A DNA stretch of 64,000 bases from Membranipora membranacea (Eukaryota; Bryozoa; Gymnolaemata; Cheilostomatida; Membraniporidae). Positions 1 to 64,000 of this stretch are shown piece by piece. Position numbers and translations under genes: made by a program. A model generated the notes under the pieces. It did not search any database and had not been told where the DNA came from. It saw only the letters and a list, made by a program, of their open reading frames with translations. Where the stretch lies: positions 24,118,001-24,182,000 of the forward strand of contig OU612072.1 of assembly GCA_914767715.1 (NCBI GenBank). The letters run 5' to 3'. How positions within the stretch are numbered: the first letter of the stretch is position 1; each line of letters opens with the position of its first letter.

Positions 1-1484
1 ACACTTATAAGTCTGCTACCAAACATCACAGGATGTGTTGTCGTATTTCATTGTCTATTATGACAATGCACAATGCAGCTGCTATTTCGTTTTTGATGCC
101 AACCATGCTAAATGCTAAATGCCTCTGTAAGTGCTCCCAATAAATATCCACAAACATCACCAGCAAACAAAAATGATACTTTAAAATTTAACATAGTTTA
201 AAACCTGAGGGTGGAGGCTGCTTGGGATGGTCCAAGCATTCTTTCTGTAATATCAGAGCGTAATATGCTCTGTGGTTATTAATGATCACCTCAAAGGCAT
301 TGCTAAATTCTCAAAGTAGTGCTTCTCTATGTTGTACAACTTCAGAGCCTTGTCAAGTAGGGATTTCAAATAAGAAGGTGTTGAATAAGATAGATCATGT
401 TTTAGGATCACATACACATCACATGCCATGAGGAGGACAATAAAAATAGTAATTTTAGACATTTAGGATTTCATTCAGTAGCAACGTTTTGAGATTCCGT
501 TTGGCTCAGGTCCAGCATAGATTATAGGGAATTCTACTCTACATACGTAGGCTCATGTTTGTAGAGAGTATTGCTGCAGACTCTGAAAACTGTATGACTT
601 ATTTATACCCATTTTCAAGGTTCTCCCAAATTATCAATGACATCAACAAAAGCAACTCAGTTAATTAAAGTCAATTTGGGAAAATCCTAGGCTAAGAAGT
701 TGTATTCTCCTTTTGTTGAAATTTGGTGGGTCATTTACAAAATAGAGTTATCACCTACTGTATTTTGTTAATCTTGAGAAAATGGCCATTACATGGCAGC
801 ATGGCTCAAGCTTATCCTAAAAATCCTCACTATAATAGCATGGCAATATGTTCACGCTATGCCGTATGACTGCAGCTTTCAAGACTAGAATCGTTTGCAA
901 TGTAAAGAGCAATTTTACATCAGTTTCCACTTACATGGCTTGATTTTCGTTGGGGAAACATTGTGTTGAGCATGCATTGCAGATTAATCTATATGAAGCT
1001 ATCTATCTGTGTAAAACTATTTGGTTGGTGGCTAGACTGATTCACAGAGTAAAGCGATACAGAGTAAATTTTACAACAATAGTCAAGTCAAAGAGTTTTT
1101 TACACGTTGGTCAAGGTACCTTCAAGCTTTGTGTCAAGGGTAGGATCATGTGAAGCTTGATGCCAAAAACTGATTTCATCCATTTGTCACTAATATAGGG
1201 TTCTGGAGCATGAACTGAATTCAAAGTTTTTGATTGCAGTAAAGAATAGAATATGCAGGCTCACCCGTTAAAACATTTCCTTCTGTACAGCCTTACTCTG
1301 CGATTAGATTTGATGTTTTATGCTTAAATTACACCTGTAACTATTCTAGCTAAATTGGTAAGGTGAGTAGCTACGTAAGCAGCATTGTGACTGTTTTATT
1401 AAAAGGAATAACTATTATAATCTCGGAATGATGCTGCCACATGTTCCCTTGGTCTGTGCAATCAATGAACCTCAAATTTATGGA

Positions 1485-4478
1485 GAGGGCCTCATATCAA
1501 ATGTATCTCCGGTCCATCGACTGGACTTTGGTTGGCACTCAGGTGTGCTCAGACCTGCCTGCAATCAAAGAGCAACCTGGGAAAGATATTGCAGCCTCGT
1601 CAAATATCGGCGCCCATGCTCCGGGATGTGGCTTGTGGCAAGACATCTGATTTAAATCAACCTTCAATTTAATCTGATATAATAAACTTCATAAGAAGCG
1701 ACAAATTTCGAGACACAAAGGTTATTCTCAGGTTTTGATATTCTAATACTATATTGCCTTTAAATCCTTTGGAATAGAAAAACATCGCACAGCAGTCACA
1801 AATTCTTCCTCTGTAATGAAAGACAGCCAGCTAAGGTCTTAGATACTTGGATTTTTTTAATGCATTGCGTGATGAAATGCTTAAAATTTTGTTTGGAGGC
1901 CAGCTTTATGAAGGCAACTGAATCCTCAAAAGTAACAACATTATAACTTGTTGTAGAATAGATGCAGTCCCAGGGCAAGATTTTGAAAATTCGACAGTAA
2001 CATGAATTCTGTCACCGGTTATTTGAGGAGTTTAATTCCTGAATGGTGATAAATATACACAGGTCCACCAAACAGATACTAGCTCACTGACTATGCATAA
2101 GAATATTTCACAAAGAGTGTACTGTGTGTTATTAGTGGTGAGCATGATTAAGAGGAGCACCAAATCTGCTTCTGGCATGGCAATATGTAGGTATTATCAA
2201 ACATAAACCGTTAACCAATTGTGTAATAACAAAATTCCTTCCATGAAATACACTCCTCTCAACACTGTATATTGACATTAAATTTGCGAGAGAACTCATG
2301 AAATTCACACTGTAAAATCTGGTTGCATTGTTTTTAGCTCAGTCATGTTTATCATTGAGATTTATTTGGATTATCACAAATGACACAATAAAACCAAATT
2401 TTGGCGTTTGACGCATCATCCATTCTTTCTGATTTTTAATTGTTTGTTTCTGTAATTAAGGGATTAATTGTCTACAGTAAACAAGCTATTGCCAACGAAA
2501 ATTACTGCATCCAACTTGTAAATAAACATGGATTAGGCACCACTGCAAATTAATGAATGTGGACAGGTAAATAAGATTTCAGGGATAATCAACTGTAGTG
2601 CCATAACCATTAAAAAATATCACCATCACTTAATTGTGAGTGAACATGAATATTGGCATTACTAATTTTGCAGCTTTCGGGAAAATACAAAAAATAATGG
2701 TATCTTTTTGTGGGCAAAGGATTGCTTTTTTCAAGCTGCCAAAGGGTAGTCCTTGAACATGTGGAAATTTATTTTACTTGACCTTGGTGTATTGCTTTGA
2801 AATGAATACTGGGACAAATGGAAAGGTGAGGCAAACACCTTTGAGGATTCCGTGTTGGTTGAGCCAGATGTTCCAGCCATGCAGGTCAGTCGCTGGTCAA
2901 TGCGGACCAGCTGAGGTGAAGGGTTAATCGGACTAGGCCAATGTCTACATTTAGCTGGTTTATTGTTTTAGTTTGATAAGCCCAAAGATTTTTTTTTCGC
3001 CAGTCATTGTCATGTAGCGCTTGAATTGGTTGGCGGCGGACACTCTTTTTAGCGTGCTGTTGGAAGCCAGATTCGGGTGATGTGGTGGTGTGTATAGCCA
3101 ATGCGCCCTACGGTGGCCAGGCTGCCGGCGCAGTCGAGGCACAGTTGGCCATCAGTGGTTGTCAGGGTTGTGATATATGCGTTTTTGTCATCGCTGTCAT
3201 GTTGAGAGAGCTGAAAGTGCTGGTTGCACCAATAGCCATCCATATTCAAGATAATATACTTCTGTCCGCTCCGGCAGCGTCCCGTTGTCTGAATGTCATT
3301 AATTATATATATATATAATATGCATTATTACACGTAGTCAGGCTATAGGAAATCTATGGACCATGATAGTATCTGTGTCTTATCAATCGTCGTATTTAGT
3401 ATATCACGCATGTGCTGCACCGTACCTCTTACCTTTTTATACTTGTTCATAATTTGTTCAATTACCTTTAGCTATCAATTTTAGTCACGAGCATATTCCA
3501 TATTCCTATTCAACATTACCTGTACATGCATATAATTGACAATTAGTTTGTTGACATTGCAGGTCCTTGCAATTATAATCCCATCTTTGACACTTGCGTA
3601 ATAGAACTGTGAAAGCATAAATCCAAGTTAGACCCATGTTCCAAAACTACATACATGCGATGTTGTTTTCGATGTGTAAAAAGTTATTTGAAGTTTGGTG
3701 TAGCTTGAACATGTCTCTCAGATGGAAATTGCGTGAAAAATTAAAACGTTCTAACAAAAGTGGTGGAAATTTCTTGTTCATCAATCGATGTCCAGTAATG
3801 CTAGTAAAATATATGTTGAGCACTGGCAAAGGTAAAAGCTGTAACGACCTTGATAATTCGTTAGTTGGTACCAGGTGATTATCGATCTTTTGTATATTGC
3901 ATATCAACCTGATTAAACTATGATTAAATACTGTAGAAGATCAACTCAGCAATACACATTCCTGTAAAATTTAACCTCAAACAGTTGGGAGTATTTTGAA
4001 AAAGTTATTCTTGAACAGTATCCATTGCACCTGGCAACATCGTTGCAGCATCCCGCCTCAAACTTATCTTGGCATTAAATAGGCAAAATCTTATTCATAG
4101 GGAGTCTGAATGGATGAAAAAGCCAAATCCATGCCATGTTTCAGAATATAGTAGCATATGACATAAGGGTGGTATAGCACAAACATCTTTCCCTGAGCAC
4201 TCTCTACTTGGTAACTCCCGGAAAAAGGTTAACCCGGCTAGCCAAGAGTAAAGTGATCGCAACATTGTATAATTTTTAGAAGCATGGAACATGGTTTGGT
4301 TTAGTAAAGAGAATGTCGATAACAGGATTTTGGCAAGGAATCATAGTCAATTGCAAAAATGTAAATAAATTAGTAGCCTGCCAGTAGAGCCTACTGATTC
4401 AACATAATTATATGATATAACAATTTAGATGCAATATATTTGGTATGAGAAAATGGGCCAATTTTTTTTATCAGAACT
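1485..4478. other. 3 kb segment present only in copy 1 of block A
   Basis: Copy 2 passes straight from the sequence matching 1,484 to that matching about 4,479 (near 44,350). The segment is either an insertion in copy 1 or a deletion in copy 2; I found no clear terminal repeats or target-site duplication. It includes a patch of higher GC at about 2,870-3,300 with overlapping short minus-strand ORFs (60-71 residues) that match no family I recognise, followed by a short TA microsatellite near 3,305-3,320. Confidence 0.6.
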
Positions 4479-5744
4479 GGGGTTTTGGGTTTGGGAAACT
4501 GGTCGGAAAATATATTTCGTCTGAGCAGGAATTACAAAATATCTAGCGCTGCATATATCAATCAAAAATCCCATTGAGGTAAAAGAGCTGATCTGACTGG
4601 ATAAAAGTGCAATGCTACAAGACAATTAAGAGTATCAAGTCATATTAATATTCTGGAAATTTCTGAAAATGTAAGTAGAATAATGAAGATTAATAACTTT
4701 GAGTTATATAGTCATTCTGACAGAATTTGATGGGTGGCTGCAAATCCGTCCCAACAGTCTACACTGAAACTTAGTGACCAACAGAAATATTCGTTTGTTT
4801 AAGTTCAGTATAGCAGCTCTATTGTCATTTGTAAATTGCTCCACTCCTTTGATAAAAGGCAATTGAAATTGCGAAACGATGCCACAGAGCTGACGGATGA
4901 AATAAACACCGTAATGAAAAAGTAAATCACATTTTAAAATGTGTTAAACAATTATCTCAAACATGCCCTCAGACGAACTTTTAGATAATGTGATGAACTG
5001 ATGCTAAAAAAAACCAGATCTTTGTGACTTACCATGTCTAAATGTGACTGCCCAAACAGAAAAACATGAAATTGGAGATTTTTTGTCAGATTTTAAGTTT
5101 TTTGCAGAACAAAATAAATGAATAGTTAATTGACTTACTAACAATCCAGTTGATAAAATGTGGTTATTCTGAAATAAAAACTGTAGGAAGGAGATAGCTT
5201 TTTTGAAAAGTAAGGAGGAGATAACTATGATTGAGCATTTTTGACTTTAAATAACTGAGAACTGTTGTGTAAAAATCCATTGAGCCTTGCCTTTTTCGTC
5301 AAGAGTCATAAGTATATTCATGGTAATAGTTGGCTATTTTAACTTGATTATGCTGAGGTGTAACTTCCTTATCTCAGATCCTTTTCATGTTGATTTGTTA
5401 TGATAATTTGAGTAAAATATGCCAACCGATTGATCATTTATAATTATAATTGAATTGTGTTTTCCTTTGGTTCTATTCATTCTTCAATATAATGTTTTTG
5501 CAAGACAAAAATATAAAAAACTAAAAATCTAACTATTGCAATTTATGTTATAATCCTTCACCATTATTGTAATTCAATATTAAAATTGAATTTAGTTGAT
5601 AAGAATAAATGATGTAATTCCTACACTTTTTTATATTATTTAAAAAAACAAAATTGGGTTTAAACATCCATCAGTACCATCAAATGTAATTTAAGTATTA
5701 GTAGATATGCAAATTTTCAATTGGAGGAGCTTTGATAAATGATC

Positions 5745-5800
5745 AAATCCATTGCTATTAAGCGAGAGGGCTGGGGTTCGATTCCCGCTCATGTCTTAAG
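5745..5800 (+). repeat. tRNA-like (B-box) fragment, possible SINE relic
   Basis: A perfect RNA polymerase III B-box consensus, GGTTCGATTCC, lies near 5,775 within a T-arm-like context. The same element is kept in the block A copy near 45,530. No A box or complete cloverleaf could be drawn, so this is more likely a tRNA-derived repeat fragment than a functional tRNA gene. Confidence 0.35.
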
Positions 5801-6319
5801 GGATTGACCCTGGCTTCTCCCTACCAAAGAACCAAAAAACTCAAATCAACTTCAACTAACAACTCTCACAAATCAACTGCTGGAACTCAGACCTCACTAG
5901 CACCAGCCCAATCATCACCTACCTCTCTAAATCTTGTTAGATAGTCAACAGCTTCAGTTACTAATCCTCTCATAACAGACCTCACTAACTCTTAGTAGTC
6001 CTCTCTTTTAGGCAGTCTGTGATATCTGAGATGTAAAATGTTCCCGGAGCAGCCCTAAGTTGTCACAAATGTGAATTTATTTCCGGTTATCAATCCACAC
6101 TTTAGAGAGTATTCTACTATCTCTAATACTCAGAATTGTACAACCCAACTCTACAAGCACTGCTTAGGATAATCCATCAACCTTTTTGCCAACACTCACA
6201 AAACAACCAACCAAAACTGAAAACATGAAAGCACAAAGAAAAGGTCACAAAACATGATATCAGGATATAAATGCCTACATTATTCACAAATGTTTATGCT
6301 TCCTGATAACTCATATAAA

Positions 6320-8960
6320 TGGACATCAGAAAACTTAGTTGTTAGTCGTAAAAGATCAGATTGTATGTATTTGCGACAAGGCATAACAAAGCATTTGCAG
6401 AAAGCCAGCAACCTAAATCAACTTGTGATTGTCCACTATATTTTGTTATTGTAGTTGACAATTTGAAATAACCTGCACCAGTGACACCAGTGACAATCAC
6501 AAACAGAATTTTTGCTCAAGAAACTCACCTCGTTATCTTAGTGTTATCACCTCAAATTCTAATCTAATCTCACTTTGTATTAATCATAACAGTTTTCAGA
6601 TTATGTATTATCACCTCTATTTCTCGAGAGCCACTACCTATATCACCTTATATTTGTGAGGGTCAAAAATTTAGCCTAACATTATTTAATCTTTTCTTTT
6701 TCTGTTTGTTTGGAGGCACCATATAGGACTGTCATGCAATATGCCAAAACTATTGTAGTCTAAATAAGTATAAAGCAGGTTAATCTTGAGCCAACTTCTT
6801 ATTATCCCTACCTTTGCTGACAGACGAGTCAGCCCAATGAACTGTCAACTCCAGACACATATAGTCCTAAATATGACATCCAGTGCCAACGCAATACTTG
6901 CCCGAAGACGATAGATTCCTTAAATGAGTTTGCTATGAAACAGCTCACAAAATAAGACATGTTAACTGAGTATTTCCCACATGATCAAAGGTATGAAAGT
7001 GATCATAATCATGAATCATTCCATAACATGCAGCATAAGAAAAAGGAGCTTAACTGGGCTTATCTTGTAAACTTCTTTTAAAAGGATAATAAATCTAACT
7101 GCTTGATTCAGCACCGAAAATCAATGGGGTTATAGTTTAGGAAATAAGTTTGATAGTCGAGCTGTCATTTATATCAAATTCTGCCTGTTTTCTTGACATG
7201 GATTTTCATCACTAAAACTCAGATTAATCAACTTTCCAACCCCAATGATTTGAAAAAATTCTGTACCCCTAAATTCTCAATAATGCCGATGCTGAATCTG
7301 GAAGAGATTTTACCCTGTCTTAAACAATTTTGTAGATACTCCCATTTCTGCTCCTTTATCCTATATGATACATGGGTTTTTTCCTAATTAGATTATGTTG
7401 ATTGGAAGGTGCATGATATATTGCAATTAGGTCTATCATGATATGGCCATAGGTGTCTGCCTCTTACCCCTCACATCAAAATATTTATTTTCTAGTATCT
7501 GCTCATTGAAATCTCTAGAGGAGTTAGACTTATCAGGGAATAGAAATCTACAGATATTACCCAAGGATATAGGCGAGATGAAGTCACTCAGGAAGCTGAA
7601 TGTTCGGTGGTGTAGTTTAATATATTTTCCTGCGAGGTGAGTGATGGCTATTGAACAGACTTTTGCGCAGTATAAGTAGTAGTAGAATTAGAAAAATGAA
7701 TATAATTATGCATAATGTGATTGAACCCAGAAGTGACATCAAACAAATATCCACAAATATGTGCAGAATGCACAATGTTTTGCCACTATTTTAGAAAACC
7801 CAACCTTGGCACCTCGGAACTTAGTGCCTCATAGAAAAATAAATCTGACAGTTTGGATTTAACATTAATAGCTTGCAATACATGGAATCTTTATGCGCAG
7901 CCTCAATCATGACAATATTTTCATTATGTATGCATGATAAAGCTTTTTATAAACCTGTACTTGTCCTGGTACATGACAGAACTTAATACAAGTATTGTGA
8001 CCTGTCCACCACAGAAAAAGAACCCAGCGTCACTACACAATACAATAACTGTACAGGAGACACCTCACCGTTATAGTGACAGGCTTCCAATGTAAAGAAC
8101 TATTGGGACCCATATATTCATTAAAGCTGTATGTTAAATATCTCACATCTGTGATGTATTGTTTAGTCATCAGTTTTGCGGACACAATTATATTGTTAGA
8201 AACTTGTAAAAACAAATGAGAAAGAGACTATGTAGCAGATAAGAATAGATCAGTTAAAAACTGGTTGCCATGCCAGGTTATATGTCTTTCACTGTAGGAT
8301 TATAAGCCATCAATTTATTTATCTTGGAATGAAGTATTTTTTGAAGTTTTGAAGTTTTTTTATTGCCCAATTTTAATATCCATTGAAGAGCACAACAGCA
8401 AAAAATGAAAAATAATTTAGAAAATGTTCAGAAAATGCATGTAAAATTAACCAAAAAGTTGTTTTGTCTCTTGGTGGTTCTACACTTGGATGGTCGGGAT
8501 TTATGTATCTTTGCTCTACTTGAATATGAAAGTTCAGGGGATGTTGAAGTGTACACTGCAAGTACTGTGCAGGAAAGTTGCGATTGTTGGCAGTGTTAGA
8601 TTGTCAAGACACTGTTAATAGTTGTCACAGAACAGCAGCATACTCCGAGTATCGGTGCGCTGGATTCTCTCTGTCAGTTTCTGATAACAGATTGTACAAT
8701 GCAGGGCAGGCACTGGTGATTACAGACATTATCTTAGCTACATAGAAAGTTTTTAGGCTGTCGCTATCCATGCGATTCAGTAATCTCCTCAGGTATAGGC
8801 GTTGGGAGCATTTAGATATTATGTAGTCGACATGATGTTAGTGTATTGTCTACAAGAGGGAGAAAGAAAAATATCATCATATTCAAGGTTACACCAAGGT
8901 GCATAGCAGTTTTGTTTGTAAAAGCCACATTCAATATCACAGTTTTGGTAGACTTCAAAA
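6320..8960. repeat. Segmental duplication block B, copy 1
   Basis: Collinear with 25,378-28,258 with moderate divergence. It starts within about ten bases of where block A ends, so 1-8,960 is a join of two blocks that each have a separate second copy elsewhere in the window. Copy 1 contains an intact LRR exon (7,496-7,636); the corresponding part of copy 2, around 26,463, is deleted. The 3' part carries a minus-strand LINE remnant. Confidence 0.8.
7496..7636 (+). CDS. LRR exon 1 (141 bp, phase 2-2)
   Basis: The acceptor is TTTTCTAG and the donor is AG|GTGAGTG. The 47 codons read as LRRs of the L-x-x-L-x-L type, including [17 protein letters not shown] and [16 protein letters not shown]. The exon begins with the third base of a split Ser codon and ends with AG, the phase shared by all later LRR cassettes. 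It closely resembles exons at 23,725 and 38,808-39,800. This is the most upstream exon recognised; earlier exons are expected before the window. Confidence 0.75.
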
Positions 8961-11900
8961 TGATGATGTACATTAACCAAGCATTTGGTGAGGAATGACA
9001 ATCAAGCTTTAATTTGACTTTCAGAGGTAATCGCTAGAAGGCTTATCTTATCAAGCACCATGGCTGTATCCATTTGCTTTGAAGTGGTAGGGCCAGGCGG
9101 GGTGGGTGCGGGATGGGAGGTCTAATATTATATATATATATATATATCTAAATTATATTATATGTATTTATTTGTATATATAACATATATATATATATAT
9201 GTATATTATTTATATTACAAAAAATATAAATGTATTTATTTTTATTATACTTTAGTATGAAATCCATGACAGAACTGCAGCGTGATTTCGACAAACCGGG
9301 ATCTCTTCCTGATTGGATAGGTAAGTTCGAAAAGTATGGTTGAATCAAAACTTAACTTATGGTTATGATACCAACGTTGAATGATTTGGACATTTTATAT
9401 ATCGTTGGAAAGCTAATTGAACACTGATTCTGAAAATATTGGTTTCAGCATGACCTCATGTCATGGAGTTGTGCCATGTTGATAAAAGGCAGGATAATTG
9501 TCTTCGAGGAGAATTTTTTAGGACGATGTGGTGCAGATACAATGGTTCATATTGGAAATTCAACCGAATAATGTTTACAAGACACCTCTTAAGCACCCAT
9601 GAGAGGCAATTTCTGAATCCTGTGGAATTGCACACGGGAGGCAAAGTAATCTTTCAAGCATTGGTTGTTAGCTCCTTTATGTCGCTTTGGTTTAATGGAT
9701 GAGGATCCATCGTGATGCAAACCATATGAACAAAAAGCACATTATTTACTGTGGGAGGATCCCATGCTACGTGTCATGATTAACAAATTACCTAGGTATA
9801 AGTTATTTTAGGAGTTGTCCTCTCTGTAAGATTGCTTATAAATCTAATATATTGAGTGATGTCAGCTTTGGAGTCTCATAAGATTTGATATGAATATTGA
9901 ACTTCATTTAGTTTGAGACCTTACCAATCTGTTTTGGTGTCCACTGTAATCATATCACAATAGTTGATTATCTTGAAGGAGCTGCTCTGAAATCGCCAGA
10001 TTAGCAGCAATTTTGAGACAATTATAACTGGACTTAATAATGAAATAATGCAATAATTGATCCTAAATTGTGCACTGTGCGATAATTTATGGGGCATAGA
10101 TACAATATCACTGTGTAATCACTAACTATACATCTGTACTTATACATGTATATCTCCTAGCAGCTCCTATCACCTCCACTATTTCTGAATAACGCCTTTT
10201 GAGCCGGTAATGAGATATTAGAATTATAACCATTCTGAGCGAGAGGGCAACTCCTAACATCATTGATACCAATGTTATTTGTAGCACCGGGTCTTCACAT
10301 AGAAAAACCCTTCCCCTCCGCGTGTTGTTTGCATCCATAAAACCAATGCGACCTAAATGAGCTAATAAGATGATTTTTACTCTGGTGTGATATGCCACCT
10401 GATCCAGAAATTGCCCCATGGGTGCTTCAGAGATGTCTTGTTAACATTATTTAGTTGAATGTCTGATATGAACCATTTTATCTGCACCACATTGTCCTAA
10501 AAAATCATCCTCAAAATCAATCATCCTGTCTTTTATCCAAATAGCACAACACCATGGTATGACATCATACTTAAACCTATTTTTTCAGGATCAGTGTTCA
10601 ATTAACTTTCCAACGATATATAAAATGTCCAATTCCGTCAACGTTGGTGTCACAACCTTGAATGCACCGTCTGTTTCATATTGAAGGAAGCTCTTCTGAT
10701 GTAAAAGAGGGATGGTTGATCAATGGTTTCAAAGTAGCTATTCTTGGCAAGTTTGGTTGGATCTATAGCACATGATTGATTAGTCATTCGATATTTGTTC
10801 TAATTTTAGGAACCGCACACCTAGGCTATAAATCTCTAAAAATGTGCAATCGCATGTGTCATCTACCACAAAATCCCCTTGATGGTCCAAGCAATAACAA
10901 TACACTCTACCAGGATTATTGAGACATTGAAATTCATGTTACATTATTACCAGGAATTTTATGAGCTAAACTTGCAAGATGGCAATAGAATAGATAGGGA
11001 TAGATATTTGATTTACTATTTCCGATCCAAATTCAATACTACTGGTTTTAATTTTTGCTGGACTGGGTCAACGTTTTTGAGGTGGTGGATTAAATGAGGA
11101 CACATTATTCTTCTACTGGTACTTGAATCAACCCACCTTATCCAGTTATATGAACAAAATTTGAGCCAGGGATATCCATCAAAAAATTATGAAATGTTTT
11201 ACTCCTAAGAAATACACAAGGCCAGACACTATCACATTTTAAACAAGGATTAACCAAGGAAATAATGTCAATTATAAATTATTGAAGTTTGAAGTTGAAG
11301 TTGAAGTTTCAAAAATAAATTACTGTCTGTCAAGGCAAAATATTTTAGAATAGGTTGGGCAGTGCAGCTGATTTGAGCAAAAATAAATGTCACATTCAAA
11401 TCCCAAACCCTTTCTTCAAAGAATCCCAAATTGTAGTAGTATTGTTATTATTAAGCATAAAATATCGGATATAAAATAGTTCAGTTTCTAGTTACTTTTT
11501 GATTATGATCAAGTAAACACCAAAGAAGGCATGAGGGATTTCGTTTTGCAGCTTAGTTTGAGCTAGAAATTCTCGAAATGAAGTTACCAAAAGCTCCTTG
11601 GCGGGTGGATTGCAATTCAGTATTCATGGATCAGTTTCTTCCTAAAATCTGTAATCAGAGAGTAACCCATGTGCGCCTATTGACAAGCCCTTGGGGCTAA
11701 CCAAACCCATGACCTCCAACGCATACGCGCTGAGCGACTGACACTCTTAAAGTATGCTACCTACTCTTAAATCCATCTTTTTTTTATCTGCATTAAACAT
11801 CGAAGCAAATAAAATATAATCTATTTTAGCCACAATTTCTAAATTGAAAGATGCATACCCGTTTGTTTTCACTAAATAAGCCAATACAAAATCACGATGA

Positions 11901-14900
11901 AGATCTTTCCTAACCCACAGAGTCAGTATATTGTGGAGACATGTGTCATGTGAGATTATAATAATAATAATAATAGTAATAATAACAATTCATGCCATGG
12001 TTACACTAGCTTGGTATGCACTTCTAGTAGCTTGGCTCCGGATGGTCTACTGGTCGTCGAGCATATATATTTACATTGTAAGAATCAGCTTTAAAATCTT
12101 CAGTAGGGTTTTTAATCAGAAATTGTTTACTGTATATTCATATGATAATCTTTTAAATTTCTCAATCTATATTAAAACTGTGCTGTGTTGTTTGAAATCA
12201 TCAATATTATTACCAATCGATTACAGCGTATGTGAAAAAATTTAACATCACTTTGCATGTAGGCCTATATTTTTAGACACATAACTCAAACATAGAATTC
12301 AACTATTGATCAAGCATGCATATCATTTTTTCAGAGTACTTTCTCTGTGATCCAAAAATATAATGATGTATTTTATAAGGTGGTCTCACTTTTAAACCAA
12401 GATAATAAACTAATCATTGGTAAAACATTTTACGATTAATATATCAAGATGTTTTAGTTGGGAGACTGAGAAATGCCGAGCCAGGCAGTTTGCAGTCAGC
12501 AGAAGGAAAGGTTTTCCAATATTTATCCTATCAGATAACCATTTTCTATACTATATCCAATGTGTGAAATATATAGGGTTAATTTTACATGTGTTGTGTG
12601 TGCAATATTTTTGGTTGTTTTATGAAAACTGCAATGAATCAAAACAAGGTATCACACTTATACAACAAAATTAGAATGTTTAGTTTTACCTTCAACTTCA
12701 AATACATACCTGATTGACTGGTAAGCTCTATTCGGTTGACCCTTGTATCAAGCCTAGCCAAGCAGCCCAGCCATAAATGTCACTTTATACTATATATATA
12801 CGGGTAACCAGATCTTGTGTTACCAAGTTAGCAGACAGTGATAAAATGGTGTGAAGGACCCACTATTTCAGACTTGGTGTAACTGTGAGGACTAAGTTTC
12901 ATGTCATGAAACTTAGAATTATCTCCTCATTGGTAATAGGGAGACAACTTGAATTCAAGTTGGATTCAGTTGGATTTCCCCATGAAAATGGGATTTCCAT
13001 TGATTATTTATTGATCATTTAATAAAGATACCAAGGGCGCGAATTTCTTCTCCATCTAATCCTGTCCGATGCTCAGGACAGGATTAGATGGAGAAGTTTG
13101 ATATAGCTAGGCCTCCGGCAAGCACCCGCTACCCGAACAGGACAGAGCGGAGATAGGTGAGGATAGGTGAGGATACCAAGGGCGCGAATTTACCTATTTC
13201 TATTGGAAATATTAATTAATGGTTAATTAATATTTCCAATATTATTTATCAGGGGATTAAACACCATTCATACAACATTGGCTTTTGTGTGATGAATGTC
13301 CAAGTTTAAGATAATAATCTGTAGAAGATAAACTTATTAACTTTAGTGAATAATCCTCGAAAAAATACCATTTTGATGTTTGAATTTATTGTGACTAGCT
13401 TCTGAGTTTAGTAGTACTTTAAGGTGGTTCAGGTCAAGCATTCATTATAGCGACTTGTTTGTACACGTATGTCGGATCTCTTGTGTGGGACAAATAACAT
13501 GGCAAAAAATGATATGTGACTTACATATACTAATTGGCTATGCTCAAATTTACATCCTAATAACTTTTGTAATCACACCTACACGCCCACAGGCCCACAC
13601 GCCAACACACCCACTCGCCCACACACCCACACACATACACACATACACACTCACACACCCACTCCCATATGCCCACAGCAACACACCCATACACCCACAG
13701 ACCCACACACCCACACACCTACACGCCCACACACCACACACCCACACACATAAACACTCACACACCCACTCCCACATGCCCACACGCCAACACACCCACT
13801 TGCCCACACACATACACACTCACACACCCGCTCCCAGATGCCCACACACATACACACCTACACATCGACACAGCCACACATCCTCAGACCCATACACCCA
13901 CACACCAGCACACCAACACACCCACACCCACACACCCACATGTCCATACATCCACACACCCACACACCCACACACCCACACGTCCACACTCACACACACC
14001 TAAACATCCACACACCCACACACCTACACCCACACACTCACACATCCACACACCCCCACACCTACACCAACACACCAGCACACCCAAGCAGCCACACACC
14101 CACACACCCACACACCAACACACCCATACACCCACAGACCCACACACCCACACACCTACACACCCACACACCACACACCCACACACATAAACACTCACAC
14201 ACCCATTCCCACATGCCCACACGCCAACACACCCACTCGCCCACACACATACACACTCACACACCCACTCCCACATGCCCACACACCTACACACCTACAC
14301 ATCGACACAGCCACACATCCTCACACCCATACACCCACACACCAGCATACCAAAACACCCACACCCACACACCCACATGTCCATACATCCACACACCCAC
14401 ACACCCACACACCCACATGTCCACACTCACACACACCTAAACATCCACACACCCACACACCTACACCCACACACTCACACATCCACACACCCCCACACCT
14501 ACACCAACACACCAGCACACCCAAACAGCCACACACCCACACACCCACACACCAACACACCCACGCAACCACACACCCACACATCCACACACCCACACAC
14601 CCACACACCCACACACTCACACACCAACACACCCACACAACCACACAACCACACACCCAAACACCCACACACTCACACACCAACACACCCACACAACCAC
14701 ACACCCAAACACCCACACACCAACACACCCACACAACCACACACTCACACACAAACACACCCACACACCAACACACCCACACACCCACACACCCAAACAC
14801 CCACACAAACACACACCCACACATCCACACTCCCACACACCCACACACCCACACACCAACACACCATCACACCCAAACACCCACATAACCACACACCCAC

Positions 14901-17900
14901 AGACCCTCACACCCACACACCCACACACACAAACACCCACACAACCACACACCAACACATCCACACTCCCCCACACCCACACACCCTCACACCCACACAC
15001 CCTCACACCCACACAACCACACACCCACACACCCACACACCCACACATCAGCACACCGACACCCTGTGGGAACAGGAGAGGTTAGATCTATCAGATGTTT
15101 CATAAAGATGAATAATATAAATGCTAAACAGACACAAATTATATTGTTATTGAGAGGAATAATATGCTTAGCTACAATATCGCCTGTGTAGCGCCTAGAT
15201 AAAGCTGTAGCATATATGAAACTATCCCAATTCTATAGAATGTACAAGAAACATACCTCAATGTTATGAGTTGCGAATGCAATTATTTTCTGATATATAT
15301 ACATAAAATTATATATGCTTGATTGATTGGCATTAAACACAGTGCAAAGAGCTCAGCAATACATAGTTGCGCTTCAAATTTGAATAAATGCGGTTCCCCA
15401 ATTCGAATGAACAAATGTGAACCAATGCGAACGGAAGTTGACCTAAATGATAATTCCATGTATCGATTGGCCCTCAAATCTATGTCACATTAACATATGG
15501 GAGCATAGTGATTTATTATAGTCTTTTATTATTACAGGATGCAGAGTAGCTTGGGCGGAGCAGGGTAACAGTAACTGGGATGATCCTGTTGTCCGGAAAC
15601 AAACTTATGGGCAATTAAATAACAGCAGTAGAGAGCTGACTATGGCTGAGCTGGAGAGAGAGACAGCATCAGCTGGTCAGATAGCTTTATACTTTAATGG
15701 TGATGCAACTGAAGAGTTACCAGAGAGGCTATCTAAATCAGTGATATATCTGATGCTCTACCATATCCCAGAATACAGACTTAAACGCTTCAGGTTAGGA
15801 AGCCTGGTTATTGATGATAATGATTTAATTTTGGCAACCAAAAGTTATTTGTCATAAATTACATTCTGTTTTATAAATGCAGTAAAATGTTGGTGTTGTT
15901 TTCTCAAGTTTCAAAAATTTGGTTTATGATATTATATTATATTACACAGCTTATCAAAAATGACATCACTGAGACATCTAGTACTATGGGGTTGTGATCT
16001 GAGTAAAGGTGAAATGTTGAGTCAGATCCTATCAGAGCTACCACAATTAGAAACTCTGAGTCTCCTTGGTTGCAGCCTGACTGAGATACCGAAGAGGTGA
16101 GTTATTCTATAAATCTAGGCTGACACATCTCAATGTGTGCTGCTGATATATCAATTTAATAAATCTATTTTTAATGCATTGTCATATTGTTCTGATGTCT
16201 TTGTTGTTAAAATAACTATGGAAGATTTAAGCCAGCTTTACCTGACAGCATCAAAGATTAACTTCCTTGATTGCTACACATCTCTATATCACAGTTGTTA
16301 TTTGCTGATTGAAATCCAATCCAATGAGACACACCAGCCTGACTGGCCTTAAAGAATTTTGCATCAAATTTCTAAACACTCAATCACTATGGTTTGATGG
16401 CTCGAATGAGTGGTCCACTCTGGTTATGAATTATGAATGCTAATGATTTCTATCATGGAACAAACATGAAAAACATATGCCGCGGCATTGTGTGCAAGCA
16501 CGCTAACCATTCAGCCACACGCCTATATGGATTTGTTTGATTCAACATGGTATATGTTTTCTCATCAAAAATGTTGTTCGGCACAAGCGGAAAGGGACTT
16601 ATATGCTATTCCCATAGATTGATCAAGCTCAATACTGGTTTCAAATCGATATATGGAAACATATTGAAAAAGACATTGTAATAACAATCATAAATTTGGG
16701 CATCATCCAATACCAAGTAAACCTAGCTGAATAAAATTTGTTTCTGAATTAACACATATTTGTAATTTATTTTCGTTTTAAATGTAAATCTTTACTATCT
16801 TTCATCAAACATCTTTTGTCTGTGCCACCCAATAAATTGACTCTGATAGTTATTTTTAGATTACGCTTTCAGTGATCGCAGCATCAGAAAATAGTGTTTG
16901 TTGTTTATGATTTACGACAGCGCTACCCAAAAGTATCAAAAAGAATCATCCACCCTGGCTTTGATTCCTGAACACCAGTATATGGTATATAACAGAGTCT
17001 CGTTTTGGACGCCCCATTCCAGTTTGTAGTTGATTGTTGGTTGAATTGAATAAAATGGATATAATGAAACATTGCATTTTCTGTCGGCAGCATTACTAAG
17101 ATGTCCTTACTGAAACAACTAGAATTAGCTGATAATGATCTAAAGAGCGATGGTAAGCTGAGTCAGACATTGTCAGCACTCACTAATCTGGAGATACTGA
17201 ACCTGAGCCGCAGTTGTCTGAGGGAGATACCTGAAAGGTAATGGGTTATTGTTAACTTTCAAATTTTTTTGGCTTCTAATCCATTAGTATGTATTCAGTG
17301 ATATGGATACTGGTAACACTATTTTGTATGATAATAATTGAAACCAACTCAGGACATTCGATGTCTATCAGTCAACAATCAGACTATGTAAATGCAGAGT
17401 ATAGTATCTTAGTTAGTTAAAGTTAGAATGAATCTAGCGTGTAGAAAAAACATGAGAATGTTTTTGAGCAATTTTTTACTCTGAGCACACAATTGATAGC
17501 AACTAAAACCTCTCATGATTCTGGTCACATCCACTTCCAAGTACAGTGTAAGCTGGTTAACTCGAAATTTCTGTTAATTTATATAACTGAGTGTGGTCCC
17601 AGCTCAGCCAATGGTTTTTAGACTCATTTAATTTGAAAATGTAGCTGTAATTTGAAATTGTCTTTCCCGACCCAGGAAATAGATAACTCCAAAATAAGTC
17701 CACATTCAGAAGGTTTATGATTCGAAGATGTCTTTTCTAACCAAAGAAGAATGTAACCCCTTGTTCAGATGTTTGTTTTTGACAATGCAGACAAAGAGAG
17801 TGATCAATATCTGGACTGACCACTCTTACTCAAAGCTGCCAACCCAGCATATCCAATTCAGTGGTTACTAATGTTCGCTAGTCATCAGTGTTTTATTTCC

Positions 17901-20900
17901 ATTATCACTTGAATTGCACGATACAACAAAAAAAGTTGCTGTTTGTCAAACCAAACTACTCCTTGGTCAAACCCCTGAACTACGTCCCACATTCGTTGAA
18001 AATCCCCGCAAGCTGGCATTATTGTAATTAGGACAACTCATTATTAGAACCAATTTCTTGGGTCCCCTGGAGTTTGAATTAAGTGACTTACACTGTAACT
18101 GCTTAATTATGTATTTAATTAGTCAACTTAAATAATTGTGATATAATATTACCTTACATTATCAGTACATGGGCGTTGTAAATACAAAGTTACGACAGAT
18201 GCATCACGATAGTATAGTTACATAACAATAGTACATAAACATCCAATGTATAGATTTGGGTATGTTTCGGAACGCTGCTCAAATAAAAATGTCCATTACT
18301 ATTTTGAGGTTCATGTATATATATTTTTTGACAGGGGAGATAATTAAAGTATGATAACTCCCGATACAGCCACATTTTCTAAATAGGTAAGAAAATCACT
18401 GAATTATTAAATACAGTCAGATATTTCTGTTTGCAGAACTACTGATATGTCCTCACTGAAACAGCTAGTCCTAGCTGCTAATGATCTGAGTGGAGATGAG
18501 AAGCTGTCACTGACACTCTCAAAGCTGACAAATCTGGAGTTACTAAATCTGTCTGCGTGTATGCTGAGGGAGATACCTGAAAGGTAATGTGTTATTTTAT
18601 GCTTTTAATTTTCTTTAATTTCTAATCATTTATTATTACTCATTGATACAATAATATTGATACCAGAATTAGGACAAAATCTATCAGTCAGGAAGAATGA
18701 CTATAACAATTCATTCAAAAAAAATTTGACCAATTTTCTTACTCTGAACACACAAATGATAGCAACTAAAACCACTTATGATTCTAGTCACATCCACTTT
18801 CAAGTAACTGCTTAATTATTAAAATTTTCGAAAATAAGTATTTTTTTGGTTGATTTTTGATTGATTTGTAATTTTACATACGATAACATGGCAAGGATGA
18901 TGAAGAAATGTATGTATATGACAGCTCTTGGTATAACTCAGTTGTACATAAAATTGTTGTTGTAAAAACTCATAAAATGATTAAAAAAACTGCACTGGTG
19001 TTTAGTTGTACGGCTGCGTCTGGGTCTGAATTTATAGGCAATACGTGAGGATACTCTTTGATTGGTATTAAAAATGATAAGATTGTACAGAGGATGAGAC
19101 TCATTCCTTAAAATATTACTGAAATGATTAGCACAGATTTTAAACATAAAATCATTGAGGTTGGTAAATTCCAAGGCTAAACAGCGTTCCTCATAGTCAA
19201 ATTCTGGGAGGATAACTCTCAATGCTGCCTTTTGTACACTTTCAAGCCGTGATTTGTTGTGCTCAGACAAAAAAGTATAAAATGCTGGAATGGCATAGCA
19301 CGTGATGGAACGAATGTTCGTAGTGTAAACAATTCCTCCATCATTTAGACCAATTAATTTCAGTTTATCAATATGCTTGTTAAAATTTAGTTTTTGATCT
19401 AAAAAAACTCCCAAAAATTTTACTGATGACTGTGGCTGCAAAGATGTACATTCAATCTGAGCCGCCTCTGAGAAGTTGTGACGGGTTGACAAAGAAACAT
19501 TCATAATTACTGTCTTATTTGAATTTAAAAGCATAGATTTTTCCTCGGCCCATCTTTCTGTAGCGTCTAATGCAGGCAATATTGCGATTGAGTCATTGGT
19601 GTTTGATACAGCAGTGTAAAAAGAAGTGTCATCGGCATACTTGACATGAGAAAAATACGGAATACATAAGTCATTACAATAAATAAGCCATAGTATCGGC
19701 CCTAATTTCGAACCCTGTGGTGTACCAACATTTGATGGGATGAATGACGATGATGATGATGATGATGATGACGGATGTTATATTAACTATATAGTATTTA
19801 TGTTAAAATAAGCTTGGTGGCATGATGCATTGTTCTGTTCTGATAGTATTTGTTATAATAACCCTGATTCCTACACACCTGTATACCACAGGTGAATGTC
19901 GTATTTCAGCCATCTGTTTTTATTTTGTCATTTGATTTTTTTCTTTGTTTTGTGCCTTCAGTTGGACGCACAAGCCTGACTAGCCTTTAAAGATAAAGAA
20001 GCACGGCCTTGATCAATCTAATCAACACCAAATCAATAATAATAATAGCCTCCTGTGAATCGGGCATCATGCGAATCCGTGTGAATCATGCTGAATAAAT
20101 AACCTTTTAAATAAAAATGAAATGAAACACTTCAAATTTAGTTAAATATTGTGTGTGAACACATAGTGTTTCCTATCCATCTTACAGTTTATCTTCCAAA
20201 GATTAACTGGTTCCCTTTTGAATTTATTCACCGCTACTCATGTATATATTCCATTCACCGTTATAATGGTTGCATTGATGTCCAATATCAGATCATGGAT
20301 CCATGAAAATATGATTATAAATAGGAGTTGCCTGTCTTGCGGATATCACCAGGTAAAGTGTAAAGTGTAAAGTGTAAATACAACAAAAATATTTGAACTC
20401 TTCCAAGAGATTCTCTCAGTTTAGTCATACAGTTATAAGAGCCAATCATAAGTCCAGTCACTGTTATTGGACAAACAAAAGACGGATTGTAGCAACTAAT
20501 AAAATTATGTATTGAGTTTTTGCTTTGCAACTAAAAGCATATCATTGTATGAGTGACTCAATAATCATAACATCGATGAAATGCGAGCAGATTGCAATTT
20601 AATAAAAATAATGGACCCAAATAGACAAACAAAAAATCAAGCAAAATTGCATCATGACACACAATTGAAAATCTGCCTCTTACACTAAAATAGCTGTATT
20701 GCGAAGCAAACAATATTTATCAAAAAATAATACTTTGTAAAACCCAACTGGGAACTTTAATATGTTAATTTCCCAGTAACAACCTGGAATAACCCAGGCA
20801 AGCTGCTTGACAAAAGTCAAGTGTCAGCTATTTATGATTCTGAACTTGTGATGAGAGATGCGATCTAGCAACCATACATAAATAGCCATAAACTTGTTCA

Positions 20901-22301
20901 GGGTCAGAAACGTTCCCCTCATCCATATGATATATTAGTGCTATATAGGATTTATGTTAAAACTGGCTGAGGCATAGCCCTACACAGCTCACAGTGTGCT
21001 ACTGAATATTAATTCAACACACTTTCTGTTGAATTAATTAAAAAATACACGAAACAAAAACTTATAAATAAGAATGAATGTATGATTCACACCCATCTAT
21101 AGCTGTCTACCTGCCCCAGAGATTTGGCCTTGACTGAAATTTTCGCTGAAGATTGCCTCAATTGGTAGTGAAGTGCTCTGTCTTGTTTTGATATACTTGG
21201 TTTTAACTATTTAGAGTTGAAGTAAATGATTATTAAAACTTCAAAGATAATACTCTAACCTGATTCCAATACACCACATGAGAATATCGTCTTTCAACTG
21301 TTTGCCATTATTTATAGTGTCATTATTGCCATTATTATAGTGCAAAATTACATTTACTGTTTGCAGCATTACTAAGATGTCCTCACTGAAGCAGCTTCAT
21401 TTATCCAACAATTATCTGAGTAGATATGATAAGCTGGGCCAGACACTCTCAAAACTCACTAATCTGGAGTTACTTGATCTGAGCTGGTGTTATCTGAGGG
21501 AGATACCTGAGAGGTAATGTGTAATAGTTTGCTGTTCTTTTTTTCTTTTTCTAATAACTTAATACGGTGATGCGTATACCTGTTTCACTCTTTAATAACT
21601 CTTATATACACAAATTGTGACTTTCAACATTCCCCAATCAGTTCTTACTTTTGCGCTTGAGTAGTTGCTCGTGTTTGATGATGGTCTCTAGTTGTGGCTG
21701 TACAATAGCTTTGTTGATATACTTCATCAATATTTCATAATCAGTGTTGAGAAGGGAGACAGGCCTCCGATTAAGAGGGTAAACCATATCTCCTTCCTTC
21801 TGTATAAACACAGTTACAGCCTCTGTCATTGACTAAGGTATCATTTTGTTACCATTGATGTATTCAAATAGCTTTATTGAGAAGCAAACAGTATCATCAA
21901 AAAATAATACTTTGTGAAACCCAACTGGGAACTTTAATATGATAATAACAAAATATAAATTTGGACATAAATCAGTCAACAATATAAATTTGAATGCAAA
22001 TGTACAAGGTAGAAAGAGCCTGAGCAATTTCCTTACACTAAAACACAATTGAAAGTAACTAGAACCACTTAGGATTCTGAAGACATTTCAAGTAACTGCT
22101 TTATTAATGAGCTTGTTGAAATAATGCGAGAAATTTATTAACTGTATAGCACTGAGATACGGATGATGGTGGTAAAACACATAGCATGGCTATTTGTTGA
22201 GATATGCAATCAGTATAAGACTTCGTGTCAGGATCTGAATAAAGGCTAAAGATCTGGCAGCTTTTACATTATGCATTATACATACACACACACACACACA
22301 C

Positions 22302-22353
<52 letters not shown>

Positions 22354-25300
22354 TTGTAAGAGGGTCCAATTCAGACCACACACACACACGCACACACACA
22401 CACACATTCATTTCCCATTAACAATCTTGAATAACCCAGGCAAGCTGCTTGACAAAAGTCAAGTGTCCGCTATTTATGATTCTGAAGTTGTGATGAGAGA
22501 TGCGATCTAGCAACCATACATAAATAGCCATAAACTTGTTCAGGGTCAGAAATTTTGCCCTCATCCATATAATATATTAGTGCTGTATAGAATTTATGTT
22601 AAAACTGGCTGAGGCATAGCCCTACACAGCTCACAGTGTGCTACTGAATATTAATTCAACACACTTTCTGTTGAATAAATAAAAAAACAGACAAAACAAG
22701 AACTTATGAATAAGATGTGAATGAATGTATGATTCACACACATCTATAGCTGTCTACCTGCCCAGAGATTTGGCCTTGACTGAAATTTTCGCTGAAGATT
22801 GCCTCAATTGGTAGCGAAGTGCTCTGTCTTGTTTTGATATACTTGGTTTTAACTATTTAGAATTGAAGTAAATGTTAATTGAAACTTCAAAGATAATACT
22901 CTAACCTGATTCCAATACACCACAGGAGAATATCGTATTTCAACTGTTAGCCATTATTTATAGTGTCATTATTGCCATTATTATAGTGCAAAATTACATT
23001 TACTGTTTGCAGCATTACTAAGATGTCCTCACTGAAGCAGCTTCACTTATCCCACAATTACCTGAGTAGAGATGATAAGCTTGGCCAGACACTCTCAAAA
23101 CTCACTAATCTGGAGTTACTTGATCTGAGCTGGTGTAATCTGAGGGAGATACCTGAGAGGTAATGTGTAATAGTTTGCTGTTCTTTTTTTCTTTTTCTTA
23201 TAACTTAATACGGTGATGCGTATACTTGTTTCACTCTTTAATAACTTTTATATACACAAATTGAGACTTTCAACATTCCCCAATCAGTTTTTGCTTATGC
23301 GCTTGAGTAGAAGATTCTGTGAAACATTTCTATTTCGCTCAATAGCATGACCAATATGACATCACTTAAGCAGCTTAACTTATGCCAAAATATTCTGAAT
23401 AGAGGAAGTCAGCTGAGTATCTCAAGTTCGACAAATCTGAAGTTATTGAATATGAGATTGTGTACACAGACTAAATTCCTTAAGACAGGCAGGAAATTTT
23501 CAAAAGAAAGTGTTGGGCAATTTAAATCATGTCTTATTATCACATACATATCAATGACATGAGTTGGTATTTTCCCGTAATCACAAGTAAAGATAATTTT
23601 TTCCTCATTAGATTATTCGGCATTGAAAAGTGCATGATATATTGCAGCTATATCTATCATGATAATGTAGCTGTAGGTATGATAAATGCATATAACTCAT
23701 AACATCAAAATATTTCTTTTCCAGTATCCGCTTACTGACGGCTCTAGAGGAGTTAAGGTTATCAGATAATCATAAACTACAAACACTACCTGATGATATA
23801 GGAAGGATAAAGTCACTAAAGAAGCTAATTGTGATCAGTTGTGATCTGACTCAATTACCTGACAGGTGAGAATTCTCTCAATTGTTAGTCCTATGCTAAT
23901 GATACATTGGTGATATCACTTACTAGGAGCTAGCTGTACAATATTATTAGAACCTACAGACATTACATCATTATTAAGATTGATAAAGTTGACTGAAGAA
24001 TTTAGATGAGGGATGCGACCTGATTCATTTCCATCCTAGCTGAGTATGTTCCTCATTATCAATAGAATGATAGTGTTCTATTATGATCTTACTTAAACAA
24101 TAATTATGCATGTAATAGCAGAATTGTGGGGTTTCTGCCAACAAGGTTGTGGAATTAGGCTTCTGAAGCCCATAAACATTACCAAGTTGAACATTCTACA
24201 GCTTCTCATCATTGTCCGATTTTGTCAGCAGAATTGGTATAAAACATCAATGCCTGGTACAGTGATTAATCCGCTGATCAGGTGCAGTATGGTAAACTGT
24301 CCCCGCTCGAAAAAAACCCCGCACATTTAGCTTTAAGTCTTACATGCCCTCGCCAAATGCAGATTTCGAACAGCCACCAAAACTTTCTTTAGCTGAAATT
24401 TCAGACAACACTACTAGGACTATAATATAAAATGCAATGGAAAGATGATGAAATTTCAATGAGCATCACCAAAGAAAACAAAAATGCAATATCACCAATA
24501 TTAACTTATCTTATAAGTCTTATGACACAAAATTCAGAATTTCAAAATCGCCAAAAAGTTGCAAGAGTTAAACCCATAGACAAAACACACAACACTAGAC
24601 TGGACGCTGTGTAATTATAATTAAATCAAATTAATAAATAAATTAATAGGCTTTATAGAATTTGATACAGAATAGCAGGAGCAAGCTTCTGCAGCACAGG
24701 TAACAACCTTGTCTATATTATGTCTAACTCATCACTTATTTTGATTAAGCAAAAAGGGCAAAAAATATTAGTTAAACAGCATATCATACTTGCCAAGTTA
24801 TCTAAATTCAAAAGTTGGAGATTTCAATTTACGGCGATACTGCACGTCATCGCAATGCTCCAAGGTTGCAAACTTCCCGAGCAATCTACATGGGGGTTTG
24901 AGGGCAGTGTGATCTCCCAACAGGGTCCGGCATAAAACCTGGCCGCTGATGCTCTGAGAGCATTTCTAGCCACTAGGAATGGCTAAAAAACGCATATTTG
25001 ACGTATTAGTCTATATTCTGTCTAACTCATCACTTATTTCGATTGACCAAGACGGACAAAGAAATATTAGTTAAACAGTGATTGTAACTATAATGCTGAT
25101 ACTTAGTAACCATTGGAGCCTAAATTTATTAGATGTTATATTAGATGGGATGAGTGTAGTCTGTATGTGGTCATTATTTCTGCTCAATCAACTCGACTAA
25201 TGGTTGAATTAAAAAAATCAAGTATATGACAAAACAAAGAAATTGAATCCCCCCCCCCCATCCGCAACTTTGGTTAGATCAGGATAACATCTTGTAAAGG

Positions 25301-28300
25301 TATATGATATATCACTAAAACCTTGACCGCTTTGGATTTCCACACCATTAAAGGGGATAATTGTCAGCTATTATGTACATCAGAAAACTGTCTCCGCAAT
25401 CGTTAGTCGTAAAAAATCGGAGTGTATGGATTTGCATCAAGGCGTAGCAAAGCATTTGCAGAAAACCAACAACCTAAATCAACTCCTGTTTGTCCACTAT
25501 ATTTTATTGCAGTTGACAATTGAAAATAACTCGATATCCTGCACCAGTGACACCAGTGACAACAGTGACAATCACAAACATTATTTTTGTTCAAGAAACT
25601 CACCTCGTTATCTTAGTGTTAACACCTCTAATCCTAATCCAATCTCTCTTTGTATTAATCATAACAGTTTACAGATTATGAATTATCACCACTCTTTCTC
25701 GAGAGCCACTACCTATATCACCTTATATTTGTGAGGGTCAAAAATTTAGAAACTTTACATTATTTAATGTTTTTTTGTCTTTTTGTTGGGAGGCACCATA
25801 TAGGACTGCCATGCGATATGCCCAAACTATTGTAGTCTGAATAAATATTGAGCAGGTTAATCTTGAGCCAACTTCTTACTATCCCTACTTTTGCTGACAG
25901 ACAAGACAGCCCAATAAACTGTCAACTCATATAGGCCTAAATATGACATCAAGTGCCAACACAATAATGGCCCGAAGACATAGATTCCCTAAAAGTGTTT
26001 GCTATGGAACAGCTTACGAAATAAGACATTTTAGCTGAGTATTTTCCACATGATCAAAGGTATGATAGTGATCATAATCATGAATCTTTTCATTACATGC
26101 AGCATAAGAAAAAAGTGCTGAATTGGGCTTATCTTGAAAACTTCTTTCAAAAGGATAAAAATTCCGCTTGATTCAGCACCGTAATAGGCGAAAATCAATG
26201 GGGTTATAGTTTGGGAAATAAGTTTGATAGTTGAACTGTCATTTATATCCACTTCTGCCTGTTTTCTTGACATGGATTCTTATCACTGAAACTCAGATTA
26301 ATCAGCTTTCAAACCCCAATGATTTGAAAAAATTCTGTCTCCCTAAATTTTCAATAATGCAGATACTGAATCTGAAAGAGATTTCACCTTGTCTTAAACG
26401 ATTTTGAAGATACTCCCATTTCTGCTCCTTTATCCTATGCTACGTGGGTTTTTTCCTTATTAGAGTAACTATTTTAGAAAACCAAACCTTGGAACCTCGG
26501 ATCTTAGTGCCTCATAGAAAATTAAGTCTGACAGTTTAGATTTAACATTGATAGCCTGCAATAACTGGAATCTCTATGAACAGCCTCAATCATAACAACA
26601 TTTTCATTATATATGCATATAAGATAGCATGATTTGCTTTTGTATCACATAACATCCTTAATTTCTAATTGTGCACCTGATGCAACTGAGCACACTGCCC
26701 TGCAAAACTAATCGACAGAATCTATACAATTAAATTTTTGAATATAGTATTTCTATTTCATTTCATTTAAAATTTTCTGCACTCAACAGTAAGCAAATGG
26801 TAAGGGTCAGAGCTGTGGGCATGAGTATAATAATATATCTGCCAACTTTAAAATGTTATTTTTCGACTTTTTGACTCACCTGTGGCGAAGTTGGGTTCTA
26901 ATCAAGATGGCAAGATATAAGGCAATCCACTCACTCACCATAAAAGTCAGTAGACATGTGCCAATGTGTTGTCTCTTCAAGGTCACGGTCAAGTCAGCCT
27001 CTGTCATATATAGGTCAGGGTAGATTCTTAGTAGTATGAGCAGAGAAGACAACTCCAAGATACATGTACAAAGAACATGTATAAAAACATGACAACAAAC
27101 TTTATGATAAGAATACTCAAGACACCCTCAGTGCAATACAATAATACAAATGACATGATTAAACTTTGTTATAAACCTGTACTCGTAATACATGACAGAA
27201 CTTAATATATGATAGGTTTATAGGTATAATCTGCTGATCTGTCAGAGTGTTGTGAACTGTCCACCACAGAAAATGAACCCAGCGTCACTTCACAATATTA
27301 TAACTGTACAGGGGACAACTCACCGTTAAGTGACAGGCTATCAATGTAAAGAACTATTGGGACCCATATATTAATTAAAGCTGTGCGTTAAATATCTCAC
27401 ATCTGTGATGTATTGTTTAGTCATCAGTTTTGCGAACACAATTATATTGTTAGTAACTTGTAAAAAACAAATGAGAAAGAGACTATGTAGCAGATAAGAA
27501 TAGATCAGTTAAAAACTGGTTGCCATGCCAGGTTATATGTCTTCAACTGTAGTATTATAAGCCACCAATTGATTTATCTTGAAATGAAGTCTTTTTTGAA
27601 GTTTTGAAGTTTTTTTATTGCCTAATTTTAATACCCGTCCTTGAGAAGGTTGATAAAATTGCAAGAGCGGAACAGAAAAACTCTAAAATAATTCAAAAAG
27701 GAGTCTGAGGTGTATCTGTTGAGGAAATGCATCTAAAATAAAAAAAAAGGTCTTTTGTCTCTTGGTGGTTCTACACTTGGATGGTCGGGATTTATATATA
27801 TTTGCTCTACCTTAATACGAAAGTTCAAGGGATGTTGAAGTGTACAATGCAAATAGTGTGCAGGAAAGTTGCGATTGTTGGCAGTATTAGATTGTCAAGA
27901 CTCTGTTAATAGTTGTCACAGAACAGCAGCATAATCTGAGTATCAGTGCGTTGGACTCTCTCTGTCAGTTTCTAATAACAGATTGTACAATGCAGGGCAG
28001 GCGCAGGTGATTACAGACATTATCTTAGCTACATAGAAAGTTTTTAGGCCGTCGCTATCCATGCGTTTCAGTAATCTCATCAGGGATAGGTGTTGGGAGC
28101 ATTTAGATATTATGTAGTCGACATGATTACTGAATGTTAGTGTATTGTCTACAAAAGGGGGAAAGAAAAACATCGTCATATTCAAGGTTACACCAAGGTG
28201 CATAGCAGGTTTTTTCGTGAAAGCCACATTCAGTATCACAGTTTTGGTAGACTTCAAAATCATAATGTACAAATGCAAATGCAAAACTCGAGTTACAGAG

Positions 28301-31300
28301 AGTTAATGCTGAAGCAGAAAAAGCAAAACAGGAAGCTCAAAAACAGGCTCAGGAGAATGAAAAAGCAATGTTGGAGATGAAGATACAAGCTGATAAGGAG
28401 ATAGTAAAGGCGGATGGAACAGAAGCTAAAGGCGGATCAGGAGGCGATGGACCGGAAGCTAAAGGCGGATCAGGAGGCGTAGAACTGAAGGTGAAAGCTG
28501 ATCAGGAGGCGATGGAGCTGAAGGTGAAAGCGGAACAGGAAGCAGAGGAGAAAATACAACTACATGGATTAGAGATTGAGAAGCTGAAGTCGGAGACAAG
28601 TTTGGAGCACTCAAGACATGACAGCACTACACTTGAGATAACCAACAAAACAAAACCAAAAATGCCATTCTTCGATGAGAAGGTCGACGAGATGGATAGT
28701 TACTTGGAACGATTTAAATGGGTTGCTGAATGATGTAACTGGGACAGAGGAGACTGGCCCTACCACCTCAGTCAGTACTTGAGGGGTAAGGCAACAGACG
28801 CTTACATCCGATTGTCACCCACTGTTCTCAAAAACTACCATAAAGTCAAGGAGGCTTTATTGGAGCGGTTCAATCTAACACAAGAAGGATACAGGAAGAA
28901 ACTGAGAGATGCTGATGCTTATGAGGATGAAACCCCCGCCCAGCTCCACACTTGCATCATGACTTATGTGTAAAAGTGGATGGAATTCTCGGGCGATAAA
29001 GATTACTGGAGCTTGTGTCAAACAAGCAATTTATTTCATCTTGTCCTGATGACTTTGCTATTCACTTGCGGCAAAATAGTTATGATAACAGTACAGATAT
29101 GTGTGAGTCAGCATCACTTTTCCTGCATGCTCGAGGAAGAAAACTAGCTAAAACAAAAAGGACCAACACAAAAAGGCCGGAACACCCACCTCCAGGCAAC
29201 AGGGATGGTGGGCAAAGAAGTAAGAGTGATGGTGCATGCTTCATATGTAAGGAGAAGACACACATTGCTCGCTACTGCCCACAAAGAAGTAAGAAGTACT
29301 GTTCACACTGTAATAAGATGAACAACTGTAATAAGATGAATGCATAAGATGAACAACCACAACACATCGGACTGCAGCAGGCTCAAAGAGAGGTCTGTGC
29401 TCACTACGGCAGCTGCAACTACAATGGTTCGGAACAATGCTGCGAGTACCGATATCCTTGACAATGAAGGAAAGGCAACAGAGATTACAGTAAATGGACG
29501 AAAGTACATAAACGCGGCTGTCTGCAGAGATGGACCCTGCTACACAGATGGAGCTGCAGTCACATCTGATGCAGAAGTCAATGGAAAGCATGCTCCAATG
29601 ATGCGCGACACCGGATGCAGCTGCATTTTGATCAATGCTAAGTATGTGCAACCTCAGCAGCTAACAGGAGAATAAGTTTTTCTGCGGATGGCTGACGCAA
29701 GTCTTTGGGAGGCTCAGTGCGCTGTAGTTTCAGTATGCTCTCCTTTCTACAATGGTACCACCAAGGATGCAGTGATGGAGAAAACAATCTATGATCTGCT
29801 TGTCGGGAACGTAGATGGAGCTAGGCCTGCTGACCAACCGCTGGATAACTGGAAGGATTGTGCTGTCACAACTCGTCGACAGGCTGCAAAGGAGAAGGCA
29901 GGAGACAGATCACTGGTGATTGACTCGATGGCCACTCCATTAAGTCTTGGGAAGGATCAGTTGGTCAAACTGGAGAAAGACGATTCCACATTGGGACGAT
30001 TCTCAACTCACAGGAAGTGAAGGAGAAAAAAGGATGTACCACTAGATTTGTTGTGAGGAACAACATTTATTATATCGTGAATACACCAGTCCAAAGACAA
30101 ACCATGGAAAACCTGTGAAACAACACATGGTTCCCAGCTCACTCACTCAGGAAGTTCTACAGAAAGCTCATGATTGCATAATGAGTGGACACCTTGGAGT
30201 AAAGAAGACTACTGATAGAGTGCTTTCAAACTTCTTCTGGCCAGGCCTAAGTGGAGATGTGAGGCGCTTCTGTCAGTCATGTGACATCTGTCAGAAAACA
30301 GTGAAAAAAGGCTCGGTCATTAAGGTTCCAGTGTAGGAGACACCACTCATTGACACCCCATTTAAGCAATGTGCTGTGGATATAGTCGGACCTATCCACC
30401 CTCCTAGTGAGAAAGGACACCGCTACATCTAAACTCTGGTTGACTATGCTACTGTACCACTGAAGAACATTGACTCAGCTACTGTGACTGAAGCTCTGCT
30501 GGACATTTACAGTCGGCTCGGTATACCAGAGGAGGTGATCAGCGACCAGGGAACTCAATTCATCTCAGACTACATGAAGGAGTTCACAAGATTGCTTGGG
30601 ATACGCCAACTTCCTAATTCCCCTACCATGCCATGGCAAATGGACTGGTGGAGAAGTTCAATGGTACGCTCAAAAGCATGCTGAAGAAGCTGTGTGCTAA
30701 GGAGCCCCGACAATTGCATCGCTTCATCAACGCTGCTCTATTCGCTTACAGAAAAGTCCCACAGGAGTCAACAGGCTTTGTGCTGTTTGAATTACTATAA
30801 TATGGAAGGACTGCACATGGACCCATGTACATACTACGCCGATCTGGACGAAAGAGGACACTGCTGATGATGTCAAGACTAGCTATCAGCATGTCTTTGA
30901 GTTGAGGGAGTGCCTGGATGATATGATGGAGATGACTTTAACCTCACTGAAACACAGTCAAAGGAGATACAAACACTACTTCGACAAGAAGACTCAGCAA
31001 AGAGATTTCAAAGCTGGTGACAAGGTGCTCATCCTACTACCTAAAAATGGGAACAAACTTCTGATGCATTGGCGAGGACCCTTTGCAGTTGAGGAGAAAG
31101 TCAGACTCAACGACAATGTCATCAACATTAAAGGCAAGAGGAGAACTTACCATGCCAATATGTTGAAGAGATACTATGGGCGAGAGACTCCAACCGACCC
31201 TGTGACTGTTGGAGCTGTCATGACTCTGAATATTGCTAGTGCTGGAATAATCAATCCTGAGTTTGGAGAGGAGAATGAAGAATACCAAGATAACTTACTG

Positions 31301-34300
31301 GAGCTATACCAAGGCAAAAAACAAACGTAAACCAGCAAAAGGGTCATTCTGGGAGAAGGACTGGAAAAAAATCAATAACTACAACTGATAGAACTGCTAG
31401 ACAAGTTCAAAGATATATTCAGTGACTTGCCAGGGAATGCAGCAGGAATGTAGCACTCTGTTCTGCTTACAACTGCTGAAACAGTGAAATCCAAGCCTTA
31501 CTGGTTACCCTACTGTGTAAGAGAAACCCTCAAGGAGGACATCAATGATATGCTGAAGATGGGTGTAATCAGACCCTCTACATCACCCTACGCCTCACCC
31601 ACAGTGATAGTGAAGAAACCAGATGGAAGCAACAGGATCTGCATAGACTATCGCAATCTCAACAAAATATCTGTGTTTGATCCAGAACTCTTGATTAAAG
31701 CTGATGACCTATTCAAGAAGCTGAGTGGAGACAAATACCTCAGCAAAATTGATCTGTCTAAGGGTTACTGGCAGTTACCAGTGAAGAAAGAAGATATCCC
31801 CAAAACAGCGTTTGTCATCCCTGATGGACACTATGAGTTCATCAAGATGCCATTTGGAATGGTCACCTCTGGAGTCAACTCTAGTGAGAGGGATGAGAAG
31901 ACTCCTTGGAGATCTTAAAGGAATGGACAACTACATTGATGATATCCTGGTACACAGGGAAAGCTGGGAAGGACATGTCAGACTATTGACAACAGTATTC
32001 AACAGACTTAAGGCTGCAGGGCCTACTGTCCTACAGAGCAAGTGCAGGATTGGAGAGGCCAATGTAGAGTTTATTGGCCATCATCTTTGGTCAGATGGGA
32101 TCAAACCAGTAGAGGACAACATACAAAAGATCAGGGCCGCGCAGAGGCCCGGAGATAAAACTCAAGTGAGGTCTTTCCTGGGACTCACTGGGTACTATAG
32201 AGAGTACATAGCATATGACTCAACCATCGCCAGCCCTCTAACAGTTTTATTGAAGAAAGGCGGGCCGGAGAAAGTCAGATGGCAGGAACCGCAGGAGAAA
32301 GCACATGCCAGCTTGAAAGCTATGCTGACTAGTGCACCGATCCGGAGAATACCTGATGTGCACAAACCATTTGTGCTTAAGACTGATGCATTTGATGTTT
32401 GACTGGGAGTTGTGCTGATGCAAACTTATGATGGAAAGATGTTTCCAGTCAGCTATGCTAGCAGAAAGCTTCTGGACTGGGAGAGGAACTATTCAACCAT
32501 AGAGGAGGAGTGCCTAGCAGTGGTATGGGCTATAAAGAAATAGCTGCAATACTTATATGGTGCGGAGTTTACGCTGCAGACAGATCATCAGCCGCTAGTA
32601 TACATCAATCAGGCCAAGTTCGAGAACGGCAGAGTAATGAGATGGGCCATGTACCTACAGAACTTCAAGATCAAAGTGGAGGCCATCAAAGGCAAGGACA
32701 ATGTCGGAGCAGACTATTTTAGCAGAATTGACTCAGAATTTTGTTTATCGAGTGAGAAATGATCTAAAGATGATTCCTTTTAAAATAGGGGGTTGTCACA
32801 AATTCTGTGCAGTGACAAAGATGACTCGTGCTAACCAACTAGCAAAATAGCCAAATAGCCAAATAGCCAAATAGCTAAATAGCTAAACAGCTGGGATTTT
32901 ATCATCATTTCATCAGCATTGTTTTCCTATTATGTCATATAAATAGTGAGAGCATCAAGATACCAAACATTGTTTTCAAGACAGTTAATCAGTGATGTTG
33001 TTTATTGAATGTTTATACTAGACAATAAAAATCAGATAATTCTAAAAATGCTGCTTCTCTGCTCTGGAAGACAAGCTGTATGTTAAATGTGAAGTGCTCA
33101 ACTCTGACTACCAGAATTCTCGAACTCGTCACACAGTTGTAATAATTTTGTGACAACACCCATATACGTTTATACCAGAATTTGCTATCCAATTTTCATT
33201 TATTTACCTAGATTTTGCAAGGATTGAGCTTTATTTCTAGTATGTATAACTGCTTTGTTTACTTCTCAAATTAAATCAATTCAAATTGAGTTCTCACTGC
33301 CGCTGCCGGGTAGCTAATTTTTTATAATTAAGCTATATATCAGAATTGGACATGAAATTCATTAGACGCACAGAATATTATATCATCTGCAGGTACGATG
33401 AATGATCTGATGCTTTTTTTCATAATATAGGTATTTTAAATAATTATTATTTAGCTAATTTTATGATATAGGCTACTTAAAAGGACTAGATAGCAAATCT
33501 TAAGGCGCACAATAATATTATATAATCTGCAGTTATGATGAATGATCTGACGCTTGCCCTGGTACTGGTACTGGTGGAAAACTACTTGTTTCAATCCACC
33601 GAAGCTTTTTGGAGGAGTGCTTGAGCTGGCTCAGATAATTAACTAGGAATCATGATATAATCAATAATATGTGCAAATATATGAAAATCTGTCTGTAATG
33701 CTGAGACAGTTTCATCTGAAGACTGGTTACGTTCTGTTACCACGAACATAAGGAGCATTATTCATTTGTCAAGCCTTTCAAATTTTAAACTCAAATAAGC
33801 TGTCTAAGGCTGCGAGTTGGAAATTAAATTTGTAGATGCCAAAGCCAAGAATTAAATCAGCTGAAGATCTTTTAGTTTTAGCAATGTAGGGCATGGTAGT
33901 CATCAATTCTTCACAACTACATGGATTTGATTAGCAAATTGATTTACATCATGGTCTTATGATAGGGATCACTACTCATCTTTTCTTGAAGATTTAGTGA
34001 TGACCAGTTCTATTCTCGGTCCAGTTCTCGTGCTCGAATGTATTGTATGTATTGTAGTTCTCAGATTTAGGGCAATCAATCAAAGGAATGGTAGTTTTAG
34101 AATTCCCTTAAGTCAATAGACAGTGGTCACATGATTATTTGTGGCAACAAACTTAGTAAATTAGTCGAGGTCGGCATTTCCTCGTAGAAGGCTAGACAAC
34201 CCTGACATTTGGAAACGCGATGGGATACTTGATACTTTGTTTTGGATTGATTTAAGTCTAAAAAATAAATTTGATTTCCATTCACCGCTGCGAACATTGT

Positions 34301-37300
34301 ATCGATGTCCAATATCAGATCTATGGACACTATTATTGAAAAGATCATTATAAATAGAAGTTGCCTGTCCTGCGAATATCACAGAGTAAAGTCGTTTTTT
34401 ATGTACTGAACTCTTTTTCAAGATGAAAATATTTTTAGGGTTGTAAATACAACAAAAAATATTTAACTATATAACTATTAACTATATAGTATTTATGTTA
34501 AAATAAGCTTGGTGGCATGATGCATTGTTCTGTTCTGATAGTATTTGTTATAATAACCCTGATTCCTACACACCTGTATACCACAGGTGAATGTCGTATT
34601 TCAGCCATCTGTTTTTATTTTGTCATTTGATTTTTTTCTTTGTTTTGTGCCTTCAGTTGGACGCACAAGCCTGACTAGCCTTTAAAGATAAAGAAGCACG
34701 GCCTTGATCAATCTAATCAACACCAAATCAATAATAATAATAGCCTCCTGTGAATCGGGCATCATGCGAATCCGTGTAAATCATGCTGAATAAATAACCT
34801 TTTAAATAAAAATGAAATGAAACACTTCAAATTTAGTTAAATATTGTGTGTGAACACATAGTGTTTCCTATCCATCTTACAGTTTATCTTCCAAAGATTA
34901 ACTGGTTCCCTTTTGAATTTATTCACCGCTACTCATGTATATATTCCATTCACCGTTATAATGGTTGCATTGATGTCCAATATCAGATCATGGATCCATG
35001 AAAATATGATTATAAATAGGAGTTGCCTGTCTTGCGGATATCACCAGGTAAAGTGTAAAGTGTAAAGTGTAAATACAACAAAAATAATTGAACTCTTCCA
35101 AGAGATTCTCTCAGTTTAGTCATACAGTTATAAGAGCCAATCATAAGTCCAGCCACTGTTATCGGACAAACAAAAGACTGATTGTAGCAACTAAATATGT
35201 ATTGAATTTTACTTTGCAACTAAAAGCATAGCATTGTGTGAGTGACTCAATAATCATGACAATGATGAAATGCAGAGCAAATTGCAATGCAAAAATAATG
35301 GACACAAATAGACAAACAAAAAATCAAGCAAAATTGCATCATCACACAATTGAAAATCTGCCTCTTAAACTAACTTACAATTAATTACGTATCCTGGTTG
35401 TTGAATATCTAAGTATAGAAAACATTCTTAGCATAAAGCCATAGAGAAAAGTAGAGTAAAGTAGAATAAAGTAGAGTAATGTTGAAGGCCAGCACGCTAT
35501 AAATGATATAAACATTATCAATAATTATTCCATTTCTATTTTATAATTATGCTAGAAGTTGGGGCATAATATCAGCATAACGAAATAACCTTTACAAATG
35601 CAATAATACAAATAATAGAACTCAATAAACAACGCAAATTCCATTTGGCCGCTAGATAAAACTTACATCAAATAACGTTACAGCTAGGATGGACCGATAC
35701 TGAGACTTATTAGATGGTCTGGTGACGTTAGTGGCAGTATACTTCCTGGAAAAAGTTTGACAATAAATTAATGCACAAAATATAATTACGACAGCATAAA
35801 TATCAACTTAATGTAAACCACATAGCACAGAATAGCGCAATAAGTAAATCCTAACTTAACTTAACCTTGAAGGAATCTCTTAACATTCATACTATGTTAT
35901 TCAAACAATTAGTCAACTTAAATAAGTGTGATATAAAAGTAACTTACATTATCAGTACATAGACATTGTAAATAGAAAGTTACGACTGATGCAACACGAT
36001 TGTAAAGGTACATAACAATAGTCCATAAGACTTCCAATGTATAGATTTAGGTATGTTTCGAAACGCTGCTCAAATAAAAATGTCAATTACTATGAGATGT
36101 TCTGACACCAGAAACAAATGAAAAGTGATCTTGTACATATATTTTTTGACAGGGGAGATAATTTGAGTATGATAACTCCCGATGCAGCCACATTTTCTAA
36201 ATAGGTAAAGTAAATCACTGAATTATCAAGCTCACTGAATTATAAAATACAGTCAGACAGTTACATTGTTACAATAATATTGAAACCATGATTACGACAA
36301 TATCTATCAGTCAGAAAGAATGACTCTAACAATCAATCCAAAAAGAGTCTTACCAATTTTCTTACTCTGAACACACAAATGATAGTAACTAGAGCCACTT
36401 AGGATTCTGGTCACATCCACTTTCAGGTAACTGTTAAACTAATGAGCTTGTTGAAAATAAGCAACAAATTTTTAATAAAGTATAGTTATTATGTTAGCGT
36501 AAACTCAGGCTTAGCCTGACACAGAATTTTAAAATCACAAATATTGAATCAAAAATATTTCAGTTAAAATTTCAGTCAAGGCCACATCTCTAGGGTGGTT
36601 AGACAGTAAGGTGTTTATAAATCATATATTCATAAACACCTTACTGTCTAACTGCCCAAGAGATGCGGCCTTGACTGCAATTCTCAACTGAAATCTGTCA
36701 CACTATTATTCGTTGGAATACTTCATGAGCAACTAAATCAAAAGCTTTCTCTTGACCCAGTGAGACAATATTACTATTACAATCCACTTTCCGACTGTAT
36801 GCTAACACATCCTGTATCAAACAAAGGCCTTCATATATTGACCTACCTTTAACAGCACACAGTTGCTCGCGGTTGATGATGGTCTCTAGTTGTGGCTGTA
36901 CAATAGCTATGTTTATATATTTCATTGAGATTTCATAATCAGTGTTATGAAGGGAGAAAGGCCCCCGATAATAGAGGGACTGTAATCTAAATCCGGCATT
37001 AATTGTAGAGACTTGGTAGTCCATCTCAAAGGGTTTACTCATGCAGGGAGTAATAATATGGACAAAGATATCTCTAATGAGACTTACTTTTACCAATCTC
37101 AAATTCACATCCTCATAATATCTTTTGACATTATGGAGCATATTATGTCTTGTCAACACAGGCTACATTGAGTCATATGTAATAGCGTAAGGCATGATGA
37201 TTAATGATCTACTGATTTAAAATTCACTAGAAGATCAATATAGGCAGTGAACCTGCTGTGGCACGCATTGTGACCCTGTCATTTAATTAAAAACTGATGA

Positions 37301-40300
37301 CCCCCTTTAAGGTAAACCTTATCGCCTTCCTTCTGGAAAAAGACCATTTCAGCTTCTGTCATTGACTAAGGCATCATATTGTTACCATTGATGTATTCAA
37401 ATACCTGTTTTGTATAGCAAAAAATATCATCAAAAATTACTTTGTAAAACTCAACTGGGAGTCTGTTAGGGCCTGGACTTTTGTTGGGCGCACTTTCAGA
37501 TACTATGTTTCACAATCCATCCTTCACATTCCTGCTCTCTTGACAGCTGACTTACAGTAATGGTCAAGTTTGAGATCACCCATTGGATTCCCTACTTACT
37601 TTTAGTATTTCATCTCTTTTTCTCCCCTGCTATTTTTCACACCAGTAATATTGTTCTTTGCTCTGCGCTGTCTGATCATATCAAAGAATGTGCTGAGCAC
37701 CTTTATCTTGTAGTTGCACATCTGGTCCTCACAGCTAATCCCTCAAACTTTTCTTCCTGCATCCCTTTCAAGCTATATTTAATCCTTCCTACATCGTGAC
37801 CTAGTTGATAAATCACAAGCAGATTCTTAAAATTTCCCAAAATAGGCCGAGAGTCATGAATAGTGTGACTCTTACTAGATTTGACGAATATGATCTGATT
37901 CACCTTTATATGCAAAGAACATTAGATAGTGCTAAAAAATTCTATTGCACTGTTTGGATGTCACACAGGACTAGAACAGTTTTGCAGGTTACCAAGGGAG
38001 ATAAATGCAAGTTCAGTATACTTACTATTCAGTCATGACTGCATCATTCCCATGCAGTTTAGAGACTAAATATGATTTAAGGTAAAAGGTACTGGTTATA
38101 CTCTTCAATATAATAATATTAAAACAAAAATTAGGACATTCAATGTCAATCAGTCAACAATATAAGTTTGAATGCAACTGTACAAGGTAGAAAGAACCTG
38201 AGCTATTTTCTCACACTGAAAACACAATTGAAAGTAACTAGAAATATTTAGGATTCTGGTCACATTCCAAGTAACTGTTTAATTAATGAACTTATTGAAA
38301 AAAAGCGGCACAATTTATTGACTGTATAGCATTGATAAAGATTTATGGATCGGTGGTAAAATACATAACATGGCTCTTCCGTGAGAAAACTCAGGCAAAC
38401 TGCTTGACAAAAGTCAAGGCTCAGCTATTTATGATTCTGAACCTGGTTGAGCAATCAAAGACGAGAAATTTGGTCGACCAACCATACATAAAGATCCATA
38501 CACCTGTTCAGGGTCAGATATGTTCATCTAATCCATATAATATATCATGTCTGTATAGTATTTAACTCACAACTGGCTGAGGCTTTGTCTGGCACTGCTC
38601 ACAGTGTGCTACTGAATATTAATTCAACAGGTTTTCTGCTGAATTAATTCAAACATATACAAAACAAAAATATATAAATAAGATATGTATGAATGAAAAA
38701 TTCATACACATCCAGCTGTCTACCTGCCCCATATCTATCCTAAAAAAACCTAGCTGTAGGCATAATAAATGCTCATAACTCATCACATAAAAATATTTCT
38801 ATTCCAGTATCTGCTTACTGCCAGCACTAGAGGAGTTAAAGTTATCAGATAATAAGAAACTACAGACATTACCTGATGATATAGGAAGGATAAAGTCACT
38901 AAAGAGGCTAATCGCTGACAGATGTGATCTGACTCAATTACCTGACAGGTGAGAATTCTCTTAATTGTTAGTCCTATGCTTATGATACATTAGTGACATC
39001 ATTTACTAAGAGCTAGCTATACAATATTATTAGAAACTACAGACATTACATCATTATAAAGATTGATATGAATTGATTGATATGATAATAACAAGTAAAT
39101 ATAATTTTTTTCCTCATTAGATTATTTGGAATAGAAATGTGCATGACATATTGCAACTATATCGGTCATGATAATTTAGCTGTAGGTATGATAAATGCAT
39201 ATAACTCATCACATAAAAATATTTCTATTCCAGTATCTACTTACTGACGGCACTAGAGGAGTTAAAGTTATCAGGTAATAAGAAACTACAGACATTACCT
39301 GATGATATAGGAAGGATAAAGTCACTAAAGAGGCTAATCGCTGACAGTTGTGATCTGACTCAATTACCTGACAGGTGAGAATTCTCTTAATTGTTAGTCC
39401 TATGCTTATGATACATTAGTGACATCACTTACTAAGAGCTAGCTATACAATATTATTAGAACCTACAGACATTACATCATTATAAAGATTGATATGAATT
39501 GATTGATATGATAATAACAAGTAAATATAATTTTTTTCCTCATTAGATTATTTGGAATAGAAATGTGCATGACATATTGCAACTATATCGGGCATGATAA
39601 TTTAGCTGTAGGTATGATAAATGCATATAACTCATAACATCAAAATATTTCTATTCCAGTATCTGCTTACTGACGGCACTGGAGGAGTTAAAGTTATCAG
39701 GTAATAATAAACTACAGACATTACCTGATGATATAGGAAGGATAAAGTCACTAAAGAGGCTAATCGCTGACAGTTGTGATCTGACTCAATTACCTGACAG
39801 GTGAGAATTCTCTTAATTGTTAGTCCTATGCTTATGATACATTAGTGACATCACTTACTAAGAGCTAGCTATACAATATTATTAGAACCTACAGACATTA
39901 CATCATTATAAAGATTGATATAGTTGACTGAGGAATTTAGATGAGGGATGTGTCCCGAGTCATTTCCATCCGAGCTGAGTATTTTCCTCATTATCAAAAG
40001 AATGATAGTTTTCTATGATGATGTTACTTAAACAATTATTATGCATGTAATAGCAGAACTGCTGGGTTTCTGCCAACAAGGTTGTTGAATTAGGCTTCTG
40101 AAGCCCATAAACATTACCAAGTTAAACTGTAGAATAGAATCAACCTGTGTATGATTGAAGAGATGCGTATATAAACTGCAACTTCAGTAAAAACCAGAGC
40201 AAGCCAAAAATACTGCTAGCACAGTGCTCACTAACAACCAACTGACTCATCTAGAGCTATATGTACACACAGTTATTCACTATACAGTAAAAAGCAACAT

Positions 40301-43300
40301 GTTCAAACATGCACACTTATGGTATAACAAAGGAAATTATTAAGCCTTATCAGATGCACACAAATCACATGAACTTTCTACAGCTTCTCAACATTGTCCG
40401 ATTTTGTCAGCAGAATTGGTATAAAACGTCAATGCCTGGTACTGTGAATAATCCGCTGATCAGGTGCAGTGTTGTAAACTGCCTCCCGCCCAAAAGCAAC
40501 CCCCGCACATTTAGCTTTGAGTCTTACATGCCCTTGCCAAATGCAGATTTCAAACAGCCACCAAAATTTTTGTTCTCATAAATTCTTTGACAACACTACT
40601 AAGACTGTAATAAAAAATTGCAATGGAAAGAAGGCTGCCGGCTATGACAAAAGTTCAATTAGCATCATCAAAGAAAACAAAAATGCGATATTACCAATAT
40701 TAACTTATCTTATAAATCTTATGATACAAAATTCAGATTTTCAAAATAGCCAAAAAGTTGCAAGAGTTAAACCCCTCTTTGAAAAGGGCTCTAAGCTTGA
40801 CACCAACAACTAGAGGCCTATATCAATTTCGACAGCAATTTCCGAAATTTGTGAGACTATATTAGCATTAAAACTTCAACTCCATTTCGAAACAAACAAA
40901 TTATTCTATGAGGATACATTCGGTTTTAGGGAAGGAAATATCACATGTTTGGCAATCTCGAAATTAATTGAAAAGTTTTAGAGTTTCAATAAAAATGAAA
41001 TCGAACAAGGTATAGTTTTTGAGCTTTTGATTCTATTAATCATGATATTTTATTTAAAATACTACCATATTATAATTTTACTTCTGGTGCCATAAATTCA
41101 ATGACTTTCTATCTAACTGACCGCTCGCAATTTGTGAAATTGCGTGATTGTTGTTCTTCCACAAGAAAAGTGAATATTGGTGTACCTCATGGATCGGTAC
41201 TGGGACCATTTCTGTTCTTAATTTTCATTAACGACCTAATCAACTCTGCGCCTCAATTTGAATCTTATTTGCGGATGACACAAACATTCATAGCTCTGAT
41301 TCAAACATTTTAAAATAAAATTTAATCAACATTGAACAGTAGTGCTTGGCAAACCGATTATTTCTTAATACCAAAAAGACTTTTCAGGTCCTTTTTAAAG
41401 CACCTAACAAAAATGTAGACGATCCTGAAGTTTTTAATGTTATTATGGGAAACAACATAATAGAATCAATCTCCTCCACTAAGTTTTTAGGATCAGAAAT
41501 TGATAGCAATACTACTTTTAAAAACCATATATCACAGATTTGCGAAAAGTTTAACTACCTCTTTAATTATTGCGACAGTTTTTAGATGTGCCAACAATGA
41601 TCAATTTATATTATACCTTCTTCTATCCACACCTTATTTATTGCATTGAGTTTCGGGCAATGCAGCCCAATATGAATTGAAACAAATTTTTTATTTTTGC
41701 AGAAAGCTGCACTGCGTTTGATTTTGAAAATACCACCTGAAACATGTGTCATCAAATTTTAAAAAGCTCAAAATCATGCCACTTTCGATGTCATTTGAAT
41801 ATCGTTATTTTATTTTCTTTGTAAAACATGTAAATGAAAACAAATTATACCCTAAATTCAACAGCAGCGAAAAAACAAGATCAAATTTGAAATTTCAACC
41901 TCAGAGAGCCAACAACTGCAGAGGGGAGCGGTCACAGTTGACAAATGGAGTCAACCTGTTCAACAGTTACCTAATGGTGGAGGAGGAGGAGAGCGAGCCG
42001 TTGGGTCTGCGGGGTCGGCTGGCGGAGGCTTTGTGGGGAGGGGGGATGGTGTGTAGGGGGCATTTGGTAGATGGGGCTTCCCGGTCAAGGGTCGGATCGG
42101 GATGGTCTCAGCTTTGTGCAATTGGGAGGTCGCCACTCTAGTCTCGACCTGTCTGACGTAGACTATCACACGGCTGCTTTTTTTTTTATCTCTGTTTTAA
42201 TTCAGAAACCTAATACCAAAATGAAGCTGTCCTGAAGACCCTTTACAATAGCGATAGGCCTATTATTAACCGTCCCCTCTACCGTGAACTGTTCGACCCT
42301 TATTGTAAACTGTCCACCCTACTGTAAATTATCCTCCGTATTACTGAATGTACCATCTCAAGGGCCTATCTATTTATGATTATTCTTAAAGGGGCCTTTC
42401 ATTAAGCTGGTGCATACCATGATATTCTGGCTGCCACTGTGACGAGCTTGACTGTATCAGCTGATTGCGGTGGTAACTCATCCACATTGTGATTGAGTGT
42501 TAAAAGCCTCTCTGACGTAGAATACATGTTAGGTCTATTTTTCGTGCACACCAGTTGTGTTTCGAAGCTCTTATGATTGGAAGATGTCTAGTTTGTGAAG
42601 AAAGGTGCACTAAGCAAACCGAAAATAGGTTTGTGCTTAGCACAGCGCAGAACGCGTTCTTTGCTGTTCTATAGTGCTGTTGTGCGTTCGTTAAAGTGCC
42701 TTGCCAACAGCTACGACACGTGAAAACAACCACCCTATTCAATTATCTTACGTTCTACATCGATGAAGCGTTGGTGATACCGTGCATAGATATTCTCAAT
42801 TGAGAATCATACAATAATTATTAATTGTTATCAGTCTATTTCCCGCAGAACTGGGATGAGACTCCTCTTTCTGTTTTATATGCCCTGCCTATATAACACT
42901 TTTAAGTCTGCTACCAGACATCACAGGATGTGTTGTCGTATTTCATTGTCTATTATGACAATGCACAATGCAGCTGCTATTTCCTTTTTGATGCCAACCA
43001 TGCTAAATGCTAAATGCCTCTGTAAGTGCTCCCAATAAATATCCACAAACATCACCAGCAGACAAAAATAATACTTTAAAATTTAACATGGTTTAAAACC
43101 TGAGGGTTGAGGCTGCTTGGGGTGGTCCAAGCGCTCTTTCTGTAATATCAGAGCGTAATATGCTCTGTGGTTATTAATGATCACCTCAAAGGCATTGCTA
43201 AATTCTCAAAGTAGTGCTTCTCTATGTCAAGAAGGGAATTCAAATAAGAAGGTGTTGAATAAGACAGATCATGTTTTAGGATCACATACACATCACAGCC

Positions 43301-46300
43301 ATGAGGAGGACAATAAAAATAGTAATTTTAGACATTTAGGATTTCATTCAGTAGCAACGTTTTGAGATTCCGTTTGGCTCAGGTCCAGCATAGATTATAA
43401 GGAATTCTACTCTACATACGTGGGTTCATGTTTGTAGAGAGTATTGCTGCAGACTCTGAAAACTGTACGACTTATTTATACCCATTTTCAAGGTTCTCCC
43501 AAATTATCAATGACATCAACAAAAGCAACTCAGTTAATTAAAGTCAATTTGGGAAAATCCTAGGCTAAGATGTTGTCTTCTCCTTTTGTTGAAATTTGGT
43601 GGGTCATTTACAAAATAGAGTTATCACCTATTGTATTTTGTTTATCTTGAGAAAATGGCCATAACATGGCAGCATGGCTCAAGCTTATCCTAAAAATCCT
43701 CACTATAATAGCATGGCAATATGTTCAAGCTATGCCGTATGACTGCAGCTTTCAAGACTAGAATCGTTTGCAATGTAAAGAGCAATTTTACATCAGTTTC
43801 CACTTACATGGCTTGATTTTCGTTGGGGAAACATTGTGTTGAGCATGCATTGCAGATTAATCTATATGAAGCTATCTATCTGTGTAAAACTATTTGGTTG
43901 GTGGCTAGACTGATTCACAGAGTAAAGCAATACAGAGTAAATTTTACAACAATAATCAAGTCAAAGAGTTTTTTACACGTTGTTCAAGGTACCTTCAAGC
44001 TTTGTGTCAAGGGGAGGATCATGTGAAGCTTGATGCCAAAAACTGATTTCATCCATTTGTCACAAATATAGGGTTCTGGAGCATGAACTGAATTCAAAGT
44101 GTTTGATTGCAGTAAAGAATAGAATATGCAGGCCGCCCGTAAAAACATTTCCTTCTGTACAGCCTTATTCTGAGATTAGATTTGATGTTTTATGCTTAAG
44201 TTACACCTTTCACTATTCTAGCTAAATTCGTAAGGCGGGTAGCTACGTAAGCAGCATTGTGACTGTTTTAATAATAGGAATAACTATTATAATCTTGGAA
44301 TGCTGCTGCAACATGTTCCCTTGCAATCAAAGAACCTTAAATTTATGGTATCTTAGGTACTTGGGCTTGGGAAACTGGTCGGGAAATATACTTAGTCTGA
44401 GCAGGAATTATAAAATATCTAGCGCTGCATATATCAATCAAATTCTATCGAGGTAAAAGTGCTGATCTGACTGGATAAAAATGCAATACAACAAGACAAA
44501 AAAGAGATTATCAAGTCATATTAATATTCTGGAAATTTTTGGAATATGTATGTAGAATAGTGAAGATTAACAATTTTGAGTTATACAGTCATTCTGATAG
44601 AATTTGATGTGTGGCTGCCAATTTGTCCCAACAGTCTACACTGAAAACTTAGTGACCAACAGAAATATTCTTTTGTTTAAGTTCAGTATAGCAGCTCTAT
44701 TGCCATTTGTAAATTGCTCCACTCCTTTGATAAAAGGCAATTGAGATTTGTTTGCAACTGTACACAATCGCATAGAAACTACAAAAATATAGGCTCTTTG
44801 CATTGCATTGCGCAATGATGCCACAGCACTGGTGGATGAAATAAACACCGTAATGAAAAAGTAAATCGCATTTTAAAATGTGTTAACAAATTATTTCAAA
44901 CATGCCCTCAGACGAACTTTTAGATAATGTGATTAACTGATGCTAGAAAAAAAAACCAGATCTTTGTGACTTACCATGTCTAAATGTAACTCTGCCCAAA
45001 CAGAAAAACATGAACTTGGAGATTTTTTGTCAGATTTAAAGTTTTTTGCAGAAAAAAATAAATGAATAGTTAATTGACTGACTAACAATCCAGTTGATCA
45101 AATGTGGTTATTCTGTATCAAAAACTGTAAAACTTAAAAAATAATGATTTGTTATGATAATTTGAGTAAAATATGCCAACTGATTGATTATTTATAATTA
45201 TAATTGAATTGTGTTTTTCTTTGGTTCCATTCATTCTTCAATATAATGTTTTTGCAAGACAAAAATATAAAAAACTTAAAATCTAAGTATTGCAATTTAT
45301 GTAATAATCCTTCACCAATGTAATTCAACATTAAAACTGAATTTAGTTGGTAAGGATAATAGATGTAATTCCTACACTGTTTGATATTATTTAAAAAAAA
45401 CAAAATTTGGTTGAAACATCCATCAGTACCATCAAATGTAATTTAGGTATTAGTAGCTTTGTAAGTTTTCGATTGGAGGAGCCTTGATAAATGATCAAAT
45501 CCATTGCTATTAAGCGAGAGGTCTGGGGTTCGATTCCCGCTCATGTCTTAAGGGATTGACCCTGGCTTCTCCCCACCAACAAACCAAAAAACTCAAATCA
45601 ACTTCAACAAACAACTCTAACAAATCAAATGCTGGAACTCAGACCTCACTAGCACCAGTCAAATAATCACCTACATCTCAAAATCTTGTTAGATAGTCAA
45701 CAGCTTCAGTTACTAATCCTCTCATAACAGACCTCACTAACTCTTAGTAGTCCTCTCTTTTAGACAGTCTGTGTTATCTGAGATGTGAAATGTTCCCGGA
45801 GCAGGCTTCAGTTGTCACAAATGTGAATTTATTCCCTGTTATTAATCAACACTTTAGAGGGTATCCAACTATCTCTTATTCTCAGAATTGTACAAACCAA
45901 CTCTACAAGCACTGCTTAGGATAATCCATCAACCTGTTTTGCCCACACTCACAAAACAACCGACCAAAACTAAAAACATGAAAGCACAAAGAAAAGGTCA
46001 CAAAACATGATATCAGAATATAAATGCCTACATTATTCACAAATGTTTATGCTACCTGATAACTCATATCAATGGGGGAAGATTTTTGTGTAACACAAAA
46101 ACTTACTAAGCAAGATTATCTGCCCCTGATTATAATCATGAAGTCATAATTTCAAAGATAAAATGGCTTCGTAGGTTCACTGTTGTATTAGTAAAATATG
46201 TTTAGATTAAATGTTTCAATTATTCTAGACACTCGTCTCATTACAGTCCTCTGCACACACGTACACATGTACACAGGTACTCGGGTTTGTAATCCAGGAG

Positions 46301-49300
46301 AGTGTAACTTCTGCATATTTGATTCAATTTATATTATATCAAGTACTAGACATTCGTCTCATTACGGTCCTCTGTACACATGTACACATGTACACAGGTA
46401 CTCGGGCTTGTACCCAGGAGAGTGCAATTTCTGCATGTTTAATTGAATTAATATCATTATATTCAGTACTAGACACTCGTCTCATAACAGTCCTCTGCAC
46501 ACACGTACACATGTACACAGGTTCTTATCTAGGAGAGTGCAACTCCTACATGTTTAATTGAGTTAATATAATTATATTCAGTACTAGACATTCGTCTCAT
46601 TACCGTCCTCTGCACACACGTACACATGTACACAGGTACTCGGGTTTGTATCCAGGAAAGTGCAACTCCTGCATGTTTAATTGAATTAATATCATATATT
46701 CAGCACTAAACACTCATTTCATTACGGTCCTCTATTTACACGAAGAGTTTTGACAAAAACCTTTCTCATTATTCTATTCCCAGAAAATCTACCAAAATCA
46801 CATATTTTCTTGAACGTTAATTCTCTACTTCTCTGTAAGTTGTTATCTAAAGCTCATATTCCTACCTCCCAGGACTCCCATGTGATCAATCCAAAGTATC
46901 ATGCACGGAAGGGATGGGATATGATATGATACCCCTCAAATTGTAGGTACCCGGCCATAATGCCATGGTCAAAATACCATTGGGACAAAATGCCAGTGAC
47001 ATAATGCCATTGCCATAATGCCATGGCCATGATGCCATAGGTGATAACACCACTGAACACTATACCAATGCCAAACTACCAGTTGTACAAAACGCCAGTT
47101 GTGTCAAAATACCAGTGGACATAAAGCCAGATTGGACATAATACCATTTGGGACAACATACCATATCCCAAAATACCATTGCCATAATGCCAATATATGT
47201 AACCAAAGGAGATCAAGCCACGCTGTATTTTTTGTAAGTCATATTACAGCTCCGAGTTGCGCAGTCAGGGTAGGAGGTGGTTCATCTAGTTAGAAGTTTC
47301 TACGTTTGAATGTTTTTCTCTGGGGTTTGTTAGGCCCCATCGTACTGAAGGCTAGTGTGTGCTGCAGAAATTGTAGCAAATATTGCCCATCAACTCTGTG
47401 GGTTATGGCAAATTGATTGACTCTCTATATTTGACCAACTTCATGTCTTGGCTTGAAGGGTTTTGACTGGTCTTGTCTGATGCTATTACTGGCGTCATGA
47501 AGGCTAGCATGATTGAACAGAGTGTAGAAAAATTCTGATCATGAGTTCATGAGTATGCTGCTTAGCATGAAATACAATCTTTTACAGCGTCAAGACACTG
47601 AAAAATTGACAAATTTGACTTAACCTACACAAACATCTGAGGCAAGGCCATTTCTAAAACAGTCATAATGATTATCTTTGTATTTGGATACTTTTTTATA
47701 TCTTGTTCGTAGCTTTCAACCTGATACCGAGACGTTTGGCAACATAATACAATGCCTAGTTTTTATTTTTGCTCGCAACAAGTATAAACTTTTCTAATAT
47801 GTTTTATCCCTTAGTGCCCATCGTGTCCGCCATGCACCACCTGACCAGAGATGCCCCACCAACCCTACTGTGAGTTTGCACACTGGCCCTGCCCAAACTA
47901 CCAAAATTAACAAGGACCTCTCTCCTTGCTTGTTATTGGTTTTAATAACTATTTTATATTGAGTATTTGAATTGAGTATGAGTTTAATAAAATTTTCAAA
48001 ATTCTATATTCAAAGCGCAATTGTAATGGCATGAGAAGAGCATTTTTTTTGTAGAGTCGTATCTGGCTATCACTTGCGTCACCCCAGAACTCTAATTCTA
48101 ATGCTGAACCGAGTGCTTGTATCATCATCAGGGTTAAATTGAATTTCTTTTTCAGGCTTCTAAAATGTTCATGGAAAGTTATGTTGTTCCTTTTTCTTCT
48201 TAAATAGTTCCTGAACATGAGCTATTAATCTTCTGGTTAAAATATTTGTTTGGGGTTTCAAAAAGGTTTTCTCATAGTTTATCACCAGAAAGTTGGTGAT
48301 ACACCATTCCGATTCTTCCGATAGGTTGATCGCCGTCAGAGTAGTTGTCTCCTTTCAAGGGCGATTTGCTGTGAAGTGATAACAGAGTGAGACTTGATTA
48401 TCTGGATGTAAATAACAGTATAACAGTCATCGGATATGTAACAGTAAGGTGTTTTGTATAGCTTCACAGCCACGACTTGCAAGGGATCAATTCAAGGAGG
48501 GTTTTGGCGTCACATTCACAATCGCAGGGTTTTCAGCAGTGGGTTGTTAACAATTAAGGGGAGGATAAGGAGAAATTGACAGACAACTTTTGTTAGTAAT
48601 CTGGGACAACACTGTAGGGGTTTCCAGTGGATTATCAGACACCAGGCCACACCACACTCGAGACCAGATCAGGGTAACAAGTCCTTGCCCATACACTAAA
48701 ATCAACCACAACAAGGCGCCGGGAGCCAAGCACGGGGAAGGGAGCTGGGTACCCTCGAGAACACGGTGACAAATTCACAATCAAAACAGCACTGAGTACT
48801 TGTTTCATGAGTTGGTAAATATTGTTGGAGTTGAGTAAGACGAGAGCAACAAATTACAAACAGAGTAGGATGGCTGATATACAATGAAGTAGGACAGTCC
48901 AGTATGTCGATGAGAGTAGTCAGTGGTGTGAGTCATAAGTCAGTAAACAATATCATGAGTCATCAGTAGTACAATAATGATCAATAAATAAATGAGCAAC
49001 AAGGGATATAGTAATGCAAACAACGAACAACATATACAGTTATCATAAATCAGTTCGATAGATAGCTGGGTTGAGATATCGGTAGACTCGCTGGTTGAAA
49101 GCATATTTTTTCACATTGGTGTTGGTTGTACCAACAACACAACCTGTCCAGGTGTTGTGATCATGCATATGGCTTGTGGAGACTTTGCTTTCATCAACAG
49201 CTGCTGAACCTGCAATGATTTGGAAATACAATTTTAGATCGGAATTTTGTCGTCTTTCAGCTAGTCTGCCAATCGAACTGAGACATGAGATCACTGATAT

Positions 49301-52300
49301 GATCCGACTTTTTTTTGTGATAAGCCCATCTGAAAGCCTTCCAATTAATCGCTTCATTAGTGTCGATGTGTTTCACCAAGTGAGGCGACCAGCTTTGAGA
49401 CGCGTATTCCAGTATAGGCCTACAAATAGATCTGGATTTTGTATGAGCTTTTTTCAAATTTCTCATCAACATATGAAGTGTTTGAGTGACTTTTTCACAT
49501 ATCTCCCTGATGTGTTTGTCGAAGGATAATTGGTCATCTATATGTACACCAAGATATTTGATACTGGGTACTTGGGTACTGGGATACTTGAGTCAGCTTG
49601 GAGTTGTTGAGCATGTAACTAGCCTGGGTTGAGTTATGTTTTTGACGCTGTACTCTCATGTGCTCACACTTATCCACATTGAACTTCATCTGCCAGGTGT
49701 TAGCCCACTCAATTAGTCGATCAAGATCGCTCTGCATATGATCCACATCCACCTTTGATTGTATGATTGTACTCGCTGAAAAGCTAAAGAGTCATCTGCA
49801 AATAATCTAAGGTTTCAAAAATGGACACAAGATGGCATGTCATTGATATATAATAAAAACAGGAGGGGCCCAAGAACACTGCCCTGGGGCACACCAGAGG
49901 TAACATGATGCAAAGAAGATTGGACACCATTAACTGTCACTGTGAGTAGTTGGTTGGATAACCATTCAGATATCCAGTTGCAGGTAGATCTATGGATTCC
50001 TATGGCTTTCATCTTGAGGAGAAGTTTTGGATGTGAGACGACATCAAAAGCCTTTGAGAAGTCAAGGACTGCTAGATCAACCGGGATGTTCTGATCATAG
50101 GCTTCCACTAGGTCTGTTACGGTTGTAAGAAGCTGGGTGTCGCAGCCATGTTGCTTTCTAAATCCATGCTGGCATTCTACAAGCAGATTGTTATTATCTA
50201 GGAAATTGTTTATGTCATGACATAGAATATGTTCTAGTATTTTAGATGTAATGCAGGTCATAGAGATTGGTCGGTAATTCAGCGGATTACTGCGGGAGCC
50301 TTTCTTGTGGATTGGAATGACATTTGCAAGCTTCCAATCATCAGGAGCAGCGCCTGTAACAAGAGAATATTGGTAGATTAATGACAATGGTTTGTAGATA
50401 AAATTCGCCAGAAACTTCAGCAAGGCAGAGGAGAGTCCGTCAGGTCCCGCACCTTTAGTGATTGGAGTTGCTTCAGCACTCCAATCGGCTCAATCTTAAT
50501 ACATGAAGACTGTTGAGCAGTACAAGGGTTTGTGGGAGGCTGTCTACCATCATCGTCAGTAAAGATAGAGCTGAAAGCAGATGCAAAACAATCAGCGATA
50601 TCAACAGCTGAATCGGACAGGCAACCATCTATCTTCTTGATTGTATTGCTGTTTACACGCCTGTTAGAAATGAACTTGAATAGGGGTTTACTGTCTCCAT
50701 TCTCGAGCTTGCTACAAATATGGTTGTTTATAAATGCATTGTAATCATGGTTTATGAGTTTATCACAGAGTTTAGATTGTTTAGACGCTTTTTCCCTGTT
50801 CTCGGCAGTATTGTGTAGCTTGCTTGTTTTATGCCATTGCTTCCTCCGATCTACTTCCCTCTCTGTTGACTTGGACATCCAAGGGCTCGGGGTGGGCTTT
50901 CTCCTTTTGCTTGGGATGTTTTTAGAAGCGGATTTGAGAATACTGGATTTGAAGGTTTCCCAAACTGTGTTTACAGGGGCCCCAACTTTCACTTGCTGGC
51001 TAATTTCAGTTTCGATGTCATAGTAGTCAATCATTATCTCAGGGATTTTGGCCTTTTTGAAATTCCAAAATGGTGTAGTATTGTTGTTATTGATTTAGTG
51101 GGATATGGGATGCTCAGAGAATAGGTCAAACAAAAGCACATGGTGATCAGAACAACTGGGCTCACTTATAGGGATGGAGAGGTCCAAGTTAGAGAGTACA
51201 AGGTCGAGGGTGTTTCCTTGTGTGTGTGTCGGAAAATCAACAAACTGTTCGAGGTCACTGGCTTCTACAAAATTCAGAAATGATTCATGCATATTTGGGT
51301 TCAGGCGTCTTTTGAGTTGACCTTTTGACCAATCAATGTCTGGTAGGTTGAAGTCACCTACATTCAGTTGATTACATGAGGTTTGGTTACGATGCCAGGT
51401 AAGGAAATCATCTATTGAATTGATAGCTGGTCCGATAGTACACTGTACAAGAGAAAGAAAACCCACCAATACTAAGGTCAAGTGACAGGATTTCATCTCT
51501 TTCTTCTGGTGTGATCTTATTAACTAGTATATTTGATGTTTCACAAACACCAATCAATACTTCTCCACCACGACCAGAAGTGTTAACACGATCTAGCCTG
51601 TAAAGGGTATAATTATCACAAATTTCTTCATCAAAAATGCTACCAATTAGTTTAGTTTCTGCTAGGGCAAATAGGTCAGGTTTGTGATTGGCAAGAATCA
51701 ACTCCAGTTGATGCCTTTTCCCACTTATACTGTTGCAATCCCAGACCAATATACTGACAGGATGCTTAGTATCCATCGTGCATGTTAAAGTTAGACCTGT
51801 AAGAGAGAGTATGAAACTAGTTTAGTGTTCCCTAGACAAGGACTGGTCTGTGTTGACAGTAGAGTCAATAGCCTTGCCACTTTCATCTACAACAATCCAT
51901 GCTTCAGTGCCTTTCTCTGAACACTGGAGCTGGCCACTGCGTAACCTGTATTTGTTGTCTTTGAACATATCTGAGAGGTTGTTTTGTATACAACAAAGTT
52001 TGTACTCCTTCTCTTGCTCTTCTTTTGTTAGATCGGGGGTTGCAAACATCCGGTCTCTGTCACTCTACCTGTTAAAATACCTTAGAAAGTCTATCTTCAT
52101 TATCTCTGTATGAAATTGGATTTTCACCGGCCGTGGTTTGTTCTGTGGTCTGTTCAATTTTTGTACACCTAGCCTGGAAACCCTAGTAATAGAGTTTGGT
52201 AGGAAACCTAAACCATGCATAATGTCATAGGCCTCTTTATGGGTGTTGACCTCTTCAGCAAGACCATGCAAGATAGCAAATTGATAACGCTCAAGTTTCT

Positions 52301-55300
52301 GTCTTTCGAGTGACTCACGTTTTGCTCTTTGGTCTAACCTTTCAGCGCTGACCTTCAACTCAGCGTTGTTGTCGTTCGGTTCACCAGTCACCTGAGCAAA
52401 AGTTTTGGTTAGCTTATGGCTGTCAGTCACTAGTCTACTCAAGTTTTCTATCTTGTCATCAATTTGTTCAAGTCTTGTTTTCACCTCTGGGCCAAAGAAA
52501 TATTCTGGTAATTGTGGAAAGCACCTGTGGCAGTACCATACAAGTCCAGTTCTACTAGTTATCTTAGTCAGTTCAGTCATAGTCAGTACATCAGCCCACT
52601 CGGGTAGACAATAGGTATGGGCAGAATATTGACAGATATTACATTTTAGTGATGGTTTTGTTTTGGTTACAGCTTTAAGACATTTTAAGCAGGTGTTTGG
52701 ATTGGCAGGTTGACCAGGGGTTGGTGAATTTCGGCTTTGATTGCCTCTAGGGCTAGAAGCAGGGGTTTCAGGCATTCTTGAATCCCGGTTGTCTCTTGAA
52801 GCCAGGTTAGATACACACCAGCACAGCACCAGAGTCACCCAACTTGGAGTCCACAGAAGTGAACAGACAACTACCCGCCCCAAAGCCCATATGTGTCATA
52901 TATCGTGATATAGTGTGATTCATAAACAGTGACTTTGTGTTGTTGACCACTGTCAGCGCGGCATGGGTTCTCACCTGCAGAGATAAAACTTTACATTGTG
53001 TAATAATTACAAATGCAACATTGATCGTTAAGTCTATGTAATGAGCAACAGGCTTGTGGGGTTGTGATATTACCTTGGGTGGTGTTTGATTTTACCTTTT
53101 TTCACTCGATTTCCACAATTTATGGTGTGTTCAACTAGTTTATCAGAAAATTAATTGCAAATCTGTTCCGAACTCCTGAAATCAAAAATGTCATTAGTGT
53201 GAAACTTTGAAAAATTAGATCTGAATTATACCATCCACTCACTGGTATTGAACAATTGTTCAGGGAATGGTACAAGACCAACATCTTATTGTCAGGTGTT
53301 GTTACTTGGTGCTAATTTGTTTCACTCATTTAGCATAGTCACTGATTACATAAGTTGATTTCCTCTGGTAGATAATTTATCATGCTTTATAACTTTTTCA
53401 TTGGATGCTCCCAAACTTACCCCAGTCCGTAAATATGATTAAATTTGTACCTAGATTGAGTTTTATGCAGTTTGCTGTCTTGAGAAGTTTTCCCTTTTCC
53501 CTTCACTTGAGAGCCGGCTACCTCGCTCGATATCCTACCCAGGAGCGAATCCCAGTTAGAGAGAATCCACGGTGAAACAATATTGAAACTGGCTGATAGT
53601 ATTTGTGTTTGGAGGGGCAAGCAACCCTAGGGATTGGTCGGATTTGCGCTTCCTTGCATTTATCTGGAACGTAGATCGCATCAAACTTAATATGTTATTG
53701 AGAGACAAACATCTTCTTCACTGAGACCTATGGCAGAACTCCCCCTACAATTATTTTCAGTGAATACAGCCATAGAATGTAGCGCAACAAACATGTTATA
53801 ATTGTGGTATATTTATATATATTATATGAAAATGAAAGGTTCATCCCATGCTTCCTCCTCACGTTTTTTAATCTGGCCTCACCAGAATTTGAACTCTGGC
53901 CCCGGTGCTGAGATCAACCGCTCAGCCACGCTTGGCCGCTGAAGCTTGCAAAGCTCAGTGTGAAATACTCAAGGTGTTTAAATTTAATGATGTAGTGGGT
54001 GTAAGTAGTAGTATATAAAAAAGTGGGTTATAACCGTCCACCTCCTTGCTTCTTTTGGTCTCAACTGGGATTTGAATCTGGACCACTCACTGTGATCGAG
54101 CACGCTAGCCACTCGGCCACGCCGTCCCGCTGAAGCTTACAGATTTTTAATGATTTATATTTGAGATATACGGGTAAAGTAAGCATACCCTCATCTGGTT
54201 TTACTACGCATATGTGGTAGAACACAGGACTCTGTTTCAGCCGTTTCTTCTAGTTTTCTCCAAAACACTTTTTGAAAAAGTGATATGAGGCACTGGATAT
54301 GGGTTTTTATATACAACATACTGCATAAAATCATAAATCAACACTGCTACTCATCTCAACAAATAACATGTGCTCATAAAGCCTGTACATTTATTAGTGA
54401 ATCTATTGAAGTAAAACTGCTATCACCATCAATTAAATAGGACACATATTTGTTGAATCTGGTTTATATTTTAAAACAGATTAAATGATCAAAGCTCTGC
54501 AGAAAATGTACAACACCAATTGCCATCCTCCCCCTATCAATATTCTTTGCACAATGTGTGGTCATGATTGCAGTCATCCCGTTAATCCGAATAGGAATAA
54601 ATTATTTCATAGTAGTCCGTAGCAACCATAAATGCAACATAACAACAGGTAGTCCGACGAAAGCAACTAATAGCTAGCTTTCAGTTCAATGATATCTCTT
54701 TGGGGCTTCAATTTGACTGTTTACGGTTCATGAGAAAGCTTAGGAATGTTCAAAACCGCAAAATTTACACAATAGAGAGCTGGGGCCGTTTTTAGGGGAC
54801 AAAAAATATTACATTAGGAGAAAACTATTTCTTAATGATTATGAAAAACATATCGCAGTCAGCTGGTCTATCCCCGATTTCTCCGGGATATATAAGTCCC
54901 GTTATCTGCTGCCTCAAGAGAGCCCTCTGATTTCTTATATTCACCTTCCATGCGGCCATACAGTTCTCAATCGAATTGTTCACTTCCACAGTGATTGTGA
55001 TTTATACGGGCGCCATGTTTTTTTGGAGGATAATTCAAGGTGATTTGCCCGTTCGGTTCAGTTATAGTTTTCAAATATTGGACACTATTGTGCCTATTAC
55101 TTTTCTGGTAAAGGTAGTTCCCAGTGAGGGGTGAAGTAGGTTGGTAAATTTCCGCCGGCTATTTGATGATATTGTCTTCTCGTTTTGGCCGATTTGATTT
55201 CTCATCAGGTGAAATAAACGTTGAGGTGCCATTTTTTGTTACTCAATCTCCCCAGCCACACCTTCATTGCGGCCGATAGACATAGCTTCAGAAAATAAAG

Positions 55301-58300
55301 GCATTGGTTATGGTGAAAAATATATTGTATATATTATCGCGGTATTTTAATTGTGTCAAAATCACCGATGATGCACCATTTAACTACATATTTTAGGTGA
55401 GCCTACAGGCGATTCAAATATTTATTTTATTTTGACATTTTTATGAATGTGACTGATGGGAAGGGGTTTGCAACATCACTCTCATTTAGGACAACTCTGA
55501 AAAAGATGAAAATACATTCCGGTTTCACTCATAATTGCCCAGCAATAATCCCCTCCAGATTATTAGTTTATTTTAACATCGACGACTTACCTAGTGGTAC
55601 ATTGATCCACATTTATGCTGTCAAATTCTCAAATATATTGGCTCCCAGCTGCAGATGCATTCATTGGATGCCGCGTATACTGTAGTTGAACAAATAACTG
55701 AACTGATCTCGGTATTTGGAATGCAACAAATTTGACCAAAATGACACCAAAATAAGATAAATAATCATAATTATCTGATTAGTTTAATATACACATAAAT
55801 ATCTCATCTTATTCAGTATAAGAACCATGAGGAGACTGAAACAGCTGATGTTGCAAGGAAATAACATCAAACAGTTACCTGAATGGATCGGTGAACTAGT
55901 GTCTCTAACTTATCTGGACCTTGATGAAAACTTTGATCTCATCCGATTACATTCCAGTATTAGTTCGCTGAATCTCTCCACATTCAGCTGTAAGAAGTGC
56001 ATCAAGCTAATAGAGCCACCCTATGCTGTGTGTGAAGGAGGTTGGAGCGACATAAAACACTACTACACAGACATGGAAAGTGGAAAAGAAGTCATCTCTC
56101 TATCACCTATTGTCCTCATTGGTAGAAAAGAGGCAGGGAAGTCTTCTCTTCTAAGTGTCATGAAGCATAAGTTCGAAGCTCGAAGTCCACATGATGCAAG
56201 CGTTGAAAAAACAAAGGTTTTTGGTTTTGAGAAGGTACAGATTCAAGGACCTGATTCAGAGAAAAGTGATGTCCAGGTTATTGACTTTGGTGGTGATGAA
56301 ATTTACCATCACGGCTACCACCTGACAATGCGTGAAGACTGCATACCAATAGTCGTGGTGAATATGTCAGAATTCGAAGAAATAGCCAAAAAGCGAGGAC
56401 CACGTGAAGCCACTAGAAAGGTGGCATTTAATTGGGTCGCACACCTTGGCTCAGCTGTTCAGAAGATACAGGACCCAATCGTAGTTCTCACCCACCATGA
56501 TGAATATAAAACTGATTCAGTCCTGTATAAGAAACTAGAATTGGATTTCACACACACTCTACAAAATTTGACTGATGAGCTTCTAAAAGGAAACAGTCAA
56601 ATAGGAAGGCTCGCTGTTCGTTCTGACGGGGATCATGCTTCATCTGTGTTCAGCCAGAAAAATGTGTTCTCAGTAGGCTTTTCTCAAGATGACAAAGTCT
56701 ATTCCACAGAATTCAAGAGGCTAGAGAGACACCTCTACAACAGAGTAGAGAGTTCAAAACGCTCCATTCCCAGTAGTTGGCTTTCTCCCTTCACCGAGAA
56801 TAATGACAGCTATCTCAAATATGACCTGATCTCTCCTTCTCTGAAGCACCCTCAGACTGTTTTTGACTTCATGAAGAGATCTGGTCAGATATTGTGGTAC
56901 CCAGATTCCTCTACCCCTAGCCTGGCAAATACTGTGTTCCACAAAATACCAGTTTTAACAGAGCTCATAGGATCATTGTATGGTCACACCATGTCTCCTA
57001 ATATCATCATGCAGCAATCAGCAGATGAAAGTATGACTTCAGGACCCAGCAGCTATCAAAGAAATGGTATCATGAGCAAAGCTGACCTTCATTCCCGCAT
57101 TTCTGACCTATCCTGCAAAATACCTTCTGATATCGCTATTGCGCTTTTGGTAAAATTCAAACTTCTGTTTGGCCCAACAGTTATCAACAATCAGGATGAA
57201 TGCTACCTGATGCCATACTTCATGCCTGAACATTCATTTTCTCATCGTAGAGCTGAGATTCAGCTATATGCATCAATGAACTTTATCGGATTGAAGGCGC
57301 CTGACTATGCATTTCATCAGTTAACAGTTTCATTTCTCGAAAATATGGATGAAAGCTATCAGATTTTCCCCTATGGGAATGGAGCAGCTGCAAAGTTGCG
57401 AGCACCAACCAGATCTGGCAATGAGAAGAGGGAGCAGTTTGATGTTCATTTCATACATGAGAGAGATGCACAAAGGGCAATCATCAGAGTTGACGGATGT
57501 GAAACTAATATTTCTGAATGTTGGGCAAAGTTTTCCACCCTCCTCAAAGTGTTATCAGAGAAAGCAAAATCAACATGGCCTGCCATAAAGATAGATTATG
57601 ACATTCCTTGCCCCCACTGTCTCATTCTTGGTAGGCCAAATCCAGCACTGTTAGAGTTCCAGGCGGTAACGGCTCATCCGCAAAGACTGACTACAGAGAC
57701 TGCTGAATGTGGCGATGAAACGGATATACCAGCTTTGCTCAGAGTACCATGTGAGTTCATCACTATTTTGCCTTCTTCGTTTCAACAACGCTCTTCTTTG
57801 TTGAATATCTGTGTACAACTAGCACTCACTTTTCTAATTCATGAACTAGATGTTTTGGACACATCCTCAGTACTTATGTACTTATCTTGTTTGCGTTGGT
57901 TTGTCATCTTGGTACAAAAAATAGAGGTAGTGATTACTGACCTGATGTGTATTCTAGGTACTTACCCAGGGGAGGAGGGGATCAGATTACTCACAGACTA
58001 TATCAATAAGAAGGGGCTGAATGAGGTGACAGCAATCACACAGATTGTTTCTGAGAGAGAAAAGGAGATCGATATGCATCCTGTCTTTCAAACATCATTG
58101 TACAGAGCATCCCAAATGGACAAGGTAATTAGCAGCTAGAATTCAAGGAAATTTAAGTGGCTCAATAAGACTGCAGATATTTTTATGTGCACTTGCCTTT
58201 ACCACGCCTAGAGTGATCAGTTGCATACAATGAATGTGTTATTTCAAAATCTAGTGGTAAAAACATAACTGCTGCAGTTATCTATATGTTGCCTTTACTT

Positions 58301-61300
58301 GCAGGTTTATGTGATGACTACTACACGAGGAAGAGCTCTTATAATCAACAATAAAACAGATCGAGAAGGATCACAATATGACTATGCTAACATAAAGATG
58401 ATGTTAGAGCGATTCGGTTTTGTCATAAGTGATTTGTCTGAAGACAAAGAATGGCATGCAGAGGTACTTATACCGTTTGTTTGTATTATGGCTTTCATAT
58501 TTCAGGCTTTGAGCCTCTCTTGTTAGACATTATTTTATGGTTATGCCATTGAAAATCATACGATTGCTGAAATTTGCAAAATACCTGATGATCAATGCCA
58601 GTTCCGATTAAATTTTACTGGAGTTTCTTTGAAGGATCTGATAATGAAGATCCATAATGAGACTCAGTATGTGGATAGAAGGACTGGTACTTCAGTACAT
58701 GCTAATCTAGGAATGTTTGTACTGGTGCTGATGAGTCATGGAGGAAGTGGTTCCATCTCTGTTGGTAACGAGACGATCAGATTGGTGGATATCTACAGAC
58801 TTCTCTCAACTCAGAACTTTCCAGCTATGAGAGGAAAACCAAAGATGATTGTACTACAATCATGTTCAGGAGGTCGTATTCTTATGTATTTTTTCTGTAC
58901 AACTATGTAATGAACATCACTTGCTTTGAAAATCAGATGCATCCTTACCTTATTTCTCTTACCAAATACTGAACCATAAAAATCTCTTTTTCAAACGCAA
59001 AATGCACTAGCAATATAATCTTCTTGTGCATGCACAGCCACCATATTACATATATTATTAATAAATGATTTGTATATGCTCACTCTACTCCCTTCAGCTA
59101 ATATCATGAAAGTGGATCCTATTGTTACACTGAGTGAAGGATCAGCAACCAAGAGAAGAAGAAGTAAGAGATCAACTCACTATATAAAAAAACTTCAATT
59201 AAAAACCTGCAAAAGGCAAATCTTTGTTAACTTGGTATATAAAAAAAGCGAACAAAAATCCAGATTTGGCAAAATTTTTGAGCCGTTTGTGGTCTTGAGA
59301 CGCAAGAATTTTTTCATCATTATGTTACATCTGATGAATCAAGGATTACGATAAACATCTTATCAACGATCTTATATACCACTGAGAATGAAAACATCTG
59401 TGTGGTTTTTTTTAGGAAGTGGTGGGAGTGGTTTGACCTCCTGTGTCAGTAGCTATTTTTTGAGATATTTGTTTCATCATAAATCTCATCGTTGAAACCT
59501 ATGGACCCATCTATCTATCTTTCCATCTATAGACTATATGTTTAGAACCCTCCAACAGCTCTGCCCTCTTGCTATTCAGAATGGGTTCTGGTTCTCACAC
59601 TCTCTTAAGTTCAGATATCTCTTCTTGCCAGATGTTTGTTTTGTTGACAGAGAAATTGTGCAATTAATCTAAATTGTTCTCTTCTTCCTATTCTTAAATA
59701 ATTGCTCACTAACTATTTTTTCCGATTTCCAGTACAAATACCTCAGGACATGGCAGCTGATCCTGTTCCTGCCAATCCTAGAGATATACCGAGAGAAGAT
59801 AGCCACTTATGTATGGATGACCTGATTGTCCTCCATCCAAGTTTCTCAGGTGAGAAGACATTGAACGCTATTCATGCAGCGATTAGCTAATTATTGCATT
59901 CAACAGAAAAACCATAGTGATATCAATGCCTAATTTTTCACTGCCCATATAAATTACAGGAATAAACTGTTTATTTGCGTGGCTGATTTTTGTGTTATAT
60001 CAGGTGTTTCCTAATAAACATAAACTCAAACACCCCAAAGGTGAGCAGATACCTAAGTGCATAGCATACCCTTTATTTAAAGTGAAGGATGAAATTCCTA
60101 CTATAAATAAGCAAGCCATTTCCCCTATAATAGTTATTGAGAAATTTTTGAAAAATTTCATCGATTCATTTTAGGCCAATTATATTGAGTCAGCATTTTC
60201 ATCAAATGTTTTTATCCCTGCTCTTTTGCCCTTTGCCCAGAGTATGCCGCCTTCAGAGATGAAAATTACGGTTCAGTGTTCATCAGAGCTTTCGTAGCAA
60301 CATTCTATCAACAGGCTGGAAGTAAAAATGTCGAAGAACTCAGTAAACTGGTTAGTGCTTCACCAAACTCTGATGACTCATCGACTAAATTTGACTCACT
60401 TGATTTGACTCACTAGATTAGACCCACTGAATAATTTGATTTACACTTCAATGTAAAGTAATATGGTAACAAATCAGCTGCTCATGTTTTTCAAAGGTCA
60501 TTAAATTTACAGTGATATACAAAACAGATTATAACTCTCATATTGATAGCTTTACAAAAAATAAACATGTCAATACGTTAAATTTAATTTTCAACTAACG
60601 CTTACTTTATATTCTGAAGTTATATCTTATTGTAAAGTTTTTCCGTCGTCGAAATAAGGCATGGTCTCTAATTTAGGATAACCATCTTGATCCTCTTTTT
60701 GAACCAGATCAAAAATAATTAAATCGTGGAAAAACCAGGGCAAGGGGATTTCAGACTGATTCCTGCTGGTGTCTAATACATTTTTGACAAACACTTGCTC
60801 TATTTTGTAAAGTATTTCAATCTTTGACATAAGACATCGTCAATACCAATCATGCTCCTCTCTTTGAACATATCGAAATAACCAAAACATTACAATTGCT
60901 CCTTTTTTGAAAAAAAAGGACAAGACAATGTCAGCAAGATTCCCTGCTGCTGGTGTCTAATGCCTGATATTAATCTGAACCAGTCAATCAGTTTAATTTT
61001 CCTTAATGTTTAGATCCAATCAGTTGTGAGAAACTCAGCACCTGCTGAAGGAAGACCTCAACGTCAGCTTCCTGTCACCATCAGTACATTCACTAATGAT
61101 AGGAAGCTCTATCTATCACCAGGAGTTAATATGAGAACTACTCATCCAGATGAGCTGGTCAATCCTGTATCACCTAATCCTGCTAAGAGTGAGGTGGTGT
61201 TTCAAGGTCAGTCAGGTTCTTCAATATTTGTAGAAGGCTTAAAATCATATCCCACATGCCAACAACCTGCTTCTTTTGTTTTCCCCTGTTTTCTAATTAC

Positions 61301-61900
61301 TAAGTAAATTGGAAATAAATCTATACCAAGTTACAAGGAAGGCATCAGCTTTCCATTGTGCAGTCATGCTATAACCATCAGTTGTTGGTGCCAAGACCTT
61401 AAGCTAATTCACGAAACTAAATACACTAAAAATTTATATATTTCGATACATCTATGTGAATTTCACTGAAGTGATACTGTCCTTTTTGGTCCTGCTGGTT
61501 ATGCCACTTGCATCAAGGTCAAGCAATAAAAGGTTATGTATCACTCCAGCTTGGGTTGATATTTTGGTGAATAATCGTATAACGCGGCATGCTTTCTATT
61601 TCTATTTTATGATACAGAAGCCACACGTAAATTACTTAGTCTAGTGGTTTTTTTCATTTTGGAACTACCAAGCAATTAAAGCATTACACTTTTGCAACCA
61701 CAGAAAAAGCATACAAGTCGTACAATGTGTCAAACATTTAATAATACGTTTATCAAGAGATGTTAGGTTTGAATATTTTTTTTTAAATCGCAAGGCTTAA
61801 TCAAACGCTGGTAATATAGTTTTTCAATTTCTTTTTTTTCACAGGCCAAAATAGTCGTGGAGATCTTAATTTCGTCGTGCAGAAATCAGGCAACCACTAG
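7496..61900 (+). CDS. LRR-Roc-COR-caspase gene (ROCO-family protein with C-terminal caspase), 5' partial
   Basis: Twenty exons listed separately below join into one frame: 4,801 coding nt, i.e. the last base of a split Ser codon plus 1,600 codons including the stop. Every junction is GT-AG and phases agree throughout. Order with residue numbers counted from 7,497: LRRs about 1-640, interrupted by a non-LRR stretch at about 48-154; Roc GTPase about 680-850 (P-loop Gly 689); COR to about 1,230; caspase about 1,288-1,545 (His1375, Cys1417); tail of about 50. Known biology: Roc-COR is a tandem GTPase/dimerisation module of ROCO proteins such as LRRK1/2, and caspases are Asp-directed cysteine proteases. 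Inference: the LRRs sense, Roc-COR switches or oligomerises, and the caspase is the output, all in one chain. No start codon, signal peptide or membrane segment was identified, so the 5' end is probably upstream of the window. The exon chain was assembled by eye, and alternative splicing among the symmetric LRR exons is likely. Confidence 0.85.
8620..8975 (-). pseudogene. LINE reverse-transcriptase thumb-region remnant
   Basis: On the minus strand this aligns with the better-preserved ORF at 27,943-28,260, which reads like the segment after the RT catalytic domain of a non-LTR retrotransposon. Frames here are broken by indels. The paralogous position in both block B copies shows the insertion predates the duplication. 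Confidence 0.5.
9120..9245. repeat. AT-rich microsatellite tract
   Basis: Two runs of (TA)n separated by AT-rich sequence lie directly upstream of the acceptor of the 9,256 exon. Such a tract can shift splice-site use, but nothing here shows that it does. Confidence 0.8.
9256..9320 (+). CDS. Short exon 2 (65 bp, phase 2 to 1)
   Basis: It is flanked by a TTTAG acceptor and a TAG|GTAAGTTC donor. It starts with the T that completes a Ser codon from an LRR exon, then encodes M-K-S-M-T-E-L-Q and ends SLPDWIG with the Gly codon split. It fits between the 7,496 exon and the 15,538 exon in frame. The PGSLPDWIG end resembles the LPEWIGEL turn of a true LRR, so it may be the truncated first part of an LRR cassette. 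The exon is small and is supported by phase logic and splice consensus only. Confidence 0.55.
9358..10672. mobile_element. Fold-back (long inverted repeat) element
   Basis: The left arm, about 9,358-9,760 on the + strand, matches the reverse complement of about 10,280-10,672 with scattered differences. A stretch including the words ATCGTTGGAAAG and TGGTGCAGATA occurs in both arms. The central part of about 500 bp has no recognisable transposase. Short ORFs in the arms (9,463-9,702 + and 10,126-10,419 -) come from the repeated sequence and are not supported as genes. It is likely a non-autonomous DNA element or an inverted duplication within the intron. Confidence 0.65.
10673..13026. other. 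Intron sequence without recognised feature
   Basis: AT-rich intronic DNA between the fold-back element and the hairpin cluster. ORFs of 72-104 codons occur (10,879, 11,931 and 12,417) but have low complexity or no recognisable family and no splice support. A weak tRNA-like stretch near 11,690-11,745 was considered and not called. Confidence 0.6.
13027..13240. repeat. Perfect hairpin cluster with flanking direct repeats
   Basis: A 21-bp perfect stem (13,047-13,067 with 13,076-13,096, 8-nt loop) is followed by an 18-bp perfect AT-rich stem (13,202-13,219 with 13,223-13,240, 3-nt loop). The 20-base word beginning GATACCAAGGGCGCG occurs at 13,027 and again at 13,172, enclosing the first hairpin. 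A doubled GAGGATAGGT unit precedes the second copy. Perfect palindromes in decaying intron DNA suggest recent origin by template switching or a small fold-back element. Confidence 0.85.
13577..15062 (+). repeat. CACACACCCA-type minisatellite, about 1.5 kb
   Basis: Tandem 8-12 bp units rich in CACACACCCA fill this interval. A higher-order repeat of about 436 bp is visible: the block beginning near 13,686 recurs near 14,122 with the same unit variants. Long open frames of Thr-His-Pro on + and Cys-Val-Gly on - follow from the repeat having few stop-forming words. They are not genes. Confidence 0.97.
15538..15793 (+). CDS. Exon 3 (256 bp, phase 1 to 2), non-LRR segment entering LRRs
   Basis: Acceptor ATTACAG, donor TTCAG|GTTAGG. 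The first two bases complete a Gly codon begun at 9,320. The 85 codons are unlike the other cassettes: a hydrophilic, Glu/Arg-rich first half ([12 protein letters not shown], then [10 protein letters not shown]), then an LRR-like end ([18 protein letters not shown]). I do not recognise a named domain in the first half; it may be a linker between two LRR arrays. It is the only long exon that changes phase, which makes it a fixed joint between the 7,496 cassette and the repeated cassettes downstream. The frame stays open past the donor for a further 15 codons or so. Confidence 0.75.
15950..16096 (+). CDS. LRR exon 4 (147 bp, phase 2-2)
   Basis: Acceptor TTACACAG, donor AG|GTGAGTT. Forty-nine codons with two LRR cores: [17 protein letters not shown] and [18 protein letters not shown]. 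It is separated from the preceding exon by a 156-bp intron, among the shortest introns in the gene. It is the most divergent member of the 147-bp class. Confidence 0.85.
16482..16526 (-). repeat. tRNA-derived SINE 5' fragment
   Basis: On the minus strand the sequence has a good pol III A box (GTGTGGCTGAATGGTTAGC) with a D-loop-like context, but no B box follows. It resembles the heads of the SINEs at 53.9-54.1 kb and is probably truncated. Confidence 0.45.
17091..17237 (+). CDS. LRR exon 5 (147 bp, phase 2-2)
   Basis: Acceptor TGTCGGCAG, donor AG|GTAATG. It encodes [18 protein letters not shown], then [18 protein letters not shown]. The same cassette grammar, a TxMSxLKQL start and an LREIPE end, is shared with the exons at 18,437, 21,367 and 23,013. 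Confidence 0.88.
18437..18583 (+). CDS. LRR exon 6 (147 bp, phase 2-2)
   Basis: Acceptor GTTTGCAG, donor AG|GTAATG. LRR cores are [18 protein letters not shown] and [18 protein letters not shown]. It starts with A rather than C or T, making the split codon Arg instead of Ser. Its flanks (about 18,155-18,430) recur at about 35,940-36,260, but that copy has no exon after the matching sequence. Confidence 0.88.
18938..19737 (-). pseudogene. LINE ORF2 fragment (RT catalytic end to C-terminus)
   Basis: Read on the minus strand from 19,737: [10 protein letters not shown], then [10 protein letters not shown] (the RT catalytic Asp pair), then a thumb region with [10 protein letters not shown] and [19 protein letters not shown], and a C-terminal part ending in a 213-codon open stretch at 18,938. 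The motif order is that of CR1/jockey-type non-LTR retrotransposons. It is 5' truncated next to a GAT microsatellite and lies in the intron after LRR exon 6, antisense to the host gene. Confidence 0.85.
19738..19775 (+). repeat. (GAT)n microsatellite
   Basis: Several uninterrupted GAT units, flanked by interrupted ones, sit at the junction of the LINE fragment and duplication block C. Confidence 0.85.
19778..20695. repeat. Duplication block C, copy 1
   Basis: Nearly identical to 34,482-35,375. The first 650 bp or so differ at only a few positions, while the last 250 bp have more substitutions and indels. It includes a 7-bp tandem (TAAAGTG)n near 20,355 and sequence resembling the 3' coding end of a LINE. 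No host exon. Confidence 0.9.
20770..21600. repeat. Duplication block D, copy 1 (includes an LRR exon)
   Basis: Collinear with 22,406-23,300, including the LRR exon and both intron flanks. A third, exon-less partial copy is at about 38,388-38,740. The two complete copies are a tandem duplication of an exon with its flanks. Confidence 0.9.
21367..21513 (+). CDS. LRR exon 7 (147 bp, phase 2-2)
   Basis: Acceptor GTTTGCAG, donor AG|GTAATG. Cores are [18 protein letters not shown] and [18 protein letters not shown]. It is a recent duplicate of the 23,013 exon, with only a few changed residues (for example N-to-H, Y-to-D and Y-to-N). The changed positions include variable, solvent-side LRR positions. 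Confidence 0.9.
21638..22000 (-). pseudogene. L1/Tx1-type LINE RT fragment
   Basis: On the minus strand it reads [12 protein letters not shown], then [25 protein letters not shown] and [18 protein letters not shown], the fingers-region motifs of L1-clade RTs (a plain-strand match to the larger fragment at 36,698-37,930). It is broken by frameshifts and truncated. Confidence 0.75.
22281..22405 (+). repeat. (CA)n microsatellite
   Basis: Two CA-repeat tracts with occasional CG interruptions, separated by a unique spacer of about 30 bp, lie just before block D copy 2. Confidence 0.95.
22406..23300. repeat. Duplication block D, copy 2 (includes an LRR exon)
   Basis: Tandem copy of 20,770-21,600. 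Similarity ends near 23,300, where copy 1 continues into an L1-type fragment and copy 2 into the decayed LRR exon at 23,346. Confidence 0.9.
23013..23159 (+). CDS. LRR exon 8 (147 bp, phase 2-2)
   Basis: Acceptor GTTTGCAG, donor AG|GTAATG. Cores are [18 protein letters not shown] and [18 protein letters not shown]. It is the sister of exon 7. Confidence 0.9.
23346..23492 (+). pseudogene. Decayed LRR exon
   Basis: An acceptor (CTCAATAG) and an LRR start ([18 protein letters not shown]) are preserved, followed by [11 protein letters not shown], but the LREIP ending has degenerated and there is no GT donor at the expected place. If it were included, translation would run into a stop near 23,560. 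It is probably a dead cassette that is skipped between exons 8 and 9. Confidence 0.7.
23725..23865 (+). CDS. LRR exon 9 (141 bp, phase 2-2)
   Basis: Acceptor CTTTTCCAG, donor AG|GTGAGAAT. Cores are [17 protein letters not shown] and [16 protein letters not shown]. It is the first of the 141-bp subtype, closest to the three tandem cassettes at 38.8-39.8 kb. Its intron flanks also match theirs. Confidence 0.9.
24190..24620 (+). pseudogene. LINE fragment (pre-RT region)
   Basis: Matches 40,371-40,800, where it leads into an RT domain. It reads [18 protein letters not shown] and later [18 protein letters not shown], with frameshifts. It is truncated before the RT core. Its position after an LRR cassette parallels that of the second copy. 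Confidence 0.65.
25378..28258. repeat. Segmental duplication block B, copy 2
   Basis: Collinear with 6,320-8,960. Relative to copy 1, about 390 bp containing the LRR exon is missing at 26,463, and about 250 bp of extra sequence is present nearby (26,630-27,160). The right end is cut off by the Gmr1-like element. The stretch 24,620-25,377 before it holds only AT-rich DNA and a short poly-C run at 25,249. Confidence 0.8.
27943..28260 (-). pseudogene. LINE RT thumb-region remnant
   Basis: An open stretch of about 110 codons on the minus strand includes [24 protein letters not shown] and [15 protein letters not shown], similar in layout to the thumb region of the 18,938 LINE fragment ([27 protein letters not shown]). 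It is interrupted on its 5' side by the insertion point of the LTR element. Confidence 0.7.
28271..29345 (+). pseudogene. gag: Gmr1-like gag
   Basis: The N-terminal part is a long charged coiled coil with Gln/Glu/Lys heptads and a locally duplicated AKGGSGG unit. It is followed by a capsid-like region ([18 protein letters not shown], then [19 protein letters not shown]) and a CCHC zinc knuckle, [14 protein letters not shown], near 29,239-29,280. Stops occur near 28,732 and 28,972, and a frameshift near 28,985. The start codon region is missing. Confidence 0.85.
29346..29675 (+). pseudogene. Gmr1-like aspartic protease
   Basis: The retroviral-type protease active site appears as RDTGCS near 29,603-29,620 in a beta-rich context ([20 protein letters not shown]). 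An in-frame TAA near 29,674 interrupts it; the downstream [10 protein letters not shown] is the usual end of the protease fold. The sequence then leads directly into a linker and the integrase rather than an RT. Confidence 0.75.
30115..31329 (+). pseudogene. Gmr1-like integrase
   Basis: The HHCC zinc-binding N-terminus ([19 protein letters not shown] then CQSCDICQ) is at about 30,160-30,300. The DDE catalytic core follows, with Asp in AVDIVGP (about 30,379), Asp in SDQGTQF (about 30,541) and a Glu in the frame-shifted VEKFNGT near 30,650. The C-terminal GPY/F module contains [13 protein letters not shown] near 31,064-31,100. Stops near 30,334 and 30,430 and a frameshift near 30,630 inactivate it. 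An ordinary gypsy integrase would lie downstream of RNase H. Confidence 0.88.
31385..32350 (+). pseudogene. Gmr1-like reverse transcriptase
   Basis: It begins with [15 protein letters not shown], a typical gypsy pre-RT motif, then [43 protein letters not shown] and MPFGMVTSG. After a frameshift near 31,875 the catalytic NYIDDILVH box is at about 31,930-31,955. [16 protein letters not shown] connection follows. In-frame stop TAG near 31,450. Confidence 0.93.
32351..32760 (+). pseudogene. Gmr1-like RNase H
   Basis: [35 protein letters not shown] and [11 protein letters not shown] give the Asp/Glu/Asp residues of the Ty3-type RNase H, ending ADYFSRID. In-frame stops at about 32,400 and 32,541. 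No integrase follows; the coding region ends here. Confidence 0.9.
32794..33155 (+). repeat. 3' LTR of the Gmr1-like element with preceding polypurine tract
   Basis: It begins TGTCACAAA and ends TTTGTGACA, a terminal inverted repeat bounded by TG...CA. A purine run (AAAATAGGGGG, 32,782-32,792) lies immediately upstream. A TATAAA motif at about 32,938 and an AATAAA at about 33,024 are in promoter and polyadenylation positions. A 9-bp tandem (AAATAGCCA type) spans about 32,840-32,890. Only this LTR copy is in the window. Confidence 0.8.
33156..34126. other. Intron sequence without recognised feature
   Basis: AT-rich DNA. A short diverged direct repeat (a CTGCAG-containing stretch followed by GATGAATGATCTGA) occurs near 33,390 and 33,530. 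No exon or TE coding similarity was seen. Confidence 0.6.
34127..34480 (-). pseudogene. LINE ORF2 C-terminal fragment
   Basis: An 86-codon minus-strand ORF (34,161-34,421) reads [31 protein letters not shown] and [13 protein letters not shown]. Related but more degraded sequence is inside block C (near 20,225-20,345 and 34,930-35,050). The layout suggests the C-terminal end of a non-LTR retrotransposon ORF2; this is tentative. Confidence 0.45.
34482..35375. repeat. Duplication block C, copy 2
   Basis: Near-identical to 19,778-20,695 in its first two thirds. It contains the same 7-bp (TAAAGTG)n tandem near 35,050. 35,376-35,940 after it holds only AT-rich sequence with a small AGTAGAGTAA-type repeat near 35,450. 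Confidence 0.9.
35940..36260. repeat. Duplication block E: exon-less copy of LRR exon 6 upstream flank
   Basis: Matches 18,155-18,430, the sequence just before LRR exon 6, and diverges precisely where the polypyrimidine tract and exon would begin. Downstream similarity to the intron after exon 6 resumes near 36,275. The cassette itself appears deleted. Confidence 0.75.
36558..36694. repeat. Long imperfect inverted repeat (fold-back)
   Basis: Arms of about 60 bp face each other. The inner 21 bp are perfect (36,598-36,618 with 36,632-36,652, 13-nt loop), and outer parts such as TTTCAGTCAAGGCC and GGCCTTGACTG also pair. The arm sequence resembles TTGGCCTTGACTGAAATTTT near 21,125 and 22,772, so one arm is the ordinary intron sequence and the other an inverted copy. 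It truncates the L1-type fragment that follows. Confidence 0.85.
36698..37930 (-). pseudogene. L1/Tx1-clade LINE ORF2 fragment
   Basis: Read on the minus strand from 37,930: a pre-RT region ([20 protein letters not shown]), then [34 protein letters not shown], then a 153-codon open stretch with [36 protein letters not shown] and [18 protein letters not shown]. These are the fingers and palm motifs of L1-type RTs. The palm Asp of the usual SLDQEKAFD is Gly here. It stops before the catalytic FADD box. Confidence 0.8.
38100..38760. repeat. Partial copy of block D flanks without exon
   Basis: 38,220-38,370 matches 22,045-22,195, and 38,388-38,740 matches 20,805-21,115 and 22,435-22,760. The sequence then switches abruptly to the flank of a 141-bp LRR cassette, so the 147-bp exon of block D is absent in this copy. 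Confidence 0.75.
38808..38948 (+). CDS. LRR exon 10 (141 bp, phase 2-2), tandem unit 1
   Basis: Acceptor CTATTCCAG, donor AG|GTGAGAAT. Cores are [17 protein letters not shown] and [16 protein letters not shown]. It differs from units 2 and 3 at a few codons (for example DRCD versus DSCD). Confidence 0.92.
39234..39374 (+). CDS. LRR exon 11 (141 bp, phase 2-2), tandem unit 2
   Basis: Acceptor CTATTCCAG, donor AG|GTGAGAAT. Cores are [17 protein letters not shown] and [16 protein letters not shown]. It begins SIYLL where units 1 and 3 begin SICLL. Confidence 0.92.
39660..39800 (+). CDS. LRR exon 12 (141 bp, phase 2-2), tandem unit 3
   Basis: Acceptor CTATTCCAG, donor AG|GTGAGAAT. Cores are [17 protein letters not shown] and [16 protein letters not shown]. 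Its AG end joins the T at 55,817 to give Ser and continues in frame into the Roc-COR exon across a 16 kb intron. Confidence 0.92.
40371..41975 (+). pseudogene. CR1/jockey-type LINE ORF2 remnant
   Basis: In order on the + strand: [18 protein letters not shown] (palm entry), [35 protein letters not shown] and FINDLI, a lost catalytic box (reads LRMTQTF where YADDT is expected), [16 protein letters not shown], then a C-terminal part ending near NLFNSY. Many stops and frameshifts. A shorter relative is at 24,190-24,620. It is in the sense direction in the 16 kb intron. Confidence 0.85.
41976..42190. other. GC-rich patch ending in poly-T
   Basis: A short G-rich stretch, unlike the surrounding AT-rich intron, directly follows the LINE coding remnant and ends in a T run near 42,178. 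It may be the LINE 3' untranslated region. 42,191-42,895 has no recognised feature. Confidence 0.5.
42896..46070. repeat. Segmental duplication block A, copy 2
   Basis: Same orientation as 1-6,320 but about 3 kb shorter because 1,485-4,478 is not represented. It includes the tRNA-like B-box fragment near 45,530. No exon recognised. Confidence 0.85.
46227..46740 (+). repeat. About 120-bp tandem repeat, four units and a partial fifth
   Basis: Units starting near 46,227, 46,348, 46,471, 46,586 and 46,708 share a core containing CTCGTCTCATTACAG and ACGTACACATGTACACAGG. Unit length varies from about 115 to 123 bp. The two ORFs across it (80-82 codons) simply translate the repeat. Confidence 0.93.
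46945..47205 (+). repeat. Degenerate short tandem array with ATGCCAT/ATACCAT core
   Basis: The words ATAATGCCAT, AAATACCATT and AAAATGCCAGT recur every 10-18 bases across about 260 bp with short variable spacers. It is satellite-like and non-coding. Confidence 0.8.
47206..49042. other. Intron sequence, possible LINE remnants
   Basis: No exon recognised. An 89-codon minus-strand ORF at 47,949-48,218 (start [12 protein letters not shown]) matches no family I recognise. 48,500-49,000 is less AT-rich, has short minus-strand ORFs, and may be 3' flank or untranslated sequence of the LINE that ends at 49,043. Confidence 0.4.
49043..51776 (-). pseudogene. CR1-like LINE ORF2 (endonuclease-reverse transcriptase)
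   Basis: Endonuclease motifs: [24 protein letters not shown] and [12 protein letters not shown] motifs: [85 protein letters not shown] and LFADDSLAF (about 49,790). A C-terminal part includes [16 protein letters not shown]. Frameshifts near 51,450, 50,455, 49,810 and around 49,350-49,560, and an in-frame stop at about 51,095. Confidence 0.92.
51822..52883 (-). pseudogene. CR1-like LINE ORF1 (PHD-like zinc finger protein)
   Basis: The 272-codon open part has a Cys/His cluster ([23 protein letters not shown]), as in PHD-type ORF1 proteins of CR1-like LINEs, then a charged coiled-coil region ([15 protein letters not shown]) and an RNA-binding-like end. An in-frame TAG at about 52,065 separates the last 75 codons or so, which continue in the same frame to 51,822. 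The true start may be the Met of MPETPASS rather than the most upstream Met. Confidence 0.85.
53820..53945 (-). repeat. tRNA-derived SINE copy 1
   Basis: Minus strand: an A box (GTGGCTGAGCGG, about 53,918-53,929) and a B box (GAGTTCAAATTCT, about 53,884-53,896) with tRNA-like spacing, followed by a non-tRNA tail. It shares the CGCTGAAGCTT leader with copy 2. It is not a functional tRNA because the acceptor stem does not pair. Confidence 0.65.
53985..54140 (-). repeat. tRNA-derived SINE copy 2
   Basis: Minus strand: A box GGCGTGGCCGAGTGGCTAG and B box GATTCAAATCC, Ser/Leu-tRNA-like, then a tail containing AAGGAGGTGGACGG that resembles the tail of copy 1. Same orientation as copy 1 and about 190 bp away. 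Confidence 0.65.
54141..55816. other. Intron 3' part, no recognised feature
   Basis: Mixed-composition intron with less AT than average at about 54,850-55,280. An 80-codon ORF (55,443-55,685) has no recognisable domain and no fitting splice sites. 52,884-53,819 is similar: 52,884-53,000 may be the LINE 5' untranslated region, and the rest shows nothing. Confidence 0.55.
55817..57750 (+). CDS. Exon 13: last LRRs, Roc GTPase and COR domain (1,934 bp)
   Basis: Acceptor TTATTCAG; donor CCAT|GTGAGT, ending in phase 1. It begins with LRRs ([35 protein letters not shown]) and a capping segment. Roc domain: P-loop GRKEAGKS at 56,121-56,144; a G3-like DFGGDE at 56,283-56,300, where Roc domains usually have DxxGQE; and the Roc-type G4 motif THHD at 56,490-56,501. 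COR follows from about 56,680, with a conserved hydrophobic region ([32 protein letters not shown]) and then a less conserved beta-rich part to about 57,740. In the family, Roc binds GTP and COR dimerises. The Gln-to-Asp change in G3 could affect hydrolysis. The exon lacks internal introns, unlike the LRR part. Confidence 0.93.
57751..57957 (+). other. In-frame, stop-free 207-bp intron
   Basis: Donor GTGAGT and acceptor GTATTCTAG are good, and flanking phases match (phase 1, TGT Cys rebuilt). The length is 69 codons with no stop in frame, so retention would insert about 69 mostly hydrophobic residues between COR and the caspase without breaking the protein. The hydrophobic translation is unlike the neighbours, so I favour an intron. 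Confidence 0.7.
57958..58124 (+). CDS. Exon 14: COR-caspase linker (167 bp)
   Basis: Phase 1 to 0. It encodes [20 protein letters not shown] and then a Glu-rich helix-like stretch ([14 protein letters not shown]) ending ASQMDK. Donor CAAG|GTAATT. The segment sits where initiator caspases have a prodomain; it could form a short helical linker, but I do not recognise a CARD or death domain. Confidence 0.8.
58305..58463 (+). CDS. Exon 15: caspase p20, first part (159 bp)
   Basis: Acceptor TTACTTGCAG, donor CAGAG|GTACTT; phase 0-0. It encodes [16 protein letters not shown], the first caspase strand, then [12 protein letters not shown], whose Arg (58,362) sits at the S1-pocket Arg64 position of caspase-3, then [15 protein letters not shown]. 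The loop between INN and the Arg is shorter than in caspase-3. Confidence 0.92.
58635..58872 (+). CDS. Exon 16: caspase p20, catalytic His and Cys (238 bp)
   Basis: Acceptor TTCTTTGAAG, donor CAGGAG|GTCGTA; phase 0 to 1. It encodes the helix [13 protein letters not shown], the strand [13 protein letters not shown] with catalytic His (58,737-58,739), and [12 protein letters not shown] with catalytic Cys (58,863-58,865). His and Cys are 42 residues apart, the spacing of caspase-3. The canonical QACRG pentapeptide reads QSCSG, with the S1-pocket Gln kept and the Arg after Cys replaced by Ser. Confidence 0.95.
59098..59163 (+). CDS. Exon 17: p20 end and inter-subunit linker (66 bp)
   Basis: Phase 1-1. 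It encodes [19 protein letters not shown] followed by Arg residues. Acceptor CCCTTCAG, donor AAGAA|GTAAGAG. It forms the end of p20 and start of the linker; the basic KRRR run resembles a short nuclear-import-type cluster, but this is weak. Confidence 0.75.
59733..59849 (+). CDS. Exon 18: inter-subunit linker and p10 start (117 bp)
   Basis: Phase 1-1. A Pro/Asp-rich linker ([20 protein letters not shown]) is followed by [13 protein letters not shown], the strand that opens the caspase p10 subunit. Candidate Asp cleavage points are in MAAD|P and, better, RED|S before HLCMDD. Donor CTCAG|GTGAGA. Confidence 0.88.
60241..60350 (+). CDS. Exon 19: caspase p10 core (110 bp)
   Basis: Acceptor TTTGCCCAG, donor AAACTG|GTTAGT; phase 1 to 0. 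It encodes [19 protein letters not shown], the p10 signature. The Arg (60,255-60,257) lies at the position of caspase-3 Arg207 in SWR; Ser-Trp is replaced by Ala-Phe. With Gln in QSCSG and the exon 15 Arg, the Asp-binding S1 pocket is complete. Confidence 0.92.
61014..61206 (+). CDS. Exon 20: caspase p10 end and tail (193 bp)
   Basis: Phase 0 to 1. [16 protein letters not shown] then [19 protein letters not shown] gives the last p10 helix and strand (caspases usually have a Q-x-P segment followed by a strand ending K-x-L-Y-F-x-P-G). A Pro/Ser-rich tail ([18 protein letters not shown]) follows. Acceptor AATGTTTAG, donor CAAG|GTCAGT. Confidence 0.9.
61845..61900 (+). CDS. Exon 21: terminal coding exon with stop
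   Basis: Acceptor TTTTTTTTCACAG after a strong polypyrimidine tract. It completes the split Gly codon and encodes [17 protein letters not shown], then TAG at 61,898-61,900. If it were not used, exon 20 would read on and stop soon after its donor. The numbering counts the skipped decayed cassette at 23,346 as no exon; with exon 13 as the Roc-COR exon, the gene model has 20 coding exons plus a label offset of one from exon 13 onward. Confidence 0.75.
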
Positions 61901-64000
61901 ACACCCAAGAGAAGGCAGGTATTTCAAGGGATCTCCAGGACCATAAGAAGTATTACTATTGACCCTTATGGAACTGACTTTGCCGTGCTGATTGATATAT
62001 ATATTATAAAGTAATTAGTAGTATTACCGGCTGCCTAACAACCATATATAAATGGTCTACCTTTTGTCTGCTCATATATTTACATATCGAATTTACTGCT
62101 ATTATGTAGGCTTATAGATTTTATTTGTTTTTTTTATTACCAAGTATGTGAACCACCAGCTACCTAGAGAAAGGTTGTCGTTTAGTTATTCATTATTTCA
62201 GATCGATATGAATGTTTTCTTGCCCAACTGGTCAGACATCACATTGTTTTCAATGACCTGCTATTAACCAATCAGTAGATGCTTCAATCTGTTGTCGAGA
62301 TAAGTCACACATTTAATATTATCATTAACCTTGAATTACAGTTTTAAGGATTCTATTACGTAAGCTCTTCTATTTAGACTGAGTTTCCTTTCTTGAGTGG
62401 CCGTATGAACCACCTGGTGTAATATTTGGAACTTTTACGCAGTTTTTCAAATTCAGGATGTGGATGTTTTTTATTCTTATGGTAACCTGCTAAAATTTAT
62501 GAATGAATGAATGAAATTTCTACAGTAGTATCTAAAAGAAGATTTTGCCGCTTTAGCCATGCTTTTTATAATAGCACCTAACTATATACTCAGCAGTTTT
62601 TGGCTCGGAGTATGAGATATTTTTTTGACTGAGTCATTATAACTCAACAAGATAACACAACTTTTAGAATTTTCTATAGATAATAACCACATGTTACAAA
62701 TTAGTTGAACTCCCCTGGTAATCCTAAATAGAGTATTGTGTTTATAGACCACCCAATATAAAGTTGTATAAGTAGATGTTTGCTTATTTTCTCTCAATTT
62801 ATCAGCACTTTTATAATAAAAGAGATTTAGTAAACTCAACACTGTATTAACAACCATTCCATGAGAGTGTGAAGAATAGTGAATAGTGTATCAAAGACAT
62901 TTCGATTTTCTGCTGATTGATCTAATATAATTATTTTAACGAAATTATAAGCGAATGTGCAGTTGATATAATGTCACAGACCACACCCCTTATATCATAG
63001 ATCATGTAATTTGGAATGGAAGGGAATGGATTTTGAAACAATAAATATTATTAACAGCTGAGTTTGAAGTATAAATAGTAGCCATATGTTTGAAAGAATC
63101 TTGGATTACTTCAATGCCAGAGTGTTCTGATAAGTATTCTACAGTTTTACGTCAGGTCACAACATCTATCCCTGAAGGTCTTTGAACTGATATTTATGAC
63201 TTAAATAATCAGGTTCTACTGAGTATGATGATATCTTGATCTTGATACTCCCCTTCTTATCACTCTGTTCTGTAGGAGCTGTGTATCCCTGGTCTATCAG
63301 GTATCAATAACTGTGATGGAGAAACTACTTTGTTTTAAGTCTCATATTGAGCATCATACAATACACATACAATACATACAGGAGCTCAAAAGAAGTTCCC
63401 TATTGACTGAAATGTTATCGCTGATACAAGCCCTATGCTTTTTTGCTCTGATGGTAAGACAGATGGTAAACACATTATGAAAAACTTCACACAGACACAG
63501 ACGACTAGACTTGTACTGGTTTATTATTATTTTTCCAGTGAGCATTAACTGGAGGTAACTATGTTGCTACCATGTATATCAAGACATAAATCAAGGTAGT
63601 AAAATGATAGTAACTGTATCTATATCATATGGCTAATGCATGTCGGCAAACCTTTCAACTTGATGACAATGTACCCAGCAACGGATAAACAAATCAGAAA
63701 TATTTACCATTGAATCTGATCCAACAATTACATTTAAACCCAGCCTATTATCATTCAATCTTAATTTCTGTAAACTGCAATATTGGCCGATCTCTTTATT
63801 GACAGCAGTAAGGTATTACTAAATTTTACACCTATTGGATAGAAAGTCATTCATCAACTTGGTTGGATCCGAAGGTAACTCAGTGAATGGCATTTTTTTA
63901 TACTTCATTGGCATCTATATCATTTTCAAGAAAATTTTTTCCAATAGTGCCATTGAAAGAAACAAAATCTTTTTGAAAATAATTAAATGTTGACAACAAT
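61901..64000. other. 3' flank, no recognised gene
   Basis: AT-rich sequence with ORFs under 95 codons on both strands and no recognisable domain. It probably includes the 3' untranslated region of the caspase-ROCO gene followed by intergenic DNA. Confidence 0.6.
62816..62821 (+). terminator. Candidate polyadenylation signal AATAAA
   Basis: First AATAAA I see downstream of the stop; another is at 63,040-63,045. Neither has an obvious GU-rich element, so the choice is a guess that 3' RNA reads would settle. Confidence 0.25.

Follow-up and report, generated by a model that had tools for sequence, protein, structure and literature searches.

Introduction

In animals, death-fold adaptors normally bring initiator caspases to platforms that are separate molecules, and these caspases activate by proximity. 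Roc-COR proteins, for their part, shift between monomer and dimer with their nucleotide state, through COR; in LRRK1 and LRRK2, a kinase and WD40 follow COR.

The order LRR-Roc-COR-caspase has already been published for bacteria. Namely, the portions of Kaur et al. 2021 (PMC8195603) available to us describe prokaryotic proteins in which fast-evolving N-terminal LRRs are followed by an AP-GTPase (of the DAP-kinase type, that is, Roc), by COR and then by one of at least 24 domains, a caspase among them; these proteins, present in several copies per genome, are predicted to counter invaders. In animals, Roc-COR is found together with TIR in sea anemones (actiniarian NG1, PMC5094078) and Aplysia (PMC9334734), and with CARD or death domains in Trichoplax (PMC4104024), and the accessible parts of these papers describe no caspase fusion. 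In brown algae, phase-2 LRR exons stand before Roc-COR in shuffled arrays, and immune diversity by exon shuffling and alternative splicing has been proposed for these ROCO genes (Teng et al. 2024, PMC11378527, in the sections at hand). Finally, a 2026 paper on sponge NLRs (PMC12909245) names CASc as well as COR as domains in its figure of NLRs, and the part of its text available here does not describe a ROCO-caspase.

Here we analyse 64,000 nucleotides of DNA, animal to judge from the caspase type, the intron structure and the genome size (hereafter the window; C8:24,118,001-24,182,000 in a 339-Mb assembly of 18 contigs), which, with a probability of about 0.7, we take to carry one gene for a ROCO-type intracellular receptor-protease. 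Such a protein would have an LRR sensor encoded by cassette exons, Roc and COR, and a p20/p10 caspase in the place that the kinase holds in LRRK1/2, and would act as a proximity-activated death or immune receptor. This reading builds on what the analysis shows: the architecture, a predicted Roc-COR fold, the conservation of residues for nucleotide binding and catalysis, and the recurrence of the linkage across a large family. The initial annotation had presented the architecture as possibly unheard of. For bacteria this does not stand, given the work of Kaur et al.; for animals, our search of open-licence papers (titles and abstract starts) found no report of a ROCO-caspase.

How, then, does the locus compare with these systems? 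It shares with the prokaryotic proteins of PMC8195603 the domain order, with the effector after COR. As described in the available text, those effectors vary among the paralogs of one genome, whereas all copies that we read past COR had a caspase (all but four of them had been chosen for it, and those four also had one); furthermore, the caspase of the window resembles animal caspase-8, CED-3 and caspase-4, and its LRRs are cassette exons. The NG1, Aplysia and Trichoplax proteins likewise join Roc-COR to immune or death modules, but theirs, as far as the accessible parts go, are TIR or adaptor-type. The brown-algal genes have phase-2 LRR exons ahead of Roc-COR, as here, but in the sections at hand their exons measure 72 bp and hold one LRR each, with LRR-ROC-COR as the sole architecture; those in the window measure 141 or 147 bp and hold about two LRRs each, and a caspase is added. 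Three features are surprising: that an animal-type p20/p10 caspase occupies the effector position, that the family is so large and that LRR cassettes form arrays.

Gene structure

The nine phase-matched exons proposed at the outset for 55,817-61,900 all exist on the + strand (Table 1), with GT-AG borders, matching phases throughout and a joined frame that is open through to the TAG at 61,898-61,900. Eight of them have the borders originally named; exon D, on the other hand, most likely starts at 58,635 and not at 58,602. The AG at 58,602 is absent in the close paralogs L013 and L014, while the window, L033, L013 and L014 alike have an AG in the right phase immediately ahead of 58,635 (three more paralogs, L015-L017, were misplaced in this alignment and are uninformative). 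This comparison led us to discard the initial model, in which exon D began at 58,602, and exons A-I, so corrected, encode 1,012 aa. Exon A, a single exon of 1,934 nt, begins inside an LRR. The first exon of the gene and its start codon were not found, which counts against the favoured reading, and the models that we read are partial at the 5' end.

Table 1. Positions in the window of the LRR exons and of the exons that encode Roc, COR and caspase.
Feature	Position	Strand	Remarks
LRR exon	7496..7636	+	141 nt, phase 2-2; Pfam LRR
LRR exon	15950..16096	+	147 nt, phase 2-2
LRR exon	17091..17237	+	147 nt, phase 2-2
LRR exon	18437..18583	+	147 nt, phase 2-2
LRR exon	21367..21513	+	147 nt, phase 2-2
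LRR exon	23013..23159	+	147 nt, phase 2-2; duplicate of the exon at 21,367
LRR exon	23725..23865	+	141 nt, phase 2-2
LRR exon	38808..38948	+	141 nt, phase 2-2; first of a 426-bp tandem triplet; Pfam LRR
LRR exon	39234..39374	+	141 nt, phase 2-2; second of the triplet
LRR exon	39660..39800	+	141 nt, phase 2-2; third of the triplet; phase fits exon A; Pfam LRR_4
Exon A	55817..57750	+	last LRRs, Roc GTPase with P-loop, COR-A, COR-B; acceptor phase 2, donor phase 1
Exon B	57958..58124	+	linker; QMDK at its end aligns to where the caspase-8 catalytic region begins
Exon C	58305..58463	+	p20 start
Exon D	58635..58872	+	p20 core; catalytic His (SHGGSG) and Cys (QSCSG); start most likely as given, earlier 58,602
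Exon E	59098..59163	+	p20-p10 linker
Exon F	59733..59849	+	linker and p10 start
Exon G	60241..60350	+	p10
Exon H	61014..61206	+	p10 end
Exon I	61845..61900	+	final residues, TAG stop

Comparison with close paralogs bears on the borders as well as on the soundness of the window copy. Against L033, the exon stretches compared are free of indels and seven of the eight introns have them, at identities of 0.91-1.00 in exons and 0.92-0.98 in introns; between recent copies it is the absence of indels that marks out exons, which percent identity cannot do. The 207-nt intron between exons A and B is stop-free in the window copy, probably by chance, and against L033, L013 and L014 this intron has indels of 4 and 8 nt, exon B none. 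The 2-nt gaps seen in exon D against L013 and L014 precede its corrected start, and 2-nt gaps against the same two copies also occur in the first stretch compared, at the end of exon A.

Could the window copy be a decaying pseudogene within an otherwise real family? Transposons lie inside the array, the LRR part of exon A has a dN/dS of 1.0-2.1 against five close paralogs (on very few changes), and other copies are broken, L023 in the frame of exon A and L013 by a 1-nt indel in exon G. Against decay, all 19 window exons have open frames and GT-AG borders, exon A has a dN/dS of 0.43-0.52 against the same five paralogs (a sixth, L031, is saturated), and the indels relative to L033 keep out of the exons. 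We regard decay of this copy as highly unlikely.

Domains of the predicted protein

A Pfam search of the spliced protein returned Roc, caspase and LRR, all three as the initial annotation had it: Peptidase_C14 at 2.8e-24, Roc at 1e-6, LRR_8 at 2.7e-5 and, weakly, COR-B at 0.14 in the first spliced model, and LRR_8 at 6.2e-42, Peptidase_C14 at 1.9e-24 and Roc at 1.6e-6 in the 1,493-aa protein that results, with no internal stop, when the ten LRR exons are joined to exons A-I. COR, which had been named along with them, stays below the Pfam cut-off in the window member (in the 1,493 aa, no COR match reaches E<=0.1), and this counts against the favoured reading. It does appear among the relatives, where Pfam at E<=0.01 finds Roc in 17 of the 17 aligned members, COR-A in 8 and COR-B in 2, all COR matches being weak. 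In addition, when modelled with AlphaFold, the Roc-COR exon gives a structure that matches those of LRRK1, LRRK2 and bacterial Roco, and by this predicted fold a COR domain would stand directly after Roc. Since exon A ends where COR-B ends, the caspase takes the position of the LRRK kinase: LRR-Roc-COR, the predicted fold and the end of COR-B are shared with LRRK1 and LRRK2, but a caspase follows here in place of their kinase and WD40, and no kinase match was found in the 1,493 aa (Pfam, E<=0.1).

The Roc motifs GxxxAGK[ST], D[FL]GG and THxD are present, the last as THHD in exon A. The Peptidase_C14 match spans positions 1-229 of the 233 in the profile, the closest solved caspases by sequence being CED-3, caspase-8 and caspase-4 (about 1e-6), and the window gene has all three residues, two Arg and one Gln, that form the S1 pocket for Asp specificity. 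A p20/p10 caspase with a His-Cys dyad and presumed activation by proximity is common to the window gene and to the systems built around caspase-8, caspase-1, Apaf-1 and the NLRs. In contrast to the inflammasome and apoptosome platforms, the 1,493-aa protein, which lacks its 5' end, gives no death-fold and no NACHT or NB-ARC match (Pfam, E<=0.1), and the nucleotide switch present is Roc.

A family of linked loci

The observation behind the initial annotation was right but understates the case, as the window gene is most likely a member of an expanded family. A search of the genome for Roc-COR gave at least 83 matches, which merge into at least 75 loci (best 75 of 220 candidates scored), and a search for the caspase family gave at least 145 matches (140 of 515 candidates scored). 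Among the matches listed, 47 of the 75 Roc-COR loci are followed on their own strand, no more than 20 kb away, by a caspase match, at a distance of 0.58-2.1 kb in 46 cases and of 9.9 kb in one; within 20 kb, a caspase lies upstream at one locus and on the opposite strand at none. The downstream pairing is much more frequent than chance would give. For the remaining 28 loci no caspase is listed, and in the four that were read caspase exons follow in all four, which raises the number of Roc-COR loci with a caspase just downstream to at least 51 (47 by coordinates and 4 by reading) and weakens the notion that the 28 are truly caspase-less. Because all four have one, much of the 28-locus gap probably comes from the partial scoring of candidates.

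Seen from the caspase side, 87 of 134 merged caspase loci have no Roc-COR partner among the matches listed. Some of these do have Roc-COR on reading (L018-L020, for example); others, such as L032, may belong to other caspase genes, as may perhaps an array at C1:33.2-36.7 Mb, where 21 caspase-like matches lie on one strand with no Roc-COR nearby among the matches listed. This array is perhaps another caspase fusion family. A cluster of 20 Roc-COR loci, again among the matches listed, occupies C8:18.2-24.3 Mb, the window gene among them. We also chose 20 caspase stretches from the 145 matches for their multi-exon look, a non-random sample that includes three with COR upstream already known: a long Roc-COR match on the same strand lies upstream in 18 of them, L025 shows no more than a short LRR/Roc piece, and L032, which has none, was excluded from later family counts. 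The alignment of relatives, A1, was built without L017 (changed P-loop), L023 (broken frame) and L025, and the comparison of distances without L023 and L025.

Do these loci hold one gene or two? With two adjoining genes, an LRR-ROCO would end after COR and a separate caspase with a short prodomain would start from the in-frame ATG inside exon B (EIDMHP). Such an arrangement is suggested by that ATG itself and by the open A-B intron of the window copy, through which a read-through ROCO could end at 58,139; also, the one-gene model is known here from genomic sequence alone, with the A-B and LRR-A joins deduced from it. That said, in 17 of 17 aligned paralogs exon A runs without a stop to a GT donor in phase 1, four of four more copies have the donor in phase 1 (21 of 21), and no AATAAA occurs within 55,817-58,349. 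The two halves, moreover, stay together and in order on several contigs among relatives whose identity in A1 falls from 89% down to about 23%, and their Roc-COR and p20 core distances correlate over 18 loci (r 0.70, a value reached in 0 of 5000 permutations). Order, spacing and splice phase would scarcely be preserved like this between two independent genes, and for this reason we consider two genes very improbable and a single-gene LRR-Roc-COR-caspase fusion, in a conserved family, almost certain as judged from genomic comparison. The proposal in the initial annotation that sensor, switch and protease belong to one gene accordingly gains strong support from the multi-copy family.

Over 23 family loci, the catalytic His and Cys are present in 23 each, the Gln of QxC and the p20 Arg in 21 each and the p10 Arg in 19 of the 20 aligned, by calls made on the best alignments with E up to 10 allowed, any single one of which may be wrong. 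We consider caspase activity very probable in most copies. Not all copies appear sound: L017 has arginine for the P-loop glycine with its caspase catalytic residues kept, perhaps making it a nucleotide-blind copy, and the S1-pocket residues of L034 are changed; together with the broken L023 and L013, these copies count against the favoured reading.

Outside this genome, no relative was found in a scan of IMG/VR, nor in GTDB contigs with the exon-A protein and alignment A1 as queries. A plasmid search gave four cyanobacterial records, whose four annotated Roc-COR proteins hold no caspase (Pfam, E<=0.01; for L003, the COR-bearing CDS only). One of them, at L004:3236-6148, is an LRR-Roc-COR protein with the effector-associated domain EAD1 after COR, which fits the published bacterial systems.

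The LRR exon array

The extent of the LRRs had been understated: beyond those of exon A, the window holds ten LRR exons at 7,496-39,800, all on the + strand, in phase 2-2 and with AG|GT donors, and the preceding 19.8 kb hold eight further complete ones (141/147 nt, phase 2-2) and one partial. Phase, order and orientation suggest that the ten are joined to exon A by splicing. A tblastn search found no Roc-COR or caspase piece in the preceding 19.8 kb or in window positions 1-55,816, so no other partner for the array is visible there. Between the last LRR exon and exon A there is an intron of 16 kb that contains LINE-like inserts, and this counts against the favoured reading.

The array grows via segmental duplication, and the copies of its exons differ most at some x positions of their LxLxxN motifs. 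Among 30 close pairs of LRR exons, dN/dS exceeds 1 in three (up to 1.9), is undefined in one and lies below 1 in the others, all on very few changes; with the values for the LRR part of exon A, this gives only hints of diversifying selection.

Proposed function and mechanism

The family is best read as one of self-contained death or immune receptors. In the mechanism that we propose, the LRR horseshoe would hold the protein inactive, and a ligand at the LRRs would relieve the inhibition and, together with the GTP state, alter the Roc-COR arrangement. Dimers formed through COR would then bring two caspase units together, and these would activate by proximity, self-process after Asp in the p20-p10 linker and cleave death or immune substrates. 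Activation by COR-driven proximity is plausible from the predicted fold and the kept catalytic and P-loop residues. Family scale, duplicating LRR cassettes and variable residues point towards recognition of diverse non-self or damage signals, and we think it fairly probable that the proteins are immune or recognition receptors with nucleotide-gated caspase activation.

Gating by nucleotide would be superfluous if self-cleavage freed the caspase and LRR-Roc-COR served only to anchor or silence it. The window protein has Asp residues before p20 and in the p20-p10 linker, as known initiator caspases do. However, the aligned copies conserve D[FL]GG, THxD and, save for L017, the P-loop, motifs that a mere anchor would not need; we therefore hold release without a role for GTP to be quite unlikely, and gated activation remains our preference.

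Sensing of pathogens is a separate matter. A real fusion might instead have a part in how individuals tell self from non-self, in the turnover of cells or in the control of symbionts, its caspase signalling without killing. The domains seen name no ligand, which also counts against the favoured reading, and large receptor families serve allorecognition too. Cell suicide in the allo-incompatibility of colonial animals is discussed in the available part of PMC8195603. Nothing direct speaks against these uses, which the architecture cannot tell apart from pathogen sensing, and we judge them possible but unlikely relative to the death or immune receptor.

A more far-reaching proposal, which we put forward tentatively and with some doubt, is that of a single-polypeptide inflammasome: throughout a large animal receptor family, duplicated and alternatively spliced LRR cassettes would supply many recognition surfaces, each acting on a GTP-gated Roc-COR dimer switch and this on its own caspase, with no adaptor or platform, independently of NLRs and in parallel to bacterial conflict systems. 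If the receptor-protease reading is true, one molecule both detects and executes, and in an animal a GTPase switch has become the base of death receptors, an arrangement also proposed for bacteria. A switch of this kind is also part of LRRK2, the Parkinson's protein, and control of an output domain by Roc-COR would become directly testable with a protease read-out instead of a kinase, which is relevant to LRRK2. The organism would, in addition, possess a second repertoire of receptors, independent of NLRs, in which the LRRs are exon cassettes as they are in brown algae according to the available sections of PMC11378527.

Other features of the window

Several further features lie in and around the array. 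Positions 1-6322 are, in pieces, 91-95% similar to 42,896-46,075, a large segmental duplication inside the LRR array, and 6,319-8,972 matches 25,373-28,271. A 111-aa ORF at 15522-15854, with no Pfam match over the cut-off, stands just before an LRR exon, and a similar ORF occupies the corresponding position in the sequence preceding the window (L038:2930-3262). A satellite at 13550-15100 has an 8-nt unit, a strong strand skew and long open stretches in several frames. On the + strand, 28266-32800 is an LTR-retrotransposon-like coding region whose frame is split over several ORFs, with RVT_1 (2.7e-12) at 31,454-31,915 and, by eye, zinc-knuckle-like and integrase-like stretches. A LINE-like element on the - strand at 49815-52895, with RVT_1 (7.2e-23) at 49,818-50,489, lies inside the 16-kb intron before the Roc-COR exon, and two more RT-like ORFs were noted by eye at 18,941-19,777 (-) and 40,478-41,700 (+).
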